A stretch of DNA of 44,832 bases. Source: Bacillota bacterium. GTDB taxonomy: Bacteria > Bacillota > Limnochordia > DUMW01. The DNA lies in the NCBI GenBank assembly GCA_012839765.1, contig DUMW01000098.1:1-44832 (forward strand). Direction: 5' to 3'. Both the position numbers and the translations under genes were made by a program. This document shows positions 1-44,832 of the stretch, one piece after another (position 1 is the first letter of the stretch; each line of letters opens with the position of its first letter). The notes beneath the pieces were generated by a model. It worked only from the letters and a program-made list of their open reading frames with translations, was not told the origin of the DNA and searched no databases.

Positions 1-13
1 CGGGTTGACCCCG

Positions 14-925
14 TTAACCCAGTTGCTTATCCTCCTGGTCTGACAGCTCAGCGGCGATGGCACTAAGTCTTCGCAACCGGTAATTCACCCCCGATTTGGT
101 AAGGGGGGGATCCAGGTAGCGGCCGAGCTCCGCCAAACTGACATAGGGATGTTCTAGTCGCGCTAAGGCCACCTGTAGCAAGCCATCGGGCAGATTATGC
201 AGGCCCATCCTCGCCTCGATAAGCTTAATCTCGTTCACTTGTTCCATAGCGGCTTTGATTGTTTTGTCCATGTTGGCGGTTTCGCAGTTCACCAGTCGAT
301 TCACCTGTCCCACCACGTTCTTTTGGACACGGACCTCTTCAAATCTCATCACTGCCACACTAGCCCCCACCAACCGGAGGAAATCAGCGATACTGTCGGC
401 CCGCTTCAGGTAAACCACGGGACTACGGTTGCGGTAAACCAACCCCGCACCTTCAATCCCCAGCTGCTTCAGATAACCCATGACCAGATCCGCCTCGTTC
501 CGATCCGTAAGGCTTATCTCCAGATGATAGCCCCGCTGTGGATCGGTGATGGAACCTGTACAGAGAAAATAGGTTCGCAGACAGGCTCGCTGGCAGCAGC
601 TATTTTCCAGATTGGTGGGTCCTTCCGAAAGCAAGCCCAAGACTTCCGCAGGGATACGGATCACATATTTTGACCGCCTGGGTCGTCCCGTGTGCACCAC
701 TTCCAAGGCACCATTGACCCCCAACTGTTTGAGCAACATGAAAACCCGCTTGGCACCCGAGGGATGATCAAACCAGAATTCGAATTGCCTTCCCTCGGTG
801 GTACCCGGTGTCAGTCGGCCGGTCAAGTCCACCAGCACACCTAACTCCGCTTCCACACAACATTTCCTATCCACGGGCAAGGTAGCCAGCTCTGCTTTCA
901 CTCTGCGGGAAAAGGTATCAGCCAT
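14..925 (-). CDS. whiA: WhiA sporulation/cell-division DNA-binding protein
   Basis: 303 aa, full length for WhiA. The N-terminal two thirds match the degenerate LAGLIDADG homing-endonuclease fold of the family, with the conserved CCxRAxLR-type segment at about residues 110-117 (CCQRACLR). The C-terminal about 80 residues form the helix-turn-helix (LADLG-type motif seen as LAELGRYLDPPLTKSGVNYR, about 264-283). In Firmicutes WhiA is a nucleoid-associated protein that affects cell division and chromosome segregation; in actinobacteria it activates sporulation genes. The ATG at 925 has a good GAGGAG site 7 nt upstream. It is the last gene of the rapZ-yvcK-whiA block, 11 nt after the VanW-like gene. 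Family assignment is firm; the exact role here is inferred from relatives. Confidence 0.96.
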   Translation of the reverse strand: MADTFSRRVKAELATLPVDRKCCVEAELGVLVDLTGRLTPGTTEGRQFEFWFDHPSGAKRVFMLLKQLGVNGALEVVHTGRPRRSKYVIRIPAEVLGLLSEGPTNLENSCCQRACLRTYFLCTGSITDPQRGYHLEISLTDRNEADLVMGYLKQLGIEGAGLVYRNRSPVVYLKRADSIADFLRLVGASVAVMRFEEVRVQKNVVGQVNRLVNCETANMDKTIKAAMEQVNEIKLIEARMGLHNLPDGLLQVALARLEHPYVSLAELGRYLDPPLTKSGVNYRLRRLSAIAAELSDQEDKQLG

Positions 926-936
926 TCAGCATCTCC

Positions 937-1785
937 TCACTGTTTTCTGCCAATAATGGCAGTTCTCACCTGTCCACCATCCACCACCGCTGAGATGATC
1001 ACTGGCCACGGGGTATTGTTCCGAAACTTGAAGTCCACATCGGGCCACGCCACGGTGGCGTCCATCCCCCGGGCAATGTAGGTGACGGACATATTATGCA
1101 AGTGCCGCTCTACAATCTCCAGACCTGCCAGTCGCACGGCATTGTAGAGGGTACTGGAAACCTGACAAACGCCACCTCCAACATCATCCACCACTGAGCT
1201 ACCCACGATGACCGGCGCTGGGCGGTACCCTTTCTCATAGGTACGTTCCCCCACCACCTGATTAAAGGAAAAAACCTCCCCCGGCCCCACCACCGTCCCA
1301 TCAATGGCGGTCATGCACAACCGAATGTTCTGTATACGGCCAGGACTACCCATCAGGACCGTATGAAAGACCCCCAGCACATCGTGAAGGCTAGCCAGCA
1401 TTTCAAAGGTGATCTCCGGACGGACCTCGGTGTATACCAGCTTCAGGCTCTCCCTAGGACTAGCCTGCAGGACCATTTGCACCGTTCCGTCCACATCCAC
1501 CATGCGTCCCATCTGTCCAGGGATGATTTCACCGGTGGCTTTGTCGATCTGTGCATTCACCGGCGGTGTGCTGTGGACTTCTGCCAGATCCTCCACAATG
1601 CGCCGGACTTCGTGGGGAAACAACCCACCCATGGGCTGTCCCTCCAGGGTTACCCCAGGTCTTACACCGTATAACAACCGTTCCACCCGCTGCACGACAC
1701 TACCGAGGAGAACCAAGGTGAGCAAGGGTATAACAACCAGCCTGATCTCCCGGGGTGTGATCACCGTGAACACTGTCCTAGCCAT
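937..1785 (-). CDS. VanW family membrane-anchored protein
   Basis: 282 aa. Residues about 12-30 are one hydrophobic segment after a short basic N-terminus, so the protein is probably anchored with its bulk outside the membrane. The VanW domain occupies about residues 140-280: PGEVFSFN, the GYRPAPVI strand, the DDVGGGVCQVSSTLYNA block and the final HNMS...AWPDVDFKF..N segment are all present. The region before it resembles a short peptidoglycan-binding-4-like segment. VanW proteins occur in vancomycin clusters but are widespread in spore formers without any resistance role, and their biochemical function is unknown. It sits between the PrcB_C-like gene and whiA in an otherwise standard rapZ-yvcK-whiA cluster, so co-transcription is likely. 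Confidence 0.9.
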   Translation of the reverse strand: MARTVFTVITPREIRLVVIPLLTLVLLGSVVQRVERLLYGVRPGVTLEGQPMGGLFPHEVRRIVEDLAEVHSTPPVNAQIDKATGEIIPGQMGRMVDVDGTVQMVLQASPRESLKLVYTEVRPEITFEMLASLHDVLGVFHTVLMGSPGRIQNIRLCMTAIDGTVVGPGEVFSFNQVVGERTYEKGYRPAPVIVGSSVVDDVGGGVCQVSSTLYNAVRLAGLEIVERHLHNMSVTYIARGMDATVAWPDVDFKFRNNTPWPVIISAVVDGGQVRTAIIGRKQ

Positions 1786-1803
1786 CTTGCCACCCCACGA
1801 TCG

Positions 1804-2235
1804 TTATTTGCACAAGGGAACCTCAGCCAGCAACTCCCGATTCTGATTCTGGAAGATTACCGTCTTGACGCCAACCAAGGTTTCCCTGGGGATGGAAACG
1901 ATATGTCCAGGATAGGTCACCACCATTGTCACCAGATCCTGGGGGCGAGGCCGTTGGATTTTGATGTGGACAATCAACTGGCCACGGCGCTTGGATATCC
2001 GGTGGATCCGGATGTCATACCCTCCCGTGGCGCACTCTCCGAGGAAGGCACCCAGAAGCACTTCCCGGTCGAAATCAACCTTTGGCAACGGACCGGGCTG
2101 CCAAAGGTACGACCACAGATCCTCCAGTTGGGCCCGGGAGGTAACTACCCTATAAAAGTTCTTCCGGGCACCCACCCTACACACATCACCCAGCGGAATC
2201 CGCCAGGAAGACCGAAAGGCCATCGCCATGATCAC
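1804..2235 (-). CDS. PrcB_C-domain-like protein
   Basis: 143 aa, the length of a single PrcB C-terminal domain plus a short leader. Recognisable blocks are VDFDREVLLGAFLGE (about 54-68), CATGGYDIRIHRI (about 69-81) and VVTYPGHIVSIPR (about 107-119), matching the F-x-G-x-x-x-T-G-G-Y and P-Y-x-x-x-x-P pattern of this family. PrcB was first described as a partner of the Treponema PrcA protease; most Firmicutes members are lipoproteins or secreted proteins of unknown function. Here the N-terminus shows no signal peptide or lipobox, which is unusual, although a misjudged start could hide one. It lies 27 nt after yvcK and 18 nt before the VanW gene, consistent with one transcript. Confidence 0.7.
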   Translation of the reverse strand: MIMAMAFRSSWRIPLGDVCRVGARKNFYRVVTSRAQLEDLWSYLWQPGPLPKVDFDREVLLGAFLGECATGGYDIRIHRISKRRGQLIVHIKIQRPRPQDLVTMVVTYPGHIVSIPRETLVGVKTVIFQNQNRELLAEVPLCK

Positions 2236-2262
2236 TCCTATGCATGAATCCCCTTTTTCATT

Positions 2263-3552
2263 CTATTCGTCCCGGGACTTAAATAGAATGTGCATAATGA
2301 TCTGCGCCAATTTACCAGGATCATGACGGGCCAATTCTCGGCCGTTAAGGAGGGGAGAAACCACCGGTTTGCAGCCCAAGGCACGTAAAGCTTCCACATC
2401 CACCTCTACCGGATAGGCCCCTTCGTTGGCGTAACGAGCCGCCAGTTCCGGACTCAGGGACTCATTGTTAATCACCACGTATTCAACGATGGGAAAGCCC
2501 ACGTGGTCAAAAACAGCACGGACATGGTCCGAAGCCTTGTAGCCGTCGGTTTCCCCCGGTTGGGTCATGATGTTGCAGACATACAGCTTCAACGCGGAGG
2601 CCTGGGCAATGGCATCGGTGATCTCCGGAACCAATAGGTTAGGCAAGACACTGGTATACAGGCTACCCGGGCCCAGGATGATGAGATCCGCCTCGTGGAT
2701 GGCCGAAATCGCCAGTTCCGTTGGCTCTGGCCGCGGGTCAAGCTGCAAGCGTCTGATCTGTTTTCTTTGCGCTACAATGTTGCACTCACCCTTGGCCCGC
2801 GTGCCATCGGTAAACTCCGCCTCCAGCACCACCCGGTTCAGGGTGGACGGCAACACTAGACCACGTACCGCCAAGACCCGACTGGAAAGCCTGATGGCCT
2901 CCTGAAAATCCCCGGTAATGTCGGTCATGGCCGCCAAAAAGAGATTACCAAAACTGTGACCCGCTAATCCATTGCCTTGGGAAAACCGATATTGAAATAG
3001 CTTCTCCATGAGGGGTTCTGTATCCGCTAGGGCCACCAGGTTGTTTCTGATGTCCCCTGGCGGAAGAACCCCCAACTCTTCCGAAAGCCGGCCGGAGCTG
3101 CCGCCATCATCGGTGGTAGTGACAATGGCCGTGATATTGGTGGTATACTCCTTCAAGCCCCGGAGCATAGTACTCAGCCCCGTGCCGCCCCCCACCACCA
3201 CAATCTTCGGGCCCCGGTTCAGCTGCCGCTCCCGGTACACCACATCCACAATGTCCTTCGCCGGACAGGGACTGAGGACACAGGTAATAGACAAAACCAC
3301 CCGGCGGATCCCTATGACTACAAGGGTTCCCCCGGCCAGGATAAAGGCAACGGCAAAGCCCACATCCAAATGTTGCCCCACCGCCGGGGCAAGAACCTCA
3401 ACGGCCTCCAACTGGTAGGGAAAGGCCCAGCCCGAAAGATGAAAGATTCCGCCAAGACCCAGGGCTAACAAAAACACACCTAGGGTGATCAGAACCACCC
3501 ATCTTTTCACCCCCATACCGGGGTACAACCATTTCCACGCGCGCATGACCAC
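2263..3552 (-). CDS. yvcK: Gluconeogenesis factor YvcK/CofD-like, membrane-anchored form
   Basis: 429 aa, about 100 residues longer than B. subtilis YvcK. The extra N-terminus carries two hydrophobic segments (about 19-40 and 66-88), a known variant that places the protein at the membrane. The YvcK/CofD domain starts near residue 114 with KIVVVGGGTGLSTMLRGLK, followed by TTTDDGGSSGRL and the PPGDIRNNLVALAD nucleotide-binding segment, then GHSFGNLFLAAM and ILGPGSLYTSVLPNLLVP. YvcK binds UDP-sugars and is needed for growth on gluconeogenic carbon sources and for correct PBP1 placement. It lies 14 nt downstream of rapZ, the usual arrangement. Confidence 0.95.
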   Translation of the reverse strand: MVMRAWKWLYPGMGVKRWVVLITLGVFLLALGLGGIFHLSGWAFPYQLEAVEVLAPAVGQHLDVGFAVAFILAGGTLVVIGIRRVVLSITCVLSPCPAKDIVDVVYRERQLNRGPKIVVVGGGTGLSTMLRGLKEYTTNITAIVTTTDDGGSSGRLSEELGVLPPGDIRNNLVALADTEPLMEKLFQYRFSQGNGLAGHSFGNLFLAAMTDITGDFQEAIRLSSRVLAVRGLVLPSTLNRVVLEAEFTDGTRAKGECNIVAQRKQIRRLQLDPRPEPTELAISAIHEADLIILGPGSLYTSVLPNLLVPEITDAIAQASALKLYVCNIMTQPGETDGYKASDHVRAVFDHVGFPIVEYVVINNESLSPELAARYANEGAYPVEVDVEALRALGCKPVVSPLLNGRELARHDPGKLAQIIMHILFKSRDE

Positions 3553-3566
3553 GCCCCCTGCCCAAT

Positions 3567-4433
3567 TTATATATCGCGATGTTCCAGGACAGTCTTATAC
3601 CCTTGACTCCTCACATATTCAGCTAACCGGTTAGCCATCGCCACAGAGCGATGTCTACCGCCGGTACATCCGATGGCAATGGTCAGATGGGTCTTCCCTT
3701 CCGAGACGTATTGGGGGGTAAGAAAACCCACAAAGTCCAGCAACTTGTCCATAAAACGTTGGGCAATGGGCCATTTAAAGATATACTCATCCACTTCTTT
3801 GTCATTGCCGGTGAGATTCTTCAGGGACTCCACATAGAAGGGGTTTGGCAAGAAACGTACATCTATAACCAAATCCGCATCCAAGGGGATACCGTTGGCA
3901 AAACCAAAGGACATACAGGTTACTGTCAACCGATCGGTTTCTGTCTTTTCCAGATAGGCGGTAATCTGCTTCTTTAGCTCCGCCACCGTAAGGGAGGAAG
4001 TATCAATGATCCGATCGGCCCGTCCCCGCAACTCCCCAAGGCGACGGCGTTCTTCGGAAATGCTTTCCGCGATCCCCCGCTCAGGACCGAGGGGATGGCG
4101 CCGACGGGTTTCCTTAAACCGCCGGATTAGAACCTCGTCGGAAGCCTCCAGAAACAGGATATTGTACTTGTACCCCAATGCTTCCAGTTCTTGGAAGGCA
4201 ACAAAAAGATCATCAAAAAACTGGCCGCCGCGAATATCGCAGACGATGGCCACTCCCGCAAACCTGCCATCGGAGTGGCAGAACAGTTCCACAAATTTCA
4301 CGATGAGCACCGGGGGTAAGTTGTCCACACAAAAATAACCTAGGTCTTCGAAGGAACGGATGGCTTCACTTTTCCCCGCGCCCGATAGTCCAGTAATAAT
4401 TACCAGTCGTTTCTCCCCTAAGCAGTTACCCAT
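3567..4433 (-). CDS. rapZ: RapZ-family nucleotide-binding protein (YvcJ)
   Basis: 288 aa, standard length. The Walker A loop is GLSGAGKSEA at about residues 15-24; CVDNLPP follows near 35, the Walker B-like region is VAIVCDIRGG, and ETRRRHPLGP lies near 109. The C-terminal domain has FGFANGIPLDADLVIDVRFLPNP and the IGCTGGRHRSVA motif near 255-266. In E. coli RapZ is the adaptor that delivers the GlmZ sRNA to RNase E to control GlmS; in Firmicutes YvcJ hydrolyses GTP/ATP and affects competence, with no known GlmZ. First gene of the rapZ-yvcK-whiA run, 61 nt after the PHP gene. The HPr-like crh gene often found nearby is absent. Confidence 0.95.
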   Translation of the reverse strand: MGNCLGEKRLVIITGLSGAGKSEAIRSFEDLGYFCVDNLPPVLIVKFVELFCHSDGRFAGVAIVCDIRGGQFFDDLFVAFQELEALGYKYNILFLEASDEVLIRRFKETRRRHPLGPERGIAESISEERRRLGELRGRADRIIDTSSLTVAELKKQITAYLEKTETDRLTVTCMSFGFANGIPLDADLVIDVRFLPNPFYVESLKNLTGNDKEVDEYIFKWPIAQRFMDKLLDFVGFLTPQYVSEGKTHLTIAIGCTGGRHRSVAMANRLAEYVRSQGYKTVLEHRDI

Positions 4434-4494
4434 CCCATTTACACCGCCGCTCTAACGGTGACAGTGCTACCTCCCCTCTACCACATCAGTTAGC

Positions 4495-5226
4495 CTACCG
4501 GGCGTTTACAATCTGCCACGGCGGCACGCCCGCCTCCTGCACCCTCCGCACCCCCAAAGCCAGGTCTCCCACTCGCTCGGGAGAGTGGGCGTCAGAACAG
4601 ATGGCAAATCTAACCCCCGTATCTTTGGCGACCCTGAGGAAATCAGGACCGCTTTTCAGATGGCTGGTATTGATCTCCAAAGCCACACCCTTTTGCGCAC
4701 AAGCTTCGGCTAGGGCCTTTGTGTCTATATCTAATGATAAACCAGGATGGGTAACGATGTCCACAGGATTGTCTTTTACCGCCAAGATAAGCGCTTTGGT
4801 ATTGTGTCCCCTGGTCCATTGGCGGCCCAGTCCCGTAAAACGGGTCCAATAATGGGGGAAGAGGAGTCTCACCGCCCCGGTGAACCGTCTCGGTACAATA
4901 TGCAGATGGAGGCCCACCAAGAGCAAATCCAGTTTTGCGACCACCTCGGGAGGAACATCGATGGTCCCCCAAGGGTCAATGACATTGGCTTCCAGGCCCA
5001 CCAGCACCTCAATCCCGTACTTTTTGGCGCACCGCCGGGCTTCCCGGCGGATTTCGTCCAGCACACTGAAGTTCCTGATTCCTACGGTGAAGAAACTGGC
5101 CGGTCCGTGATCGGTGATGGCCACCTGGGAAAGCCCTCGTTGGGCCGCCGCCCGGACATTGTCCTCCACAGTGCCGCGGCCGTGGCTGAAACGTGTATGG
5201 GTATGCAGGTCAGCGAACACATGCAT
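4495..5226 (-). CDS. PHP-domain metal-dependent phosphoesterase
   Basis: 243 aa from the ATG at 5226; an upstream in-frame GTG at 5256 directly abuts the stop of the previous gene and would add 10 residues. I prefer 5226 because family members begin a few residues before the DLHTHT motif. Metal-binding motifs are all visible: ADLHTHTRFSHG (about 5-16), ITDHGP (about 38-43), GLEANV (about 73-78), HLHIVPRR, VTHPG and the terminal ICSDAHSP. These fit the YcdX/PHP class that binds a trinuclear metal centre. Members include histidinol phosphatases and uncharacterised phosphoesterases; the pairing with rapZ-yvcK is seen in several Firmicutes. The substrate cannot be assigned. Confidence 0.88.
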   Translation of the reverse strand: MHVFADLHTHTRFSHGRGTVEDNVRAAAQRGLSQVAITDHGPASFFTVGIRNFSVLDEIRREARRCAKKYGIEVLVGLEANVIDPWGTIDVPPEVVAKLDLLLVGLHLHIVPRRFTGAVRLLFPHYWTRFTGLGRQWTRGHNTKALILAVKDNPVDIVTHPGLSLDIDTKALAEACAQKGVALEINTSHLKSGPDFLRVAKDTGVRFAICSDAHSPERVGDLALGVRRVQEAGVPPWQIVNAR

Positions 5227-5256
5227 AAGCAAGCCCCCGACCCTAGGATACCCCAC

Positions 5257-6222
5257 CTAATCGGTGATTAACATCAACTCTGCCGGATACCGTACCAGGG
5301 CGATCTCGTTATTAGGGTTGCCGGTAAACCGGCCCACCGCTGCCCACACCAGGCCGTAGCCCACCCGTAGTTGGTCGCCGGTCACGCTCAGTTGTCCGCC
5401 GGTAAACCCGTAAGTATTCACCCGTCCCGTGTTGTCCCCCACCACCAGAACAGGACTTCCCAAGAATTCTCCACCCCCGAGGGCAAAGATGGGAGAACTA
5501 CTGAGGGTGGTAGCATAGGTCCGCTGGAAGCGGGCGTTGTCCCGGATCTGCCAAACTTGCACCTCGCCGCTGGCCATAACATCTCCCTTTTCTACCACCA
5601 CCTCCATGGCTCCGTCAGGTTCCAAGTCCACAGCGGTAATGCCCCGCACGTGGCCAATCTCCGCAGAGCTGGCCACCTGCACAAACCCCTTGCCTTCCTG
5701 CCAAACCAGGAGCACCAACTGATCGAAAACGGTCCAATCGGTCTGGCGGGCAAGTTTGGTCCGTACCAGGTAATCCTGTGGCCCAGAGGCGGACACCCCC
5801 ACCGCCAGTCTTACCGGAAAGGGGTTGGCGCCATGCCACACTTCCACAAAACCTTGGGATGACCACTGGTAGAGTCTATAAAGGGTATTTGTCAGGGCGA
5901 CCAACTCCACGCCCTGCCCCCGGAAATTGCCCACCGCAATGGCGACGGGACTGGCGGTTTCATACAAGTTGGGACTCTTCCAAAGTACCAGCCATTCAGA
6001 TCCGCTCCAGGTAAGAGTATAAATGAAAACCTCCCGGGCCTCATAGTTGCGACCCAACACGATGAGCTCATCCCGCCCATCGCCATCCACATCCATTGCT
6101 TCCACCTGGAGAATGGCTTCCAGCAGATAACCCTCCGCCTGCCAAAGAATCCGCTTACCGAAGGCGGGGGTAGAAAAAAGCAGGAACACAACGATGAAAA
6201 AAGATACAATCTTCCTGACCAT
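5257..6222 (-). CDS. Secreted FG-GAP/VCBS-like repeat protein
   Basis: 321 aa with a classical signal peptide: a basic start (MVRK), a hydrophobic core at about 5-20 and an AFG-type cleavage site near 22. The mature part has repeated beta-propeller-like elements, the clearest being VEAMDVDGDGRDELIVLG (about 41-58), a calcium-binding D-x-D-G-D-x-x-D-E motif as in FG-GAP/VCBS repeats; later repeats (AVDLEPDGAMEVVV, FTGNPNNEIALVRYP) are degenerate. Probably an extracellular binding or structural propeller. Its stop is followed at once by the possible GTG start of the PHP gene, so the two are probably transcribed together. Specific function unknown. Confidence 0.75.
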   Translation of the reverse strand: MVRKIVSFFIVVFLLFSTPAFGKRILWQAEGYLLEAILQVEAMDVDGDGRDELIVLGRNYEAREVFIYTLTWSGSEWLVLWKSPNLYETASPVAIAVGNFRGQGVELVALTNTLYRLYQWSSQGFVEVWHGANPFPVRLAVGVSASGPQDYLVRTKLARQTDWTVFDQLVLLVWQEGKGFVQVASSAEIGHVRGITAVDLEPDGAMEVVVEKGDVMASGEVQVWQIRDNARFQRTYATTLSSSPIFALGGGEFLGSPVLVVGDNTGRVNTYGFTGGQLSVTGDQLRVGYGLVWAAVGRFTGNPNNEIALVRYPAELMLITD

Positions 6223-6283
6223 GGGCAGCCAACCTTTTCTATGACATCACCTACTAATTCGTCGACAAGCCCAAAGTCCCTGC

Positions 6284-7387
6284 TTAGAACCACCTGCGTG
6301 TCTGCTGTTCCTGGACCTCAAAGGCCCTTCGAATCTCCGTCAGCAGTTGTCGGGCCCGCTCGGTCCAGGTATTTTGGAAAGCCAGCTTTCGGCGCTTTTC
6401 CGCAAGTTCCGCGGCAGCCACACCTTGGGATCGTTTTGGACTACGGGCCGGCCGTTGCCGTTGCTTCAGATCACTGAGAGAGACAGTGCGTTTTCCCCAG
6501 GCCAAACCCAGGTTGCCTTCGTCTGGGACCACCCCCAACTCTTCCAAAGCTTGCTCTAACTGGGACTGGAGCCCTTCCCACTTTATACTTCCCCAGGCTA
6601 GGAGCCCAAGGGAGCTCAAATCCTCCCCGGTAAAGACAATGAGGGGTTTCCCCAAAGCCAGGTACTCATATACCTCGGGGAAAAGCTGCCCGTCTTCCAC
6701 ATTGAGTAAAAGAAGGTCCACATGTTGCACATAGGCCGGCAGCTCCTGCCGGGAGCGGGGTCCCAACACCAGGACATTGGGTGGCAGGCTGATGGAGCCG
6801 GTCCCCAAGGGACCGATCAGGGCAAAGGAACAGTAGCGGTAATAGGTAGCTGCTTGCTTCAGCAGTTCCAGGGCTACAGGATCCTCCAAAGAACCAACAT
6901 AGCCCAGGATGGGTCGTCGGACGTGGGCAAACTCCTGGGGTGCTGGTTGTGGCGTCTTGACCAAATCCCCGGTGCACCCGTCTGGCAACAGTAGCACGTG
7001 GGGGTGGTTTTCCGAAAGGACTTCGAAGGACCGTTGGTCTGTGCAGATGAGAAGCTGGGCATCAGGATGCAAGGGCAGGGCAGGATCATGACACTCCTGA
7101 ACCACCAGGGCCCGGAATCGCCGGGGCAAAGGATCGAGCTTTTCGGTCCACACCACACCATATTTTGTCCGCAGCAACAAAGACCAATGGCTGTAAACAT
7201 ATAGAGTATCAGTTATCTTCTTAACTTCCTGAGTCTCGGTCTCATAGAGAAGATCCACATGCCACCCCAGACTAGCCACGTGCCACAACAGTTGTCCTGT
7301 TCGGGATTGGGGATCCCAAGGGACCTTGGCCACATACAACAGCCTGGGAATGAGACTCCTCGGATGGTGCCTGGTAAACCATTTCAA
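6284..7387 (-). CDS. Glycosyltransferase-like protein (GT-B, family 1/4 type)
   Basis: 367 aa. The overall pattern is GT-B: an N-terminal half with LLYVAKVPWDPQSRTGQLLWHVASLGWHVDLLYE (Rossmann start plus a long helix), a linker, then PILGYVGSLED (about 161-171) and the nucleotide-sugar-binding segment PEVYEYLALGKPLIVFTG (about 237-254). The usual E-x7-E signature is represented by the E of PEVYEYLALGKP. The last about 60 residues are rich in K/R/E and probably helical. No convincing strong RBS sits immediately before the ATG at 7387, so the start is less certain. It heads the minus-strand block; acceptor and donor are unknown. Confidence 0.72.
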   Translation of the reverse strand: MKWFTRHHPRSLIPRLLYVAKVPWDPQSRTGQLLWHVASLGWHVDLLYETETQEVKKITDTLYVYSHWSLLLRTKYGVVWTEKLDPLPRRFRALVVQECHDPALPLHPDAQLLICTDQRSFEVLSENHPHVLLLPDGCTGDLVKTPQPAPQEFAHVRRPILGYVGSLEDPVALELLKQAATYYRYCSFALIGPLGTGSISLPPNVLVLGPRSRQELPAYVQHVDLLLLNVEDGQLFPEVYEYLALGKPLIVFTGEDLSSLGLLAWGSIKWEGLQSQLEQALEELGVVPDEGNLGLAWGKRTVSLSDLKQRQRPARSPKRSQGVAAAELAEKRRKLAFQNTWTERARQLLTEIRRAFEVQEQQTRRWF

Positions 7388-7663
7388 CGGCTGCCGCCCC
7401 CTTCCACCTACCCAGCCGTCCGTTGGGGAACAAGCTCAGCACATATATTAATATGCAATAATCATAGGAAACGTGACTTGGTTTCCCAAAAAGGAAGCTT
7501 TGCCCCATTGCCCTCCCTTGACCCATGCACAACCACCAAGGGTTGATAGAATGAGAATTGTGTTACCGACCCAACCGAGGAATCTCTCCTTTGCCTCCGC
7601 GTAAACCCCAGGAGTTTTGCCGCATATAATTAGCTAGTAGAAAACCATAAAGGAGGATGGCTT

Positions 7664-8068
7664 ATGTCCACCCCTGATCTACGGGAAGCCAGGAAAAAGG
7701 TACTCAAACACCCCACGGTGGAATATATACCCTTATATCCCCATCCCATTGCCAAGGGAAACCAAAAAGAAGGTAGCCTACGTTTAACAGTAATCAAGGA
7801 TCCTACGGAGTACGCCAAATTACAGGAAACCCTCGGTCTTAAGAATCACTGGATTGACCTTACCAACTCGCTGGTGGTGGCGGTGATGGGTGCGGAAGTA
7901 TTGGAGATAAAGTATCGCGGTTTTACAGTGGTGATGTTTGCCAGACTAGATCCCACCCGCTACCACATCTTTTCCGTAACCCGCCGGTATTTCTATAAAG
8001 ACCAGCTACATTGGCAGCTTTACGATCTGGATGGCGAACTACAGGTTTGGTATAACCTTTCCCTTTAA
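7664..8068 (+). CDS. Small protein of unknown function
   Basis: 134 aa, not recognised. It starts at an ATG with a strong AAAGGAGG site 7 nt upstream and ends just before a perfect 10-bp hairpin, so it looks like a complete monocistronic gene. There is no signal peptide or membrane segment. The sequence is a basic N-terminus (residues 1-20), then alternating strands (SLRLTVIKDP, LVVAVMGAEVLEIKYRGFTVVMFARL) ending in aromatic-rich segments (RRYFYKDQLHWQLYDLDGELQVWYNLSL region). This suggests a small alpha/beta or beta-sandwich cytoplasmic protein. A TATAAT box lies at 7625-7630 but has no good -35. Real by start site, codon pattern and lack of a better frame; function not assignable. Confidence 0.65.
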   Translation: MSTPDLREARKKVLKHPTVEYIPLYPHPIAKGNQKEGSLRLTVIKDPTEYAKLQETLGLKNHWIDLTNSLVVAVMGAEVLEIKYRGFTVVMFARLDPTRYHIFSVTRRYFYKDQLHWQLYDLDGELQVWYNLSL

Positions 8069-8071
8069 AAC

Positions 8072-8096
8072 CAGGGTAATGCTCCGCATTACCCTG
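8072..8096 (+). terminator. Hairpin after the small unknown gene
   Basis: A perfect 10-bp stem (CAGGGTAATG with CATTACCCTG) and a 5-nt loop start 4 nt past the stop codon at 8068. There is no U-run after it, so it may be an attenuating or stabilising 3' structure rather than a strict intrinsic terminator. Confidence 0.5.
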
Positions 8097-8494
8097 CTTC
8101 GCCCTGGGCCAAGCCCTCCCCTGACCTTTAGAATTCCTGTCACCGCGGCCCCCGCTCCACTTGTCCCGGGAGGGAAATCTAGCGGAGTCATTTAATACCC
8201 TCTTCATTTAAACCATGCGCAAAACCACCAAAGACCATACAAGGGCCCTTTGTAGTCTAGCCTTATTCAATCCTATTCGACAATCTGGCAAATAGACCGG
8301 GAAGGAACCGCAGGTCGCAGGGTTTTGCGCACTGAGCACTGGCATTACCTGCGGACACATGCAGGCCCCGACCCCCCGGTAGCTTGCCATGTTTTGAACT
8401 GACCGGTTTAGAGAAGAGACGGCAGGGCCGAATCCTTGTAATCTTGTCCCGGGTAGGCTATTATTAGCTTATATACCGCAAGTGGTGGTGAACC
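8097..8494. other. Non-coding stretch with long-range inverted repeats
   Basis: About 400 nt without a credible gene. It holds a 10-bp inverted repeat (8218-8227 with 8321-8330), a near-palindrome around AAGGGCCCTT at 8241-8250, and an 8-bp pairing of 8308-8315 with 8347-8354. The last pairing would cross the first to give a pseudoknot if the region is transcribed. It also holds a sequence shared with 22872-22978 (AGGGCCCTTTGTA, then ATCTGG...GGAAGGAA). A sigma-A-like promoter for the GT4 gene lies at 8436-8464. Confidence 0.5.
8436..8464 (+). promoter_or_regulatory. Probable sigma-A promoter of the GT4-polymerase pair
   Basis: TTGTAA at 8436-8441 and TATTAT at 8459-8464 are separated by exactly 17 nt, about 30 nt before the ATG at 8495. 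The -10 matches 5 of 6 and the -35 4 of 6 consensus bases. Confidence 0.5.
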
Positions 8495-9460
8495 ATGAGG
8501 ATTCTACAGGTAGTTCCCTACGCCGAACTCGGCGGAACGGAAAAGGCCGTAGGCACCCTCTCCCGAGGACTTGTGCAGCGCGGGCATGAGGTTTTGGTTT
8601 TAACTCCAACTGGGCCAGGCCATATCTATTTCGACGGGTTAAAATGGGAACGATTGCCCGATAGCCCATGGCAAAGGCGCGCCCGGATAAGAAGGATGGC
8701 GCCGTTTTTTGATCTAGTGCATATCCACGCAGCACGGGAGCTGGTTTTAAGCTGCAATAGACCTGTGGTCTTCACCCCCCACAGCTACTACAACGCTTTA
8801 GACCGCTTTGCGGTCAGGCTTTGTGCGCAAAGTGCCACCGTTATCTGCTTTACAGAATGGGAAAAAGGGATGCTGCAGCGCCTGGGCTTGGGTAAACTTG
8901 CGGTTATTCCTAACGGTCTAGAAGAAGTTCCGCTCCTCAGGAAACCTCAGACCAACACACCGCCGCGGATCGGCTATCTGGGAAGACTTACGAAGGATAA
9001 GGGATTGGACCTTCTCTTTCGGGAACTAGTAAAGGTGCAAGCACCCTACGAGCTTTGGATTGCCGGAAGAGGAAAGGAAGAAAAGAAGCTTAAAGCTCTC
9101 GCCGCCGCGCTTAATCTACCGGTGACCTTTCTTGGCTTTCAAGAGCCCTTTTCCTTCTTGAACTCGCTAGACATCTTCGTTCTTCCCTCCAGGACGGAAA
9201 CCTTCGGGCTGGCCTTGATTGAAGCCATGAGCCAGGGACTCTGCTGCGTGGCGGCCGATGTGTGCGGTCTGGGTGAGATTCTAGGTGACGCCGGGATTAC
9301 AGCACCCCATAGTCGCCTTGGGGAAGCCCTGGAAGAAGCTCTTCAGAAAAGCGATCTCAGGGAAACCTTAGGGGAAAGGGCGCGACAGAGGTTTTTAAGG
9401 TACTATACGGAAGAACGCATGATTCGAGAAACCGAGGGACTGTACCTGTCGCTCGTGTAA
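8495..9460 (+). CDS. GT4 glycosyltransferase
   Basis: 321 aa, GT-B fold. It begins MRILQVVPYAELGGTEKAV, with the glycine-rich acceptor-side loop typical of GT4 enzymes. The nucleotide-sugar-binding half has RIGYLGRLTKDKGLDLLF (about 165-182), LWIAGRGKEEKKL, and the E-x7-E-like ETFGLALIEAMSQG (about 233-246) followed by GLGEILGDAGI. It likely adds a hexose to a lipid-linked or secreted polysaccharide. It is 42 nt upstream of an O-antigen-ligase-like gene on the same strand, pointing to exopolysaccharide or envelope glycan assembly. Donor and acceptor sugars cannot be told from the sequence. Confidence 0.88.
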   Translation: MRILQVVPYAELGGTEKAVGTLSRGLVQRGHEVLVLTPTGPGHIYFDGLKWERLPDSPWQRRARIRRMAPFFDLVHIHAARELVLSCNRPVVFTPHSYYNALDRFAVRLCAQSATVICFTEWEKGMLQRLGLGKLAVIPNGLEEVPLLRKPQTNTPPRIGYLGRLTKDKGLDLLFRELVKVQAPYELWIAGRGKEEKKLKALAAALNLPVTFLGFQEPFSFLNSLDIFVLPSRTETFGLALIEAMSQGLCCVAADVCGLGEILGDAGITAPHSRLGEALEEALQKSDLRETLGERARQRFLRYYTEERMIRETEGLYLSLV

Positions 9461-9502
9461 ACTTAGCCTCGGCAAGACAACAGGGAAGGAGCTTGGCGGT
9501 CC

Positions 9503-10657
9503 TTGGAAAAACGGCTAGAGATTTGGTTGGGCATAATAACATTCTTGATCATTGTACTAGGAAGTATCGGTGGAAGCCTGCTAGGGCTTTCGCTCCTTCT
9601 TATCTCGTTGGTGTATCCACCCTTTAGCAAAGACCTCCTCACCGAAGCGAGGAATACCAAGCCCAGTAAACAGTTTTTCACGAGACTCACCTTTCTTATG
9701 GCCCTTTGGGCTGTACTTGCAACTTTAGTCGCCGCCCCCAAAAGCCTTATCGCATGGAGCACAGTCCTTCGCCTGATCTTGGTGATCTTTCCGGTCTTTT
9801 TCGCGGGAGTTTGCGCCCGTAGGCTCGGTCCGAAGTTTTTGTGGTGGTGCTTTATTCTAGGGGCGTGTCTTGCCACTTTGTATATCTTCTACGATTACTA
9901 CATCATCGGACACCAGAGGGCGGAACTTCTTTTGGGCTGCAATGCAGCCGGTACCCTCCTTCTCGGCGCTGTGGGTGTCTTTCTCGCCGCCTTTTATCGG
10001 GAAAGGTCCGCATATCGGTGGCTGTATCTTTTGGCAAGTCTTTTGGCGATTGTCGGGATCATCCTCACCGCGTCTAGAGCAGCCTGGATCGGTGTAATCG
10101 TAATCTTAGCCGTGCTCTTCCTTGCTGCGGCAAGGAGTCGGCAGGTTCTGATCATCATCTGCCTTGGTGCTTTGGTTTTCAGCCTGTTTGTAGCTACCAA
10201 CAACTATTGGGTGCGCAGGTTCCTGACGATCTTTGACTTGGGCGAGAATTCCGCCCGCATCAATGTCTATAGGGTTTCGATCTCCATGATGGCGGACAAC
10301 TTCTTCGGCGTGGGCTTCGGACATTTCCCGGAGGCACACGCAACCTACTTGGAAGAAGGTAAAAAACCGCTGGCCCATGCCCACAACATCTTTCTGTACT
10401 TTGGCACCGAGCTCGGGCCTGTAGCCTTTGTGCTGAGCACGCTCATCTACTGCACCCCAGTGTACATGTGCTTCAGAATTAGTAGGCGTAAGTCATACTT
10501 CGTTCCTGTTAGTGCCGCCCTGCTTGCGGTTGTAGTAAGGGAGCTTTTTGATGCCACCACTTCGGGCTTTGCTCTTGCAAGCTTCCTATGGTTCGTGTTT
10601 GGCTTGATTTTCGCAGAGTACGTGTCCCTGCAGGAAAGCGTGGAAGAACGCAACTAG
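9503..10657 (+). CDS. O-antigen ligase/polymerase family membrane protein
   Basis: 384 aa from a TTG start with an AAGGAG site 11 nt upstream; no better start lies in frame. At least ten hydrophobic segments span the protein. The Wzy_C/WaaL-type signature is present: ILTASRAAWIGV (about 185-196) and the periplasmic loop GVGFGHFPEAHATYLEEGKK...AHAHNIFLYFGTELGP (about 271-312), with the conserved HxHN motif before the next helix. Such proteins polymerise or transfer lipid-linked glycans at the outer face of the membrane. In a Gram-positive setting it probably polymerises an exopolysaccharide or teichuronic-like glycan, or glycosylates a surface protein. It forms a two-gene unit with the preceding GT4. 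Confidence 0.85.
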   Translation: MEKRLEIWLGIITFLIIVLGSIGGSLLGLSLLLISLVYPPFSKDLLTEARNTKPSKQFFTRLTFLMALWAVLATLVAAPKSLIAWSTVLRLILVIFPVFFAGVCARRLGPKFLWWCFILGACLATLYIFYDYYIIGHQRAELLLGCNAAGTLLLGAVGVFLAAFYRERSAYRWLYLLASLLAIVGIILTASRAAWIGVIVILAVLFLAAARSRQVLIIICLGALVFSLFVATNNYWVRRFLTIFDLGENSARINVYRVSISMMADNFFGVGFGHFPEAHATYLEEGKKPLAHAHNIFLYFGTELGPVAFVLSTLIYCTPVYMCFRISRRKSYFVPVSAALLAVVVRELFDATTSGFALASFLWFVFGLIFAEYVSLQESVEERN

Positions 10658-11007
10658 GCTTCGGACGCCAACGATTGGGTGGGTCAGCAGGTCAAGGACA
10701 CGATACCCTTCCAGGAACAGGCGCAATCACTCTGGCCGCCACATACTCCCAGTGTTTTGCATATCAAGGGCTCAGACCCGGGGCGCTGACCCAAGCTCAC
10801 CTTTTTGCGCTCAGGTCAGTGTTGTCTTCTGCAACGGCAAACACATCAACCGTCCCAATTCAATTCTTTCGCTCCTTGATCACCAATGGACAGTCTTTCC
10901 TACCAGACTAGCTTTCTTCAGGTTCCAGCCACCTGCTACGCTAACGGCTCCCTTCACCCTTTGCAACTCTCACCCTATGACAGTACCCATGCCGGACACA
11001 CCATAAT
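10658..11007. other. Gap without a recognisable gene
   Basis: About 350 nt between convergent genes. Short open frames on the plus strand translate to unremarkable peptides broken by stops and without RBS. The stretch in frame with the ligase stop runs about 40 codons before TGA and could be decayed coding sequence, but nothing is recognisable. Confidence 0.4.
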
Positions 11008-11037
11008 GAGAAGAACGGGCGCTAACCCGTTCTTCTC
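11008..11037. terminator. Bidirectional hairpin between convergent genes
   Basis: A perfect 12-bp stem (GAGAAGAACGGG with CCCGTTCTTCTC) and a 6-nt loop lie 7 nt beyond the stop of the minus-strand SPOCS gene. U-runs are short on both sides (GTCCTGTTT on plus, ATTATGG on minus), so termination efficiency is uncertain. Confidence 0.65.
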
Positions 11038-11044
11038 GTCCTGT

Positions 11045-12670
11045 TTATGGTTCTGGTTCCGGTTCCGGCTCGGGCTCTGGTTCGGGCTCTGGTTCCGGCT
11101 CCGGCTCAGGTTCCGGTACCGGGCATGGCCCTTCCACCACGAGGAGCAATTGCTGGGTCTCGGTGACCTTCACAAAGAGGGCCACAATCACCTTTTGGTG
11201 CAGGGTCAGATCATTGAGCAGCTCGAAGGAGATGTGCTCAATGCAAGGCATAACCCGTACATTGCAGCCTGGACGGGCATTCTCCACATCCACCGCCACA
11301 CTAAAGGGCACATCTTCACTTAGATGGTGCTCCAGATCGTCGTCGCCGATAAAGAACACCTGCTTGTGAACTACACCTTGGACCAGGACCTTGTTGTCGA
11401 TAACCGTCGTCTCCAGGTCCTCGATCTTGGCGATGATATCCCTGACCTTCACCGCAGGCATAGGTAATTGCAGACTGGTCTCCTGCAAGAACTGGGCGGT
11501 ATTCTCGCCACAGACCTGCTCCAACTTCACCGGAGTTCCGGTCTCTGAAAGGACCACCGTTACCTGCCTGGGGTTGGTCACCTCCACGAACAGGTCCACC
11601 ACCACCTTTTCGTGCAGGGTGGTGGTCACCTCTGCCCCTGGCGGGAAGATCAGCTTGTAGCTGATGTGGACCACTTCGGCGCATACCTGCACATCATGGA
11701 ACTCCATGGTTCCAAGGGCATCCACAAAGTGACTGAAGGGAATATCTACGGACTGGTGTCTTTCAATATTGTCCTCGTCGATGAAGAAGATCTGTTTGTG
11801 TATGATCCCCTGGATGATTACCTTATCGCAGATGGGCTCAAAGGTGATGTCCTTGATCTTGGCCCGGATCTCACTGATCTTCCGTGCCGGCACCTCCAGT
11901 TCCACCGTTTCCTCTTCCAAGAGCTGCCCAGTAACCTTAGCCACCACTTCATCGATGACCACCAAAGGTCCTGGACCGATGGTGACCTGCAGATTCTGGG
12001 TGTCGGTAACCTTCGCGAAGACCTCGAAGATTACCTTTTGTTGGAGCAGCGTCGGTGTCAGAAGATGGTGCACGATGTGTTCGATGCATACTTCCACATG
12101 GCAGTTCATGCCGGGCTCTGCGCCGGGGATATCCAGGAATGTGGAGAAGGGAACGTCTTCGCTCCGGTGGTAGACCATGTTGTCTTCCCCGACGAAGAAA
12201 ATCTGTTTGTGGATGATACCCTGGACGATCACCTTATCACAGATGACGTCACAACATATATCCTTCACTTCAGCACGAATCTCGCGAACCTTTAGGGCGT
12301 TAGCCCCTAGATCCAACACGTTTTCCAAAAGAACCTGTCTGGTGTTCTCACCAATAACAACCTGTGCCTTAATGCAAGCAGCCAAACTGTACCCCCCTTT
12401 TTCCGGTGCCGGTTCAGCACCTTCTACCCTTGCTGACTGGTCTTGCCTCCTTGGAGTTAAATGTTTAGTCACCGGGGACTCCGCGCTCGGTTGGAGCAGA
12501 CACTGGTAGAAATAGACGGGGTTGGTAGCATAATGGGTGGGTAATTCCTGTGCTTGGGATGCCGAACGAGAGTCACGGTTTCCTTGTCTTTGGCCCATGG
12601 CCCAAACCAGATATAGACCAAAACACCCAATGAGGATCAACACAACGCCAATAACAAGAAGTCCCAGCAT
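11045..12670 (-). CDS. Membrane-anchored triple-SPOCS (DUF3794) protein with Pro-Glu tail
   Basis: 541 aa. Residues 2-25 form one hydrophobic segment with no cleavage site, so an N-terminal anchor. Three SPOCS (DUF3794) repeats follow at about 126-225, 263-366 and 406-504; each carries the core (D/N)KV-x-(I/V)QG-x-x-HKQ(I/V)FF and a later (E/D)(D/V)(V/I)PFS strand. The repeats hold several cysteines (ICCDVIC, MNCHVEVC, EPICDKV, GCNVRVMPC) that the neighbouring 807-aa protein lacks. The C-terminus is P(EP)11. SPOCS domains are known from SipL and spore-coat/envelope proteins of Clostridia, where they mediate morphogenetic contacts. No LysM domain is present. An AGGGAGGGGGG site precedes the ATG. 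Likely a forespore/mother-cell envelope component, by family and by the adjacent spoVA genes. Confidence 0.85.
   Translation of the reverse strand: MLGLLVIGVVLILIGCFGLYLVWAMGQRQGNRDSRSASQAQELPTHYATNPVYFYQCLLQPSAESPVTKHLTPRRQDQSARVEGAEPAPEKGGYSLAACIKAQVVIGENTRQVLLENVLDLGANALKVREIRAEVKDICCDVICDKVIVQGIIHKQIFFVGEDNMVYHRSEDVPFSTFLDIPGAEPGMNCHVEVCIEHIVHHLLTPTLLQQKVIFEVFAKVTDTQNLQVTIGPGPLVVIDEVVAKVTGQLLEEETVELEVPARKISEIRAKIKDITFEPICDKVIIQGIIHKQIFFIDEDNIERHQSVDIPFSHFVDALGTMEFHDVQVCAEVVHISYKLIFPPGAEVTTTLHEKVVVDLFVEVTNPRQVTVVLSETGTPVKLEQVCGENTAQFLQETSLQLPMPAVKVRDIIAKIEDLETTVIDNKVLVQGVVHKQVFFIGDDDLEHHLSEDVPFSVAVDVENARPGCNVRVMPCIEHISFELLNDLTLHQKVIVALFVKVTETQQLLLVVEGPCPVPEPEPEPEPEPEPEPEPEPEPEP
11048..11116 (-). 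repeat. Coding Pro-Glu dipeptide repeat
   Basis: 23 codons read P(EP)11 at the C-terminus of the 541-aa SPOCS protein. The DNA is a 6-nt quasi-repeat, but Pro codons (CCA, CCG, CCC, CCT) and Glu codons (GAA, GAG) vary, so the tract is old and selected at protein level rather than a fresh slippage expansion. Confidence 0.85.
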
Positions 12671-12857
12671 GCCCCCCTCCCTGGAAAGGCATCCACCACT
12701 TTGCTCAAAGTGGGGATATTCCCTCAGTCACTACAATATATGTACTAGGACGTCGGTGTGACAAAGGGAATCCCTTTCCTAGTTACTAGTAGACTATGAA
12801 GCATAGGGGGTTTTGGGTGCTTGTCCATACATAAAGGAAAGAAAACGAAGGGATCAA

Positions 12858-12877
12858 GGGGCTGCCCAAGCAGCCCC
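12858..12877 (-). terminator. Hairpin after the 807-aa SPOCS gene
   Basis: An 8-bp stem (GGGGCTGC with GCAGCCCC) and 4-nt loop lie just past the stop codon at 12884; on the minus strand a moderately T-rich run (TTGATCCCTTCGTTTTC) follows. It would separate this gene from the shorter SPOCS gene downstream. Confidence 0.6.
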
Positions 12878-12883
12878 CAAATC

Positions 12884-15307
12884 TTAAGGTGACGTGATGA
12901 CGGCGACCACAACTTCCACAGGTCGGGGTGCCGGTTCGCCCACCACTTGCAGGGTTAAGACTTCGGTAATGACTTCTTCGATGCCCGGACCCGAGACCTC
13001 GGTAACAATGAACAGCTCCACCAACAGGTGTACCTTGGCGAAGGCCTCCAGGGTGATATTCTGCGTCAGCAAGGTGCCATCGGGGGACAGGGAGATCTCC
13101 AGATCCACAATCTCCAGGTCGATCTGGGCACCCATATCCGGTGTAGCACCGGGTACCGGTACTTCGAACTCGAAGGGCACCAGTTCTTCCTCGGTCTGGG
13201 TCTCTCCTTCATCGTCCAGATAGGTGACTAGTTTCTGGATGGTTCCAGTGATTTCCACTCCATCCTCCACCACCACCGGGGTGGCATCGAGGATGTTGAG
13301 GGTGATCTCTTCAATGGAAGCCGCAGGCGGATCAAGTTCCACAACACTGGGGATCTCCACTTCAATGGTGTTCTCATTGATAACTAGCAGGGTCTCCACC
13401 AGGATCCGCTCCAGGACGATGCCTTCGCCGATGACATCGGTAATCACTTCCACTTGCCGTTCCGAGACGATACTCACCGTCGCCTCAAGGACGATGGTCT
13501 GTTCCACGGTGATGCAGTCGATGAGGTTAGCGATGATCTTCTCGATCTCCACATTCACTTCTATTTGCTGATCCCCTACGGGTTCGGGCAGTTCTACCTC
13601 TATGGTAAAGGGTACGATCTCTGTAAACTCCTGCACTACATTGTTGGTGTCGACGAAGACGATCTCCTTGATGACGTTACCTTCAATGATCACAATGCTG
13701 TCCAGGACGGTCACATCGGTGACCTCCACCGTACCAGTGACTTCCCGTAGTTTCAAAGCCGCGGTGGGCAGGGTCACTTCGTTACGAATGACCTCTTGCT
13801 CGCTGAACTCTTCCGCTTCTTCGATCTTGATCAGCGCGGGGACCACCTCGGGGAGCACTGGTCCCGGAGGTACTAGGGGAACATCCCGTTCAATGAGGAT
13901 CTGCCGGGTATTTTCTCCGATGACTTCGTCCAGCTTCAGCAAGGGACCTTCGCCGGTTTCCAGGTTAATCTGCAAAGCTTCGGTCACAATGGCGTCGATG
14001 GAGACGATCACCCGCTTACGCAGCAGAGTAGGCGTGATCAGTTCGAAGATGATGTCTTCCACTTCTGGGGTGAGGAACACATCCATGCCCGGCTCCGCAC
14101 CGGGGGCATCGATGAAGCGGCTGAAGTCCAGATCCACCGCCAGGTGATGCGCAACTCCCTCGGAGATGAAGAAGATTTGCTGATGAACCGTACCTTGGAC
14201 GATCACCTTGTCTTCGATGACTTCGGTCTCCAGGTTTTCGAAGGTGGCCACGATCTCGTCGATCTTTTCCGCCGGCAAGGGCAGGATAACCTCTTCCTCC
14301 AGGATGAACTGAATGCCTTCCTCCACCACAAACCGATTCACCTGGAAGAGGGGCTCCCCTTCTCCAGCGGTGACGCCGATGATCTCTAGATCCGTCACCT
14401 TAACGAAGAACTCTACCACCACCGTTTGCTCCAGGGTAGTGCTGTCCACCAGGTCGAAGTCCACACTTTCAATGGTGGGTGTGACCTGTACATGCATACC
14501 CTCTTCGGCACCGGGGATGTCGATGAAGGTGCTGAACTCCACATCCTCCGCCACGTGCCGCTCCAGGTTGTTGGTATCCACGAAGAAGATCTGCTTGTGC
14601 AACGTACCTTGGATCAAGACTTTGTCTTCAATGACCGTAGGTTCCAGATCCTCGATGGTGGCCCGAATCTCCGAGATCTTTATGGCCGCCACCGGGAGGG
14701 TAAAGGTGGATTGGATCAGTTCCTGCACTGTTCCCTCGCCCACCACCGGCCGGCCCAGGATCTGCAGGTCACCGGGTTCGATGAGAATCTGCTCTTCATC
14801 CAATACCTTCACAAAGATCTCCAGGATCACCTTCTGATGCACGACGGTACCGCCGTTGATGAGACTAAAGGTAATATGCTCGACCACCACATTTACCTGG
14901 ACCTTCATACCCGGTTCGGCGCCGGGAAGATCGATGAAGGTGCTGAAGGGAATGTCCTCGGGCTGATGGTGGACCAGGTCATCGGTGCCCACGAAGAAGA
15001 TTTGCTTGTGCAGAATTCCTTGGATGATGACCTTATCCGGGATCACCTCGGTGGTGATATCCCGCACTTCCGCCCGAATTTCCCGGATCTTGATGGCCAC
15101 GATGGGCTGTTGCAGGGGGGTTACCTGTTCTATGCTAAGCTCTTTTTTTGCTAAGGTTGGCTGAAATCTTCTCGGAGGTCTTTTTTGCGGTACGTTGACA
15201 TGCACCGGCATCCCCATGGCAACTTGAGCATCAATTTTCCGTTTCTTGATGCTCATGGGTGCTTTCTTTTTATTCCTGACCATATAGGCCTTTTTTGGTT
15301 TCGCCAT
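12884..15307 (-). CDS. Five-repeat SPOCS (DUF3794) protein, 807 aa
   Basis: 807 aa with five SPOCS repeats at about residues 70-170, 207-308, 346-446, 516-616 and 661-765. The first three have the full core (VI(I/V)QG-x-(L/V)H(K/Q)QIFF and PGAE-x-GM); repeats four and five have diverged (IEGNVIKEIVFV, ITGTIQKLVTYL). Residues 1-55 are strongly basic (many K/R, several prolines) and the rest is very acidic and Val/Ile/Glu rich with no cysteine. There is no signal peptide or membrane segment. The ATG has a strong GAAGGAGGT site. Known SPOCS proteins (SipL, CotABC-like) act in spore envelope assembly; five copies in one chain suggests a long extended scaffold. Neighbours are the 541-aa SPOCS protein and spoVA. 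Confidence 0.85.
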   Translation of the reverse strand: MAKPKKAYMVRNKKKAPMSIKKRKIDAQVAMGMPVHVNVPQKRPPRRFQPTLAKKELSIEQVTPLQQPIVAIKIREIRAEVRDITTEVIPDKVIIQGILHKQIFFVGTDDLVHHQPEDIPFSTFIDLPGAEPGMKVQVNVVVEHITFSLINGGTVVHQKVILEIFVKVLDEEQILIEPGDLQILGRPVVGEGTVQELIQSTFTLPVAAIKISEIRATIEDLEPTVIEDKVLIQGTLHKQIFFVDTNNLERHVAEDVEFSTFIDIPGAEEGMHVQVTPTIESVDFDLVDSTTLEQTVVVEFFVKVTDLEIIGVTAGEGEPLFQVNRFVVEEGIQFILEEEVILPLPAEKIDEIVATFENLETEVIEDKVIVQGTVHQQIFFISEGVAHHLAVDLDFSRFIDAPGAEPGMDVFLTPEVEDIIFELITPTLLRKRVIVSIDAIVTEALQINLETGEGPLLKLDEVIGENTRQILIERDVPLVPPGPVLPEVVPALIKIEEAEEFSEQEVIRNEVTLPTAALKLREVTGTVEVTDVTVLDSIVIIEGNVIKEIVFVDTNNVVQEFTEIVPFTIEVELPEPVGDQQIEVNVEIEKIIANLIDCITVEQTIVLEATVSIVSERQVEVITDVIGEGIVLERILVETLLVINENTIEVEIPSVVELDPPAASIEEITLNILDATPVVVEDGVEITGTIQKLVTYLDDEGETQTEEELVPFEFEVPVPGATPDMGAQIDLEIVDLEISLSPDGTLLTQNITLEAFAKVHLLVELFIVTEVSGPGIEEVITEVLTLQVVGEPAPRPVEVVVAVITSP

Positions 15308-15330
15308 GGACAGGTACCTCCTTCACACTA

Positions 15331-15357
15331 ACTAGGCAGCACTTTATCTTGCCTAGT
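15331..15357. promoter_or_regulatory. Inverted repeat in the SPOCS leader
   Basis: Perfect 8-bp arms ACTAGGCA (15331-15338) and TGCCTAGT (15350-15357) are separated by 11 nt, about 25 nt upstream of the start codon at 15307. It could be an operator or a leader hairpin; no known regulator is indicated. Confidence 0.35.
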
Positions 15358-15617
15358 TTCAATATATTCCGCTTGATTTCGCCAGTGTATCCTATTTCAC
15401 CAGATAGGAAGCCCGACGGCTGGCGAGCGTAAAGATAGGTAACCTAGTACCTGGGAGGCCGAATCGGAAGGGAGACTGTGACACATTTTACTCCCGGTAC
15501 ATAGACTATAACAGGAAAGACGTCTTTCCCCAAAAAACAGTACCCCCCTGAACTTGGACTCATGTGATTTATCAATTTAATAGATGGGAAAACTAGCGCA
15601 GATTGGGCACTGAGGGC

Positions 15618-15639
15618 GAGGGTGGCAAAAGCCACCCTC
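15618..15639. terminator. Hairpin directly after spoVAE
   Basis: A perfect 9-bp stem (GAGGGTGGC with GCCACCCTC) and an AAAA loop abut the spoVAE stop. The U-tract (TTTTT) lies on the plus-strand side, so as an intrinsic terminator it points against antisense transcription; it may also stabilise the spoVA mRNA 3' end. Confidence 0.55.
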
Positions 15640-15642
15640 TTT

Positions 15643-15993
15643 TTAATCCTTGGGTCGGCTCAGCAAAGCGGCTAAGGTGCCGAAGACTACCGCTGCGGTC
15701 ACACCTAAGCCTGTGATCTCAAAGGCACCGGTAAACAGACCTTCCCAGCCCAGGCGTTTACTCTCGCTAATAATCCCCCGGGTGATGGAGCTACCGAAGC
15801 CACAGACTGGCACCAAAAACCCCGCACCACCCAAGTTAAACAGCGACTGATACACCCCGAACCCCTCCAAGATCGCCCCGATGATCACCAAGGAAACCAG
15901 GATCTGGGGCGGTGTCAGGTTGAAGCGATCGAAGACCAGCTGAGAAAGGCCACAAATGAGACCTCCAAAAAGAAAGGCCAAGACGTAGGTCAT
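15643..15993 (-). CDS. spoVAE: Stage V sporulation protein AE
   Basis: 116 aa from the ATG at 15993, which overlaps the spoVAD stop (ATGA); a longer in-frame extension is only an overlap with spoVAD and lacks family similarity. About four hydrophobic segments; FGGLICGLSQLVFDRFNLTPPQILV (start about residue 7), EGFGVYQ and LVPVCGFGSSITRGI match SpoVAE. It is a membrane subunit of the SpoVA channel that moves dipicolinic acid into the forespore and releases it at germination. Translationally coupled to spoVAD. Expected expression is forespore sigma-G, from family knowledge rather than from a promoter I could prove. Confidence 0.95.
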   Translation of the reverse strand: MTYVLAFLFGGLICGLSQLVFDRFNLTPPQILVSLVIIGAILEGFGVYQSLFNLGGAGFLVPVCGFGSSITRGIISESKRLGWEGLFTGAFEITGLGVTAAVVFGTLAALLSRPKD

Positions 15994-17000
15994 TGTGCTT
16001 CCACCACCACAGCATGGGCAATGCCCGGAATGGATTCTCCCTGTTGATAGCTTAAGGGACTGAACAGCGCACCGGTGGCCATGAAAAGAACCCGCCGCAG
16101 GCGACCTTCTTCCAAAAGCCGCATGACGTAGCCCAAAAAGACCACCGCGGAGCAGGCGCAACCACTACCTCCCGCCTTGAACTTAGGATTATCCCCGTAG
16201 ATCACGGCTCCACCGTCAATGTGCTTGTTTCCCAAACTGTGCCCCGCATCCTGCATCAAGCCGGAAAACATGGATTTTCCCACCTTAGCTAGATCACCGG
16301 TCATGATGAGATCATAATCCCCCACATCCCGGCCCGTGTCCTGAAAGTGCTGCAGCAAAGTGTCTGCGGCGGCAGGGGCCATCGCGGACCCCAAATCCTC
16401 GGGATTGGTGATGCCCAAATCGATCACCTTGCCGAAGGTCACTTCCGTAATCCGGGGACCGCGCCCCTCTTTGGACAGGATGGCGGCACCGGAGCCCGTC
16501 ACCGTGAACTGGGCCCGCCCACTGCGTTGGATGTTCTGCTCCACCGGATACCGAAACTGCCGTTCTGCCGCCTGATAGTGGCTGGAGGTGGCAACCAGCA
16601 CATGGTCCGCATATTCCCCATCCACCAACAAGGCACCGAGGGCTAGTCCCTCGGTCATGGAAGAGCAAGCACCGTAAATGCCTAGGAAGGGACGACCCAA
16701 CCCCCGGGCCACGAAACTAGAAGTAATGATCTGGTTTAGAAGATCTCCGGCGATAAAAAAGCCCACCTCTTCCGGTTCTAGTGTACTGGCTTGAAAGACC
16801 CGTCGGATGGCTTCCTCCATCATCTTCCTTTCGGCCAGTTCACAGGTGGCCTCACCCCAAAGATCGTCAGTGACAATATGATCGAAGTATTCCCCCAAGG
16901 GGCCTTCCCCTTCCCGGTGCCCCACCACGGTGGCCCGGGCAGTGATCACCGGAGGGGTGTTCAGGCGAATGGTTTGTAATCCGATCCGTTTATCTGCCAT
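15990..17000 (-). CDS. spoVAD: Stage V sporulation protein AD
   Basis: 336 aa, full length. It has the thiolase-like fold of SpoVAD: VGFFIAGDLLNQIITSSFVARGL (start about residue 98), a nucleophile-position segment GACSSMTEGLALGALLVD (about 129-146), FRYPVEQ, TVTGSGAAIL and GSGCACSAVVFLGY (about 276-289). SpoVAD is the soluble, peripheral subunit that binds dipicolinic acid on the inner membrane surface of the spore. It lies 22 nt after spoVAC and overlaps spoVAE by 4 nt. Gene order C-AD-AE without AA, AB, B or F is the reduced spoVA set common in clostridial lineages. Confidence 0.96.
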   Translation of the reverse strand: MADKRIGLQTIRLNTPPVITARATVVGHREGEGPLGEYFDHIVTDDLWGEATCELAERKMMEEAIRRVFQASTLEPEEVGFFIAGDLLNQIITSSFVARGLGRPFLGIYGACSSMTEGLALGALLVDGEYADHVLVATSSHYQAAERQFRYPVEQNIQRSGRAQFTVTGSGAAILSKEGRGPRITEVTFGKVIDLGITNPEDLGSAMAPAAADTLLQHFQDTGRDVGDYDLIMTGDLAKVGKSMFSGLMQDAGHSLGNKHIDGGAVIYGDNPKFKAGGSGCACSAVVFLGYVMRLLEEGRLRRVLFMATGALFSPLSYQQGESIPGIAHAVVVEAQ

Positions 17001-17021
17001 GGTCGCACCAACCCCGTTTCG

Positions 17022-17486
17022 CTAGAAAAGATAGCCTCCGGCCAGGGCCTTCACCAATCCCACAACAAAACCGGAAAGGATCCCGAAAACCAACACAGGT
17101 CCCGCCACAGAAAAGATCTTACCGCCAATGCCCAGAAGAAAACCTTCCCGGCGGAACTCCATGGCGGCGGACACTACCGAGTTGGAAAAGCCCGTAATCG
17201 GTACGGCAGCTCCCATACCACCGAATTCACCCAAGTCATCGTAAAAACCAAGGGCGGTGGCCACCGCACCCAAGAAGATCATTCCCGCCAGGGTGGTGGC
17301 GGCGGTTTCCCCGGGGGTGGTCTCGATCAGAGAAAAGAGATCGTAGACCCCCTGGCCAATGAGGGAGATGGTTCCCCCCACCAGGAAGGCCCGGAGGAAA
17401 TTCCGCAGCAGCGGTGGCTTGGGCCCCTCTTCCTGCACCCTTTTTTGGTATTGTTTTTCCCGCTCCAGTTGAGCCTTGTTCGTCAT
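17022..17486 (-). CDS. spoVAC: Stage V sporulation protein AC
   Basis: 154 aa from the ATG at 17486, with GGGAGTGAT upstream; an open frame extends to 17750 but that extension overlaps the divergent regulator and lacks similarity. The protein starts with a charged cytosolic helix ([16 protein letters not shown]) and has about four membrane segments, with [21 protein letters not shown] at about 86-106 as the family signature. SpoVAC acts as the mechanosensitive-type pore of the SpoVA dipicolinate channel. First gene of the spoVAC-AD-AE operon and divergent from the LuxR/GerE-like gene. Confidence 0.95.
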
Positions 17487-17643
17487 AAAGATCACTCCCA
17501 TCCTAGTATTCAATCCCCAGGGAAGCATTATACTTGGCGGACATAGCACACAAGCACATCCCTCGAATACATTGATTATGACGGGAAGGGCCATCTTCAC
17601 CTCACTGGACGCGGTGTACAGACTCCTGGAGGGAGGTCTAGAT

Positions 17644-17862
17644 ATGAGCGAAAACAATCCCTTTGGCAATTTGTCCCCACGGGAACAAGAAGTGGTGAGC
17701 TTGATCGCCAAGGGAATGAGCAATAAAGAGATTGCCAGCAAGTTGTTCATCAGCGAGCATACGGTGAAAAATCATATTTATAACATCTACAAGAAACTTG
17801 GCATTTCCGACCGAACTCAGGTCGCGCTCTTGGCTCATCAGCACGGAATTATCGATTCCTAA
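17644..17862 (+). CDS. GerE-like single-domain LuxR-type regulator
   Basis: 72 aa from the ATG at 17644, which has a GGAGGGAGG site about 7 nt upstream; an upstream extension to 17476 is open but overlaps spoVAC and has no domain. Almost the whole protein is one LuxR/GerE helix-turn-helix: [20 protein letters not shown] at about 10-29, then [20 protein letters not shown] and [11 protein letters not shown]. No receiver or sensor domain is present, so size and build equal those of B. subtilis GerE (74 aa), the late mother-cell regulator of coat genes. Sequence alone does not make it a GerE orthologue; divergence from spoVA supports a sporulation role. A G/C-rich hairpin follows its stop. Confidence 0.82.
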
Positions 17863-17866
17863 TCCG

Positions 17867-17887
17867 AGGAGGCCGCCGGCCTCCTTT
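17867..17887 (+). terminator. Terminator of the LuxR-type gene
   Basis: An 8-bp stem AGGAGGCC with GGCCTCCT, a 3-nt loop and a short TTT follow the stop codon at 17862 by 4 nt. Confidence 0.6.
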
Positions 17888-17990
17888 ACATATATTGCCA
17901 CGGCCTTAGCGTAGGAATTCCCCATTCTTTGTAGAAACTTGTACATACAACATTATTTGTGGATGGATCCGCAGACTCTGCAAACATGGA

Positions 17991-18021
17991 GGTTGTTGGG
18001 AAGGAGGTCACCACAACAACC
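17991..18021 (+). promoter_or_regulatory. Leader hairpin with a Shine-Dalgarno-like loop
   Basis: Perfect 8-bp arms GGTTGTTG (17991-17998) and CAACAACC (18014-18021) enclose a loop with GGAAGGAGGTCAC, a near-ideal ribosome-binding sequence. No ATG, GTG or TTG lies at a usable distance; the first ATG is at 18035, 27 nt on. The real RBS of the CAP gene (TTGGGAGG) is further downstream. Confidence 0.45.
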
Positions 18022-18053
18022 CTTACACTAAACCATGTTTTGGGAGGCTAGCT

Positions 18054-18818
18054 ATGAATTTGCGGAGACACAAACTGTTCCTCATCTTTCTAGTCATCGT
18101 TGCCCTCCTGGGCACATCGGTGGCCGCGGGGGCAGCCACCATCCGCGTCAATACCGGAAAAACCTTTACCTTCAAACCTGACACCGGCGGCAATACCGGC
18201 GGCGGTACTCAGCAACCCAACCTACCACCGGAAAAGCCAGTGGAAGAGCCCCAAAAGCCAGGGGAGCCACCTACCGGCGGCGGTAGCTCAAACAGTGGTA
18301 GTGGCAGCTGGTCAGGAAGCAAGAATGGTAACACCTGGGTATTCAGACCCGATCCCACACCAAAACCCGATCCCAAACCGGATCCTAAACCCAATCCGGA
18401 ACCCACACCGGAACAGCCACCTACTTCACCGGTACTTACTGCGAAGGAGCAGCAGCTTTTCAATCTGGTGAACCAGGAGCGGCTGATGCGGGGATTGGCT
18501 CCGTTGCAGCTGGATCCTCAACTGGTGGAGATCGCCAGGCTAAAGAGTAAAGACATGATTGTCCACAACTACTTTGCCCACACCTCCCCCACCTACGGAA
18601 CCGTAGCCAACATGCTGCGTAGTTTCGGCGTGTTTTACAAATACGCGGGGGAAAACCTGGCCGGTGCCTATTCCGTAAGCTCGGCTCACAGCAACCTCAT
18701 GGCCAGCGCAGGTCATCGGCAAAACATCCTCAACCCCTTGTACACCCATGTGGGGATCGGCATCGTGGAAGGCGGCCCCTATGGGATGATGATCACCCAG
18801 CTTTTTGTGGGTAGATAG
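18054..18818 (+). CDS. Secreted CAP-domain (SCP/PR1, YkwD-type) protein
   Basis: 254 aa. A signal peptide covers about residues 1-28 (basic start, hydrophobic core, AGA cleavage region). Residues about 35-125 are low complexity: glycine/serine rich, then a proline-rich linker of repeated P-K-P-D-P. The CAP domain fills about 126-254, with LTAKEQQLFNLVNQERLMRGL, HNYFAHTSPTYGT, GENLAGAYS and ASAGHRQNILNPLYTHVGIGI; the two histidines and the glutamate of the CAP cavity are present. Bacterial CAP proteins of this type (YkwD, SafA-associated YkzQ-like) are secreted or found in spores; enzymatic activity is unclear. The ATG has TTGGGAGG 7 nt upstream and the gene ends in a strong terminator, so it is monocistronic. 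Confidence 0.9.
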   Translation: MNLRRHKLFLIFLVIVALLGTSVAAGAATIRVNTGKTFTFKPDTGGNTGGGTQQPNLPPEKPVEEPQKPGEPPTGGGSSNSGSGSWSGSKNGNTWVFRPDPTPKPDPKPDPKPNPEPTPEQPPTSPVLTAKEQQLFNLVNQERLMRGLAPLQLDPQLVEIARLKSKDMIVHNYFAHTSPTYGTVANMLRSFGVFYKYAGENLAGAYSVSSAHSNLMASAGHRQNILNPLYTHVGIGIVEGGPYGMMITQLFVGR

Positions 18819-18835
18819 TGGACAAGCCTTCTGCC

Positions 18836-18864
18836 GGGGCAGGCCTAGGGGCCTGCCCCTTTTT
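18836..18864 (+). terminator. Intrinsic terminator of the CAP gene
   Basis: A 10-bp stem (GGGGCAGGCC with GGCCTGCCCC), 4-nt loop and TTTTT lie 18 nt after the stop. A textbook rho-independent terminator. Confidence 0.9.
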
Positions 18865-18970
18865 CTGTCCATTTCCCCGGTGGCAGTTCGTCGAATAATG
18901 GCCCTGGAGATGAGAAATATTATAAGGGAATTACGTCGGGCCGAGGACCGTTGAAAGGAGGAAACGGGTC

Positions 18971-19798
18971 GTGAACACCAGCCAAGCCAAAGACGGCTTT
19001 ACCAGCGGCAACAATGCCCCCGACTTCCCCTTTACCCAAACCGGATGTCTAACCGACCACGACATTCCCCACGGTTACGGTAAAGACCGCATTGTTGCCT
19101 TAGTGAAAGATCCCCTGTGGGTCTTCACCTACTGGGAGATTACCGATACCCTCCTCTCGGAAAAACAGGCCCAGGTCCCGGGGAAGTGGGATCACGGCCG
19201 AACAGTGCTTAGGATCTATCAAGAGCCGGACAAGAGATACCTTTTCGATGTGGCCGTAGACCTAAAAGCCCGTAACTGGTACGTCTATGTGGGGCGCAAG
19301 GATACCAGCTTTCGCCTTGCTCTGGGACGACTGCTGCCCGATGGCACCTTCATCACCTTTGTAGAGTCCAACATCGTCACCACACCGCCTGGGGAAGTCT
19401 CGGACTTGGTAGACGAAAGATGGATGACCCTAGAAGAACTCTACCGGATCTATGCGGGTCTGCCCCAAGGGGAAAGCTCTCCGGCCCTGTTTCGCGCTAT
19501 CAGCATACTGGATCAACACATTAGTTCCCCCTCCTATGCCGCAAGTCCCATGGCGGCGGGGAAAGCACCGCGGAAGTTCTGGCTGGTGACCCACACGGAG
19601 CTGGTGATCTACGGGCAGACGGAACCCACCGCTTCGGTATGGATCCAGGGGCAACCCATCCGCCTCCAACCCGACGGCAGTTTTGTGGCCCGCTACGTCC
19701 TGCCCGATGGTCAACTACAGTTGCCCATCGTTGCGGAAGCAGCCTCGGGAGAAGAGTCCATCACCATTACCCCGATCATCACCAAGAGTACACAATAG
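18971..19798 (+). CDS. DUF4912 protein linked to alpha-glucan metabolism
   Basis: 275 aa. The DUF4912 domain runs from about residue 37 to 158: YGKDRIVALVKDPLWVFTYWEIT, RTVLRIYQEPDKRYLFDVAVDLKARNWYVYVG and GRLLPDGTFITFVESNIVTTPP are family features. A C-terminal beta-rich segment (about 200-275) includes TELVIYGQTEPTASVWIQG. Start is GTG at 18971 with GAAAGGAGG upstream. The GH57 branching-enzyme gene begins about 15 nt after its stop. DUF4912 has no proven activity, but its recurring place before GH57 and GT4 genes suggests a carbohydrate-binding or glucan-organising role; that is inference. Confidence 0.85.
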   Translation: MNTSQAKDGFTSGNNAPDFPFTQTGCLTDHDIPHGYGKDRIVALVKDPLWVFTYWEITDTLLSEKQAQVPGKWDHGRTVLRIYQEPDKRYLFDVAVDLKARNWYVYVGRKDTSFRLALGRLLPDGTFITFVESNIVTTPPGEVSDLVDERWMTLEELYRIYAGLPQGESSPALFRAISILDQHISSPSYAASPMAAGKAPRKFWLVTHTELVIYGQTEPTASVWIQGQPIRLQPDGSFVARYVLPDGQLQLPIVAEAASGEESITITPIITKSTQ

Positions 19799-19815
19799 GC
19801 CAGGGAGTGACGAGT

Positions 19816-21429
19816 TTGGAACAAGGCTATTTATCCATCATCCTGCATACCCACTTACCCTTTGTCCGCCATCCGGAACAGGAGCGTTTCCTGGAGGAGC
19901 ATTGGCTCTTCGAAGCCATCACTGAGTCATATATTCCCCTACTAAATATGTTCGGGCGGTTGCACCACGACGGGGTCGCCTGTCGCCTGGCCATGTCCCT
20001 CACCCCGCCTTTGCTCTCCATGTTGCGGGACGAACTACTACTGGAGCGGTACGAAAAGTACCTGGAAAACCGCATCAGCCTTGCAGAAAAGGAGATCCAG
20101 CGCACGGCGTTGTGGCCGGAGCTAAACCGGTTGGCGCGGATGTATCACCGAATTTTTACCCAAACCAAAGAGGACTTTGTACATAAATACCACCGGGATC
20201 TGGTCGACGCCTTCGGTCATTTTCAAAGGTTAGGCCTCATCGAGATCCTGGCCTCCGCGGCCACCCATGGCTATCTTCCCTTGATGATCCATCCCGAGGC
20301 CATCCGAGCCCAGATTCAACTGGGCATTGATTTTTACCAGCAAACCTTCGGCGTGGCGCCAGTGGGTTTTTGGCTTCCCGAATGCGGGTATGTACCGGGG
20401 ATCGACACGTACCTGGCCGCGGGGGGAATCAAGTACTTTATCTTGGATTCCCACGGGATCCTCCACAGCAAACCTCGGCCCCGATATGCCGTCTACGCCC
20501 CGGTCTATTGCCCCTCGGGGGTGGCCGCCTTCGGACGGGACTGGGAGTCCTCAAAGCAAGTGTGGAGCGCCCAGGAGGGTTACCCGGGGGATTGGGACTA
20601 CCGGGAGTTTTACCGGGACATCGGCCATGAACTGGATTTCGACTATCTTGCTCCCCATCTGGTGGGAGACATCCGGCATCAGACGGGAATCAAGTACCAC
20701 CGGATTACCCAAGACAATGGGCACAAGGAACTATACGATCCGGACCGGGCCCGGGAGAAGGCAGCCGTCCACGCGGGGAATTTCATGTTTAACCGGCAGC
20801 GGCAGATTGAATGGTTGGCCGCCAACATGGAAGATCGGAAACCCATCGTGGTGGCTCCCTACGATACGGAGCTTTTCGGTCACTGGTGGTACGAAGGCCC
20901 CCAATGGCTGGACTTTCTTATCCGCAAAATCCACCACGATCAAGATCAGGTGCGCCTGATCACCCCCGGCGACTACCTGAAGCTGTATCCGAAGAACCAA
21001 GTATGCATCCCTTCCGCGTCTTCCTGGGGATACAAAGGCTATAATGAGGTTTGGTTGGAGGGCAGCAACGACTGGATCTATCCCCATTTGCACATCATGG
21101 CGGAACGGATGACTGAGCTGGTCCACCACCATTGGCCTGGGGATCCCTTAACCACCGAAGCTATTAAACAATGTGCCCGGGAACTGCTGTTGGCCCAAAG
21201 CAGCGACTGGGCCTTCATCATGAAGACCGGCACCATGGTGGCCTACGCAAGACAACGGACCAGGGAACATATCGCCAATTTCAACCGCCTCTATGGACAA
21301 ATCCAAAGGGGAGAGATTGAACAGGACTTCCTCCACCAACTGCAGTGGAAAAACAACATCTTCCCGGAACTGGATCCGGAGGTATACCGTTCCGATTACC
21401 AGCCGCAGGTCCTGGTCCAACTGGGCTGA
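19816..21429 (+). CDS. GH57 1,4-alpha-glucan branching enzyme
   Basis: 537 aa from a TTG at 19816 with GGGAGTGA upstream; a GTG at 19807 is in frame and a long extension into the DUF4912 gene is spurious. The GH57 start motif is HTHLPFVRHP at about 11-20. The catalytic nucleophile is Glu189 in GFWLPECGY and the acid/base is Asp350 in APYDTELFGHWW. The DUF1957 C-terminal domain (about 430-530) with the SSDWAFIMKTGTMVAYA segment is the mark of branching enzymes as in Thermococcus TK1436, rather than of amylases. It would introduce alpha-1,6 branches in a glycogen-like polymer. Paired with DUF4912 and, 1.8 kb away, a GT4 that may be the chain-elongating synthase. Confidence 0.92.
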   Translation: MEQGYLSIILHTHLPFVRHPEQERFLEEHWLFEAITESYIPLLNMFGRLHHDGVACRLAMSLTPPLLSMLRDELLLERYEKYLENRISLAEKEIQRTALWPELNRLARMYHRIFTQTKEDFVHKYHRDLVDAFGHFQRLGLIEILASAATHGYLPLMIHPEAIRAQIQLGIDFYQQTFGVAPVGFWLPECGYVPGIDTYLAAGGIKYFILDSHGILHSKPRPRYAVYAPVYCPSGVAAFGRDWESSKQVWSAQEGYPGDWDYREFYRDIGHELDFDYLAPHLVGDIRHQTGIKYHRITQDNGHKELYDPDRAREKAAVHAGNFMFNRQRQIEWLAANMEDRKPIVVAPYDTELFGHWWYEGPQWLDFLIRKIHHDQDQVRLITPGDYLKLYPKNQVCIPSASSWGYKGYNEVWLEGSNDWIYPHLHIMAERMTELVHHHWPGDPLTTEAIKQCARELLLAQSSDWAFIMKTGTMVAYARQRTREHIANFNRLYGQIQRGEIEQDFLHQLQWKNNIFPELDPEVYRSDYQPQVLVQLG

Positions 21430-21431
21430 CC

Positions 21432-22298
21432 CTACGCCAGATCCCCGGAGGCAGGCAGGGTCAGGCGAAAGAGGGTACCGGTTTCCTTGGAGCTTTCTAC
21501 AGAGACAGTGCCGCCAAGGGCTTTCACCCTGGATTGGACCAGCCACAGGCCGTAACCGTGTCCAGCACTCCCCTTATTGGTGAAACCAGGCAGAAAGATA
21601 TCCTTCAGGCTGGTGGAGTCAATGTAGGCACCGTTGTTCCAGACTTCAACCAGGATATTCCCCTCTTGGGGGGCAGGAACTAAGCTCAGCTTTACCAGGC
21701 CCTGCCCGTCCTCCTCTAGGGCGGCGGCCTCAATGGCATTGTCACAGAGGTTGCCCAGAATACAAACTAGATCATCGTCCCTGTGGTTCAAGGCCACCGG
21801 ATTGACCCCCAATTGAACCGCAAATTGGACCCCTTGGTAGTGGGCCCTAGTCATCTTGGCACTGAGTAGGCTGAAGAAGGCACTGCCGCCGGGACCTACG
21901 GTGACCCGATTCCGACCGCTAATGGATTCGATGTAGGCGAGGGCCTGCTCCAGCTTGCCCATCTGCAGCATAGTGTAGACTACCGTAATCTGGTTCTGAA
22001 ACTCATGGCTCTGGGCCGCCAGCTGCTCCACCAACTCCTGTTGCCCTTTCAGCCGTTGTAATTTCACCCGTAGCTCCGAGTCCGAACGGACGTTGGAGAT
22101 ATAGTTGATACCGGCCCAGACCACCGCGCCCAGCACGCACAAACACCCAAGGATGATGAGATAAGGCCATTGCTCGGCGCTCTGCCAAGTCTGCCTGGTC
22201 CAGCGCATCTCCGCGAGCACAACCAAAGCAGTGCCGATGAAGACCAGGAGGAAAATGTACCAGTCCACCTGCCCTGTCCTTTGTTGCTTTTTGCCCAT
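21432..22298 (-). CDS. AgrC/Spo0B-type sensor histidine kinase
   Basis: 288 aa from the ATG at 22298 (an in-frame ATG at 22358 adds 20 residues that look non-natural). Two hydrophobic segments lie at about 13-30 and 46-66. The phosphoacceptor is His98 in AAQSHEFQNQI, the Spo0B/CitA-AgrC style H-box (S/H-x-F-x-N). The ATPase domain has LGNLCDNAIEAA (N box) and HGYGLWLVQSRVKALGG (G box). Only two membrane spans instead of the six to seven of AgrC, so peptide sensing is uncertain. The gene overlaps the 3' part of an agrB remnant, and no LytTR or other response regulator is encoded nearby. Confidence 0.85.
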   Translation of the reverse strand: MGKKQQRTGQVDWYIFLLVFIGTALVVLAEMRWTRQTWQSAEQWPYLIILGCLCVLGAVVWAGINYISNVRSDSELRVKLQRLKGQQELVEQLAAQSHEFQNQITVVYTMLQMGKLEQALAYIESISGRNRVTVGPGGSAFFSLLSAKMTRAHYQGVQFAVQLGVNPVALNHRDDDLVCILGNLCDNAIEAAALEEDGQGLVKLSLVPAPQEGNILVEVWNNGAYIDSTSLKDIFLPGFTNKGSAGHGYGLWLVQSRVKALGGTVSVESSKETGTLFRLTLPASGDLA

Positions 22299-22597
22299 GG
22301 CTGCCACCAACCTACATAAGCCAAGGAATTGGTATACATAATGGCGATTACAGCGCACCGAAGGCTTGTGCTGGCATGGGCTCCTCCGGAGAAACTGCGC
22401 AGAAGACCAAGGGCACCAGCCACAATGAGGGCACCAGGAAACAGACCCAGGACCCAGCTACTGACAATGATGAGAGTGTAGGACAACAGTAATGTTAGCA
22501 GACACTTTAAACCAAACTCCACCTGTTCACGTTTGTCTGCATCTAACTGAAATTCTCGGTCAATATTCTCTACAATCCAGTGGGCTAGCTTGTCCAT
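22064..22597 (-). pseudogene. agrB: Truncated agrB (AgrB peptidase N-terminal half)
   Basis: The frame is 177 codons, but only the first about 100 look like AgrB: an amphipathic start, two membrane segments (about 30-50 and 52-66), then LRSFSGGAHASTSLRCAV with catalytic His74 and Cys81 in the AgrB H-x6-C spacing. After about residue 98 the frame becomes Trp/Ser/Arg rich and hydrophilic, because it is the shadow of the kinase gene that starts at 22298. AgrB is normally about 190 aa with further membrane segments. No other frame continues it, so a simple frameshift does not explain the loss; a deletion that joined the 5' half to the kinase fits better. No agrD is seen. Whether the stub is made is unknown. 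Confidence 0.6.
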
Positions 22598-23262
22598 CGT
22601 TGAATCACCCCAGAGGACTCAACGTCACCTTAGCCGTATTAGATACAATATTTCGACTTAACAACCAAAAATTCCTTCCTGTATTTACCTAGTCGGACAT
22701 AATTTGTTATTATACTAAACCTGACAGGGCAACCCAGGGTTGTCCAATCCCGATCTTGCCGTGGGGACAGTCTCTCCTGCCTGGACGAAAATCCCAGAAG
22801 ATAACTAAGCAGAGACACTAATCCTCGTCAACGAAACAGTGACACTAAGAAGAACAAACCAGTAGATAAATAGGGCCCTTTGTACAACTGATCCATCGTT
22901 CATCGACGAGTTATCCCGCCCCTGCACCGAAGCAGAGCACATTTTGAAGGCATATCTGGTCGAAAGATAAGGAAGGAAAAAAGGCCGGGGATTGCTACTT
23001 CGAACCCTCAATCCATAGGACGATACTTAAAAAAATGGGCGCCTTCTGGTACTTCGCTAGCCACCTTGCTTTATTCTGTGGCTCCATCAGGGTACTAAGG
23101 CGATTGTTGACGGGGGAGGACCAGCTATTGTTCTTTTCCGGACGGAGTTTAAGATTTAATGAACCCTTTTCCCATTGACCTTGCACAATCTAATCCTAGA
23201 CCTTCGCAAGCTCCTTCCCCCGGATCTCGAAAGCTTTAACCACGTCCGCTTGGCCCCAGGGA
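22598..23262. other. Gene-poor gap with repeated motifs
   Basis: About 665 nt without a credible gene; the short frames at 22805-23011 and 22995-23186 (minus) lack RBS and similarity. It holds AGGAAGGAA...GTCGAA on the minus strand at 22652-22680, GTCGAA...AGGAAGGAA on the plus strand at 22959-22978, AGGGCCCTTTGTA at 22872-22884 (also at 8242-8254) and a small hairpin around 22728-22745. Confidence 0.45.
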
Positions 23263-24573
23263 TTAATGTTGGGGCACAGGCATTGGTTTTGTATCAGTCG
23301 TCTCTTGATAGCGACTGGGAAGCCGCGGGGAAAGCCAGCGTCCCACCATACTGGCCCAATCTCGGGTAGCCGGTTCCTGATGGGCCCAGGGAGATTGCCG
23401 ATAACGCTCCAGCACCTGTTGATAGACCGTCGCGGTCCTTTGGGCGATGGTCTGCCAGTTATATTTCTCCAACACATCCTGCCGCGCCCTTTGGATCAGG
23501 CGGGAGCGTAAGTTGGGTGTACCAAAGAGGGTAAGGAGATTGTCGACAAGGGAGTTTGCATCACCACTGTAGAACTTCAAGCCGTTGATTCCGTGCTGGA
23601 TGATCTCATCGAATCCACCCACATTACTGACGATCACCGGCACACGGGCGGCCATGGCCTCCAAAGCCACGATCCCAAAGGGTTCGTAGGTGCTGGGGAA
23701 GACCGCCACATCCGCGATCCCCAAAAACCGGTTCCGCAACTCGTCATTGATAAACCCCGTAAAGCAAACCCGTTCCTGCAAGCCCAGTTCACTCACCTTG
23801 TTCTGCAGGAAATCCCTTTCCGGTCCTTCCCCGGAAACGATCAGTTTCGTATTCGGATAGAGTCTTACCACCTGAGCCAAAGCATCTAGGAGGATGTGTA
23901 CCCCCTTTTCCCGCACCAGGCGGCCCATGAAAAAGACCACCTGCTCATGGTCCGCCGCGTAGCGAGCCCGAAAGGCCGCCAATTCCTCCGGAGGAAGGAA
24001 AGGCAAGACGCCGTTAACCCCATTGGGAATGACATGGAGCTTGTCGCTGGGGACTTGAAAGATCCCTTGCAGTTCCCCATACATATATTGACTGCAACAG
24101 ATCACCGTCCAAGCCTCGTAACAAAGCCACCATTCCACATCACTGATCTGGCGTTGCAGATCGTTGTGCAGTCCACCGTTGCGGCCCCACTCGGTGGCAT
24201 GGATGGTCACCACCAACGGCCGCTGATAGGCATGTTTCAAGGCAACACCGCTGTGGGCCACAAGCCAGTCATGGGCATGGAAAAGATCACAGGGCCCCAC
24301 TTTGCCCATCACACTTACCGCCGTCTCCAACAGATTGAGATTCATCTGCAGGGCATCTTGCACCAGACCATCATGGCGTGGTCCCCGGGGTGTGGCCCGC
24401 CAAACCCGCACCCCGTAGTAGTTCTCCTGGGGCGGACACTGGGGATCCTGGATGGTCACCACATGGACCTCATGGCCGAGCCGGGCTAAGGCAATGGACA
24501 GCTCCGACACATGTCGGGCCAATCCCCCCACTACCCGCGGTGGAAACTCCCAGGTCAACATCATGATGCGCAT
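23263..24573 (-). CDS. GT4 glycosyltransferase (glycogen-synthase-like)
   Basis: 436 aa from the ATG at 24573, which has AAAGGGGG upstream; an extension to 24615 lacks similarity. It opens MRIMMLTWEFPPRVVGGLARHV, the glycine-rich substrate loop of GT4/GT5 synthases. It continues with FHAHDWLVAHSGVALKH, VIPNGVNG, VVFFMGRLVREKGVHILL and the E-x7-E region FPSTYEPFGIVALEAMAARVPVIVSNVGG. The YEPFG/ALEA pattern resembles prokaryotic GT4 glycogen synthases and trehalose or sucrose-type transferases. Its nearness to the DUF4912 and GH57 genes suggests the alpha-1,4-glucan chain elongation step; donor sugar (UDP- or ADP-glucose) is not known. Confidence 0.88.
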   Translation of the reverse strand: MRIMMLTWEFPPRVVGGLARHVSELSIALARLGHEVHVVTIQDPQCPPQENYYGVRVWRATPRGPRHDGLVQDALQMNLNLLETAVSVMGKVGPCDLFHAHDWLVAHSGVALKHAYQRPLVVTIHATEWGRNGGLHNDLQRQISDVEWWLCYEAWTVICCSQYMYGELQGIFQVPSDKLHVIPNGVNGVLPFLPPEELAAFRARYAADHEQVVFFMGRLVREKGVHILLDALAQVVRLYPNTKLIVSGEGPERDFLQNKVSELGLQERVCFTGFINDELRNRFLGIADVAVFPSTYEPFGIVALEAMAARVPVIVSNVGGFDEIIQHGINGLKFYSGDANSLVDNLLTLFGTPNLRSRLIQRARQDVLEKYNWQTIAQRTATVYQQVLERYRQSPWAHQEPATRDWASMVGRWLSPRLPSRYQETTDTKPMPVPQH

Positions 24574-24659
24574 TGTGGTGCCCCCTTTAGTTGTGTTGTT
24601 GCCGCAAGTCAGCACGTATTTATAGATTGTCCACCAAAGAAGGCTTTATACAGACTGGC

Positions 24660-25796
24660 CTAAGCGGGACTTGGTGCCGCGGGCAGGGAGTGGGAGTAAC
24701 ACCGGGGAACCCGTTGGCCAATGGCACAAACCACTTCGTAGGAGATAGTGTTGGACCAGGTGGCCAGATCCTGGGCTGAGATGACCTGTTCCCCTTGGCG
24801 GCCGATGAGCACCACCGTATCCCCCACATCCACCGGGGCATCCCCCAACTCCACCATCAGCTGATCCATACAGATATTCCCCACCACGGGGAAAAGCTGA
24901 CCATTGATCAAGACCTTGGCCTTGCCCGCGACGCGCCGGGTATACCCGTCGGCATACCCCACCGGGATCACCCCGATTCTCGTTCGGCACGCCGTACGAT
25001 ACAGGTGACCATAGCCGATCCCCCAACCCCCAGGCACTTCCTTTACTTCACAAACCCTGGCCTTCCAGCTGAGGACAGGGACTAATCCAGGATCTGGGTA
25101 TAGACCATATAGCGCCAGGCCCACCCGCACCGCATCTAACCTGCTCTCAGGATACTTGAGGGTACCTGCGGAATTGGCGATGTGATAACAGGAAAACCGT
25201 AAACCGCGATTGTGGAGGGCCTCCATCACACCCCGAAAGCGGCTGAGCTGCCTTTCCGTCTGGGCCGCGTCCTCCTCGGCACAGGAAAGATGACTGTACA
25301 TCCCTTCTACCACTAAGCCGGGAAGCTCTGCCACCTTCTGCGCAAACTCTGCCCCCTGGGTATATAACACGCCCAGGCGGCCCATGCCGGTGTCCACCTT
25401 GACATGTACAGGTAGGCGCTGACCATAGTTCATCCCCAGGTGGGAGAGGCGCTGGGCCGTTTTCCAATCGGAAACGGTAGCCGTCAGGTTCCAGCGAAAC
25501 AGGTTCTCCCAGTCCTTGGGACCGGACACCCCCAGAACAAGGATGGGCGTACAGATCCCAGCCCGCCGCAACCGCACCCCTTCGCCCACCGTGGCCACCG
25601 CAAATTGCCGCACCCCAGACTTAAGGCAGGCCTTTGTAACCTCCACCGCCCCATGGCCGTAGGCATCGGCCTTCACCACCGCGATCAGGGTGGTCCGGGG
25701 ACCAATTATCCTTTCCAGATAAGCCACATTCGTTTCAATCGCCCCTAGGTTCACTTCCACCCAGGTTCGTTCACATTCACCGTCCAACCCAGTCAT
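24660..25796 (-). CDS. alr: Alanine racemase
   Basis: 378 aa. The PLP lysine lies in AVVKADAYGHGAVEV at about residues 38-52; the second catalytic residue, Tyr, is in VIPVGYADGYTRRV (about 275-288). HVKVDTGMGRLGV and VVGNICMDQLMVEL are further signatures. It converts L-alanine to D-alanine for peptidoglycan and, in spore formers, can also modulate alanine germinants. The ATG at 25796 touches its Shine-Dalgarno (GGAGATG), so the TTG at 25787, with 9-nt spacing, is the likelier start. The gene overlaps nnrD/E by up to 20 nt; this alr-nnr-acpS order is typical of Firmicutes. Confidence 0.95.
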   Translation of the reverse strand: MTGLDGECERTWVEVNLGAIETNVAYLERIIGPRTTLIAVVKADAYGHGAVEVTKACLKSGVRQFAVATVGEGVRLRRAGICTPILVLGVSGPKDWENLFRWNLTATVSDWKTAQRLSHLGMNYGQRLPVHVKVDTGMGRLGVLYTQGAEFAQKVAELPGLVVEGMYSHLSCAEEDAAQTERQLSRFRGVMEALHNRGLRFSCYHIANSAGTLKYPESRLDAVRVGLALYGLYPDPGLVPVLSWKARVCEVKEVPGGWGIGYGHLYRTACRTRIGVIPVGYADGYTRRVAGKAKVLINGQLFPVVGNICMDQLMVELGDAPVDVGDTVVLIGRQGEQVISAQDLATWSNTISYEVVCAIGQRVPRCYSHSLPAAPSPA

Positions 25797-27363
25797 CTCC
25801 TTTGTTGCCGTTGGTCACCGCTAAGTAAGCCCTGGGCAAAAGATCCGCGAGCTCCTGGGCCCGCAGGCCCGCGGGGCCATGCTGGTCCGCCCACCGCTCA
25901 CCGGCGATGGCATGCAAGAATGTACCGCAGATAGCCGCGTCCAAAGGCCCAAGCCCCTGGCCCATATAGGCCGCGATACAGCCGGTAAGTACATCGCCGC
26001 TGCCGCCGGTGGCCATGGCCACCGTACCCCGGTTCATGATCCAAGCCCGGCCCTCGGGTACGGCAATAATCGTCGGCGTACCCTTCAACACCACCACACA
26101 GCGGAAAGCCGCCGCGGCCTTGAGGGCATGCCCAAGGGGATCCGTGGTGATCTCCTCGATGCTACAGCCTAACAAACGCCCCATCTCTCCCGGGTGGGGA
26201 GTAATCACCACCGGGGCTTGGGCGGCCCACTGGACCAAGAGCTTGGGGTTCTCCGCCAATAGATTCAAGGCATCGGCGTCCAAAACGGTGGGAATCTGTA
26301 CTCCTTCGGCCAAGGCTGCGATCACTTCCCCCACGGTGGAAGCGGTGGAAAGCCCCGGACCAATAGCCAGTACATTGGCCCGGCCACAGAAATCAAGGAT
26401 CTCCAGCGCCGCCTCCCCGGCCAAGGCACCATCCTCCTCCGCCAAAGGCATGGTCATGGCCTCGGTAAGTTTCGTGGCGAAGATCCCCTGGAGACTAGCC
26501 GGTCCCCCGAGGGTCACCAAACCAGCCCCCGCCCGTACCGCGGCATAGGCAGCCAGACAGGCGGCGCCTCCCAGGTTGCGGCTCCCCCCTACAATTAATA
26601 CCCGCCCGAAATCGCCTTTATGCTGGTTCGGTCGACGCTTAGGCAGCAGACTTCTTACGAAAGCCTCATCAATGAGGGTAAGCATACCCTGGTCCGGGTT
26701 CGTAAGTTCGAGGGGAATACCGATGTCCGCCACGTGCCACCGGCCGGCAAAGCTTGCTCCCGGGTAAAGCAAGAGCCCCCGTTTGGGCAAAGCAAAGGTC
26801 ACCGTGACATCGGCCCTGATGACCTCCCCCCAGACAGCACCGGTATCGGCTTCCACACCGGTGGGAATATCCACCGCGACCACCGGTGTTCCGCTGTCGT
26901 TAATCACCCGCACCAGTTCCGGGTAGATCCCCGCCAAGGGTCCCCGGGCACCGGTCCCGAGGATAGCGTCAATAATCAGATCCGACATCCGCAGGGCGAT
27001 GGGCAACTTCGACAGGAACTGCTCCTCCACCTGGTAGACACTAATGCCTAGTTTATGCACGATCCCCAGGTTGACCGCCGCATCCTGGGTGATCTTCTCC
27101 GGGGCACAGGTCAAGTAGACCCGCACCCGCGCTCCTAGTTGATGGAGATGGCGAGCCACCACAAAACCATCACCGCCATTGTTTCCCGGCCCCGCGAAGA
27201 TGTTGATCCGCTTCCCTTTGAGGTCGGGAAACATCTTCTTCACCTGCTGAACAACGGCCAGGCCAGCATTTTCCATCAACACAATCCCTGGAATCCCGTA
27301 CTCGGCGATGGCTCGACGATCAATGGTCTGCATTTCCTTGGCGGTGACCACCCACATACTCAT
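25777..27363 (-). CDS. nnr: Bifunctional NAD(P)HX epimerase/dehydratase
   Basis: 528 aa, both YjeF domains fused. The N-terminal epimerase (about 1-215) has GPGNNGGDGFVVARHL and DAILGTGARGPLAG. The C-terminal dehydratase (about 225-520) has HKGDFGRVLIVGGSRNLGGAACLAAYAAVRAG..., the ADP-binding ITPHPGEMGRLLG and GTVAMATGGSGDVLTGCIAAYMGQG. Together they repair hydrated NADH/NADPH. ATG at 27363 abuts the AGGAGGG site, so the in-frame ATG two codons on (27357) with 6-nt spacing is likely the true start. It sits between acpS and alr. Confidence 0.95.
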   Translation of the reverse strand: MSMWVVTAKEMQTIDRRAIAEYGIPGIVLMENAGLAVVQQVKKMFPDLKGKRINIFAGPGNNGGDGFVVARHLHQLGARVRVYLTCAPEKITQDAAVNLGIVHKLGISVYQVEEQFLSKLPIALRMSDLIIDAILGTGARGPLAGIYPELVRVINDSGTPVVAVDIPTGVEADTGAVWGEVIRADVTVTFALPKRGLLLYPGASFAGRWHVADIGIPLELTNPDQGMLTLIDEAFVRSLLPKRRPNQHKGDFGRVLIVGGSRNLGGAACLAAYAAVRAGAGLVTLGGPASLQGIFATKLTEAMTMPLAEEDGALAGEAALEILDFCGRANVLAIGPGLSTASTVGEVIAALAEGVQIPTVLDADALNLLAENPKLLVQWAAQAPVVITPHPGEMGRLLGCSIEEITTDPLGHALKAAAAFRCVVVLKGTPTIIAVPEGRAWIMNRGTVAMATGGSGDVLTGCIAAYMGQGLGPLDAAICGTFLHAIAGERWADQHGPAGLRAQELADLLPRAYLAVTNGNKGDDWVGR

Positions 27364-27368
27364 CCCTC

Positions 27369-27746
27369 CTATGATTCACCGACGGCCACAGCACAAGCCG
27401 CCGCGTAATTGACTTCATGGGTCAGGCTAAGATGCACCTGGGTGATCCCCCGGGCCTGGGCCCACTGCTCCGTTTGTCCACTCAAGTGGACCTCCGGCTG
27501 CCCCGCGGGACACCTTAGAATCTCGATCTCTTGCCAGCGGATTCCGAAGGCCGTTGGGCCCAAAGCCTTATAAACCGCTTCTTTGCCCGCAAAACGAGCG
27601 GCCAGCCGGTTAAGCGGCGGCGATACCCCCAACTGGGCCAGTTCCGCCGGGGAGAAAATGCGTTCCAGAAAACGCTGGCCAAACCGGGCATAGGCCCGCC
27701 GGATCCTTTGGTTCTCCACGATATCTATACCCACACCCTTCACCAA
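27369..27746 (-). CDS. acpS: Holo-[acyl-carrier-protein] synthase
   Basis: 125 aa, normal length. Signatures are GVGIDIVENQRI (about 4-15) with the metal-binding Asp, and FAGKEAVYKALG (about 52-63). It transfers 4'-phosphopantetheine from CoA to apo-ACP for fatty acid synthesis. Start is TTG at 27746 or GTG one codon later; AAGG lies upstream. Five nt before the downstream nnr gene, so the two are coupled. Confidence 0.95.
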   Translation of the reverse strand: MVKGVGIDIVENQRIRRAYARFGQRFLERIFSPAELAQLGVSPPLNRLAARFAGKEAVYKALGPTAFGIRWQEIEILRCPAGQPEVHLSGQTEQWAQARGITQVHLSLTHEVNYAAACAVAVGES

Positions 27747-27771
27747 TGGCCTTCATCTCCAAACTTACAAC

Positions 27772-29121
27772 TTACGCGCCCAGTTGGGCCGCGATAACCT
27801 CCGCCACCAGGCTCACCACTTCTTCCAGTACCTGTTCGTCCTTGGCCTCGGCCATCACCCGAATCAAAGGCTCGGTACCCGAGGCCCGCACAAAGATCCG
27901 GCCTTCCTCACCCAAGAGGCCTTGGGCCCGTGCGATGGCACCGCTTACCTCCAGGTTTTGGGCGAAGTTCTTATCCTTCACCGGCACATTGACTAGTTTC
28001 TGGGGGTAGAACTGCAGCACCGAGGCAAGCTGGGACAGGGGTACTCCCTTCTTCTTGAGCACACTGAGTAACTGGATGGCCGTCAGGATACCATCACCAG
28101 TGGTACTGTGATCGGCAAAGATAATATGCCCGGATTTTTCCCCTCCCAGGTTTAGTCTGTTCTGGACCATCGCTTCCCACACATATCTATCCCCGTTTTC
28201 CACAAAAAGTAGTTGGGCCCCTTGTCTTTTTAGCAGGTCAGCCAGCCCCATATTGCTATACTGGGTGGCCACTAAGGTCCCCTTGGCCAGTTTTCCCTTC
28301 TCCAACAAGTCCAGGGCACAGATGGCCATGATCCCGTCACCATCGACGATCCGGCCCTGCTCATCAACCGCAATAACCCGGTCCGCATCCCCATCATGGG
28401 CCAACCCCACCGTGGCTTGGTGGGCCACCACCGCTTGACAAAGGGCGGCGGGATGGGTTGAACCGCACTGGGCATTAATATTCACCCCATCGGGCTCTGC
28501 GTTAATGGTGATCACCTCAGCCCCCAACCGGCGATACACCTGGGGAGCAACGGAACTTGCGGCCCCGTTGGCGCAGTCCACCACGATCCGTAGCCCACTC
28601 AAATCTTCGGTGGCAGTACCGGTGAGAAAACCCATCCAGCGCTCATGGGCGTCGGCCAGTGATTCCGCCCGGCCGATTTCCCTCCCGGTAGCCGTGGGGA
28701 AGTCTGCCACTTGACCCGCCAAGGCAGTCAAGACCAAAGCTTCGATCTCGTCCTCCACCTCATCGGGAAGCTTTGTTCCCTCTTGGGAGAAGAACTTGAT
28801 GCCATTATCGTCAAAGGGATTATGGGAAGCGGAAATCACCACCCCGAAGGTGGCCCCAAGGTTTCTTGTCAGATAAGCAATCCCAGGCGTAGGGATAACA
28901 CCGGCATCCAAAAGGTCACAGCCGGTGGAGGTAACGCCCGCGGTCAAGGCCGCGGCCAGCATAGAACCCGAAAGACGCGTATCCCGTCCCAGAATTGCCA
29001 CACCCTTTTGTCCCTTACCCAAGACCGCGGCCGCCGCCCGGCCCAAGTAGAAGGCCAAAAGGGGAGTCAACTCCTGATTTGCAATGCCCCGCACACCATC
29101 GGTACCAAATAGTCTACCCAA
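27772..29121 (-). CDS. glmM: Phosphoglucosamine mutase
   Basis: 449 aa, full length. MGRLFGTDGVRG start, the phosphoserine loop in VISASHNPFDDNGIK (about 99-113), the metal loop AHDGDADRVIAVDE (about 240-253), the sugar loop ENGDRYVWEA and FVRASGTEPLIRVMAEA at the C-terminus. It converts glucosamine-6-P to glucosamine-1-P for UDP-GlcNAc and peptidoglycan. The start is TTG at 29121 with AAAGGAG about 12 nt upstream. The cdaA-cdaR genes that usually precede glmM in Firmicutes are absent; a 300-nt gap and the terminator of the ilv-leu operon lie there instead. Confidence 0.96.
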   Translation of the reverse strand: MGRLFGTDGVRGIANQELTPLLAFYLGRAAAAVLGKGQKGVAILGRDTRLSGSMLAAALTAGVTSTGCDLLDAGVIPTPGIAYLTRNLGATFGVVISASHNPFDDNGIKFFSQEGTKLPDEVEDEIEALVLTALAGQVADFPTATGREIGRAESLADAHERWMGFLTGTATEDLSGLRIVVDCANGAASSVAPQVYRRLGAEVITINAEPDGVNINAQCGSTHPAALCQAVVAHQATVGLAHDGDADRVIAVDEQGRIVDGDGIMAICALDLLEKGKLAKGTLVATQYSNMGLADLLKRQGAQLLFVENGDRYVWEAMVQNRLNLGGEKSGHIIFADHSTTGDGILTAIQLLSVLKKKGVPLSQLASVLQFYPQKLVNVPVKDKNFAQNLEVSGAIARAQGLLGEEGRIFVRASGTEPLIRVMAEAKDEQVLEEVVSLVAEVIAAQLGA

Positions 29122-29430
29122 AGGCGATCACACTCCTTTGCAAGCTCACCCATCTAGGAACAGGTAATACAGGATAAATTCGTGATCAGTCTGACGGATC
29201 CCTTCACCCAGATTTGGGGATACTGGGGTTTAGATATCACCCCTGCGCCAGGGGGAGATAGCGAAGATTATGGGTACATCAAGACCAGGGAAGGTGAATA
29301 TTTGTTCGGGAATGCTATCGTAGCTATGGTGGTTTGCCTGCCGGGGGGATTTGTGACAGTCGCCGGACGTGTAGCTAGGAACCGAAGGAATACGTGCCCG
29401 AACCCTTCTGCTCAGGAACCAGAGGACAGG
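29122..29430. other. Gap upstream of glmM
   Basis: About 310 nt between the ilv-leu terminator and glmM. It presumably holds the promoter of the glmM-acpS-nnr-alr group. An open plus-strand frame crosses it and runs into cimA antisense; it lacks an RBS and family similarity. No glmS-type ribozyme or cdaR remnant could be recognised. Confidence 0.4.
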
Positions 29431-29455
29431 AAAAAACCCCGGGGAAAACCCGGGG
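29431..29455 (-). terminator. Intrinsic terminator of the ilv-leu operon
   Basis: On the minus strand a 7-bp all-GC stem (CCCCGGG with CCCGGGG), a 5-nt loop and TTTTTT lie 9 nt after the cimA stop. Strong rho-independent terminator that closes the nine-gene operon. Confidence 0.9.
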
Positions 29456-29463
29456 CAAAGGAA

Positions 29464-31038
29464 CTACTGTCCTGCTTTCGCCTTAAGCAGTCCGTATTCA
29501 ATACTGTCGACCAAAGCGATCCAGCTGGCCTCGATAATATTCGGAGAGACTCCTACGGTACCCCAGCTCATCCCATCATCGGTGGACTGAATCAAGACCC
29601 GCACCTTCGCGGCGGTGCCGGACTGTTCGTCAAGGACCCGCACCTTGTAGTCGCTGAGCTTAATCTGTTCCACCTGAGGATAGACCTCGATCAAGGCCTT
29701 ACGGAGGGCACCGTCCAAGGCATTCACCGGTCCGTTTCCTTCCGCGGCCGTATGGTAGATTCGATCATGGACTTTGATCTTGATGGTAGCCTCGGAGCGG
29801 GCCTCTAGATCGCCGTTAGCCCGATCGGTGATCAACCGGAAGCCCACCAGTTCAAAGAAGGGCTCATATAGCCCCAATACTCTGTTGAGCAACATTTCAA
29901 AGGAAGCTTCCGCCCCTTCGAAATAGTAACCATCGTGTTCCAGTTGTTTGATGGTGCTGAGGATCTCCCGCATCTTGTCGGAGTCTTTATCCAGCTCAAT
30001 ACCACATTCCCGCGCCTTGTAGATGATATTGCTTGCTCCCGCCAACTCCGAAATCAGAACCCGACGCCGGTTCCCCACCAGCTCCGGCAAGATATGCTCG
30101 TAGGTCTGGGGATGGCGCAAAAGGGCACTGACATGGATCCCACCTTTGTGGGCAAAGGCACTGCGTCCCACGTAGGGTTGATGATCGTCGGGGACAATGT
30201 TGGCCTGCTCGCTAACGTAATGGGACATCTGGGTAAGTTGCCCCAGATCCTCATCGGTCAGGACCTGGAAACCCATCTTCAGCTGTAGGCTAGGAATGAT
30301 CACACATAGGTCCGCATTACCCGCGCGCTCTCCATAGCCATTGATGGTACCCTGAACCTGACTGGCCCCTGCTTCCACCGCCAGCAGACTGTTGGCCACC
30401 GCTACCCCCGAGTCATTGTGGGCATGAATACCAATGGGGAGGTCAAACTGGTCAATCACGTTTTTCGTAATCCGCTGTACCTCGTGGGGCAGCGTCCCCC
30501 CGTTGGTGTCACACAAGACCAAGCACCGGGCTCCGGCCCGGGCCGCGGCTCGCAATGTCGCCAAAGCATAATCGGGATTGCGCTTGTATCCATCAAAGAA
30601 GTGTTCTGCATCGAAGTTGACCTGTAGACCCTGGGAAACCAAATAGGAGACGGTGTCGTAAATCATGTTGAGGTTTTCCTCCAAGGTGGTCCGCAGCGCG
30701 TCGGTTACGTGAAAGTCCCAGGCTTTCCCGAAAATGGTGGCCACTTTCACTCCTGATCTTATGATGGCCTGGACGTTTTGGTCGTCTTTTGCGGTGATTC
30801 CCGCCCGCCGGGTACTACCGAAGGCGGTGAGCACGGTCCGTTTCAGGGGAATCTTCTGCATCCGCTCAAAGAACTCGATATCCTTCGGGTTGGAGCCAGG
30901 CCAGCCTCCTTCCACAAAGTGAAAGCCCAGTTCATCTAGTTTCCGCACAATGCGGATCTTATCCTCCACCGAAAAGGAAATACCTTCCCGCTGCGTCCCA
31001 TCCCGCAGGGTCGTGTCATAGATCTCGATCTGCCGCAC
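29464..31038 (-). CDS. cimA: (R)-citramalate synthase
   Basis: 524 aa from the GTG at 31038, with AGAGGAG 7 nt upstream; a GTG at 31056 is in frame but has no RBS. The HMGL-like barrel begins IEIYDTTLRDGTQREGISFSVEDK, distinct from LeuA, and has HFVEGGWPGSNPKD, AHNDSGVAVANSL and the long CimA-type C-terminal LeuA-dimer regulatory domain (about 385-520). It condenses acetyl-CoA and pyruvate to citramalate, giving a threonine-independent entry to isoleucine; LeuC/LeuD then act on citramalate. The related 515-aa LeuA is encoded in the same operon, which makes misassignment unlikely. Last gene before the terminator. Confidence 0.92.
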   Translation of the reverse strand: MRQIEIYDTTLRDGTQREGISFSVEDKIRIVRKLDELGFHFVEGGWPGSNPKDIEFFERMQKIPLKRTVLTAFGSTRRAGITAKDDQNVQAIIRSGVKVATIFGKAWDFHVTDALRTTLEENLNMIYDTVSYLVSQGLQVNFDAEHFFDGYKRNPDYALATLRAAARAGARCLVLCDTNGGTLPHEVQRITKNVIDQFDLPIGIHAHNDSGVAVANSLLAVEAGASQVQGTINGYGERAGNADLCVIIPSLQLKMGFQVLTDEDLGQLTQMSHYVSEQANIVPDDHQPYVGRSAFAHKGGIHVSALLRHPQTYEHILPELVGNRRRVLISELAGASNIIYKARECGIELDKDSDKMREILSTIKQLEHDGYYFEGAEASFEMLLNRVLGLYEPFFELVGFRLITDRANGDLEARSEATIKIKVHDRIYHTAAEGNGPVNALDGALRKALIEVYPQVEQIKLSDYKVRVLDEQSGTAAKVRVLIQSTDDGMSWGTVGVSPNIIEASWIALVDSIEYGLLKAKAGQ

Positions 31039-31062
31039 AGAACCACTCCTCTCCACCTAAAT

Positions 31063-31557
31063 TTAGCCGCTTTCCCCCAATCGCTTGCGAATAAAGGGGG
31101 TAAGCCCTCCTAGGCGGATAAACTCCTGCATGAACTCCGGGAAAGGCACCGCCTGGAAGGTCTTGTTCTGCGTGGTGTTCTCAATCACGCCGCTATTCAT
31201 GTCGATCCGGAGAATGTCCCCTTCCTTGGCTTCGATGTCCGGACACTCGAAAATGGGCAACCCGATGTTAATCGCGTTGCGGAAGAAGATCCGGGCAAAG
31301 GAAGGTGCCACCACACAGCTAACCCCTGCGGCTTTAATGGCAATAGGTGCATGTTCCCGGGAGCTACCACAACCGAAGTTCTTGCCTGCCACGATAATAT
31401 CTCCCGGCTGCACCTTATTGGGGAAATCGGGATCCGCATCTTCCATACAGTGTTCAGCCAAGGCTTGCGGATCCGATGTATTCAAATACCGTGCCGGGAT
31501 GATCGCGTCGGTATCCACATCGTCACCAAAGGTCCACACCCTACCTTCAATAATCAT
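31063..31557 (-). CDS. leuD: 3-isopropylmalate dehydratase small subunit
   Basis: 164 aa. Features are [22 protein letters not shown] at the N-terminus, the substrate loop [20 protein letters not shown] (about 60-79) and [12 protein letters not shown]. The short form without the N-terminal extension matches the archaeal/clostridial LeuD type that pairs with the 420-aa LeuC. With LeuC it isomerises isopropylmalate, and probably citramalate as well. AGGGAGG precedes the ATG and leuC ends 13 nt upstream. Confidence 0.95.
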
Positions 31558-31569
31558 GGTTATCCTCCC

Positions 31570-32835
31570 TTACAAACCAAGATCCCGAGGTCCTGCAATC
31601 CGGCCCAAGACCGCAGAGGCCGCTGCCACCGCAGGACTGGCTAGATAAACCTCACTCTTTGGATGGCCCATCCGCCCCACGAAGTTCCGGTTGGTGGTGG
31701 ATACGGCCCGCTCACCGCTGGCCAGAATCCCCATATGGCCACCAAGACAGGGACCACAGGTGGGCGTGCTTACCGCACATTCCGCATCAAGGAAGATATC
31801 AATGAGTCCTTCGGCCATGGCCTGTTGGTAAATCCTTTGGGTACCGGGGATTACGATCACCCGCACATGGGGATGCACTTTGCGTCCCTGTAGCACCTTT
31901 GCCGCCAGGCGTAGGTCCTCCAGGCGACCGTTGGTACAGGATCCGATCACCACTTGATCAATGGGGACCTCTCCCACTGCACTAAGAGGCCGGGTGTTTT
32001 CCGGCAGATGGGGGAACGCCACCTGGGGCTCCAGGTTGCTGACATCCCACTCGTAAACCTTAGCATAGTTGGCGTCGGGATCGCTTTCCACCAGTTCATA
32101 GTCCCGTTTGGCCCGATCCTGCACATAGGCGACGGTCTTCTCGTCCGGGGCAAAGATCCCGTTCTTGGCGCCGGCTTCAATGGCCATATTAGCCATGGTG
32201 AAGCGGCCATCCATATCCAAATTAGCGATCACTTCGCCGGTGAATTCCATGGCACAATAGCGGGCTCCGTCCACGCCGATCTGTCCAATGGTATAAAGGA
32301 TCAGATCCTTGCCCGTTACCCACGGTTGCAGCTCGCCCCGGTAGACAAACTTGATGGTCTCCGGAATCCTAAACCAAGCCTCCCCCGTAGCCATGCCGGC
32401 CCCCAGATCGGTACTGCCCACACCGGTGGCAAAGGCCCCTAGGGCACCGTAGGTACAGGTATGGGAGTCGGCACCGATCACCACATCACCGGGCAGGACC
32501 AGACCCTGCTCCGGAAGCAGGCAGTGCTCGATCCCCATCCGGCCCACTTCGAAGTAGTTGACCAGCTCCTGCTTCCTAGCAAATTCCCGAATGAGCTTCA
32601 CCTGCTCGGCGGAAGCAATATCCTTATTAGGTGTAAAGTGATCCGGGACCAAAACCACCCGTTCCCGGTCAAAAACCTTTTCTGCGCCCATCTTGGCAAA
32701 TTCCTTAATCGCCACCGGAGCGGTAACGTCATTGGCTAAAGCCACATCGATCTTGGCAAAGACTAGATCTCCGGGCTTTACCCCTTTGCGCCCCGAGGCT
32801 TTCGCCAGGATCTTCTCCGTAATGGTCATGCCCAT
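31570..32835 (-). CDS. leuC: 3-isopropylmalate dehydratase large subunit
   Basis: 421 aa from the ATG at 32835 (GAGGGG 8 nt upstream); a GTG at 32844 that overlaps the leuA stop would add three residues. The aconitase-family [4Fe-4S] ligands are in VIGSCTNGR (one Cys) and [14 protein letters not shown] (two Cys); [23 protein letters not shown] is the substrate region. Length and sequence place it in the homoaconitase/archaeal-type LeuC group. Together with LeuD it serves leucine and, in CimA strains, isoleucine synthesis. Confidence 0.95.
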
Positions 32836-32840
32836 CTTAC

Positions 32841-34388
32841 TCACCCCTCACTTTGTGTCTTGTTGAGAAACCTACTCTGTTCATATGCCCACTTATTCAG
32901 GGCATGGATATAGGCCTTGGCACTGGCCTCGATGACATCCACAGACATCCCCCGCCCCAGATAAATGGCACCATTCTCATCCTCGATCCGCACCGTCACC
33001 TCACCAATGGCATCCTTGCCTTCGGTGACGGCTTCGAGGGAATACCCAGCCAGTTTCACCGCCACATTACAAGCCCGGTCGATGGCTTTGTACACCGCAT
33101 CCACGGGCCCGCCACCGCAACAGGCGGCTTCCTCCTGCACCACACCGTCCTTGCGGACCCGCACCGTGGCGGTGGGTACGGCACTGCTGCCACCGGTCAC
33201 ATGGAGATACTCCAACTGGAACACTTCGGGAGTATCAATGATCTCATTCTCAATGATGGCTTCAATGTCCCGGTCGGAGACATTCTTCTTCTTATCGGCC
33301 AGCTCAATGAACTGCTGGAAGACCCGTTCGATCTCCTCGTCGCTCAAGGAGTAGCCAAGCTCCGCCAGTCGGGCCTTGAAGGCATGACGACCGGAGTGTT
33401 TCCCCAGGACCAGCCGGCTTTGGCTCAGCCCAATGGATTCGGGGGTCATGATCTCGTAGGTGGTCCGTTCCTTCAAGACACCATCCTGATGGATCCCCGA
33501 CTCATGGGCAAAGGCATTCTCGCCCACAATGGCCTTGTTGGGCTGGACATTCACCCCGGTGAGGCTCGACACCAGCCGGGAGGTACGGTAGATCTGCCTG
33601 GTATTGATGTTGGTTTGGACGTTGAAATAGTCGGACCGCGTCTGCAGCGCCATGACCAACTCCTCCAGGGCTGCGTTCCCCGCCCGTTCTCCCAAACCGT
33701 TAATGGTGCATTCCACTTGGGTGACGCCCTGCTCTACCGCCGCTAGGGAGTTTGCCACCGCCAGACCCAGGTCATTGTGACAGTGGACGCTGACAGTGAC
33801 CTTGTCAATGCCGGGGGTATGGTCAAACAGGTACTGAATCAGGCGTCCGAACTCCCTAGGCATGGCATAGCCCACGGTATCGGGAATATTGATCACCGTA
33901 GCACCGGCCTCGATAGCCGTGGCAAAGACCTCGGCCAAGAAGGCCGGATCACTGCGGGTGGCATCCTCCGCGGAAAACTCCACATCCTGCACCAAACCCT
34001 TGGCATAGCGGATGGCTTCGGCGGTCATCTTCAACACTTCATCCGGAGTCTTACGGAGTTTATGCTCCATATGAATTTTGGACGTGGCCAGGAATGTATG
34101 GATGCGGACCCGTTTTCCAGCCTTCAAGGCCTCATAGGCCCGATCGATATCCTTCGGCAAGGCCCGAGCCAAGGCGGCAATCACTGGACCCTCCACCTGC
34201 TCGGCAATGGCTTGCACCGCGGCGAAATCCCCGGGAGATGCAATGGGAAATCCCGCTTCGATTACGTCCACGCCCAGCCGGGCCAATTGTTTGGCGATCT
34301 CCACTTTTTCTTGTACGTTCAAACTTACTCCCGGCGTTTGTTCTCCGTCACGCAGGGTAGTGTCAAAGAACTGAATTACTCTCTGCAT
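32841..34388 (-). CDS. leuA: 2-isopropylmalate synthase
   Basis: 515 aa. The catalytic barrel starts [42 protein letters not shown] (about 202-221) and [13 protein letters not shown] (about 230-242) are the conserved segments with metal-binding His residues. The C-terminal leucine-binding regulatory domain follows at about 390-505. It commits 2-ketoisovalerate to leucine and is normally feedback-inhibited by leucine. The start lies 28 nt downstream of serA, and the stop overlaps the possible GTG of leuC, so translation may be coupled. Confidence 0.95.
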
Positions 34389-34416
34389 GGCGTCTCCCCC
34401 CTAAAAGACCTTCTCT

Positions 34417-36006
34417 TTACCACTGGGCGATATAAACCTCGGTGACATATTGAAGTTTCATAATCTCGGCGAGCACATCCTCAGGAACAGGACAATCCAC
34501 ACTGAGGACCATCACCGCGTTGCCCGAGATGGCAGTGCGGCCCACCTGCATCGCGGCAATATTGATCTCCCGCTGACCAAGCAAGGTACCCACCTGCCCA
34601 ATAATCCCGGGCTTATCGATATGGTATACCACCAACAGGTGATCCGCGGGCAACACATTCACTGGGTAACCGTCGATCCTGGTCAGCTGTGGCACGCCAT
34701 TGAGGGTGAGATTCCCTGCCACCATCCGCCCTTCCTTATCTCCAGCGGTGGTATTCCGAATCACGATCACCCCGTGCTCGCCGTTCTTCTCCGCCTCCCG
34801 GACCTCGGCAACCCGGATCCCCCGCTCCTTGGCCAAAAGCGGAGCGTTCACATAATTAACCTCGCCATGGAGGATGGGTTCCAGCATACCCTTCAACACC
34901 GCCGTAGTCAAGGGACCCACTTCAGAATTGGCAATACTGCCCCGATAAACCACCTCAATATTCTGATGGTTGCCCCCCACCAAATTGGTGTAGACACTGC
35001 CCAACCGCTCGGCCAAATCCATATAAGGAGCCAATTTTTCCATTAGTTCGGGACGGAATTCGGGTAAATTCACCGCGTTCTTGAATGGCTCCCCCTTCAG
35101 CACGCGGATGGCTTGCTCTGCCACATCCACCGCCACATGTACCTGGGCTTCCGAGGTGGAAGCACCCAGGTGCGGTGTAACCACCACTTGGCTGCAACTG
35201 AAAAGCGGATGATCCAATTCCGGCGGTTCACAGCAGAACACGTCCAGGGCAGCACCGGCCACCTTGCCACTTCGAATCGCCTCGTAAAGCGCATCTTCGT
35301 CAATGATCCCACCCCGGGCGCAGTTAACGATCCGCACACCCTGCTTCATCAGGCCAAATTCCCGGGGCCCAATCATATTCTCGGTGGACTTGGTCTTGGG
35401 GATATGGAAGGTGAGAAAATCCGCCCGTTCCAGGACCCGCTCAAAATCCAAAAGCTCTACCCCAAGTTTCTTGGCCACCTCGGCGGACAGATAGGGATCG
35501 TAACCCACCACCTGCATCTTCAGGGCCCGGGCCCGCTCGGCCACCAGTTTCCCAATCCGCCCCAGTCCGATCACGCCAAGGGTCTTTCCCTCCACTTGCA
35601 CACCCATGAAATTCTTCCGGTCCCATTTCCGCTGCACCGTCAAACAAAGATGGGCCTGGGGGATGTTCCGAGCCAAAGCTAGAAGCATTGCAATGGTGTG
35701 CTCTGCAGCCGCCAGGGTATTGCCTTCGGGGGCATTAATGACCACAATTCCCCGCTGGCTTGCTGCCGCCAGATCGATATTATCCACCCCGACGCCGGCC
35801 CGGCCAATGACCTTCAGCTTCCGCCCCGCCTCGATTATCCGTTTGGTCACCTGGGTGCCACTGCGGACCAAAAGGCCGTCATAATCACCGATGATCTCCA
35901 CCAATTCATCTTCCGAAAGATCTAGCCGCTCATCGACGGCAATACCCGCTTCCAGGAGTTTGTCGATACCCTCTTTGCTCAGTTTGTCGCTGACCAAAAC
36001 CTTCAT
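34417..36006 (-). CDS. serA: D-3-phosphoglycerate dehydrogenase, ACT-type
   Basis: 529 aa, the long SerA form. The D-2-hydroxyacid dehydrogenase core has the NAD loop TLGVIGLGRIGKLVAERA at about 143-160, the catalytic Arg/Glu/His region (NCARGGIIDEDAL; HLGASTSEAQ) and an intervening ASB domain (about 320-450). A C-terminal ACT domain (about 455-529, HIDKPGIIGQVGTLLG) senses serine. It oxidises 3-phosphoglycerate in serine synthesis. It starts in an ATGA overlap with the aminotransferase stop and sits inside the ilv-leu operon, so it is under the leucine T-box. Confidence 0.95.
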   Translation of the reverse strand: MKVLVSDKLSKEGIDKLLEAGIAVDERLDLSEDELVEIIGDYDGLLVRSGTQVTKRIIEAGRKLKVIGRAGVGVDNIDLAAASQRGIVVINAPEGNTLAAAEHTIAMLLALARNIPQAHLCLTVQRKWDRKNFMGVQVEGKTLGVIGLGRIGKLVAERARALKMQVVGYDPYLSAEVAKKLGVELLDFERVLERADFLTFHIPKTKSTENMIGPREFGLMKQGVRIVNCARGGIIDEDALYEAIRSGKVAGAALDVFCCEPPELDHPLFSCSQVVVTPHLGASTSEAQVHVAVDVAEQAIRVLKGEPFKNAVNLPEFRPELMEKLAPYMDLAERLGSVYTNLVGGNHQNIEVVYRGSIANSEVGPLTTAVLKGMLEPILHGEVNYVNAPLLAKERGIRVAEVREAEKNGEHGVIVIRNTTAGDKEGRMVAGNLTLNGVPQLTRIDGYPVNVLPADHLLVVYHIDKPGIIGQVGTLLGQREINIAAMQVGRTAISGNAVMVLSVDCPVPEDVLAEIMKLQYVTEVYIAQW

Positions 36007-37151
36007 GATACCAACACCTCCTGGGCAGCCCGGACTCCCGCACCAAGGGGAATGTCACAACCCACTTTGACCAAAGCCACTTCCATGGTGGCGATCACAC
36101 CTAACATATCCACAGGAGTCCATTGCCCCATGTGACCGATCCGGAAGATCTTGCCTTTCAGGTGGTCCTGGCCACCGGCCACCACCACGCCAAAATCCTT
36201 GTTCAAGACCTTACGGTAGTTCTCCACATCAAACTTACCTTCACCCAACACCGCGGTTACCGTGGGTGAAGCATAGGCCTCATCCTTCACAAACAGCTCC
36301 AGTCCCAAGGCGGTAAAAGCATCCCTGGTCATCTTCTGCATCACCCGGTGCCGTTTCAAGACATTGGCTAAGCCCTCCACCTCAATCTGATCTAACGCCG
36401 TCTCCAACCCAAAGATCAACTGTACGTTGGGTGTGAAGGGCGTCTGACCTTTGGGGAGCCCCTTCCGGTAGGCGCGAAGATCGAAATAATACCGGGGTGA
36501 GGTGTTCTTTTCAATAACCTCCCAGGCCCGCTGGCTGCAGGCAATGAAAGCCAGACCCGGCGGCAGCATTAAACATTTCTGAGAACCGGTAACCACGATA
36601 TCTACACCCCAGGCGTCCATCGCAAATTCCACACCGCCCAGGGAACTGACTGCGTCCACCACCAGCAAAGCAGAGGAATTGCCCCGGGCCTTGCTGATAC
36701 CGGGAATGTCATTAAGTACGGTGGAAGAAGTCTCGTTTTGGGTCGCGAAAATCACCTTGATATCCGGATGTTTCTCCAGATAATTAGCAATCACCTGGGG
36801 ATCCGCCGGGGTGGACCAATCATAGCTGTAGGCGATGACCTCCGCCCCATAGCTTTGGGCTAGTTCCGCCCACCGTTCGCCAAACTTGCCGCCGACACAG
36901 ACCAGGACCTTATCCCCGGCGGAAACCGTATTGGCCACCGCCGCTTCCATGGCCGCCGTTCCGGAGCCGGTAATCACCATCACGTCTTCCTCGGTGCCAA
37001 ACAAAGGTTTCAACCGGGCCGCAACCTCGGAGAACAACGCCATGAAATCGCTGCTCCGATGCCCGATCATGGGTCTTGCCATGGCCCGCATCACCCGGGA
37101 AGGTACAGGGCTCGGGCCGGGGATCAACAGTGCTTTCTTCTCGTCGTACAT
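36003..37151 (-). CDS. Class V aminotransferase (serine/alanine-glyoxylate type)
   Basis: 382 aa from the ATG at 37151, which has GAGGTGAT 8 nt upstream; an upstream ATG at 37178 is in frame. It has the small-domain start LLIPGPSPVPSRVMRAMARPMIGHRS and the PLP lysine in VTGSQKCLMLPPGL (about 188-201). Family members act as serine-glyoxylate, alanine-glyoxylate or, with SerA, probably as the transaminase for serine synthesis when SerC is absent. Its overlap with serA supports that last role, but the substrate is inferred. Confidence 0.9.
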   Translation of the reverse strand: MYDEKKALLIPGPSPVPSRVMRAMARPMIGHRSSDFMALFSEVAARLKPLFGTEEDVMVITGSGTAAMEAAVANTVSAGDKVLVCVGGKFGERWAELAQSYGAEVIAYSYDWSTPADPQVIANYLEKHPDIKVIFATQNETSSTVLNDIPGISKARGNSSALLVVDAVSSLGGVEFAMDAWGVDIVVTGSQKCLMLPPGLAFIACSQRAWEVIEKNTSPRYYFDLRAYRKGLPKGQTPFTPNVQLIFGLETALDQIEVEGLANVLKRHRVMQKMTRDAFTALGLELFVKDEAYASPTVTAVLGEGKFDVENYRKVLNKDFGVVVAGGQDHLKGKIFRIGHMGQWTPVDMLGVIATMEVALVKVGCDIPLGAGVRAAQEVLVS

Positions 37152-37225
37152 GATCATCACCTCGATAGCAGTTTCCACCGCAGTCCCGGCTTGGGGGGAC
37201 CGGAAGGCTGCGGATGTACTCTTCC

Positions 37226-38227
37226 TTAGTCTTCTTTCTTGATCCAGGGCATCATGCTGCGGAGCGTCTTGCCCACCTGCTCAATCAAGTGGTTCTGCTC
37301 CCGTTTGCGGATGGCGTTGAAGACGGGCCGGTTGGCCTGGTTCTCCAGCAACCATTCCTTGGCAAACTCACCGTTTTGGATCCGCGCCAGCACACGTTTC
37401 ATCTCCTGGCGGGTCTCCTCGGTGATAATCTTCTTTCCAACGGTGACATCACCATATTCGGCAGTGTCACTGATGGAGTAGCGCATATGGGAAATGCCAC
37501 CCTCGTAGATCAGGTCCACGATGAGCTTGATCTCGTGCAGGCATTCGAAGTAGGCAATCTCAGGCGCGTATCCTGCTTCCACTAGGGTATCAAAGCCCGC
37601 CCGGATGAGCTCCGTGAGCCCACCGCACAGCACTACCTGCTCACCAAACAGGTCCGTCTCCGTCTCCTCGGCAAAGGTGGTCTCGATCACCCCGGCCCGG
37701 GTACAGCCGATACCCTTCGCGTAGGCCAAGCCCAGATCCCGGGCGTTGCCGGTGGCATCCTGGTGGATGGCAATAAGCCCAGGAACCCCTTTGCCCTCCA
37801 CATACATCCGGCGGACCAGATGACCAGGGCTCTTTGGGGCCACCATGAAGACGTCCACATCCTTCGGCGGCACGATTTGCCCGAAGTGAATATTGAAGCC
37901 GTGGGAAAAGACAAGGGCCTTCCCTGGGGTCAGGTGCTTTTCAATGGAGGTTTTGTATACCTTCGCCGCGACCTCGTCGGGCACCAACATCTGGATCACA
38001 TCGGCCTGTTGGGCCGCTTCCTCGGCACTCACCGGCGTGAACCCGTCGGCCACTGCCCGCTGATAGTTTGCACTGCCGGGCCGGTTGGAAACGATGACGT
38101 TGACACCGCTATCCCGTAGGTTTTGGGCCTGGGCATGCCCTTGGCTGCCGTACCCAATTACCGCCACGGTTTTTCCCTTCAGTGCATCGAGATTTGCATC
38201 ATGATCGTAATAAATCTTTACTCCCAT
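37226..38227 (-). CDS. ilvC: Ketol-acid reductoisomerase
   Basis: 333 aa, class I (short form). NADPH-binding [18 protein letters not shown] at about 24-41 and the SNRPGSANY cofactor-specificity loop; catalytic metal residues are in [21 protein letters not shown] and [16 protein letters not shown] (about 186-201), with [19 protein letters not shown] near 225-243. It converts acetolactate and acetohydroxybutyrate to dihydroxyacids for Val, Leu and Ile. The dihydroxyacid dehydratase ilvD that follows biochemically is not in this window. Confidence 0.96.
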
Positions 38228-38272
38228 CTGTCTTACCCCTTTCTGGCTTGTATGCTCTATAGACTTTCCTGC

Positions 38273-38749
38273 TCAGCTGCCTCGGGACATGGCAATGCGC
38301 CCGGTTCTGACCATCTCCTTAATCCCGTAGGGCCGGAGCATGTTCACCATGGCATCAATTTTGTCGGCATCGCCGGTGACCTCGATGACCAGGGACTTAG
38401 GATGCACATCCACGATCTGGGCCCGGAAGATGTTCACCACTTCTAAAATCTCCGAACGGTTAGCGGAGGTAGCCGTCACCTTCACCAAGGCCAATTCTCG
38501 GGCCACCACCTGATCACTGGTGATATCGCTGATCTTAATCACGTCCACCAACTTGTGCAGTTGCTTACTCACCTGCTCGATGATGTCCGCATCGCCTTCC
38601 ACCACAATGGTCATGCGAGACACGTTGGGATCCTCGGTGATCCCCACGCTTAAGCTGTGGATATTGTAGCCCCGACGACTGAACAGTCCCGCCACCCGGG
38701 CCAAGACACCAGAACGATTGTGGACTAGTACTGCCAAGGTATGCTTCAC
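38273..38749 (-). CDS. ilvN: Acetolactate synthase small (regulatory) subunit
   Basis: 158 aa. The N-terminal ACT domain reads HTLAVLVHNRSGVLARVAGLFSRRGYNI (about 3-30) with the valine-binding Asn-x-x-Gly pattern; the C-terminal ALS_ss_C domain covers about 80-155 (RSEILEVVNIFRAQIVDVHPKSLVIEVTG). It activates IlvB and confers valine inhibition. Starts with GTG at 38749 after GGGAGGG, 2 nt downstream of ilvB, and ends 45 nt before ilvC. Confidence 0.95.
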   Translation of the reverse strand: MKHTLAVLVHNRSGVLARVAGLFSRRGYNIHSLSVGITEDPNVSRMTIVVEGDADIIEQVSKQLHKLVDVIKISDITSDQVVARELALVKVTATSANRSEILEVVNIFRAQIVDVHPKSLVIEVTGDADKIDAMVNMLRPYGIKEMVRTGRIAMSRGS

Positions 38750-38751
38750 GG

Positions 38752-40428
38752 CTATTCCCTCCCTAGACCAAGCATCTTATCGAGGGCTCCGCCCGCCGGC
38801 ACCATGGGATAGACGTTAGCCCCCCGGCAGACCTGCACATCAATGACCACCGGTTCAGGCAAGGCCAGCATTTCCTCCAGCACCGGGCGGACCTCCTCCC
38901 GCTTGGTGATGCGTCGACCTTTAATGCCATAGGCGGCGGCAATCTGGACGAAGTCCGGGTTATCCCGGAGATCGATGTAGGAGTAGCGTTCCTTGTAGAA
39001 CAACTGCTGCCATTGCCGCACCATGCCCAAACACCCATTGTTCAAGATGACCACCTTCACGGGAATCCGGTTACTGGCGACAGTCCCCAGCTCCTGGATG
39101 TTCATCTGAAAGCTTCCGTCCCCAGCGATATCGATCACCGTGCGATCGGGCCGTCCCACCTGGGCACCGATGGCCGCGGGGAAACCGTAACCCATGGTGC
39201 CAAGGCCCCCAGAACTGACGAAGCACCGGGGCTCGTCGAACCGGTAATACTGGGCCGCCCACATCTGATGCTGTCCCACCTCGGTGGCGATGATCGCTTG
39301 GCCCTTGGTGATCTCGTAAATCTGTTCCACCACGTACTGGGGTGCGATCTCATCGTCCCTCTCCTCATAGGCGAGGGGATAGTCCCGTTTCCACCCGGCG
39401 ATCTTTTCAAACCACTCGGTCCGCTCCACATGCTGAACCCGCTCCACCAAGGAGGAAAGCACGTTCCTGGCATCACCCACGATGGGGATATCCACATCCA
39501 CATTCTTTCCGATTTCCGCCGGATCGATATCGATGTGGATCACCTTGGCCTGAGGGGCAAAGACATCTAGTTTGCCCGTTACCCGATCGTCAAAGCGGGC
39601 ACCCACCGCGATGAGGAGATCACTGTTCATCACAGCGTAGTTGGCATAGGCGGTGCCGTGCATGCCCAGCATCCCCAAGGACAAGGGATGATTCCCCGGG
39701 AAAGCCCCTAGACCCATTAAGGTGGTGGTGACAGGCACGTTGGCCTTAGTCGCCAACGCAAAAAGCTCCCGATGGGCTCCGGAGGAAATGACTCCACCCC
39801 CCACGTAAAGCACTGGCCGGCGGGACCCGTTGATGGCCGCGGCGGCCTCCTCGATCTGCTTCACGTGACCCTTATAGGTGGGTTTATACCCCACCAGGTC
39901 CACCTTATCGGTGTAAACGAAATCAAACTCGGCGGAGGATACATCCCGCGGCAAGTCGATGAGCACAGGGCCAGGCCGGCCGGTGGTAGCGATATAGAAC
40001 GCTTCACTGATAATCCGAGGCAGATCCCGTACGTCTTTGACCAAGTAATTATGCTTGGTAATCGGGGTAGTGATCCCGGTAATGTCCGCCTCCTGGAAGG
40101 AATCGCGGCCAATGAGGTTGGTGGCCACCTGACCGGTGACAGCAACAATGGGAATCGAATCCATGTAAGCATTGGCCAGGCCCGTCACCAGATTAGTGGC
40201 ACCGGGTCCCGAGGTGGCAATACAGACCCCCGGCTTTCCCGTCACCCGCGCGTAACCATCGGCCGCATGGACCGCTCCTTGCTCGTGGCGGGTGAGAACG
40301 TGCCTGATCGGAGCATCATAGAGTACGTCATAGATGGGCAATACTGCTCCGCCGGGATAGCCGAAGACTACTTCCACACCTTTCCTGATAAAACATTCAA
40401 TTAGTGCTTGTGCGCCGGTCATCTTCAT
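38752..40428 (-). CDS. ilvB: Acetolactate synthase large subunit
   Basis: 558 aa from the ATG at 40428; a longer open frame goes up to 40509 into the terminator of the leader. No strong RBS is visible before 40428. The ThDP enzyme has the catalytic Glu in [14 protein letters not shown] (about 17-30), [21 protein letters not shown], and the ThDP/Mg motif [29 protein letters not shown] (about 430-458). It makes acetolactate from two pyruvates or acetohydroxybutyrate. First gene of the operon, following the T-box at 40494-40779. Confidence 0.95.
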
Positions 40429-40493
40429 AGTCGTGCGTCCATACCCGAAGTACGACGCTTTCACTCCCTTCCCTCGGAAACTGTTACCACTTG

Positions 40494-40529
40494 AAAAAAA
40501 ACCTCCCATCCCGCGATTGGGACGAGAGG
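40494..40529 (-). terminator. T-box-controlled intrinsic terminator
   Basis: On the minus strand an 11-bp stem (40502-40512 with 40519-40529, wobble pairs included), loop AATCGC and a run of eight T. Its 5' arm competes with the antiterminator formed around 40536-40550. Confidence 0.9.
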
Positions 40530-40779
40530 ATTCTCCCGTGGTACCACCCAGCTTCAGCAGCCCAAGGGCTGCCCTCGAATGATCTTATGCGTGGATAAGA
40601 TCTGCACGATAACGGATGCACCCTTTAAGGGCCAACCCGGTGCTGCCTACTGGTCTTTCGGCAACACGGCTTCAGGGCGAGTTCGAACGACATCGGCGTT
40701 ACCTCCCACCACCCGGTAACTCTCTGGAGCCTTAAAGCCGTTCTACTACTCCCTTTCATCGCCTTTCTGGAATTATATT
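40494..40779 (-). promoter_or_regulatory. T-box leader with leucine (CUC) specifier
   Basis: The antiterminator core TGGGTGGTACCACGG is at 40536-40550 on the minus strand, the universal T-box motif that reads the tRNA acceptor end. Stem I begins with GGGAGTAGTAGAACGGCTT and closes against AAGCCG. The specifier loop 3' side reads GAA-CTC-G, so the codon is CTC (Leu) at 40679-40681, as in the B. subtilis ilv-leu leader. Uncharged tRNA-Leu would keep the terminator open and let the nine-gene operon be read. Specifier choice is read by eye from the conserved GAA spacing. Confidence 0.9.
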
Positions 40780-40785
40780 GCCATA

Positions 40786-40814
40786 AATATACCTGAGTTT
40801 ACCCCCTGTGTCAA
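40786..40814 (-). promoter_or_regulatory. Sigma-A promoter of the ilv-leu operon
   Basis: TTGACA (40809-40814) and TATATT (40786-40791) on the minus strand are separated by 17 nt; the -35 is a perfect match. Predicted start is near 40779, just before the T-box stem I. Confidence 0.85.
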
Positions 40815-40896
40815 GAACCTACAATACCTAATTTCGGCCGGCGGTTCTCGAACGGGACAAACTCGGTCTGGGGAGGCACCGACCCCAGGGACTTGT

Positions 40897-41673
40897 CTAG
40901 TACTTGCGAAGGAAATCCTTGGCTACAAAAGCATCTCGGGAGGGCTGGGTATCCGCCGGTCCCTCCCCGAGGATCACAAACCGACACCGATCCCCCCGAT
41001 ACCACTCGTTGGCAAACTCCACCGGTTGACCGGCTTGGTCATATCCCACCCGGACCACCAGCATCAGGGGATCCTTCACATTCACCCGCAAAAGCTCCGC
41101 CTCGGTGTGGGTTGCAGCCACCGCCTCCAAGGTCTGGCGGACATACTTGATCTCGAAATTGTACTTGTCCTTGAAGATCCGGTAAAGGGATTGGGATAAA
41201 TCATGTTCGTTGATACCCGGACACACACTGGTGGGATAATGGCTATGTTCAATACAGACCGCCTCCCCGTTGGCAAAGCGCAAACGCTGGATACACCAAA
41301 GGGGTGTGCCCACCTCCACTTTCAGTTCCCGGCTAATCTGCTTTGTGGCGGGAACCACCACCACATCCAAGACCTTTGCTCCCGGTTGCAACCCGCTGCT
41401 GAGCACCTGGTCCGAAAAGCCCAATACCTGGTCCGCCCGCTGATCGATCTTGGGATCCGCCACAAAGGTCCCCTTGCTGGGCACCCGGCGGAGCACCCCT
41501 TGGGCCACCAGCATCTCGATTCCCTTGCGCACCGTCAGGCGATTCACTCCTAGCCGGGCACTGAGGTTCCGCTCCGAATCCAGTTGGTCTCCGGGTTTGA
41601 GCTCCTGGGACTCTATCAGGTCCAGGATATATTGGGCCACCCGCATATAGAGGTATGAGCTTCCCACCAACAT
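40897..41673 (-). CDS. GntR/HutC-family repressor with UTRA domain
   Basis: 258 aa. The N-terminal GntR winged helix covers about 8-75 (LYMRVAQYILDLIESQELKPGDQL, LSARLGVNRLTVRKGIEMLVAQGVLRRVPSKGTFVA). The UTRA effector domain follows at about 90-240, ending in VEFANEWYRGDRCRFV. HutC-type regulators bind small metabolites such as amino-sugar phosphates or urocanate; the ligand here is not evident. ATG with GGAGG upstream, itself next to a perfect palindrome (41685-41696) that probably is its operator. It precedes the ilv-leu promoter on the same strand by about 80 nt, but nothing ties it to that operon. Confidence 0.9.
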   Translation of the reverse strand: MLVGSSYLYMRVAQYILDLIESQELKPGDQLDSERNLSARLGVNRLTVRKGIEMLVAQGVLRRVPSKGTFVADPKIDQRADQVLGFSDQVLSSGLQPGAKVLDVVVVPATKQISRELKVEVGTPLWCIQRLRFANGEAVCIEHSHYPTSVCPGINEHDLSQSLYRIFKDKYNFEIKYVRQTLEAVAATHTEAELLRVNVKDPLMLVVRVGYDQAGQPVEFANEWYRGDRCRFVILGEGPADTQPSRDAFVAKDFLRKY

Positions 41674-41681
41674 CAGCCTCC

Positions 41682-41700
41682 GTGTATACCGGTATATACC
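41682..41700. promoter_or_regulatory. Palindromic operator before the GntR gene
   Basis: TATACCGGTATA at 41685-41696 is a perfect 12-bp palindrome, extending with one mismatch pair to 41682-41699, and overlaps a second palindrome GGTATATACC (41691-41700). Nine nt or more upstream of the GntR start codon at 41673. Likely autoregulatory GntR/HutC site. Confidence 0.65.
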
Positions 41701-41826
41701 AGGATTTTAGCAGGCCACAGTGGGCTTGTCAAGGGGAGTTTCCACGAGATATCAATGTTTTCTCGTGCACGGGCAAGCTTAGGATCCGCCTAGCTGGTTT
41801 AGGCCGGTTGATAGGAGACGGGGAAC

Positions 41827-41859
41827 CCATGGGTCGGTGAAACATCCACCGACCCATGG
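41827..41859 (-). terminator. Hairpin after the chemoreceptor gene
   Basis: A perfect 13-bp stem (CCATGGGTCGGTG with CACCGACCCATGG) and 7-nt loop begin 9 nt after the stop. No U-run follows on the minus strand, so strength as terminator is moderate. Confidence 0.6.
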
Positions 41860-41867
41860 AAAGTAAG

Positions 41868-43439
41868 CTATACCGACAGCTGGCTGATAATCTCCTCCAG
41901 GCGCTGGGCAATGTTGGCCAACTGGTGGGAAGAATCGGCTAATCCTTGGGTCAGGGCCGACTGTTCCTGGGTGGCCGCGGCGATCTGCTGGCTGGTGGCC
42001 GCCTGTTGCTGGGTCATTTCCGCAATGGTTTGCACCTGGTCAATAATCTCCGCCACCCGGGCCACGATGGCATTGAGGGATTCGGTGGACTCTTTGACGG
42101 TGATGGCCCCTTGGGCTACCTTTTCCCGGCTGAGATTGGTGGAGTTTGCCGCCACATCCATCAAGGCATGCAGATTGCTGACCAGATCATCCACCTTCTC
42201 CAGGCTCGCCTTGGTCTGGACCGCCAGTTTGCGGATCTGATCCGCCACCACCGCAAAGCCCTGTCCGTATTCACCCGCGTTGGCCGCTTCAATGGCGGCA
42301 TTCAGTGAGAGCAGATTGGTCTGGTCCGCAATCTCACTGATCACGTTAACCACGGTGACAATCTCTTTGGCCGCCTCCCGTAGCTGGTGCATCGCGGTGA
42401 CAGTCTCTTCGGAAGCGCCCTCGATGCTTTGGATGGATTCGAGGCAAGAATTAATCTTCGCCGAACCGGTACGAGCCAATTCCCCGGTCTCTTGGGCCGC
42501 CTGATTGATGTTCATGATCTTTTGGCTGATCCGCACGGAGCTATCGGCAAACTCGGTGGCGCTACACGCGATCTGGTCAATCGATGCGCTGAGCTCCTCA
42601 TTGGCAGTGGCCACCATCTGACTGGCGGAGACCGTTTCCGCCACCGCCTTTCGGGAAGCAGCCACCACCTCTTTAAGTGCCCCCAACATCCTATTGAAGG
42701 AGTCTACCATCACACCGATCTCATCCTGGCCCTGGTAATCCACGGAGACGGTAAGATCCCCGGCAGCTGCTTTGGCCATGGTGGCGGTAAGTAGGCCAAT
42801 GGGTTTGGTTATCCCCCGGCCAATGATGGCGGAGAACACCACTCCTAGTACTAAAGCGATTACCGGAAGATAGATACTCCGGTCCCGGGATTGCTGGGTA
42901 AAGTGGCTCATTTGGTCTGCGGCTGCTAACCGGTATTCCTCAAGCAAGGTCCGGGTTTTCGTAAGCCGCGCCCTTAATTCTTCCAAAGCAGGCTTCGTCT
43001 CGTTCCAAAAGATCTGCTTGGCCTGGGCAGTCTCCAAGACGTCCCTGATCCGGGCGGCGGTACCATGCATGTGGACATGGTGCTCCGACAGTTCTTGGAG
43101 GGTTTTCGCCAGTTCCGGGGACAGCTCTTCCACCTGCCGCCGCTCTTCGCTATTCAGCCACTGACCCAAGCGGCAGCGGGTGGGATCTAGCTCCAGATCA
43201 AATTCACTGGGATCCCCCAAGTCCACAAGTTCGTTCAGGCGCTCGGACCAAAGCAGATGATCGATCTCCCTGAGGGTGAGGGTGTTCATCAGGTTCCCCG
43301 TATTCAATACTTCCCGACCACTGCGGTAGACCCTACTGACGCCAATGAAGTTGAATATGCTTAAAGCCAGCAACAGGCCTAAGATAAGTGAAAAACTCAA
43401 ACCAATCTTCGTCCCGATCTTCAAATTCGCCCACCTCAT
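41868..43439 (-). CDS. Methyl-accepting chemotaxis protein with CZB-like sensor region
   Basis: 523 aa from the ATG at 43439 with AAGGGAGA upstream (an in-frame ATG at 43487 has none). Membrane segments lie at about 10-30 and 190-210. Between them the extracellular part has [16 protein letters not shown] and H-H-V-H-M-H elements that match the CZB (chemoreceptor zinc-binding) pattern: H, then C-x-x-G-x-W, then H-x-x-x-H. A HAMP segment (about 210-265) and the MCP signalling domain follow, with the tip [21 protein letters not shown] near 395-415. No chemotaxis or flagellar genes are nearby. The CZB assignment is a motif match made by eye. Confidence 0.88.
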
Positions 43440-44080
43440 AGAGATCTCCCTTCTTGCGCATAGGCTATCAGTGATTTTGAATGGCATTCGGGAAAAGATG
43501 TCAAACTCCTGCTTGGAGCGCAGGAATTTACATCGTTTCCTAAAACAGGTAGCCGTCCTTTGGAGGGGGAAAGAAAGTTGCAGTGTAGATTAGGCACGGT
43601 ATACGACCACTATGAATACCGCTTTTAGTGTACTTCCCGATCCCAAGAATACGGTTTTCCCCTTTTCCCGGACAGGAAAACTTTCCATATCGTAAAAGCA
43701 ACGGTTGATGGCAAAAGACAGGAAAGCATGACAAAGGGAAGCAGCCCATATTTATATTGTCGGTAATGGGGTGAGAAGTGTTTAAGGCGTGGCGAAGATG
43801 AAGCATCATGGTGGTGGAAGGTCCTCGTCTGTGGAAACCATGGGACCGGGTTAACTGTATATGCCTTTGAAGCACTTTAATAAAAGGGCTCTATTCTGTT
43901 CGATAGCCCAAACGACCGGTTTCTAGGACAAAAGGACCAACGGTCAACGGACCCGGTGTCAACGGACGGCAGGCGGTTATCGGTAACGTCAATGGGTACT
44001 ATATCGATTCTGGGTTGTTAGGATTTGGACGGGTTCCAAGCCAATAATCCTCTCCCCCACAGGCTCCCCCCAGAAATAGG
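43440..44080. other. Gap without a recognisable gene
   Basis: About 640 nt. Short frames on both strands lack RBS and similarity. Two copies of GTCAACGGA (43940s and 43950s) and a GTCAATGGG follow each other closely. A-rich, purine-rich plus-strand segments such as GACAGGAAA occur twice (about 43673 and 43714). No regulatory element could be identified. Confidence 0.35.
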
Positions 44081-44115
44081 ACTCACCGCAGCTCGCTAAC
44101 GAAGCTGCGGTGAGT
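44081..44115 (-). terminator. Hairpin after the C-terminal partial gene
   Basis: A perfect 13-bp stem (ACTCACCGCAGCT with AGCTGCGGTGAGT) and 9-nt loop lie 12 nt after the stop codon at 44128; a short pyrimidine-rich tail follows on the minus strand. Confidence 0.65.
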
Positions 44116-44127
44116 AGATAACCGTTG

Positions 44128-44832
44128 TTAGAACCCGGTGCTCGTCCGCACCCAGTCCCACGTACTGGTTGATGTAGAACCCGCTGGCGCCCAGGTTTGT
44201 AGGAATATCCGTACCGCACCCAAGGGGAAGCTTTCGATGTCCCGCTCTGTGACTAGACTGTCATCCACATAGCTACGAAACAGGGAGCCTGTGCGGCTGA
44301 GCTTCATGGTAACCGGTCTTCCGGGAACCACCACGTTATTGCCAATAAAGAAGCGATCAAAATACCCGTCGGCGGTGGTGTCCACGTAAACCGCACCGGT
44401 GTCCGTCACACAGAAGCGAACATAGGCCCCCGATGCCGTATGTTGCAATCCGAGAAATGCCTGGCCGGCACTTAGGTGTAACAGGCGTGCTTCAATTGTA
44501 TAATCCTCACCGTCAATCACTTCCGTGGCCACCAAGGTGACCGTCTCCCCCGGGGTCCTTAACTGCAACTGGCCATTAGCGATTTCCCAAGTGGCATTGT
44601 CCCATGTAGTCCACAGGCTGTTGCTACTTTCGAAGTCGTCGTAGACTTGGTACCCTGCATCGTCATCGTCCACTGAACTTCGGCTATCCGCCGGTTCAGG
44701 GATTGTCTGATAGCCCAACCCGGTCCGCCGATGGCTGTAAACAACCAACTTCCGCTCACTATCCGGCACCAGGTTTCCTTCGGTGTCCAGCATCCGAATC
44801 CGGTACTCACCGGCGGGCAGATTCACCACAAA
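44128..44832 (-). CDS. C-terminal part of a secreted-type protein with a LamG/ConA-like domain
   Basis: The frame is open to the window end, so the start lies outside; 234 codons are visible. The first about 35 residues resemble the end of an Ig-like or PEGA-like beta domain (LPAGEYRIRMLDTEGNLVPDSERK). After an Asp-rich linker (SSVDDDDAG) comes a concanavalin/laminin-G-type fold: VYDDFESSN...W, WEIANGQLQL, YTIEARLLHL, AFLGLQHTASGAYVRFCV, MKLSRTGSLFRSYVDDSLV and VRIFLQTW. Such domains bind or cleave glycans in extracellular proteins. Full architecture and catalytic part cannot be seen. Confidence 0.7.
   Translation of the reverse strand, partial: FVVNLPAGEYRIRMLDTEGNLVPDSERKLVVYSHRRTGLGYQTIPEPADSRSSVDDDDAGYQVYDDFESSNSLWTTWDNATWEIANGQLQLRTPGETVTLVATEVIDGEDYTIEARLLHLSAGQAFLGLQHTASGAYVRFCVTDTGAVYVDTTADGYFDRFFIGNNVVVPGRPVTMKLSRTGSLFRSYVDDSLVTERDIESFPLGAVRIFLQTWAPAGSTSTSTWDWVRTSTGF

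Follow-up and report, generated by a model that had tools for sequence, protein, structure and literature searches.

What is known of how spore coats assemble comes mainly from Bacillus and Clostridioides difficile, where the role of the SPOCS domain falls to SpoVID- or SipL-type proteins. To our knowledge, SpoVID and CotE have neither tandem SPOCS arrays nor a paired organization, and there are no SPOCS genes in the sps loci of B. subtilis. The SPOCS superfamily takes its name from SpoVID, CotE and SipL, and within the coat its domain serves for protein docking (PMC10867305). In C. difficile, contact with SpoIVA is made through the LysM domain of SipL (PMC6436350), and sipL is under sigma-E control (PMC3789822). 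CsxC of Clostridium sporogenes is an exosporium protein of 273 aa (PMC4942563), and the crust glycan genes (sps) of B. subtilis are sigma-K controlled (PMC7439481).

Many other, little-studied spore formers have whole arrays of SPOCS proteins without LysM. Here we analyse two such proteins encoded side by side in a 44,832-nt stretch of DNA from a Limnochordia bacterium (the window).

Two tandem SPOCS proteins without LysM

Both genes lie on the (-) strand, at 11045..12670 (541 aa) and 12884..15307 (807 aa), and each open reading frame is preceded by a good ribosome-binding site and has orthologues, collected in alignments A4 and A5, respectively. Pfam assigns PF12673 (SipL, SPOCS domain) to three stretches of the 541-aa protein (E = 1.4e-42) and to five of the 807-aa protein (E = 2.1e-67), and finds LysM in neither. 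The 541-aa protein has a single N-terminal hydrophobic segment (mean Kyte-Doolittle 2.9), 14 Cys and a Pro-Glu repeat tail at its C-terminus. In the 807-aa protein the head is basic (+14 in 60 residues), the net charge is -92 and no membrane segment is present. These features confirm the preliminary description of this DNA, which had portrayed a membrane-anchored protein with three SPOCS repeats beside a basic-headed, very acidic one with five, neither with LysM. Its remark that known SPOCS proteins are paired with LysM holds for SipL but not for CotE, which also gave the superfamily its name and is not known to have a LysM domain.

AF2 models of the two proteins (pLDDT 88.2 for the 541-aa and 87.8 for the 807-aa protein) are chains of long strands. 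The shorter model consists of a helix (2-27), a disordered linker (29-93) and a rod of three SPOCS units, while the longer begins with a disordered, basic head (1-67), which is followed by five SPOCS units and conserved C-terminal strands. Both proteins are thus predicted to be stiff chains of beta domains, with the 541-aa protein having an N-terminal membrane helix and cytoplasm-side repeats connected by a flexible 65-residue linker. The predicted cytosolic orientation of the repeats is based on the charge pattern of the membrane helix: of 26 homologues with a TM segment, 18 have a net positive charge on its C-terminal flank. About one third of the three-SPOCS partners in A4 are without a predicted TM segment, some perhaps owing to wrong starts, and the anchor is therefore not universal. 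The number of Cys residues among homologues ranges from 0 to 18.

Neither protein has a sequence relative among solved structures, and a fold search of the same structures also returned no relative (best E 0.06 and 0.008, probability ~0.1 or less, TM-scores near 0.1). The Ena endospore appendages are likewise made of beta-rich spore-surface proteins, but their domain (DUF3992) differs and has no Pfam match in the pair. In a tree of the individual repeats, grouping by position was far stronger than chance (34 changes versus 80 when shuffled), most clearly for S4 and S5, which argues against a recent tandem amplification. The arrays look old, in a tree that is poorly resolved and has long branches.

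Conservation of the pair in SpoIVA-bearing genomes

A LysM-less gene with four or five SPOCS repeats, followed by a three-SPOCS gene, is found in at least 35 distinct loci from several Bacillota lineages, a count that, like the other pair and locus counts here, is inflated by lineage relatedness. Conserved pairing, which the preliminary description had named as support for its reading, is thus seen. Within Limnochordia, the pair is present in only 3 of 73 genomes and is therefore dispensable for sporulation in general. SpoIVA is encoded in 41 of the 43 tested genomes carrying such loci, the exceptions being draft genomes. The preliminary description had taken occurrence in lineages without spoIVA as a ground against its proposal, and this check did not refute it.

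Because Halobacteroidales gave no contrast, with SpoIVA in all 13 genomes sampled, the whole class Halanaerobiia was sampled. SPOCS and SpoIVA were both present in 27 of its genomes and both missing from 31, with 1 mismatch, also a draft genome; SpoIVA thus accompanied SPOCS in 27 of 28 genomes and occurred in 0 of the 31 without SPOCS (Fisher 6e-16, relatedness ignored). Up to seven SPOCS genes occur in a row in Candidatus Frackibacter. A search for plasmid carriage gave no match. Their SpoIVA genes mark the carrier genomes as those of sporulators.

The genome of the window also encodes SpoIVA and an ordinary SipL with three SPOCS domains and LysM (L025:6885-8612), both located elsewhere, and the pair is therefore additional to them. 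What the pair shares with SipL of C. difficile (CD3567) is a restriction to sporulating genomes and the PF12673 repeats, of which the 541-aa protein has three. In contrast to SipL, which combines SPOCS with LysM, the pair proteins have no LysM; the 541-aa protein adds an N-terminal membrane helix, the 807-aa protein has five repeats, and in their family sigma-K-type promoters are enriched and sigma-E motifs only marginally so, where sipL is under sigma-E control. SpoVID and CotE of Bacillus belong to the same named superfamily as the pair, but are too distant for PF12673, since this model had no match in any control genome.

Sigma-K-type promoters

The sigma-K consensus [AC]AC-N15-17-CATANNNTA is present upstream of 22 of 77 dereplicated multi-SPOCS genes, compared with 0.22 expected from dinucleotide shuffles (maximum 2 over 50 rounds). 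It precedes 16 of 379 other genes of the same loci, and permuted sigma-K motifs gave 0-2 matches upstream of multi-SPOCS genes. The signal is kept in the LysM-less subset (19/95). Upstream of multi-SPOCS genes, sigma-G and sigma-A motifs were not enriched, and the sigma-E motif was only marginally so. The excess of the sigma-K consensus over expectation points to late mother-cell expression of these genes.

In the window, a near-consensus site (12734..12760, (-); CAC-N15-CATATATTG, 8/9 bases) ends 63 bp before the ATG of the 541-aa gene, whose orthologues in three other loci (L046, L048 and L062) have CAC-N15-CATATATTA. Another (7604..7631, (+); AAC-N16-CATATAATT, 8/9 bases) ends 32 bp before the ATG of c2, a neighbouring gene described below. 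No recognisable sigma-K site lies upstream of the window's 807-aa gene.

Recurrent neighbours

Glycosyltransferases, a CAP protein and the ~140-aa c2 family recur near SPOCS genes, and all three are found within the window. Among 44 multi-SPOCS loci, 34 contain a glycosyltransferase and 24 have a CAP homologue near the SPOCS genes; in the Halanaerobiia loci glycosyltransferases are often absent. The window encodes a TuaH-like glycosyltransferase (6284..7387, (-)), a homologue of which directly precedes the SPOCS pair in two other loci (L022 and L035), together with a GT4 glycosyltransferase (8495..9460, (+)) and a membrane protein of the O-antigen ligase (Wzy_C) family (9503..10657, (+)), both assigned by Pfam. 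The exported CAP-domain protein (18054..18818, (+)) has homologues in multi-SPOCS loci. The sps genes of B. subtilis are a functional analogue of the glycosyltransferases beside the pair and encode different enzymes.

The c2 gene (7664..8068, (+); ~134 aa) represents a new, undescribed family of small proteins with PxVxYIPL, YR and FYK motifs, which closely tracks SPOCS genes. Further gene families, c17/c37, were considered as divergent SPOCS proteins and set aside, the hhalign probability of 24% being suggestive only.

A proposed scaffold for an outer spore layer

We think it fairly likely that the pair serves an outer spore layer as its rod scaffold, under sigma-K control, tethered to a membrane and associated with glycans. 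Such a layer is probably missing from laboratory model species. We infer its location and assembly as follows. After engulfment, the mother cell would produce both proteins, and the 541-aa protein would be membrane-anchored, with the outer forespore membrane as the most likely site and its SPOCS rod reaching into the mother-cell cytosol, the site of coat building. The free 807-aa rod could then dock on the 541-aa protein, and on itself, via SPOCS-SPOCS contacts, resulting in a scaffold that is tethered outside the basement layer of SpoIVA and SipL. The scaffold layer may in turn be decorated with products of the neighbouring glycosyltransferases to give a crust- or exosporium-like surface. More tentatively, deep-branching Bacillota might possess an undescribed layer in which longer free SPOCS rods dock with membrane-tethered ones, perhaps with end-to-end polymerisation of the two, into a lattice that is decorated with glycans and lies outside the SipL/SpoIVA basement, with c2 as a further dedicated sigma-K component.

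An additional or alternative SipL-like basement layer, in which direct SpoIVA binding drives encasement and tethering replaces the LysM/SpoIVA contact, seems improbable to us. Such a layer would agree with the SPOCS repeats, which are those of SipL, with SpoIVA in the carrier genomes and with the predicted exposure of the anchored protein to the mother-cell cytosol; however, the window's own genome already has a LysM-bearing SipL, the SpoIVA contact in C. difficile is that of LysM (PMC6436350), which the pair does not have, and sipL is sigma-E controlled (PMC3789822) whereas the multi-SPOCS genes have sigma-K-type sites. We also regard as unlikely a late component of the exosporium or of an appendage, made as free cytosolic sheets or fibres and similar in kind to CsxC, for which the membrane helix would be secondary. 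The NCBIfam model of CsxC (NF045794), an exosporium protein (PMC4942563), has a match in the 541-aa protein over its first SPOCS repeat (E = 3.4e-8). The 541-aa protein is Cys-rich, as CsxC is, and several three-SPOCS partners are without a TM segment. The CsxC match is partial and, at 33.8 bits, far under the 135-bit cut-off, so that we rejected membership in the CsxC family; CsxC is also short compared with either protein of the pair, Cys content varies among homologues, and most A4 partners do have a TM segment.

We give very little credence to a growth-phase scaffold of a cell-surface or polysaccharide locus, unconnected with sporulation, with glycosyltransferases that make capsule. Glycosyltransferase-rich surroundings and the O-antigen ligase in the window would fit it, but the pair is nearly exclusive to SpoIVA-bearing genomes, the promoters of its family are sigma-K-type and not sigma-A, and the charge pattern of the membrane helix predicts cytosol-facing repeats.

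Conservation, SpoIVA-bearing genomes and sigma-K-type promoters partly support the spore-envelope module suggested by the preliminary description, without its argument from spoVA and GerE. We found no description of the pair in the open literature searched, in line with the claim that it is undescribed in model spore formers. With its anchor, promoter class and dedicated neighbours, the conserved pair provides named targets for studying how spore surfaces are built.

Adjoining spoVA genes and hairpins

Genes for spoVAE (SpoVAEb type; 15643..15993, (-)), spoVAD (15990..17000, (-)) and spoVAC (17022..17486, (-)) lie upstream of the pair on the same strand, followed by a GerE-like LuxR-type HTH regulator (17644..17862, (+); ~72 aa, ATG near 17644). 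The preliminary description was correct that these genes adjoin the pair, but its use of them as clues to the module fails. No other locus has spoVA homologues near the SPOCS pair, and among the other loci only 3 show a GerE-type HTH. A 9-bp G+C-rich hairpin directly 3' of spoVAE (15618..15639, (-); -24.8 kcal/mol over 61 nt, z -3.23) separates the transcripts, and the promoter-like sites differ, being sigma-G-like upstream of spoVAC and near-sigma-K at the 541-aa gene. We thus rejected spoVA linkage as a functional clue and regard the three spoVA genes as neighbours outside the module.

The start of spoVAC is an ATG after a ribosome-binding site, and its 242-aa open reading frame is over-long. 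Between the two SPOCS genes, a hairpin (12852..12883, (-); -23.9 kcal/mol over 71 nt, z -2.65) is a possible terminator or processing site. A further hairpin 3' of the 541-aa gene (11006..11039, unstranded), part of a -32.3 kcal/mol fold (z -4.16), is likely a terminator. The pattern scan assigned the hairpin next to spoVAE to the + strand, the side of its T-run.

Two paralogous SPOCS arrays

ORF and Pfam analysis confirmed two adjacent minus-strand genes, encoding a 541-aa protein with three SPOCS repeats (11045-12670) and an 807-aa protein with five (12884-15307). PF12673 (SipL, SPOCS domain) is the sole Pfam match in both, so neither carries LysM, as the preliminary description had stated; its picture of a membrane-anchored protein beside a basic-headed, very acidic one is borne out by a predicted membrane helix at the N-terminal start of the 541-aa protein and by the charge of the 807-aa sequence, basic at its head and strongly acidic overall. 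The two are paralogous arrays: they are 46% identical across 395 residues, and individual repeats also match several of those in the partner protein. At the C-terminus of the 541-aa protein is a tail of consecutive Pro-Glu pairs, whose coding sequence (11045-11130) is built from tandem repeats of 6, 12 and 18 bp; orthologues lack this tail, many having PYGPYYF as their last residues. The 541-aa protein has 14 Cys, versus 1 in its partner, and since its homologues have 0 to 18, disulfide cross-linking is possible in some lineages.

AlphaFold2, given alignments of 41 (541-aa) and 32 (807-aa) homologues, predicted confident domains (mean pLDDT 88.2 and 87.8, respectively) with long strands continuing across domain junctions, in a less certain arrangement (pTM 0.71 and 0.50). 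No solved structure was found to match either protein. Among 26 homologues bearing the membrane helix, its C-terminal flank is net positive in 18 and negative in 3; by the positive-inside rule, the repeats of the anchored protein are predicted to lie on the cytosolic side, where the coat is laid down.

The window's genome (2.56 Mb, 96% complete) holds 12 SPOCS matches: 8 in the pair, 3 in a SipL-type gene whose product also has LysM (contig C22), and 1 in a short protein (C88). Since it has this SipL and a SpoIVA (C42), the pair is additional to the normal SipL/SpoIVA set.

Conservation and neighbourhood

Within the window's class, a pair-specific profile was positive in only 3 of 73 genomes, the window's own and two of one genus (G003 and G067), where a 780-aa five-repeat gene is followed by an adjoining 653- or 610-aa gene with membrane helix and three repeats, in the same order as in the window. 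A scan of GTDB species genomes yielded at least 74 loci, from Hydrogenispora-like MAGs, Halanaerobiia (Frackibacter, Fuchsiella), Thermosediminibacteraceae (Fervidicola, Thermovorax), and Tepidanaerobacter, Symbiobacterium, Dethiobacter and Thermaerobacter records; many of these relatives are MAGs. Counting SPOCS units and LysM per ORF, and removing L063 as a duplicate of L035, we found the ordered LysM-less pair in at least 35 distinct loci, so the pairing of a gene of 4-5 repeats with one of 3 is conserved. A search of the open-licence literature turned up no report of this pairing, in keeping with its earlier portrayal as a module not described in model spore formers. Repeats group by array position, most clearly the fourth and fifth, in a weakly resolved tree, which suggests that the arrays are old.

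The largest SPOCS cluster among the loci listed (L065:811-13709, Candidatus Frackibacter) has seven SPOCS genes of 1 to 5 repeats each. Two genomes of the same order (G117 contig C43, G119 contig C6) carry series of short ORFs with a single SPOCS unit, as well as ORFs of >1000 aa with one SPOCS match.

The preliminary description had taken the position beside spoVA as a clue to the pair's role. This reading did not hold: spoVA was not found as a conserved neighbour in other loci, a hairpin (-24.8 kcal/mol over 61 nt) separates it from the pair, and spoVAC has a sigma-G-like site upstream. Of 44 multi-SPOCS loci, 34 contain a glycosyltransferase (one of several clusters) and 24 a CAP-domain protein, frequently encoded directly upstream. 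In G003 and G067 the pair is embedded in a glycosyltransferase/sugar-nucleotide cluster with PF13524-type enzymes and a TuaH-like enzyme, whose homologue lies at 6284-7387 in the window.

Two families of ~670-700 aa without Pfam match (c17, c37) lie directly downstream of three-repeat genes (L050:11471-13480, L041:8273-10366 and relatives) and may be highly diverged SPOCS arrays (hhalign probability 24%). Another Pfam-less family (c43, ~150 aa; L070:6322-6783, L072:15899-17733) occurs in up to three tandem copies adjoining SPOCS and glycosyltransferase genes, two members having a perfect sigma-K site.

Promoters and sporulation

We take the sigma-K consensus, as known from B. subtilis promoters, to be [AC]AC-N15-17-CATANNNTA. 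Among 77 dereplicated multi-SPOCS genes, 22 carry it in the 200 bp upstream (0.22 expected from dinucleotide shuffles, maximum 2), as do 16 of 379 other genes of the loci, including YabG-type, glycosyltransferase and sugar-nucleotide genes; four permuted control motifs gave 0-2 matches. Upstream of multi-SPOCS genes, sigma-E motifs were marginally enriched and those for sigma-A and sigma-G were not. LysM-less SPOCS proteins alone have the sigma-K site in 19 of 95 cases.

In the window, 8-of-9 matches end 63 bp upstream of the 541-aa gene and 32 bp upstream of a gene at 7664-8068; none was found for the 807-aa gene. This score is reached by 3.15% of random 220-bp stretches, and two such sites among ten window genes (p about 0.04) are by themselves modest evidence for sigma-K control, strengthened because orthologues carry perfect sites. 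In C. difficile, sipL is under sigma-E, and late coat and exosporium genes are under sigma-K (PMC3789822).

Occurrence in lineages without spoIVA, which would speak against a spore function, was not the pattern found: SpoIVA ATPase is present in 41 of the 43 genomes carrying the loci listed, and the gap in the other two (G076, G103), both MAG records, may reflect incompleteness. Halanaerobiia mix genomes with and without SpoIVA; of 59, 28 have SPOCS genes, 27 of these with SpoIVA (G166 has SPOCS only), and 31 have neither, a count that covers every SPOCS gene, also those for SipL, and makes no correction for relatedness.

Comparative evidence thus points to late timing and a spore link. Our best reading is a late, mother-cell-made rod scaffold forming part of an outer spore layer, in which the 541-aa protein would provide the membrane tether at a presumed site, the two proteins would dock on each other, and glycosylation might decorate the layer.

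An associated protein family

The gene at 7664-8068 belongs to an undescribed ~140-aa family (c2) with no Pfam match and the motifs PxVxYIPL, YR and FYK. It occurs in 1 of 73 genomes of the window's class, the window's own, and in 25 of 59 Halanaerobiia genomes, all with SPOCS genes; in 24 of these 25, a SPOCS domain is encoded 179-567 bp away. Since that neighbour is often a SipL-type gene, the family tracks SPOCS genes generally, not the pair alone. A perfect sigma-K site stands at 6 of its 20 members in the loci.

The window also encodes, near the module, a sensor kinase with a SpoOB-type helical domain (SPOB_a) and HATPase_c (21432-22358). A gene for a DUF4912 protein adjoins a GH57 branching-enzyme-like gene at 18971-21429.
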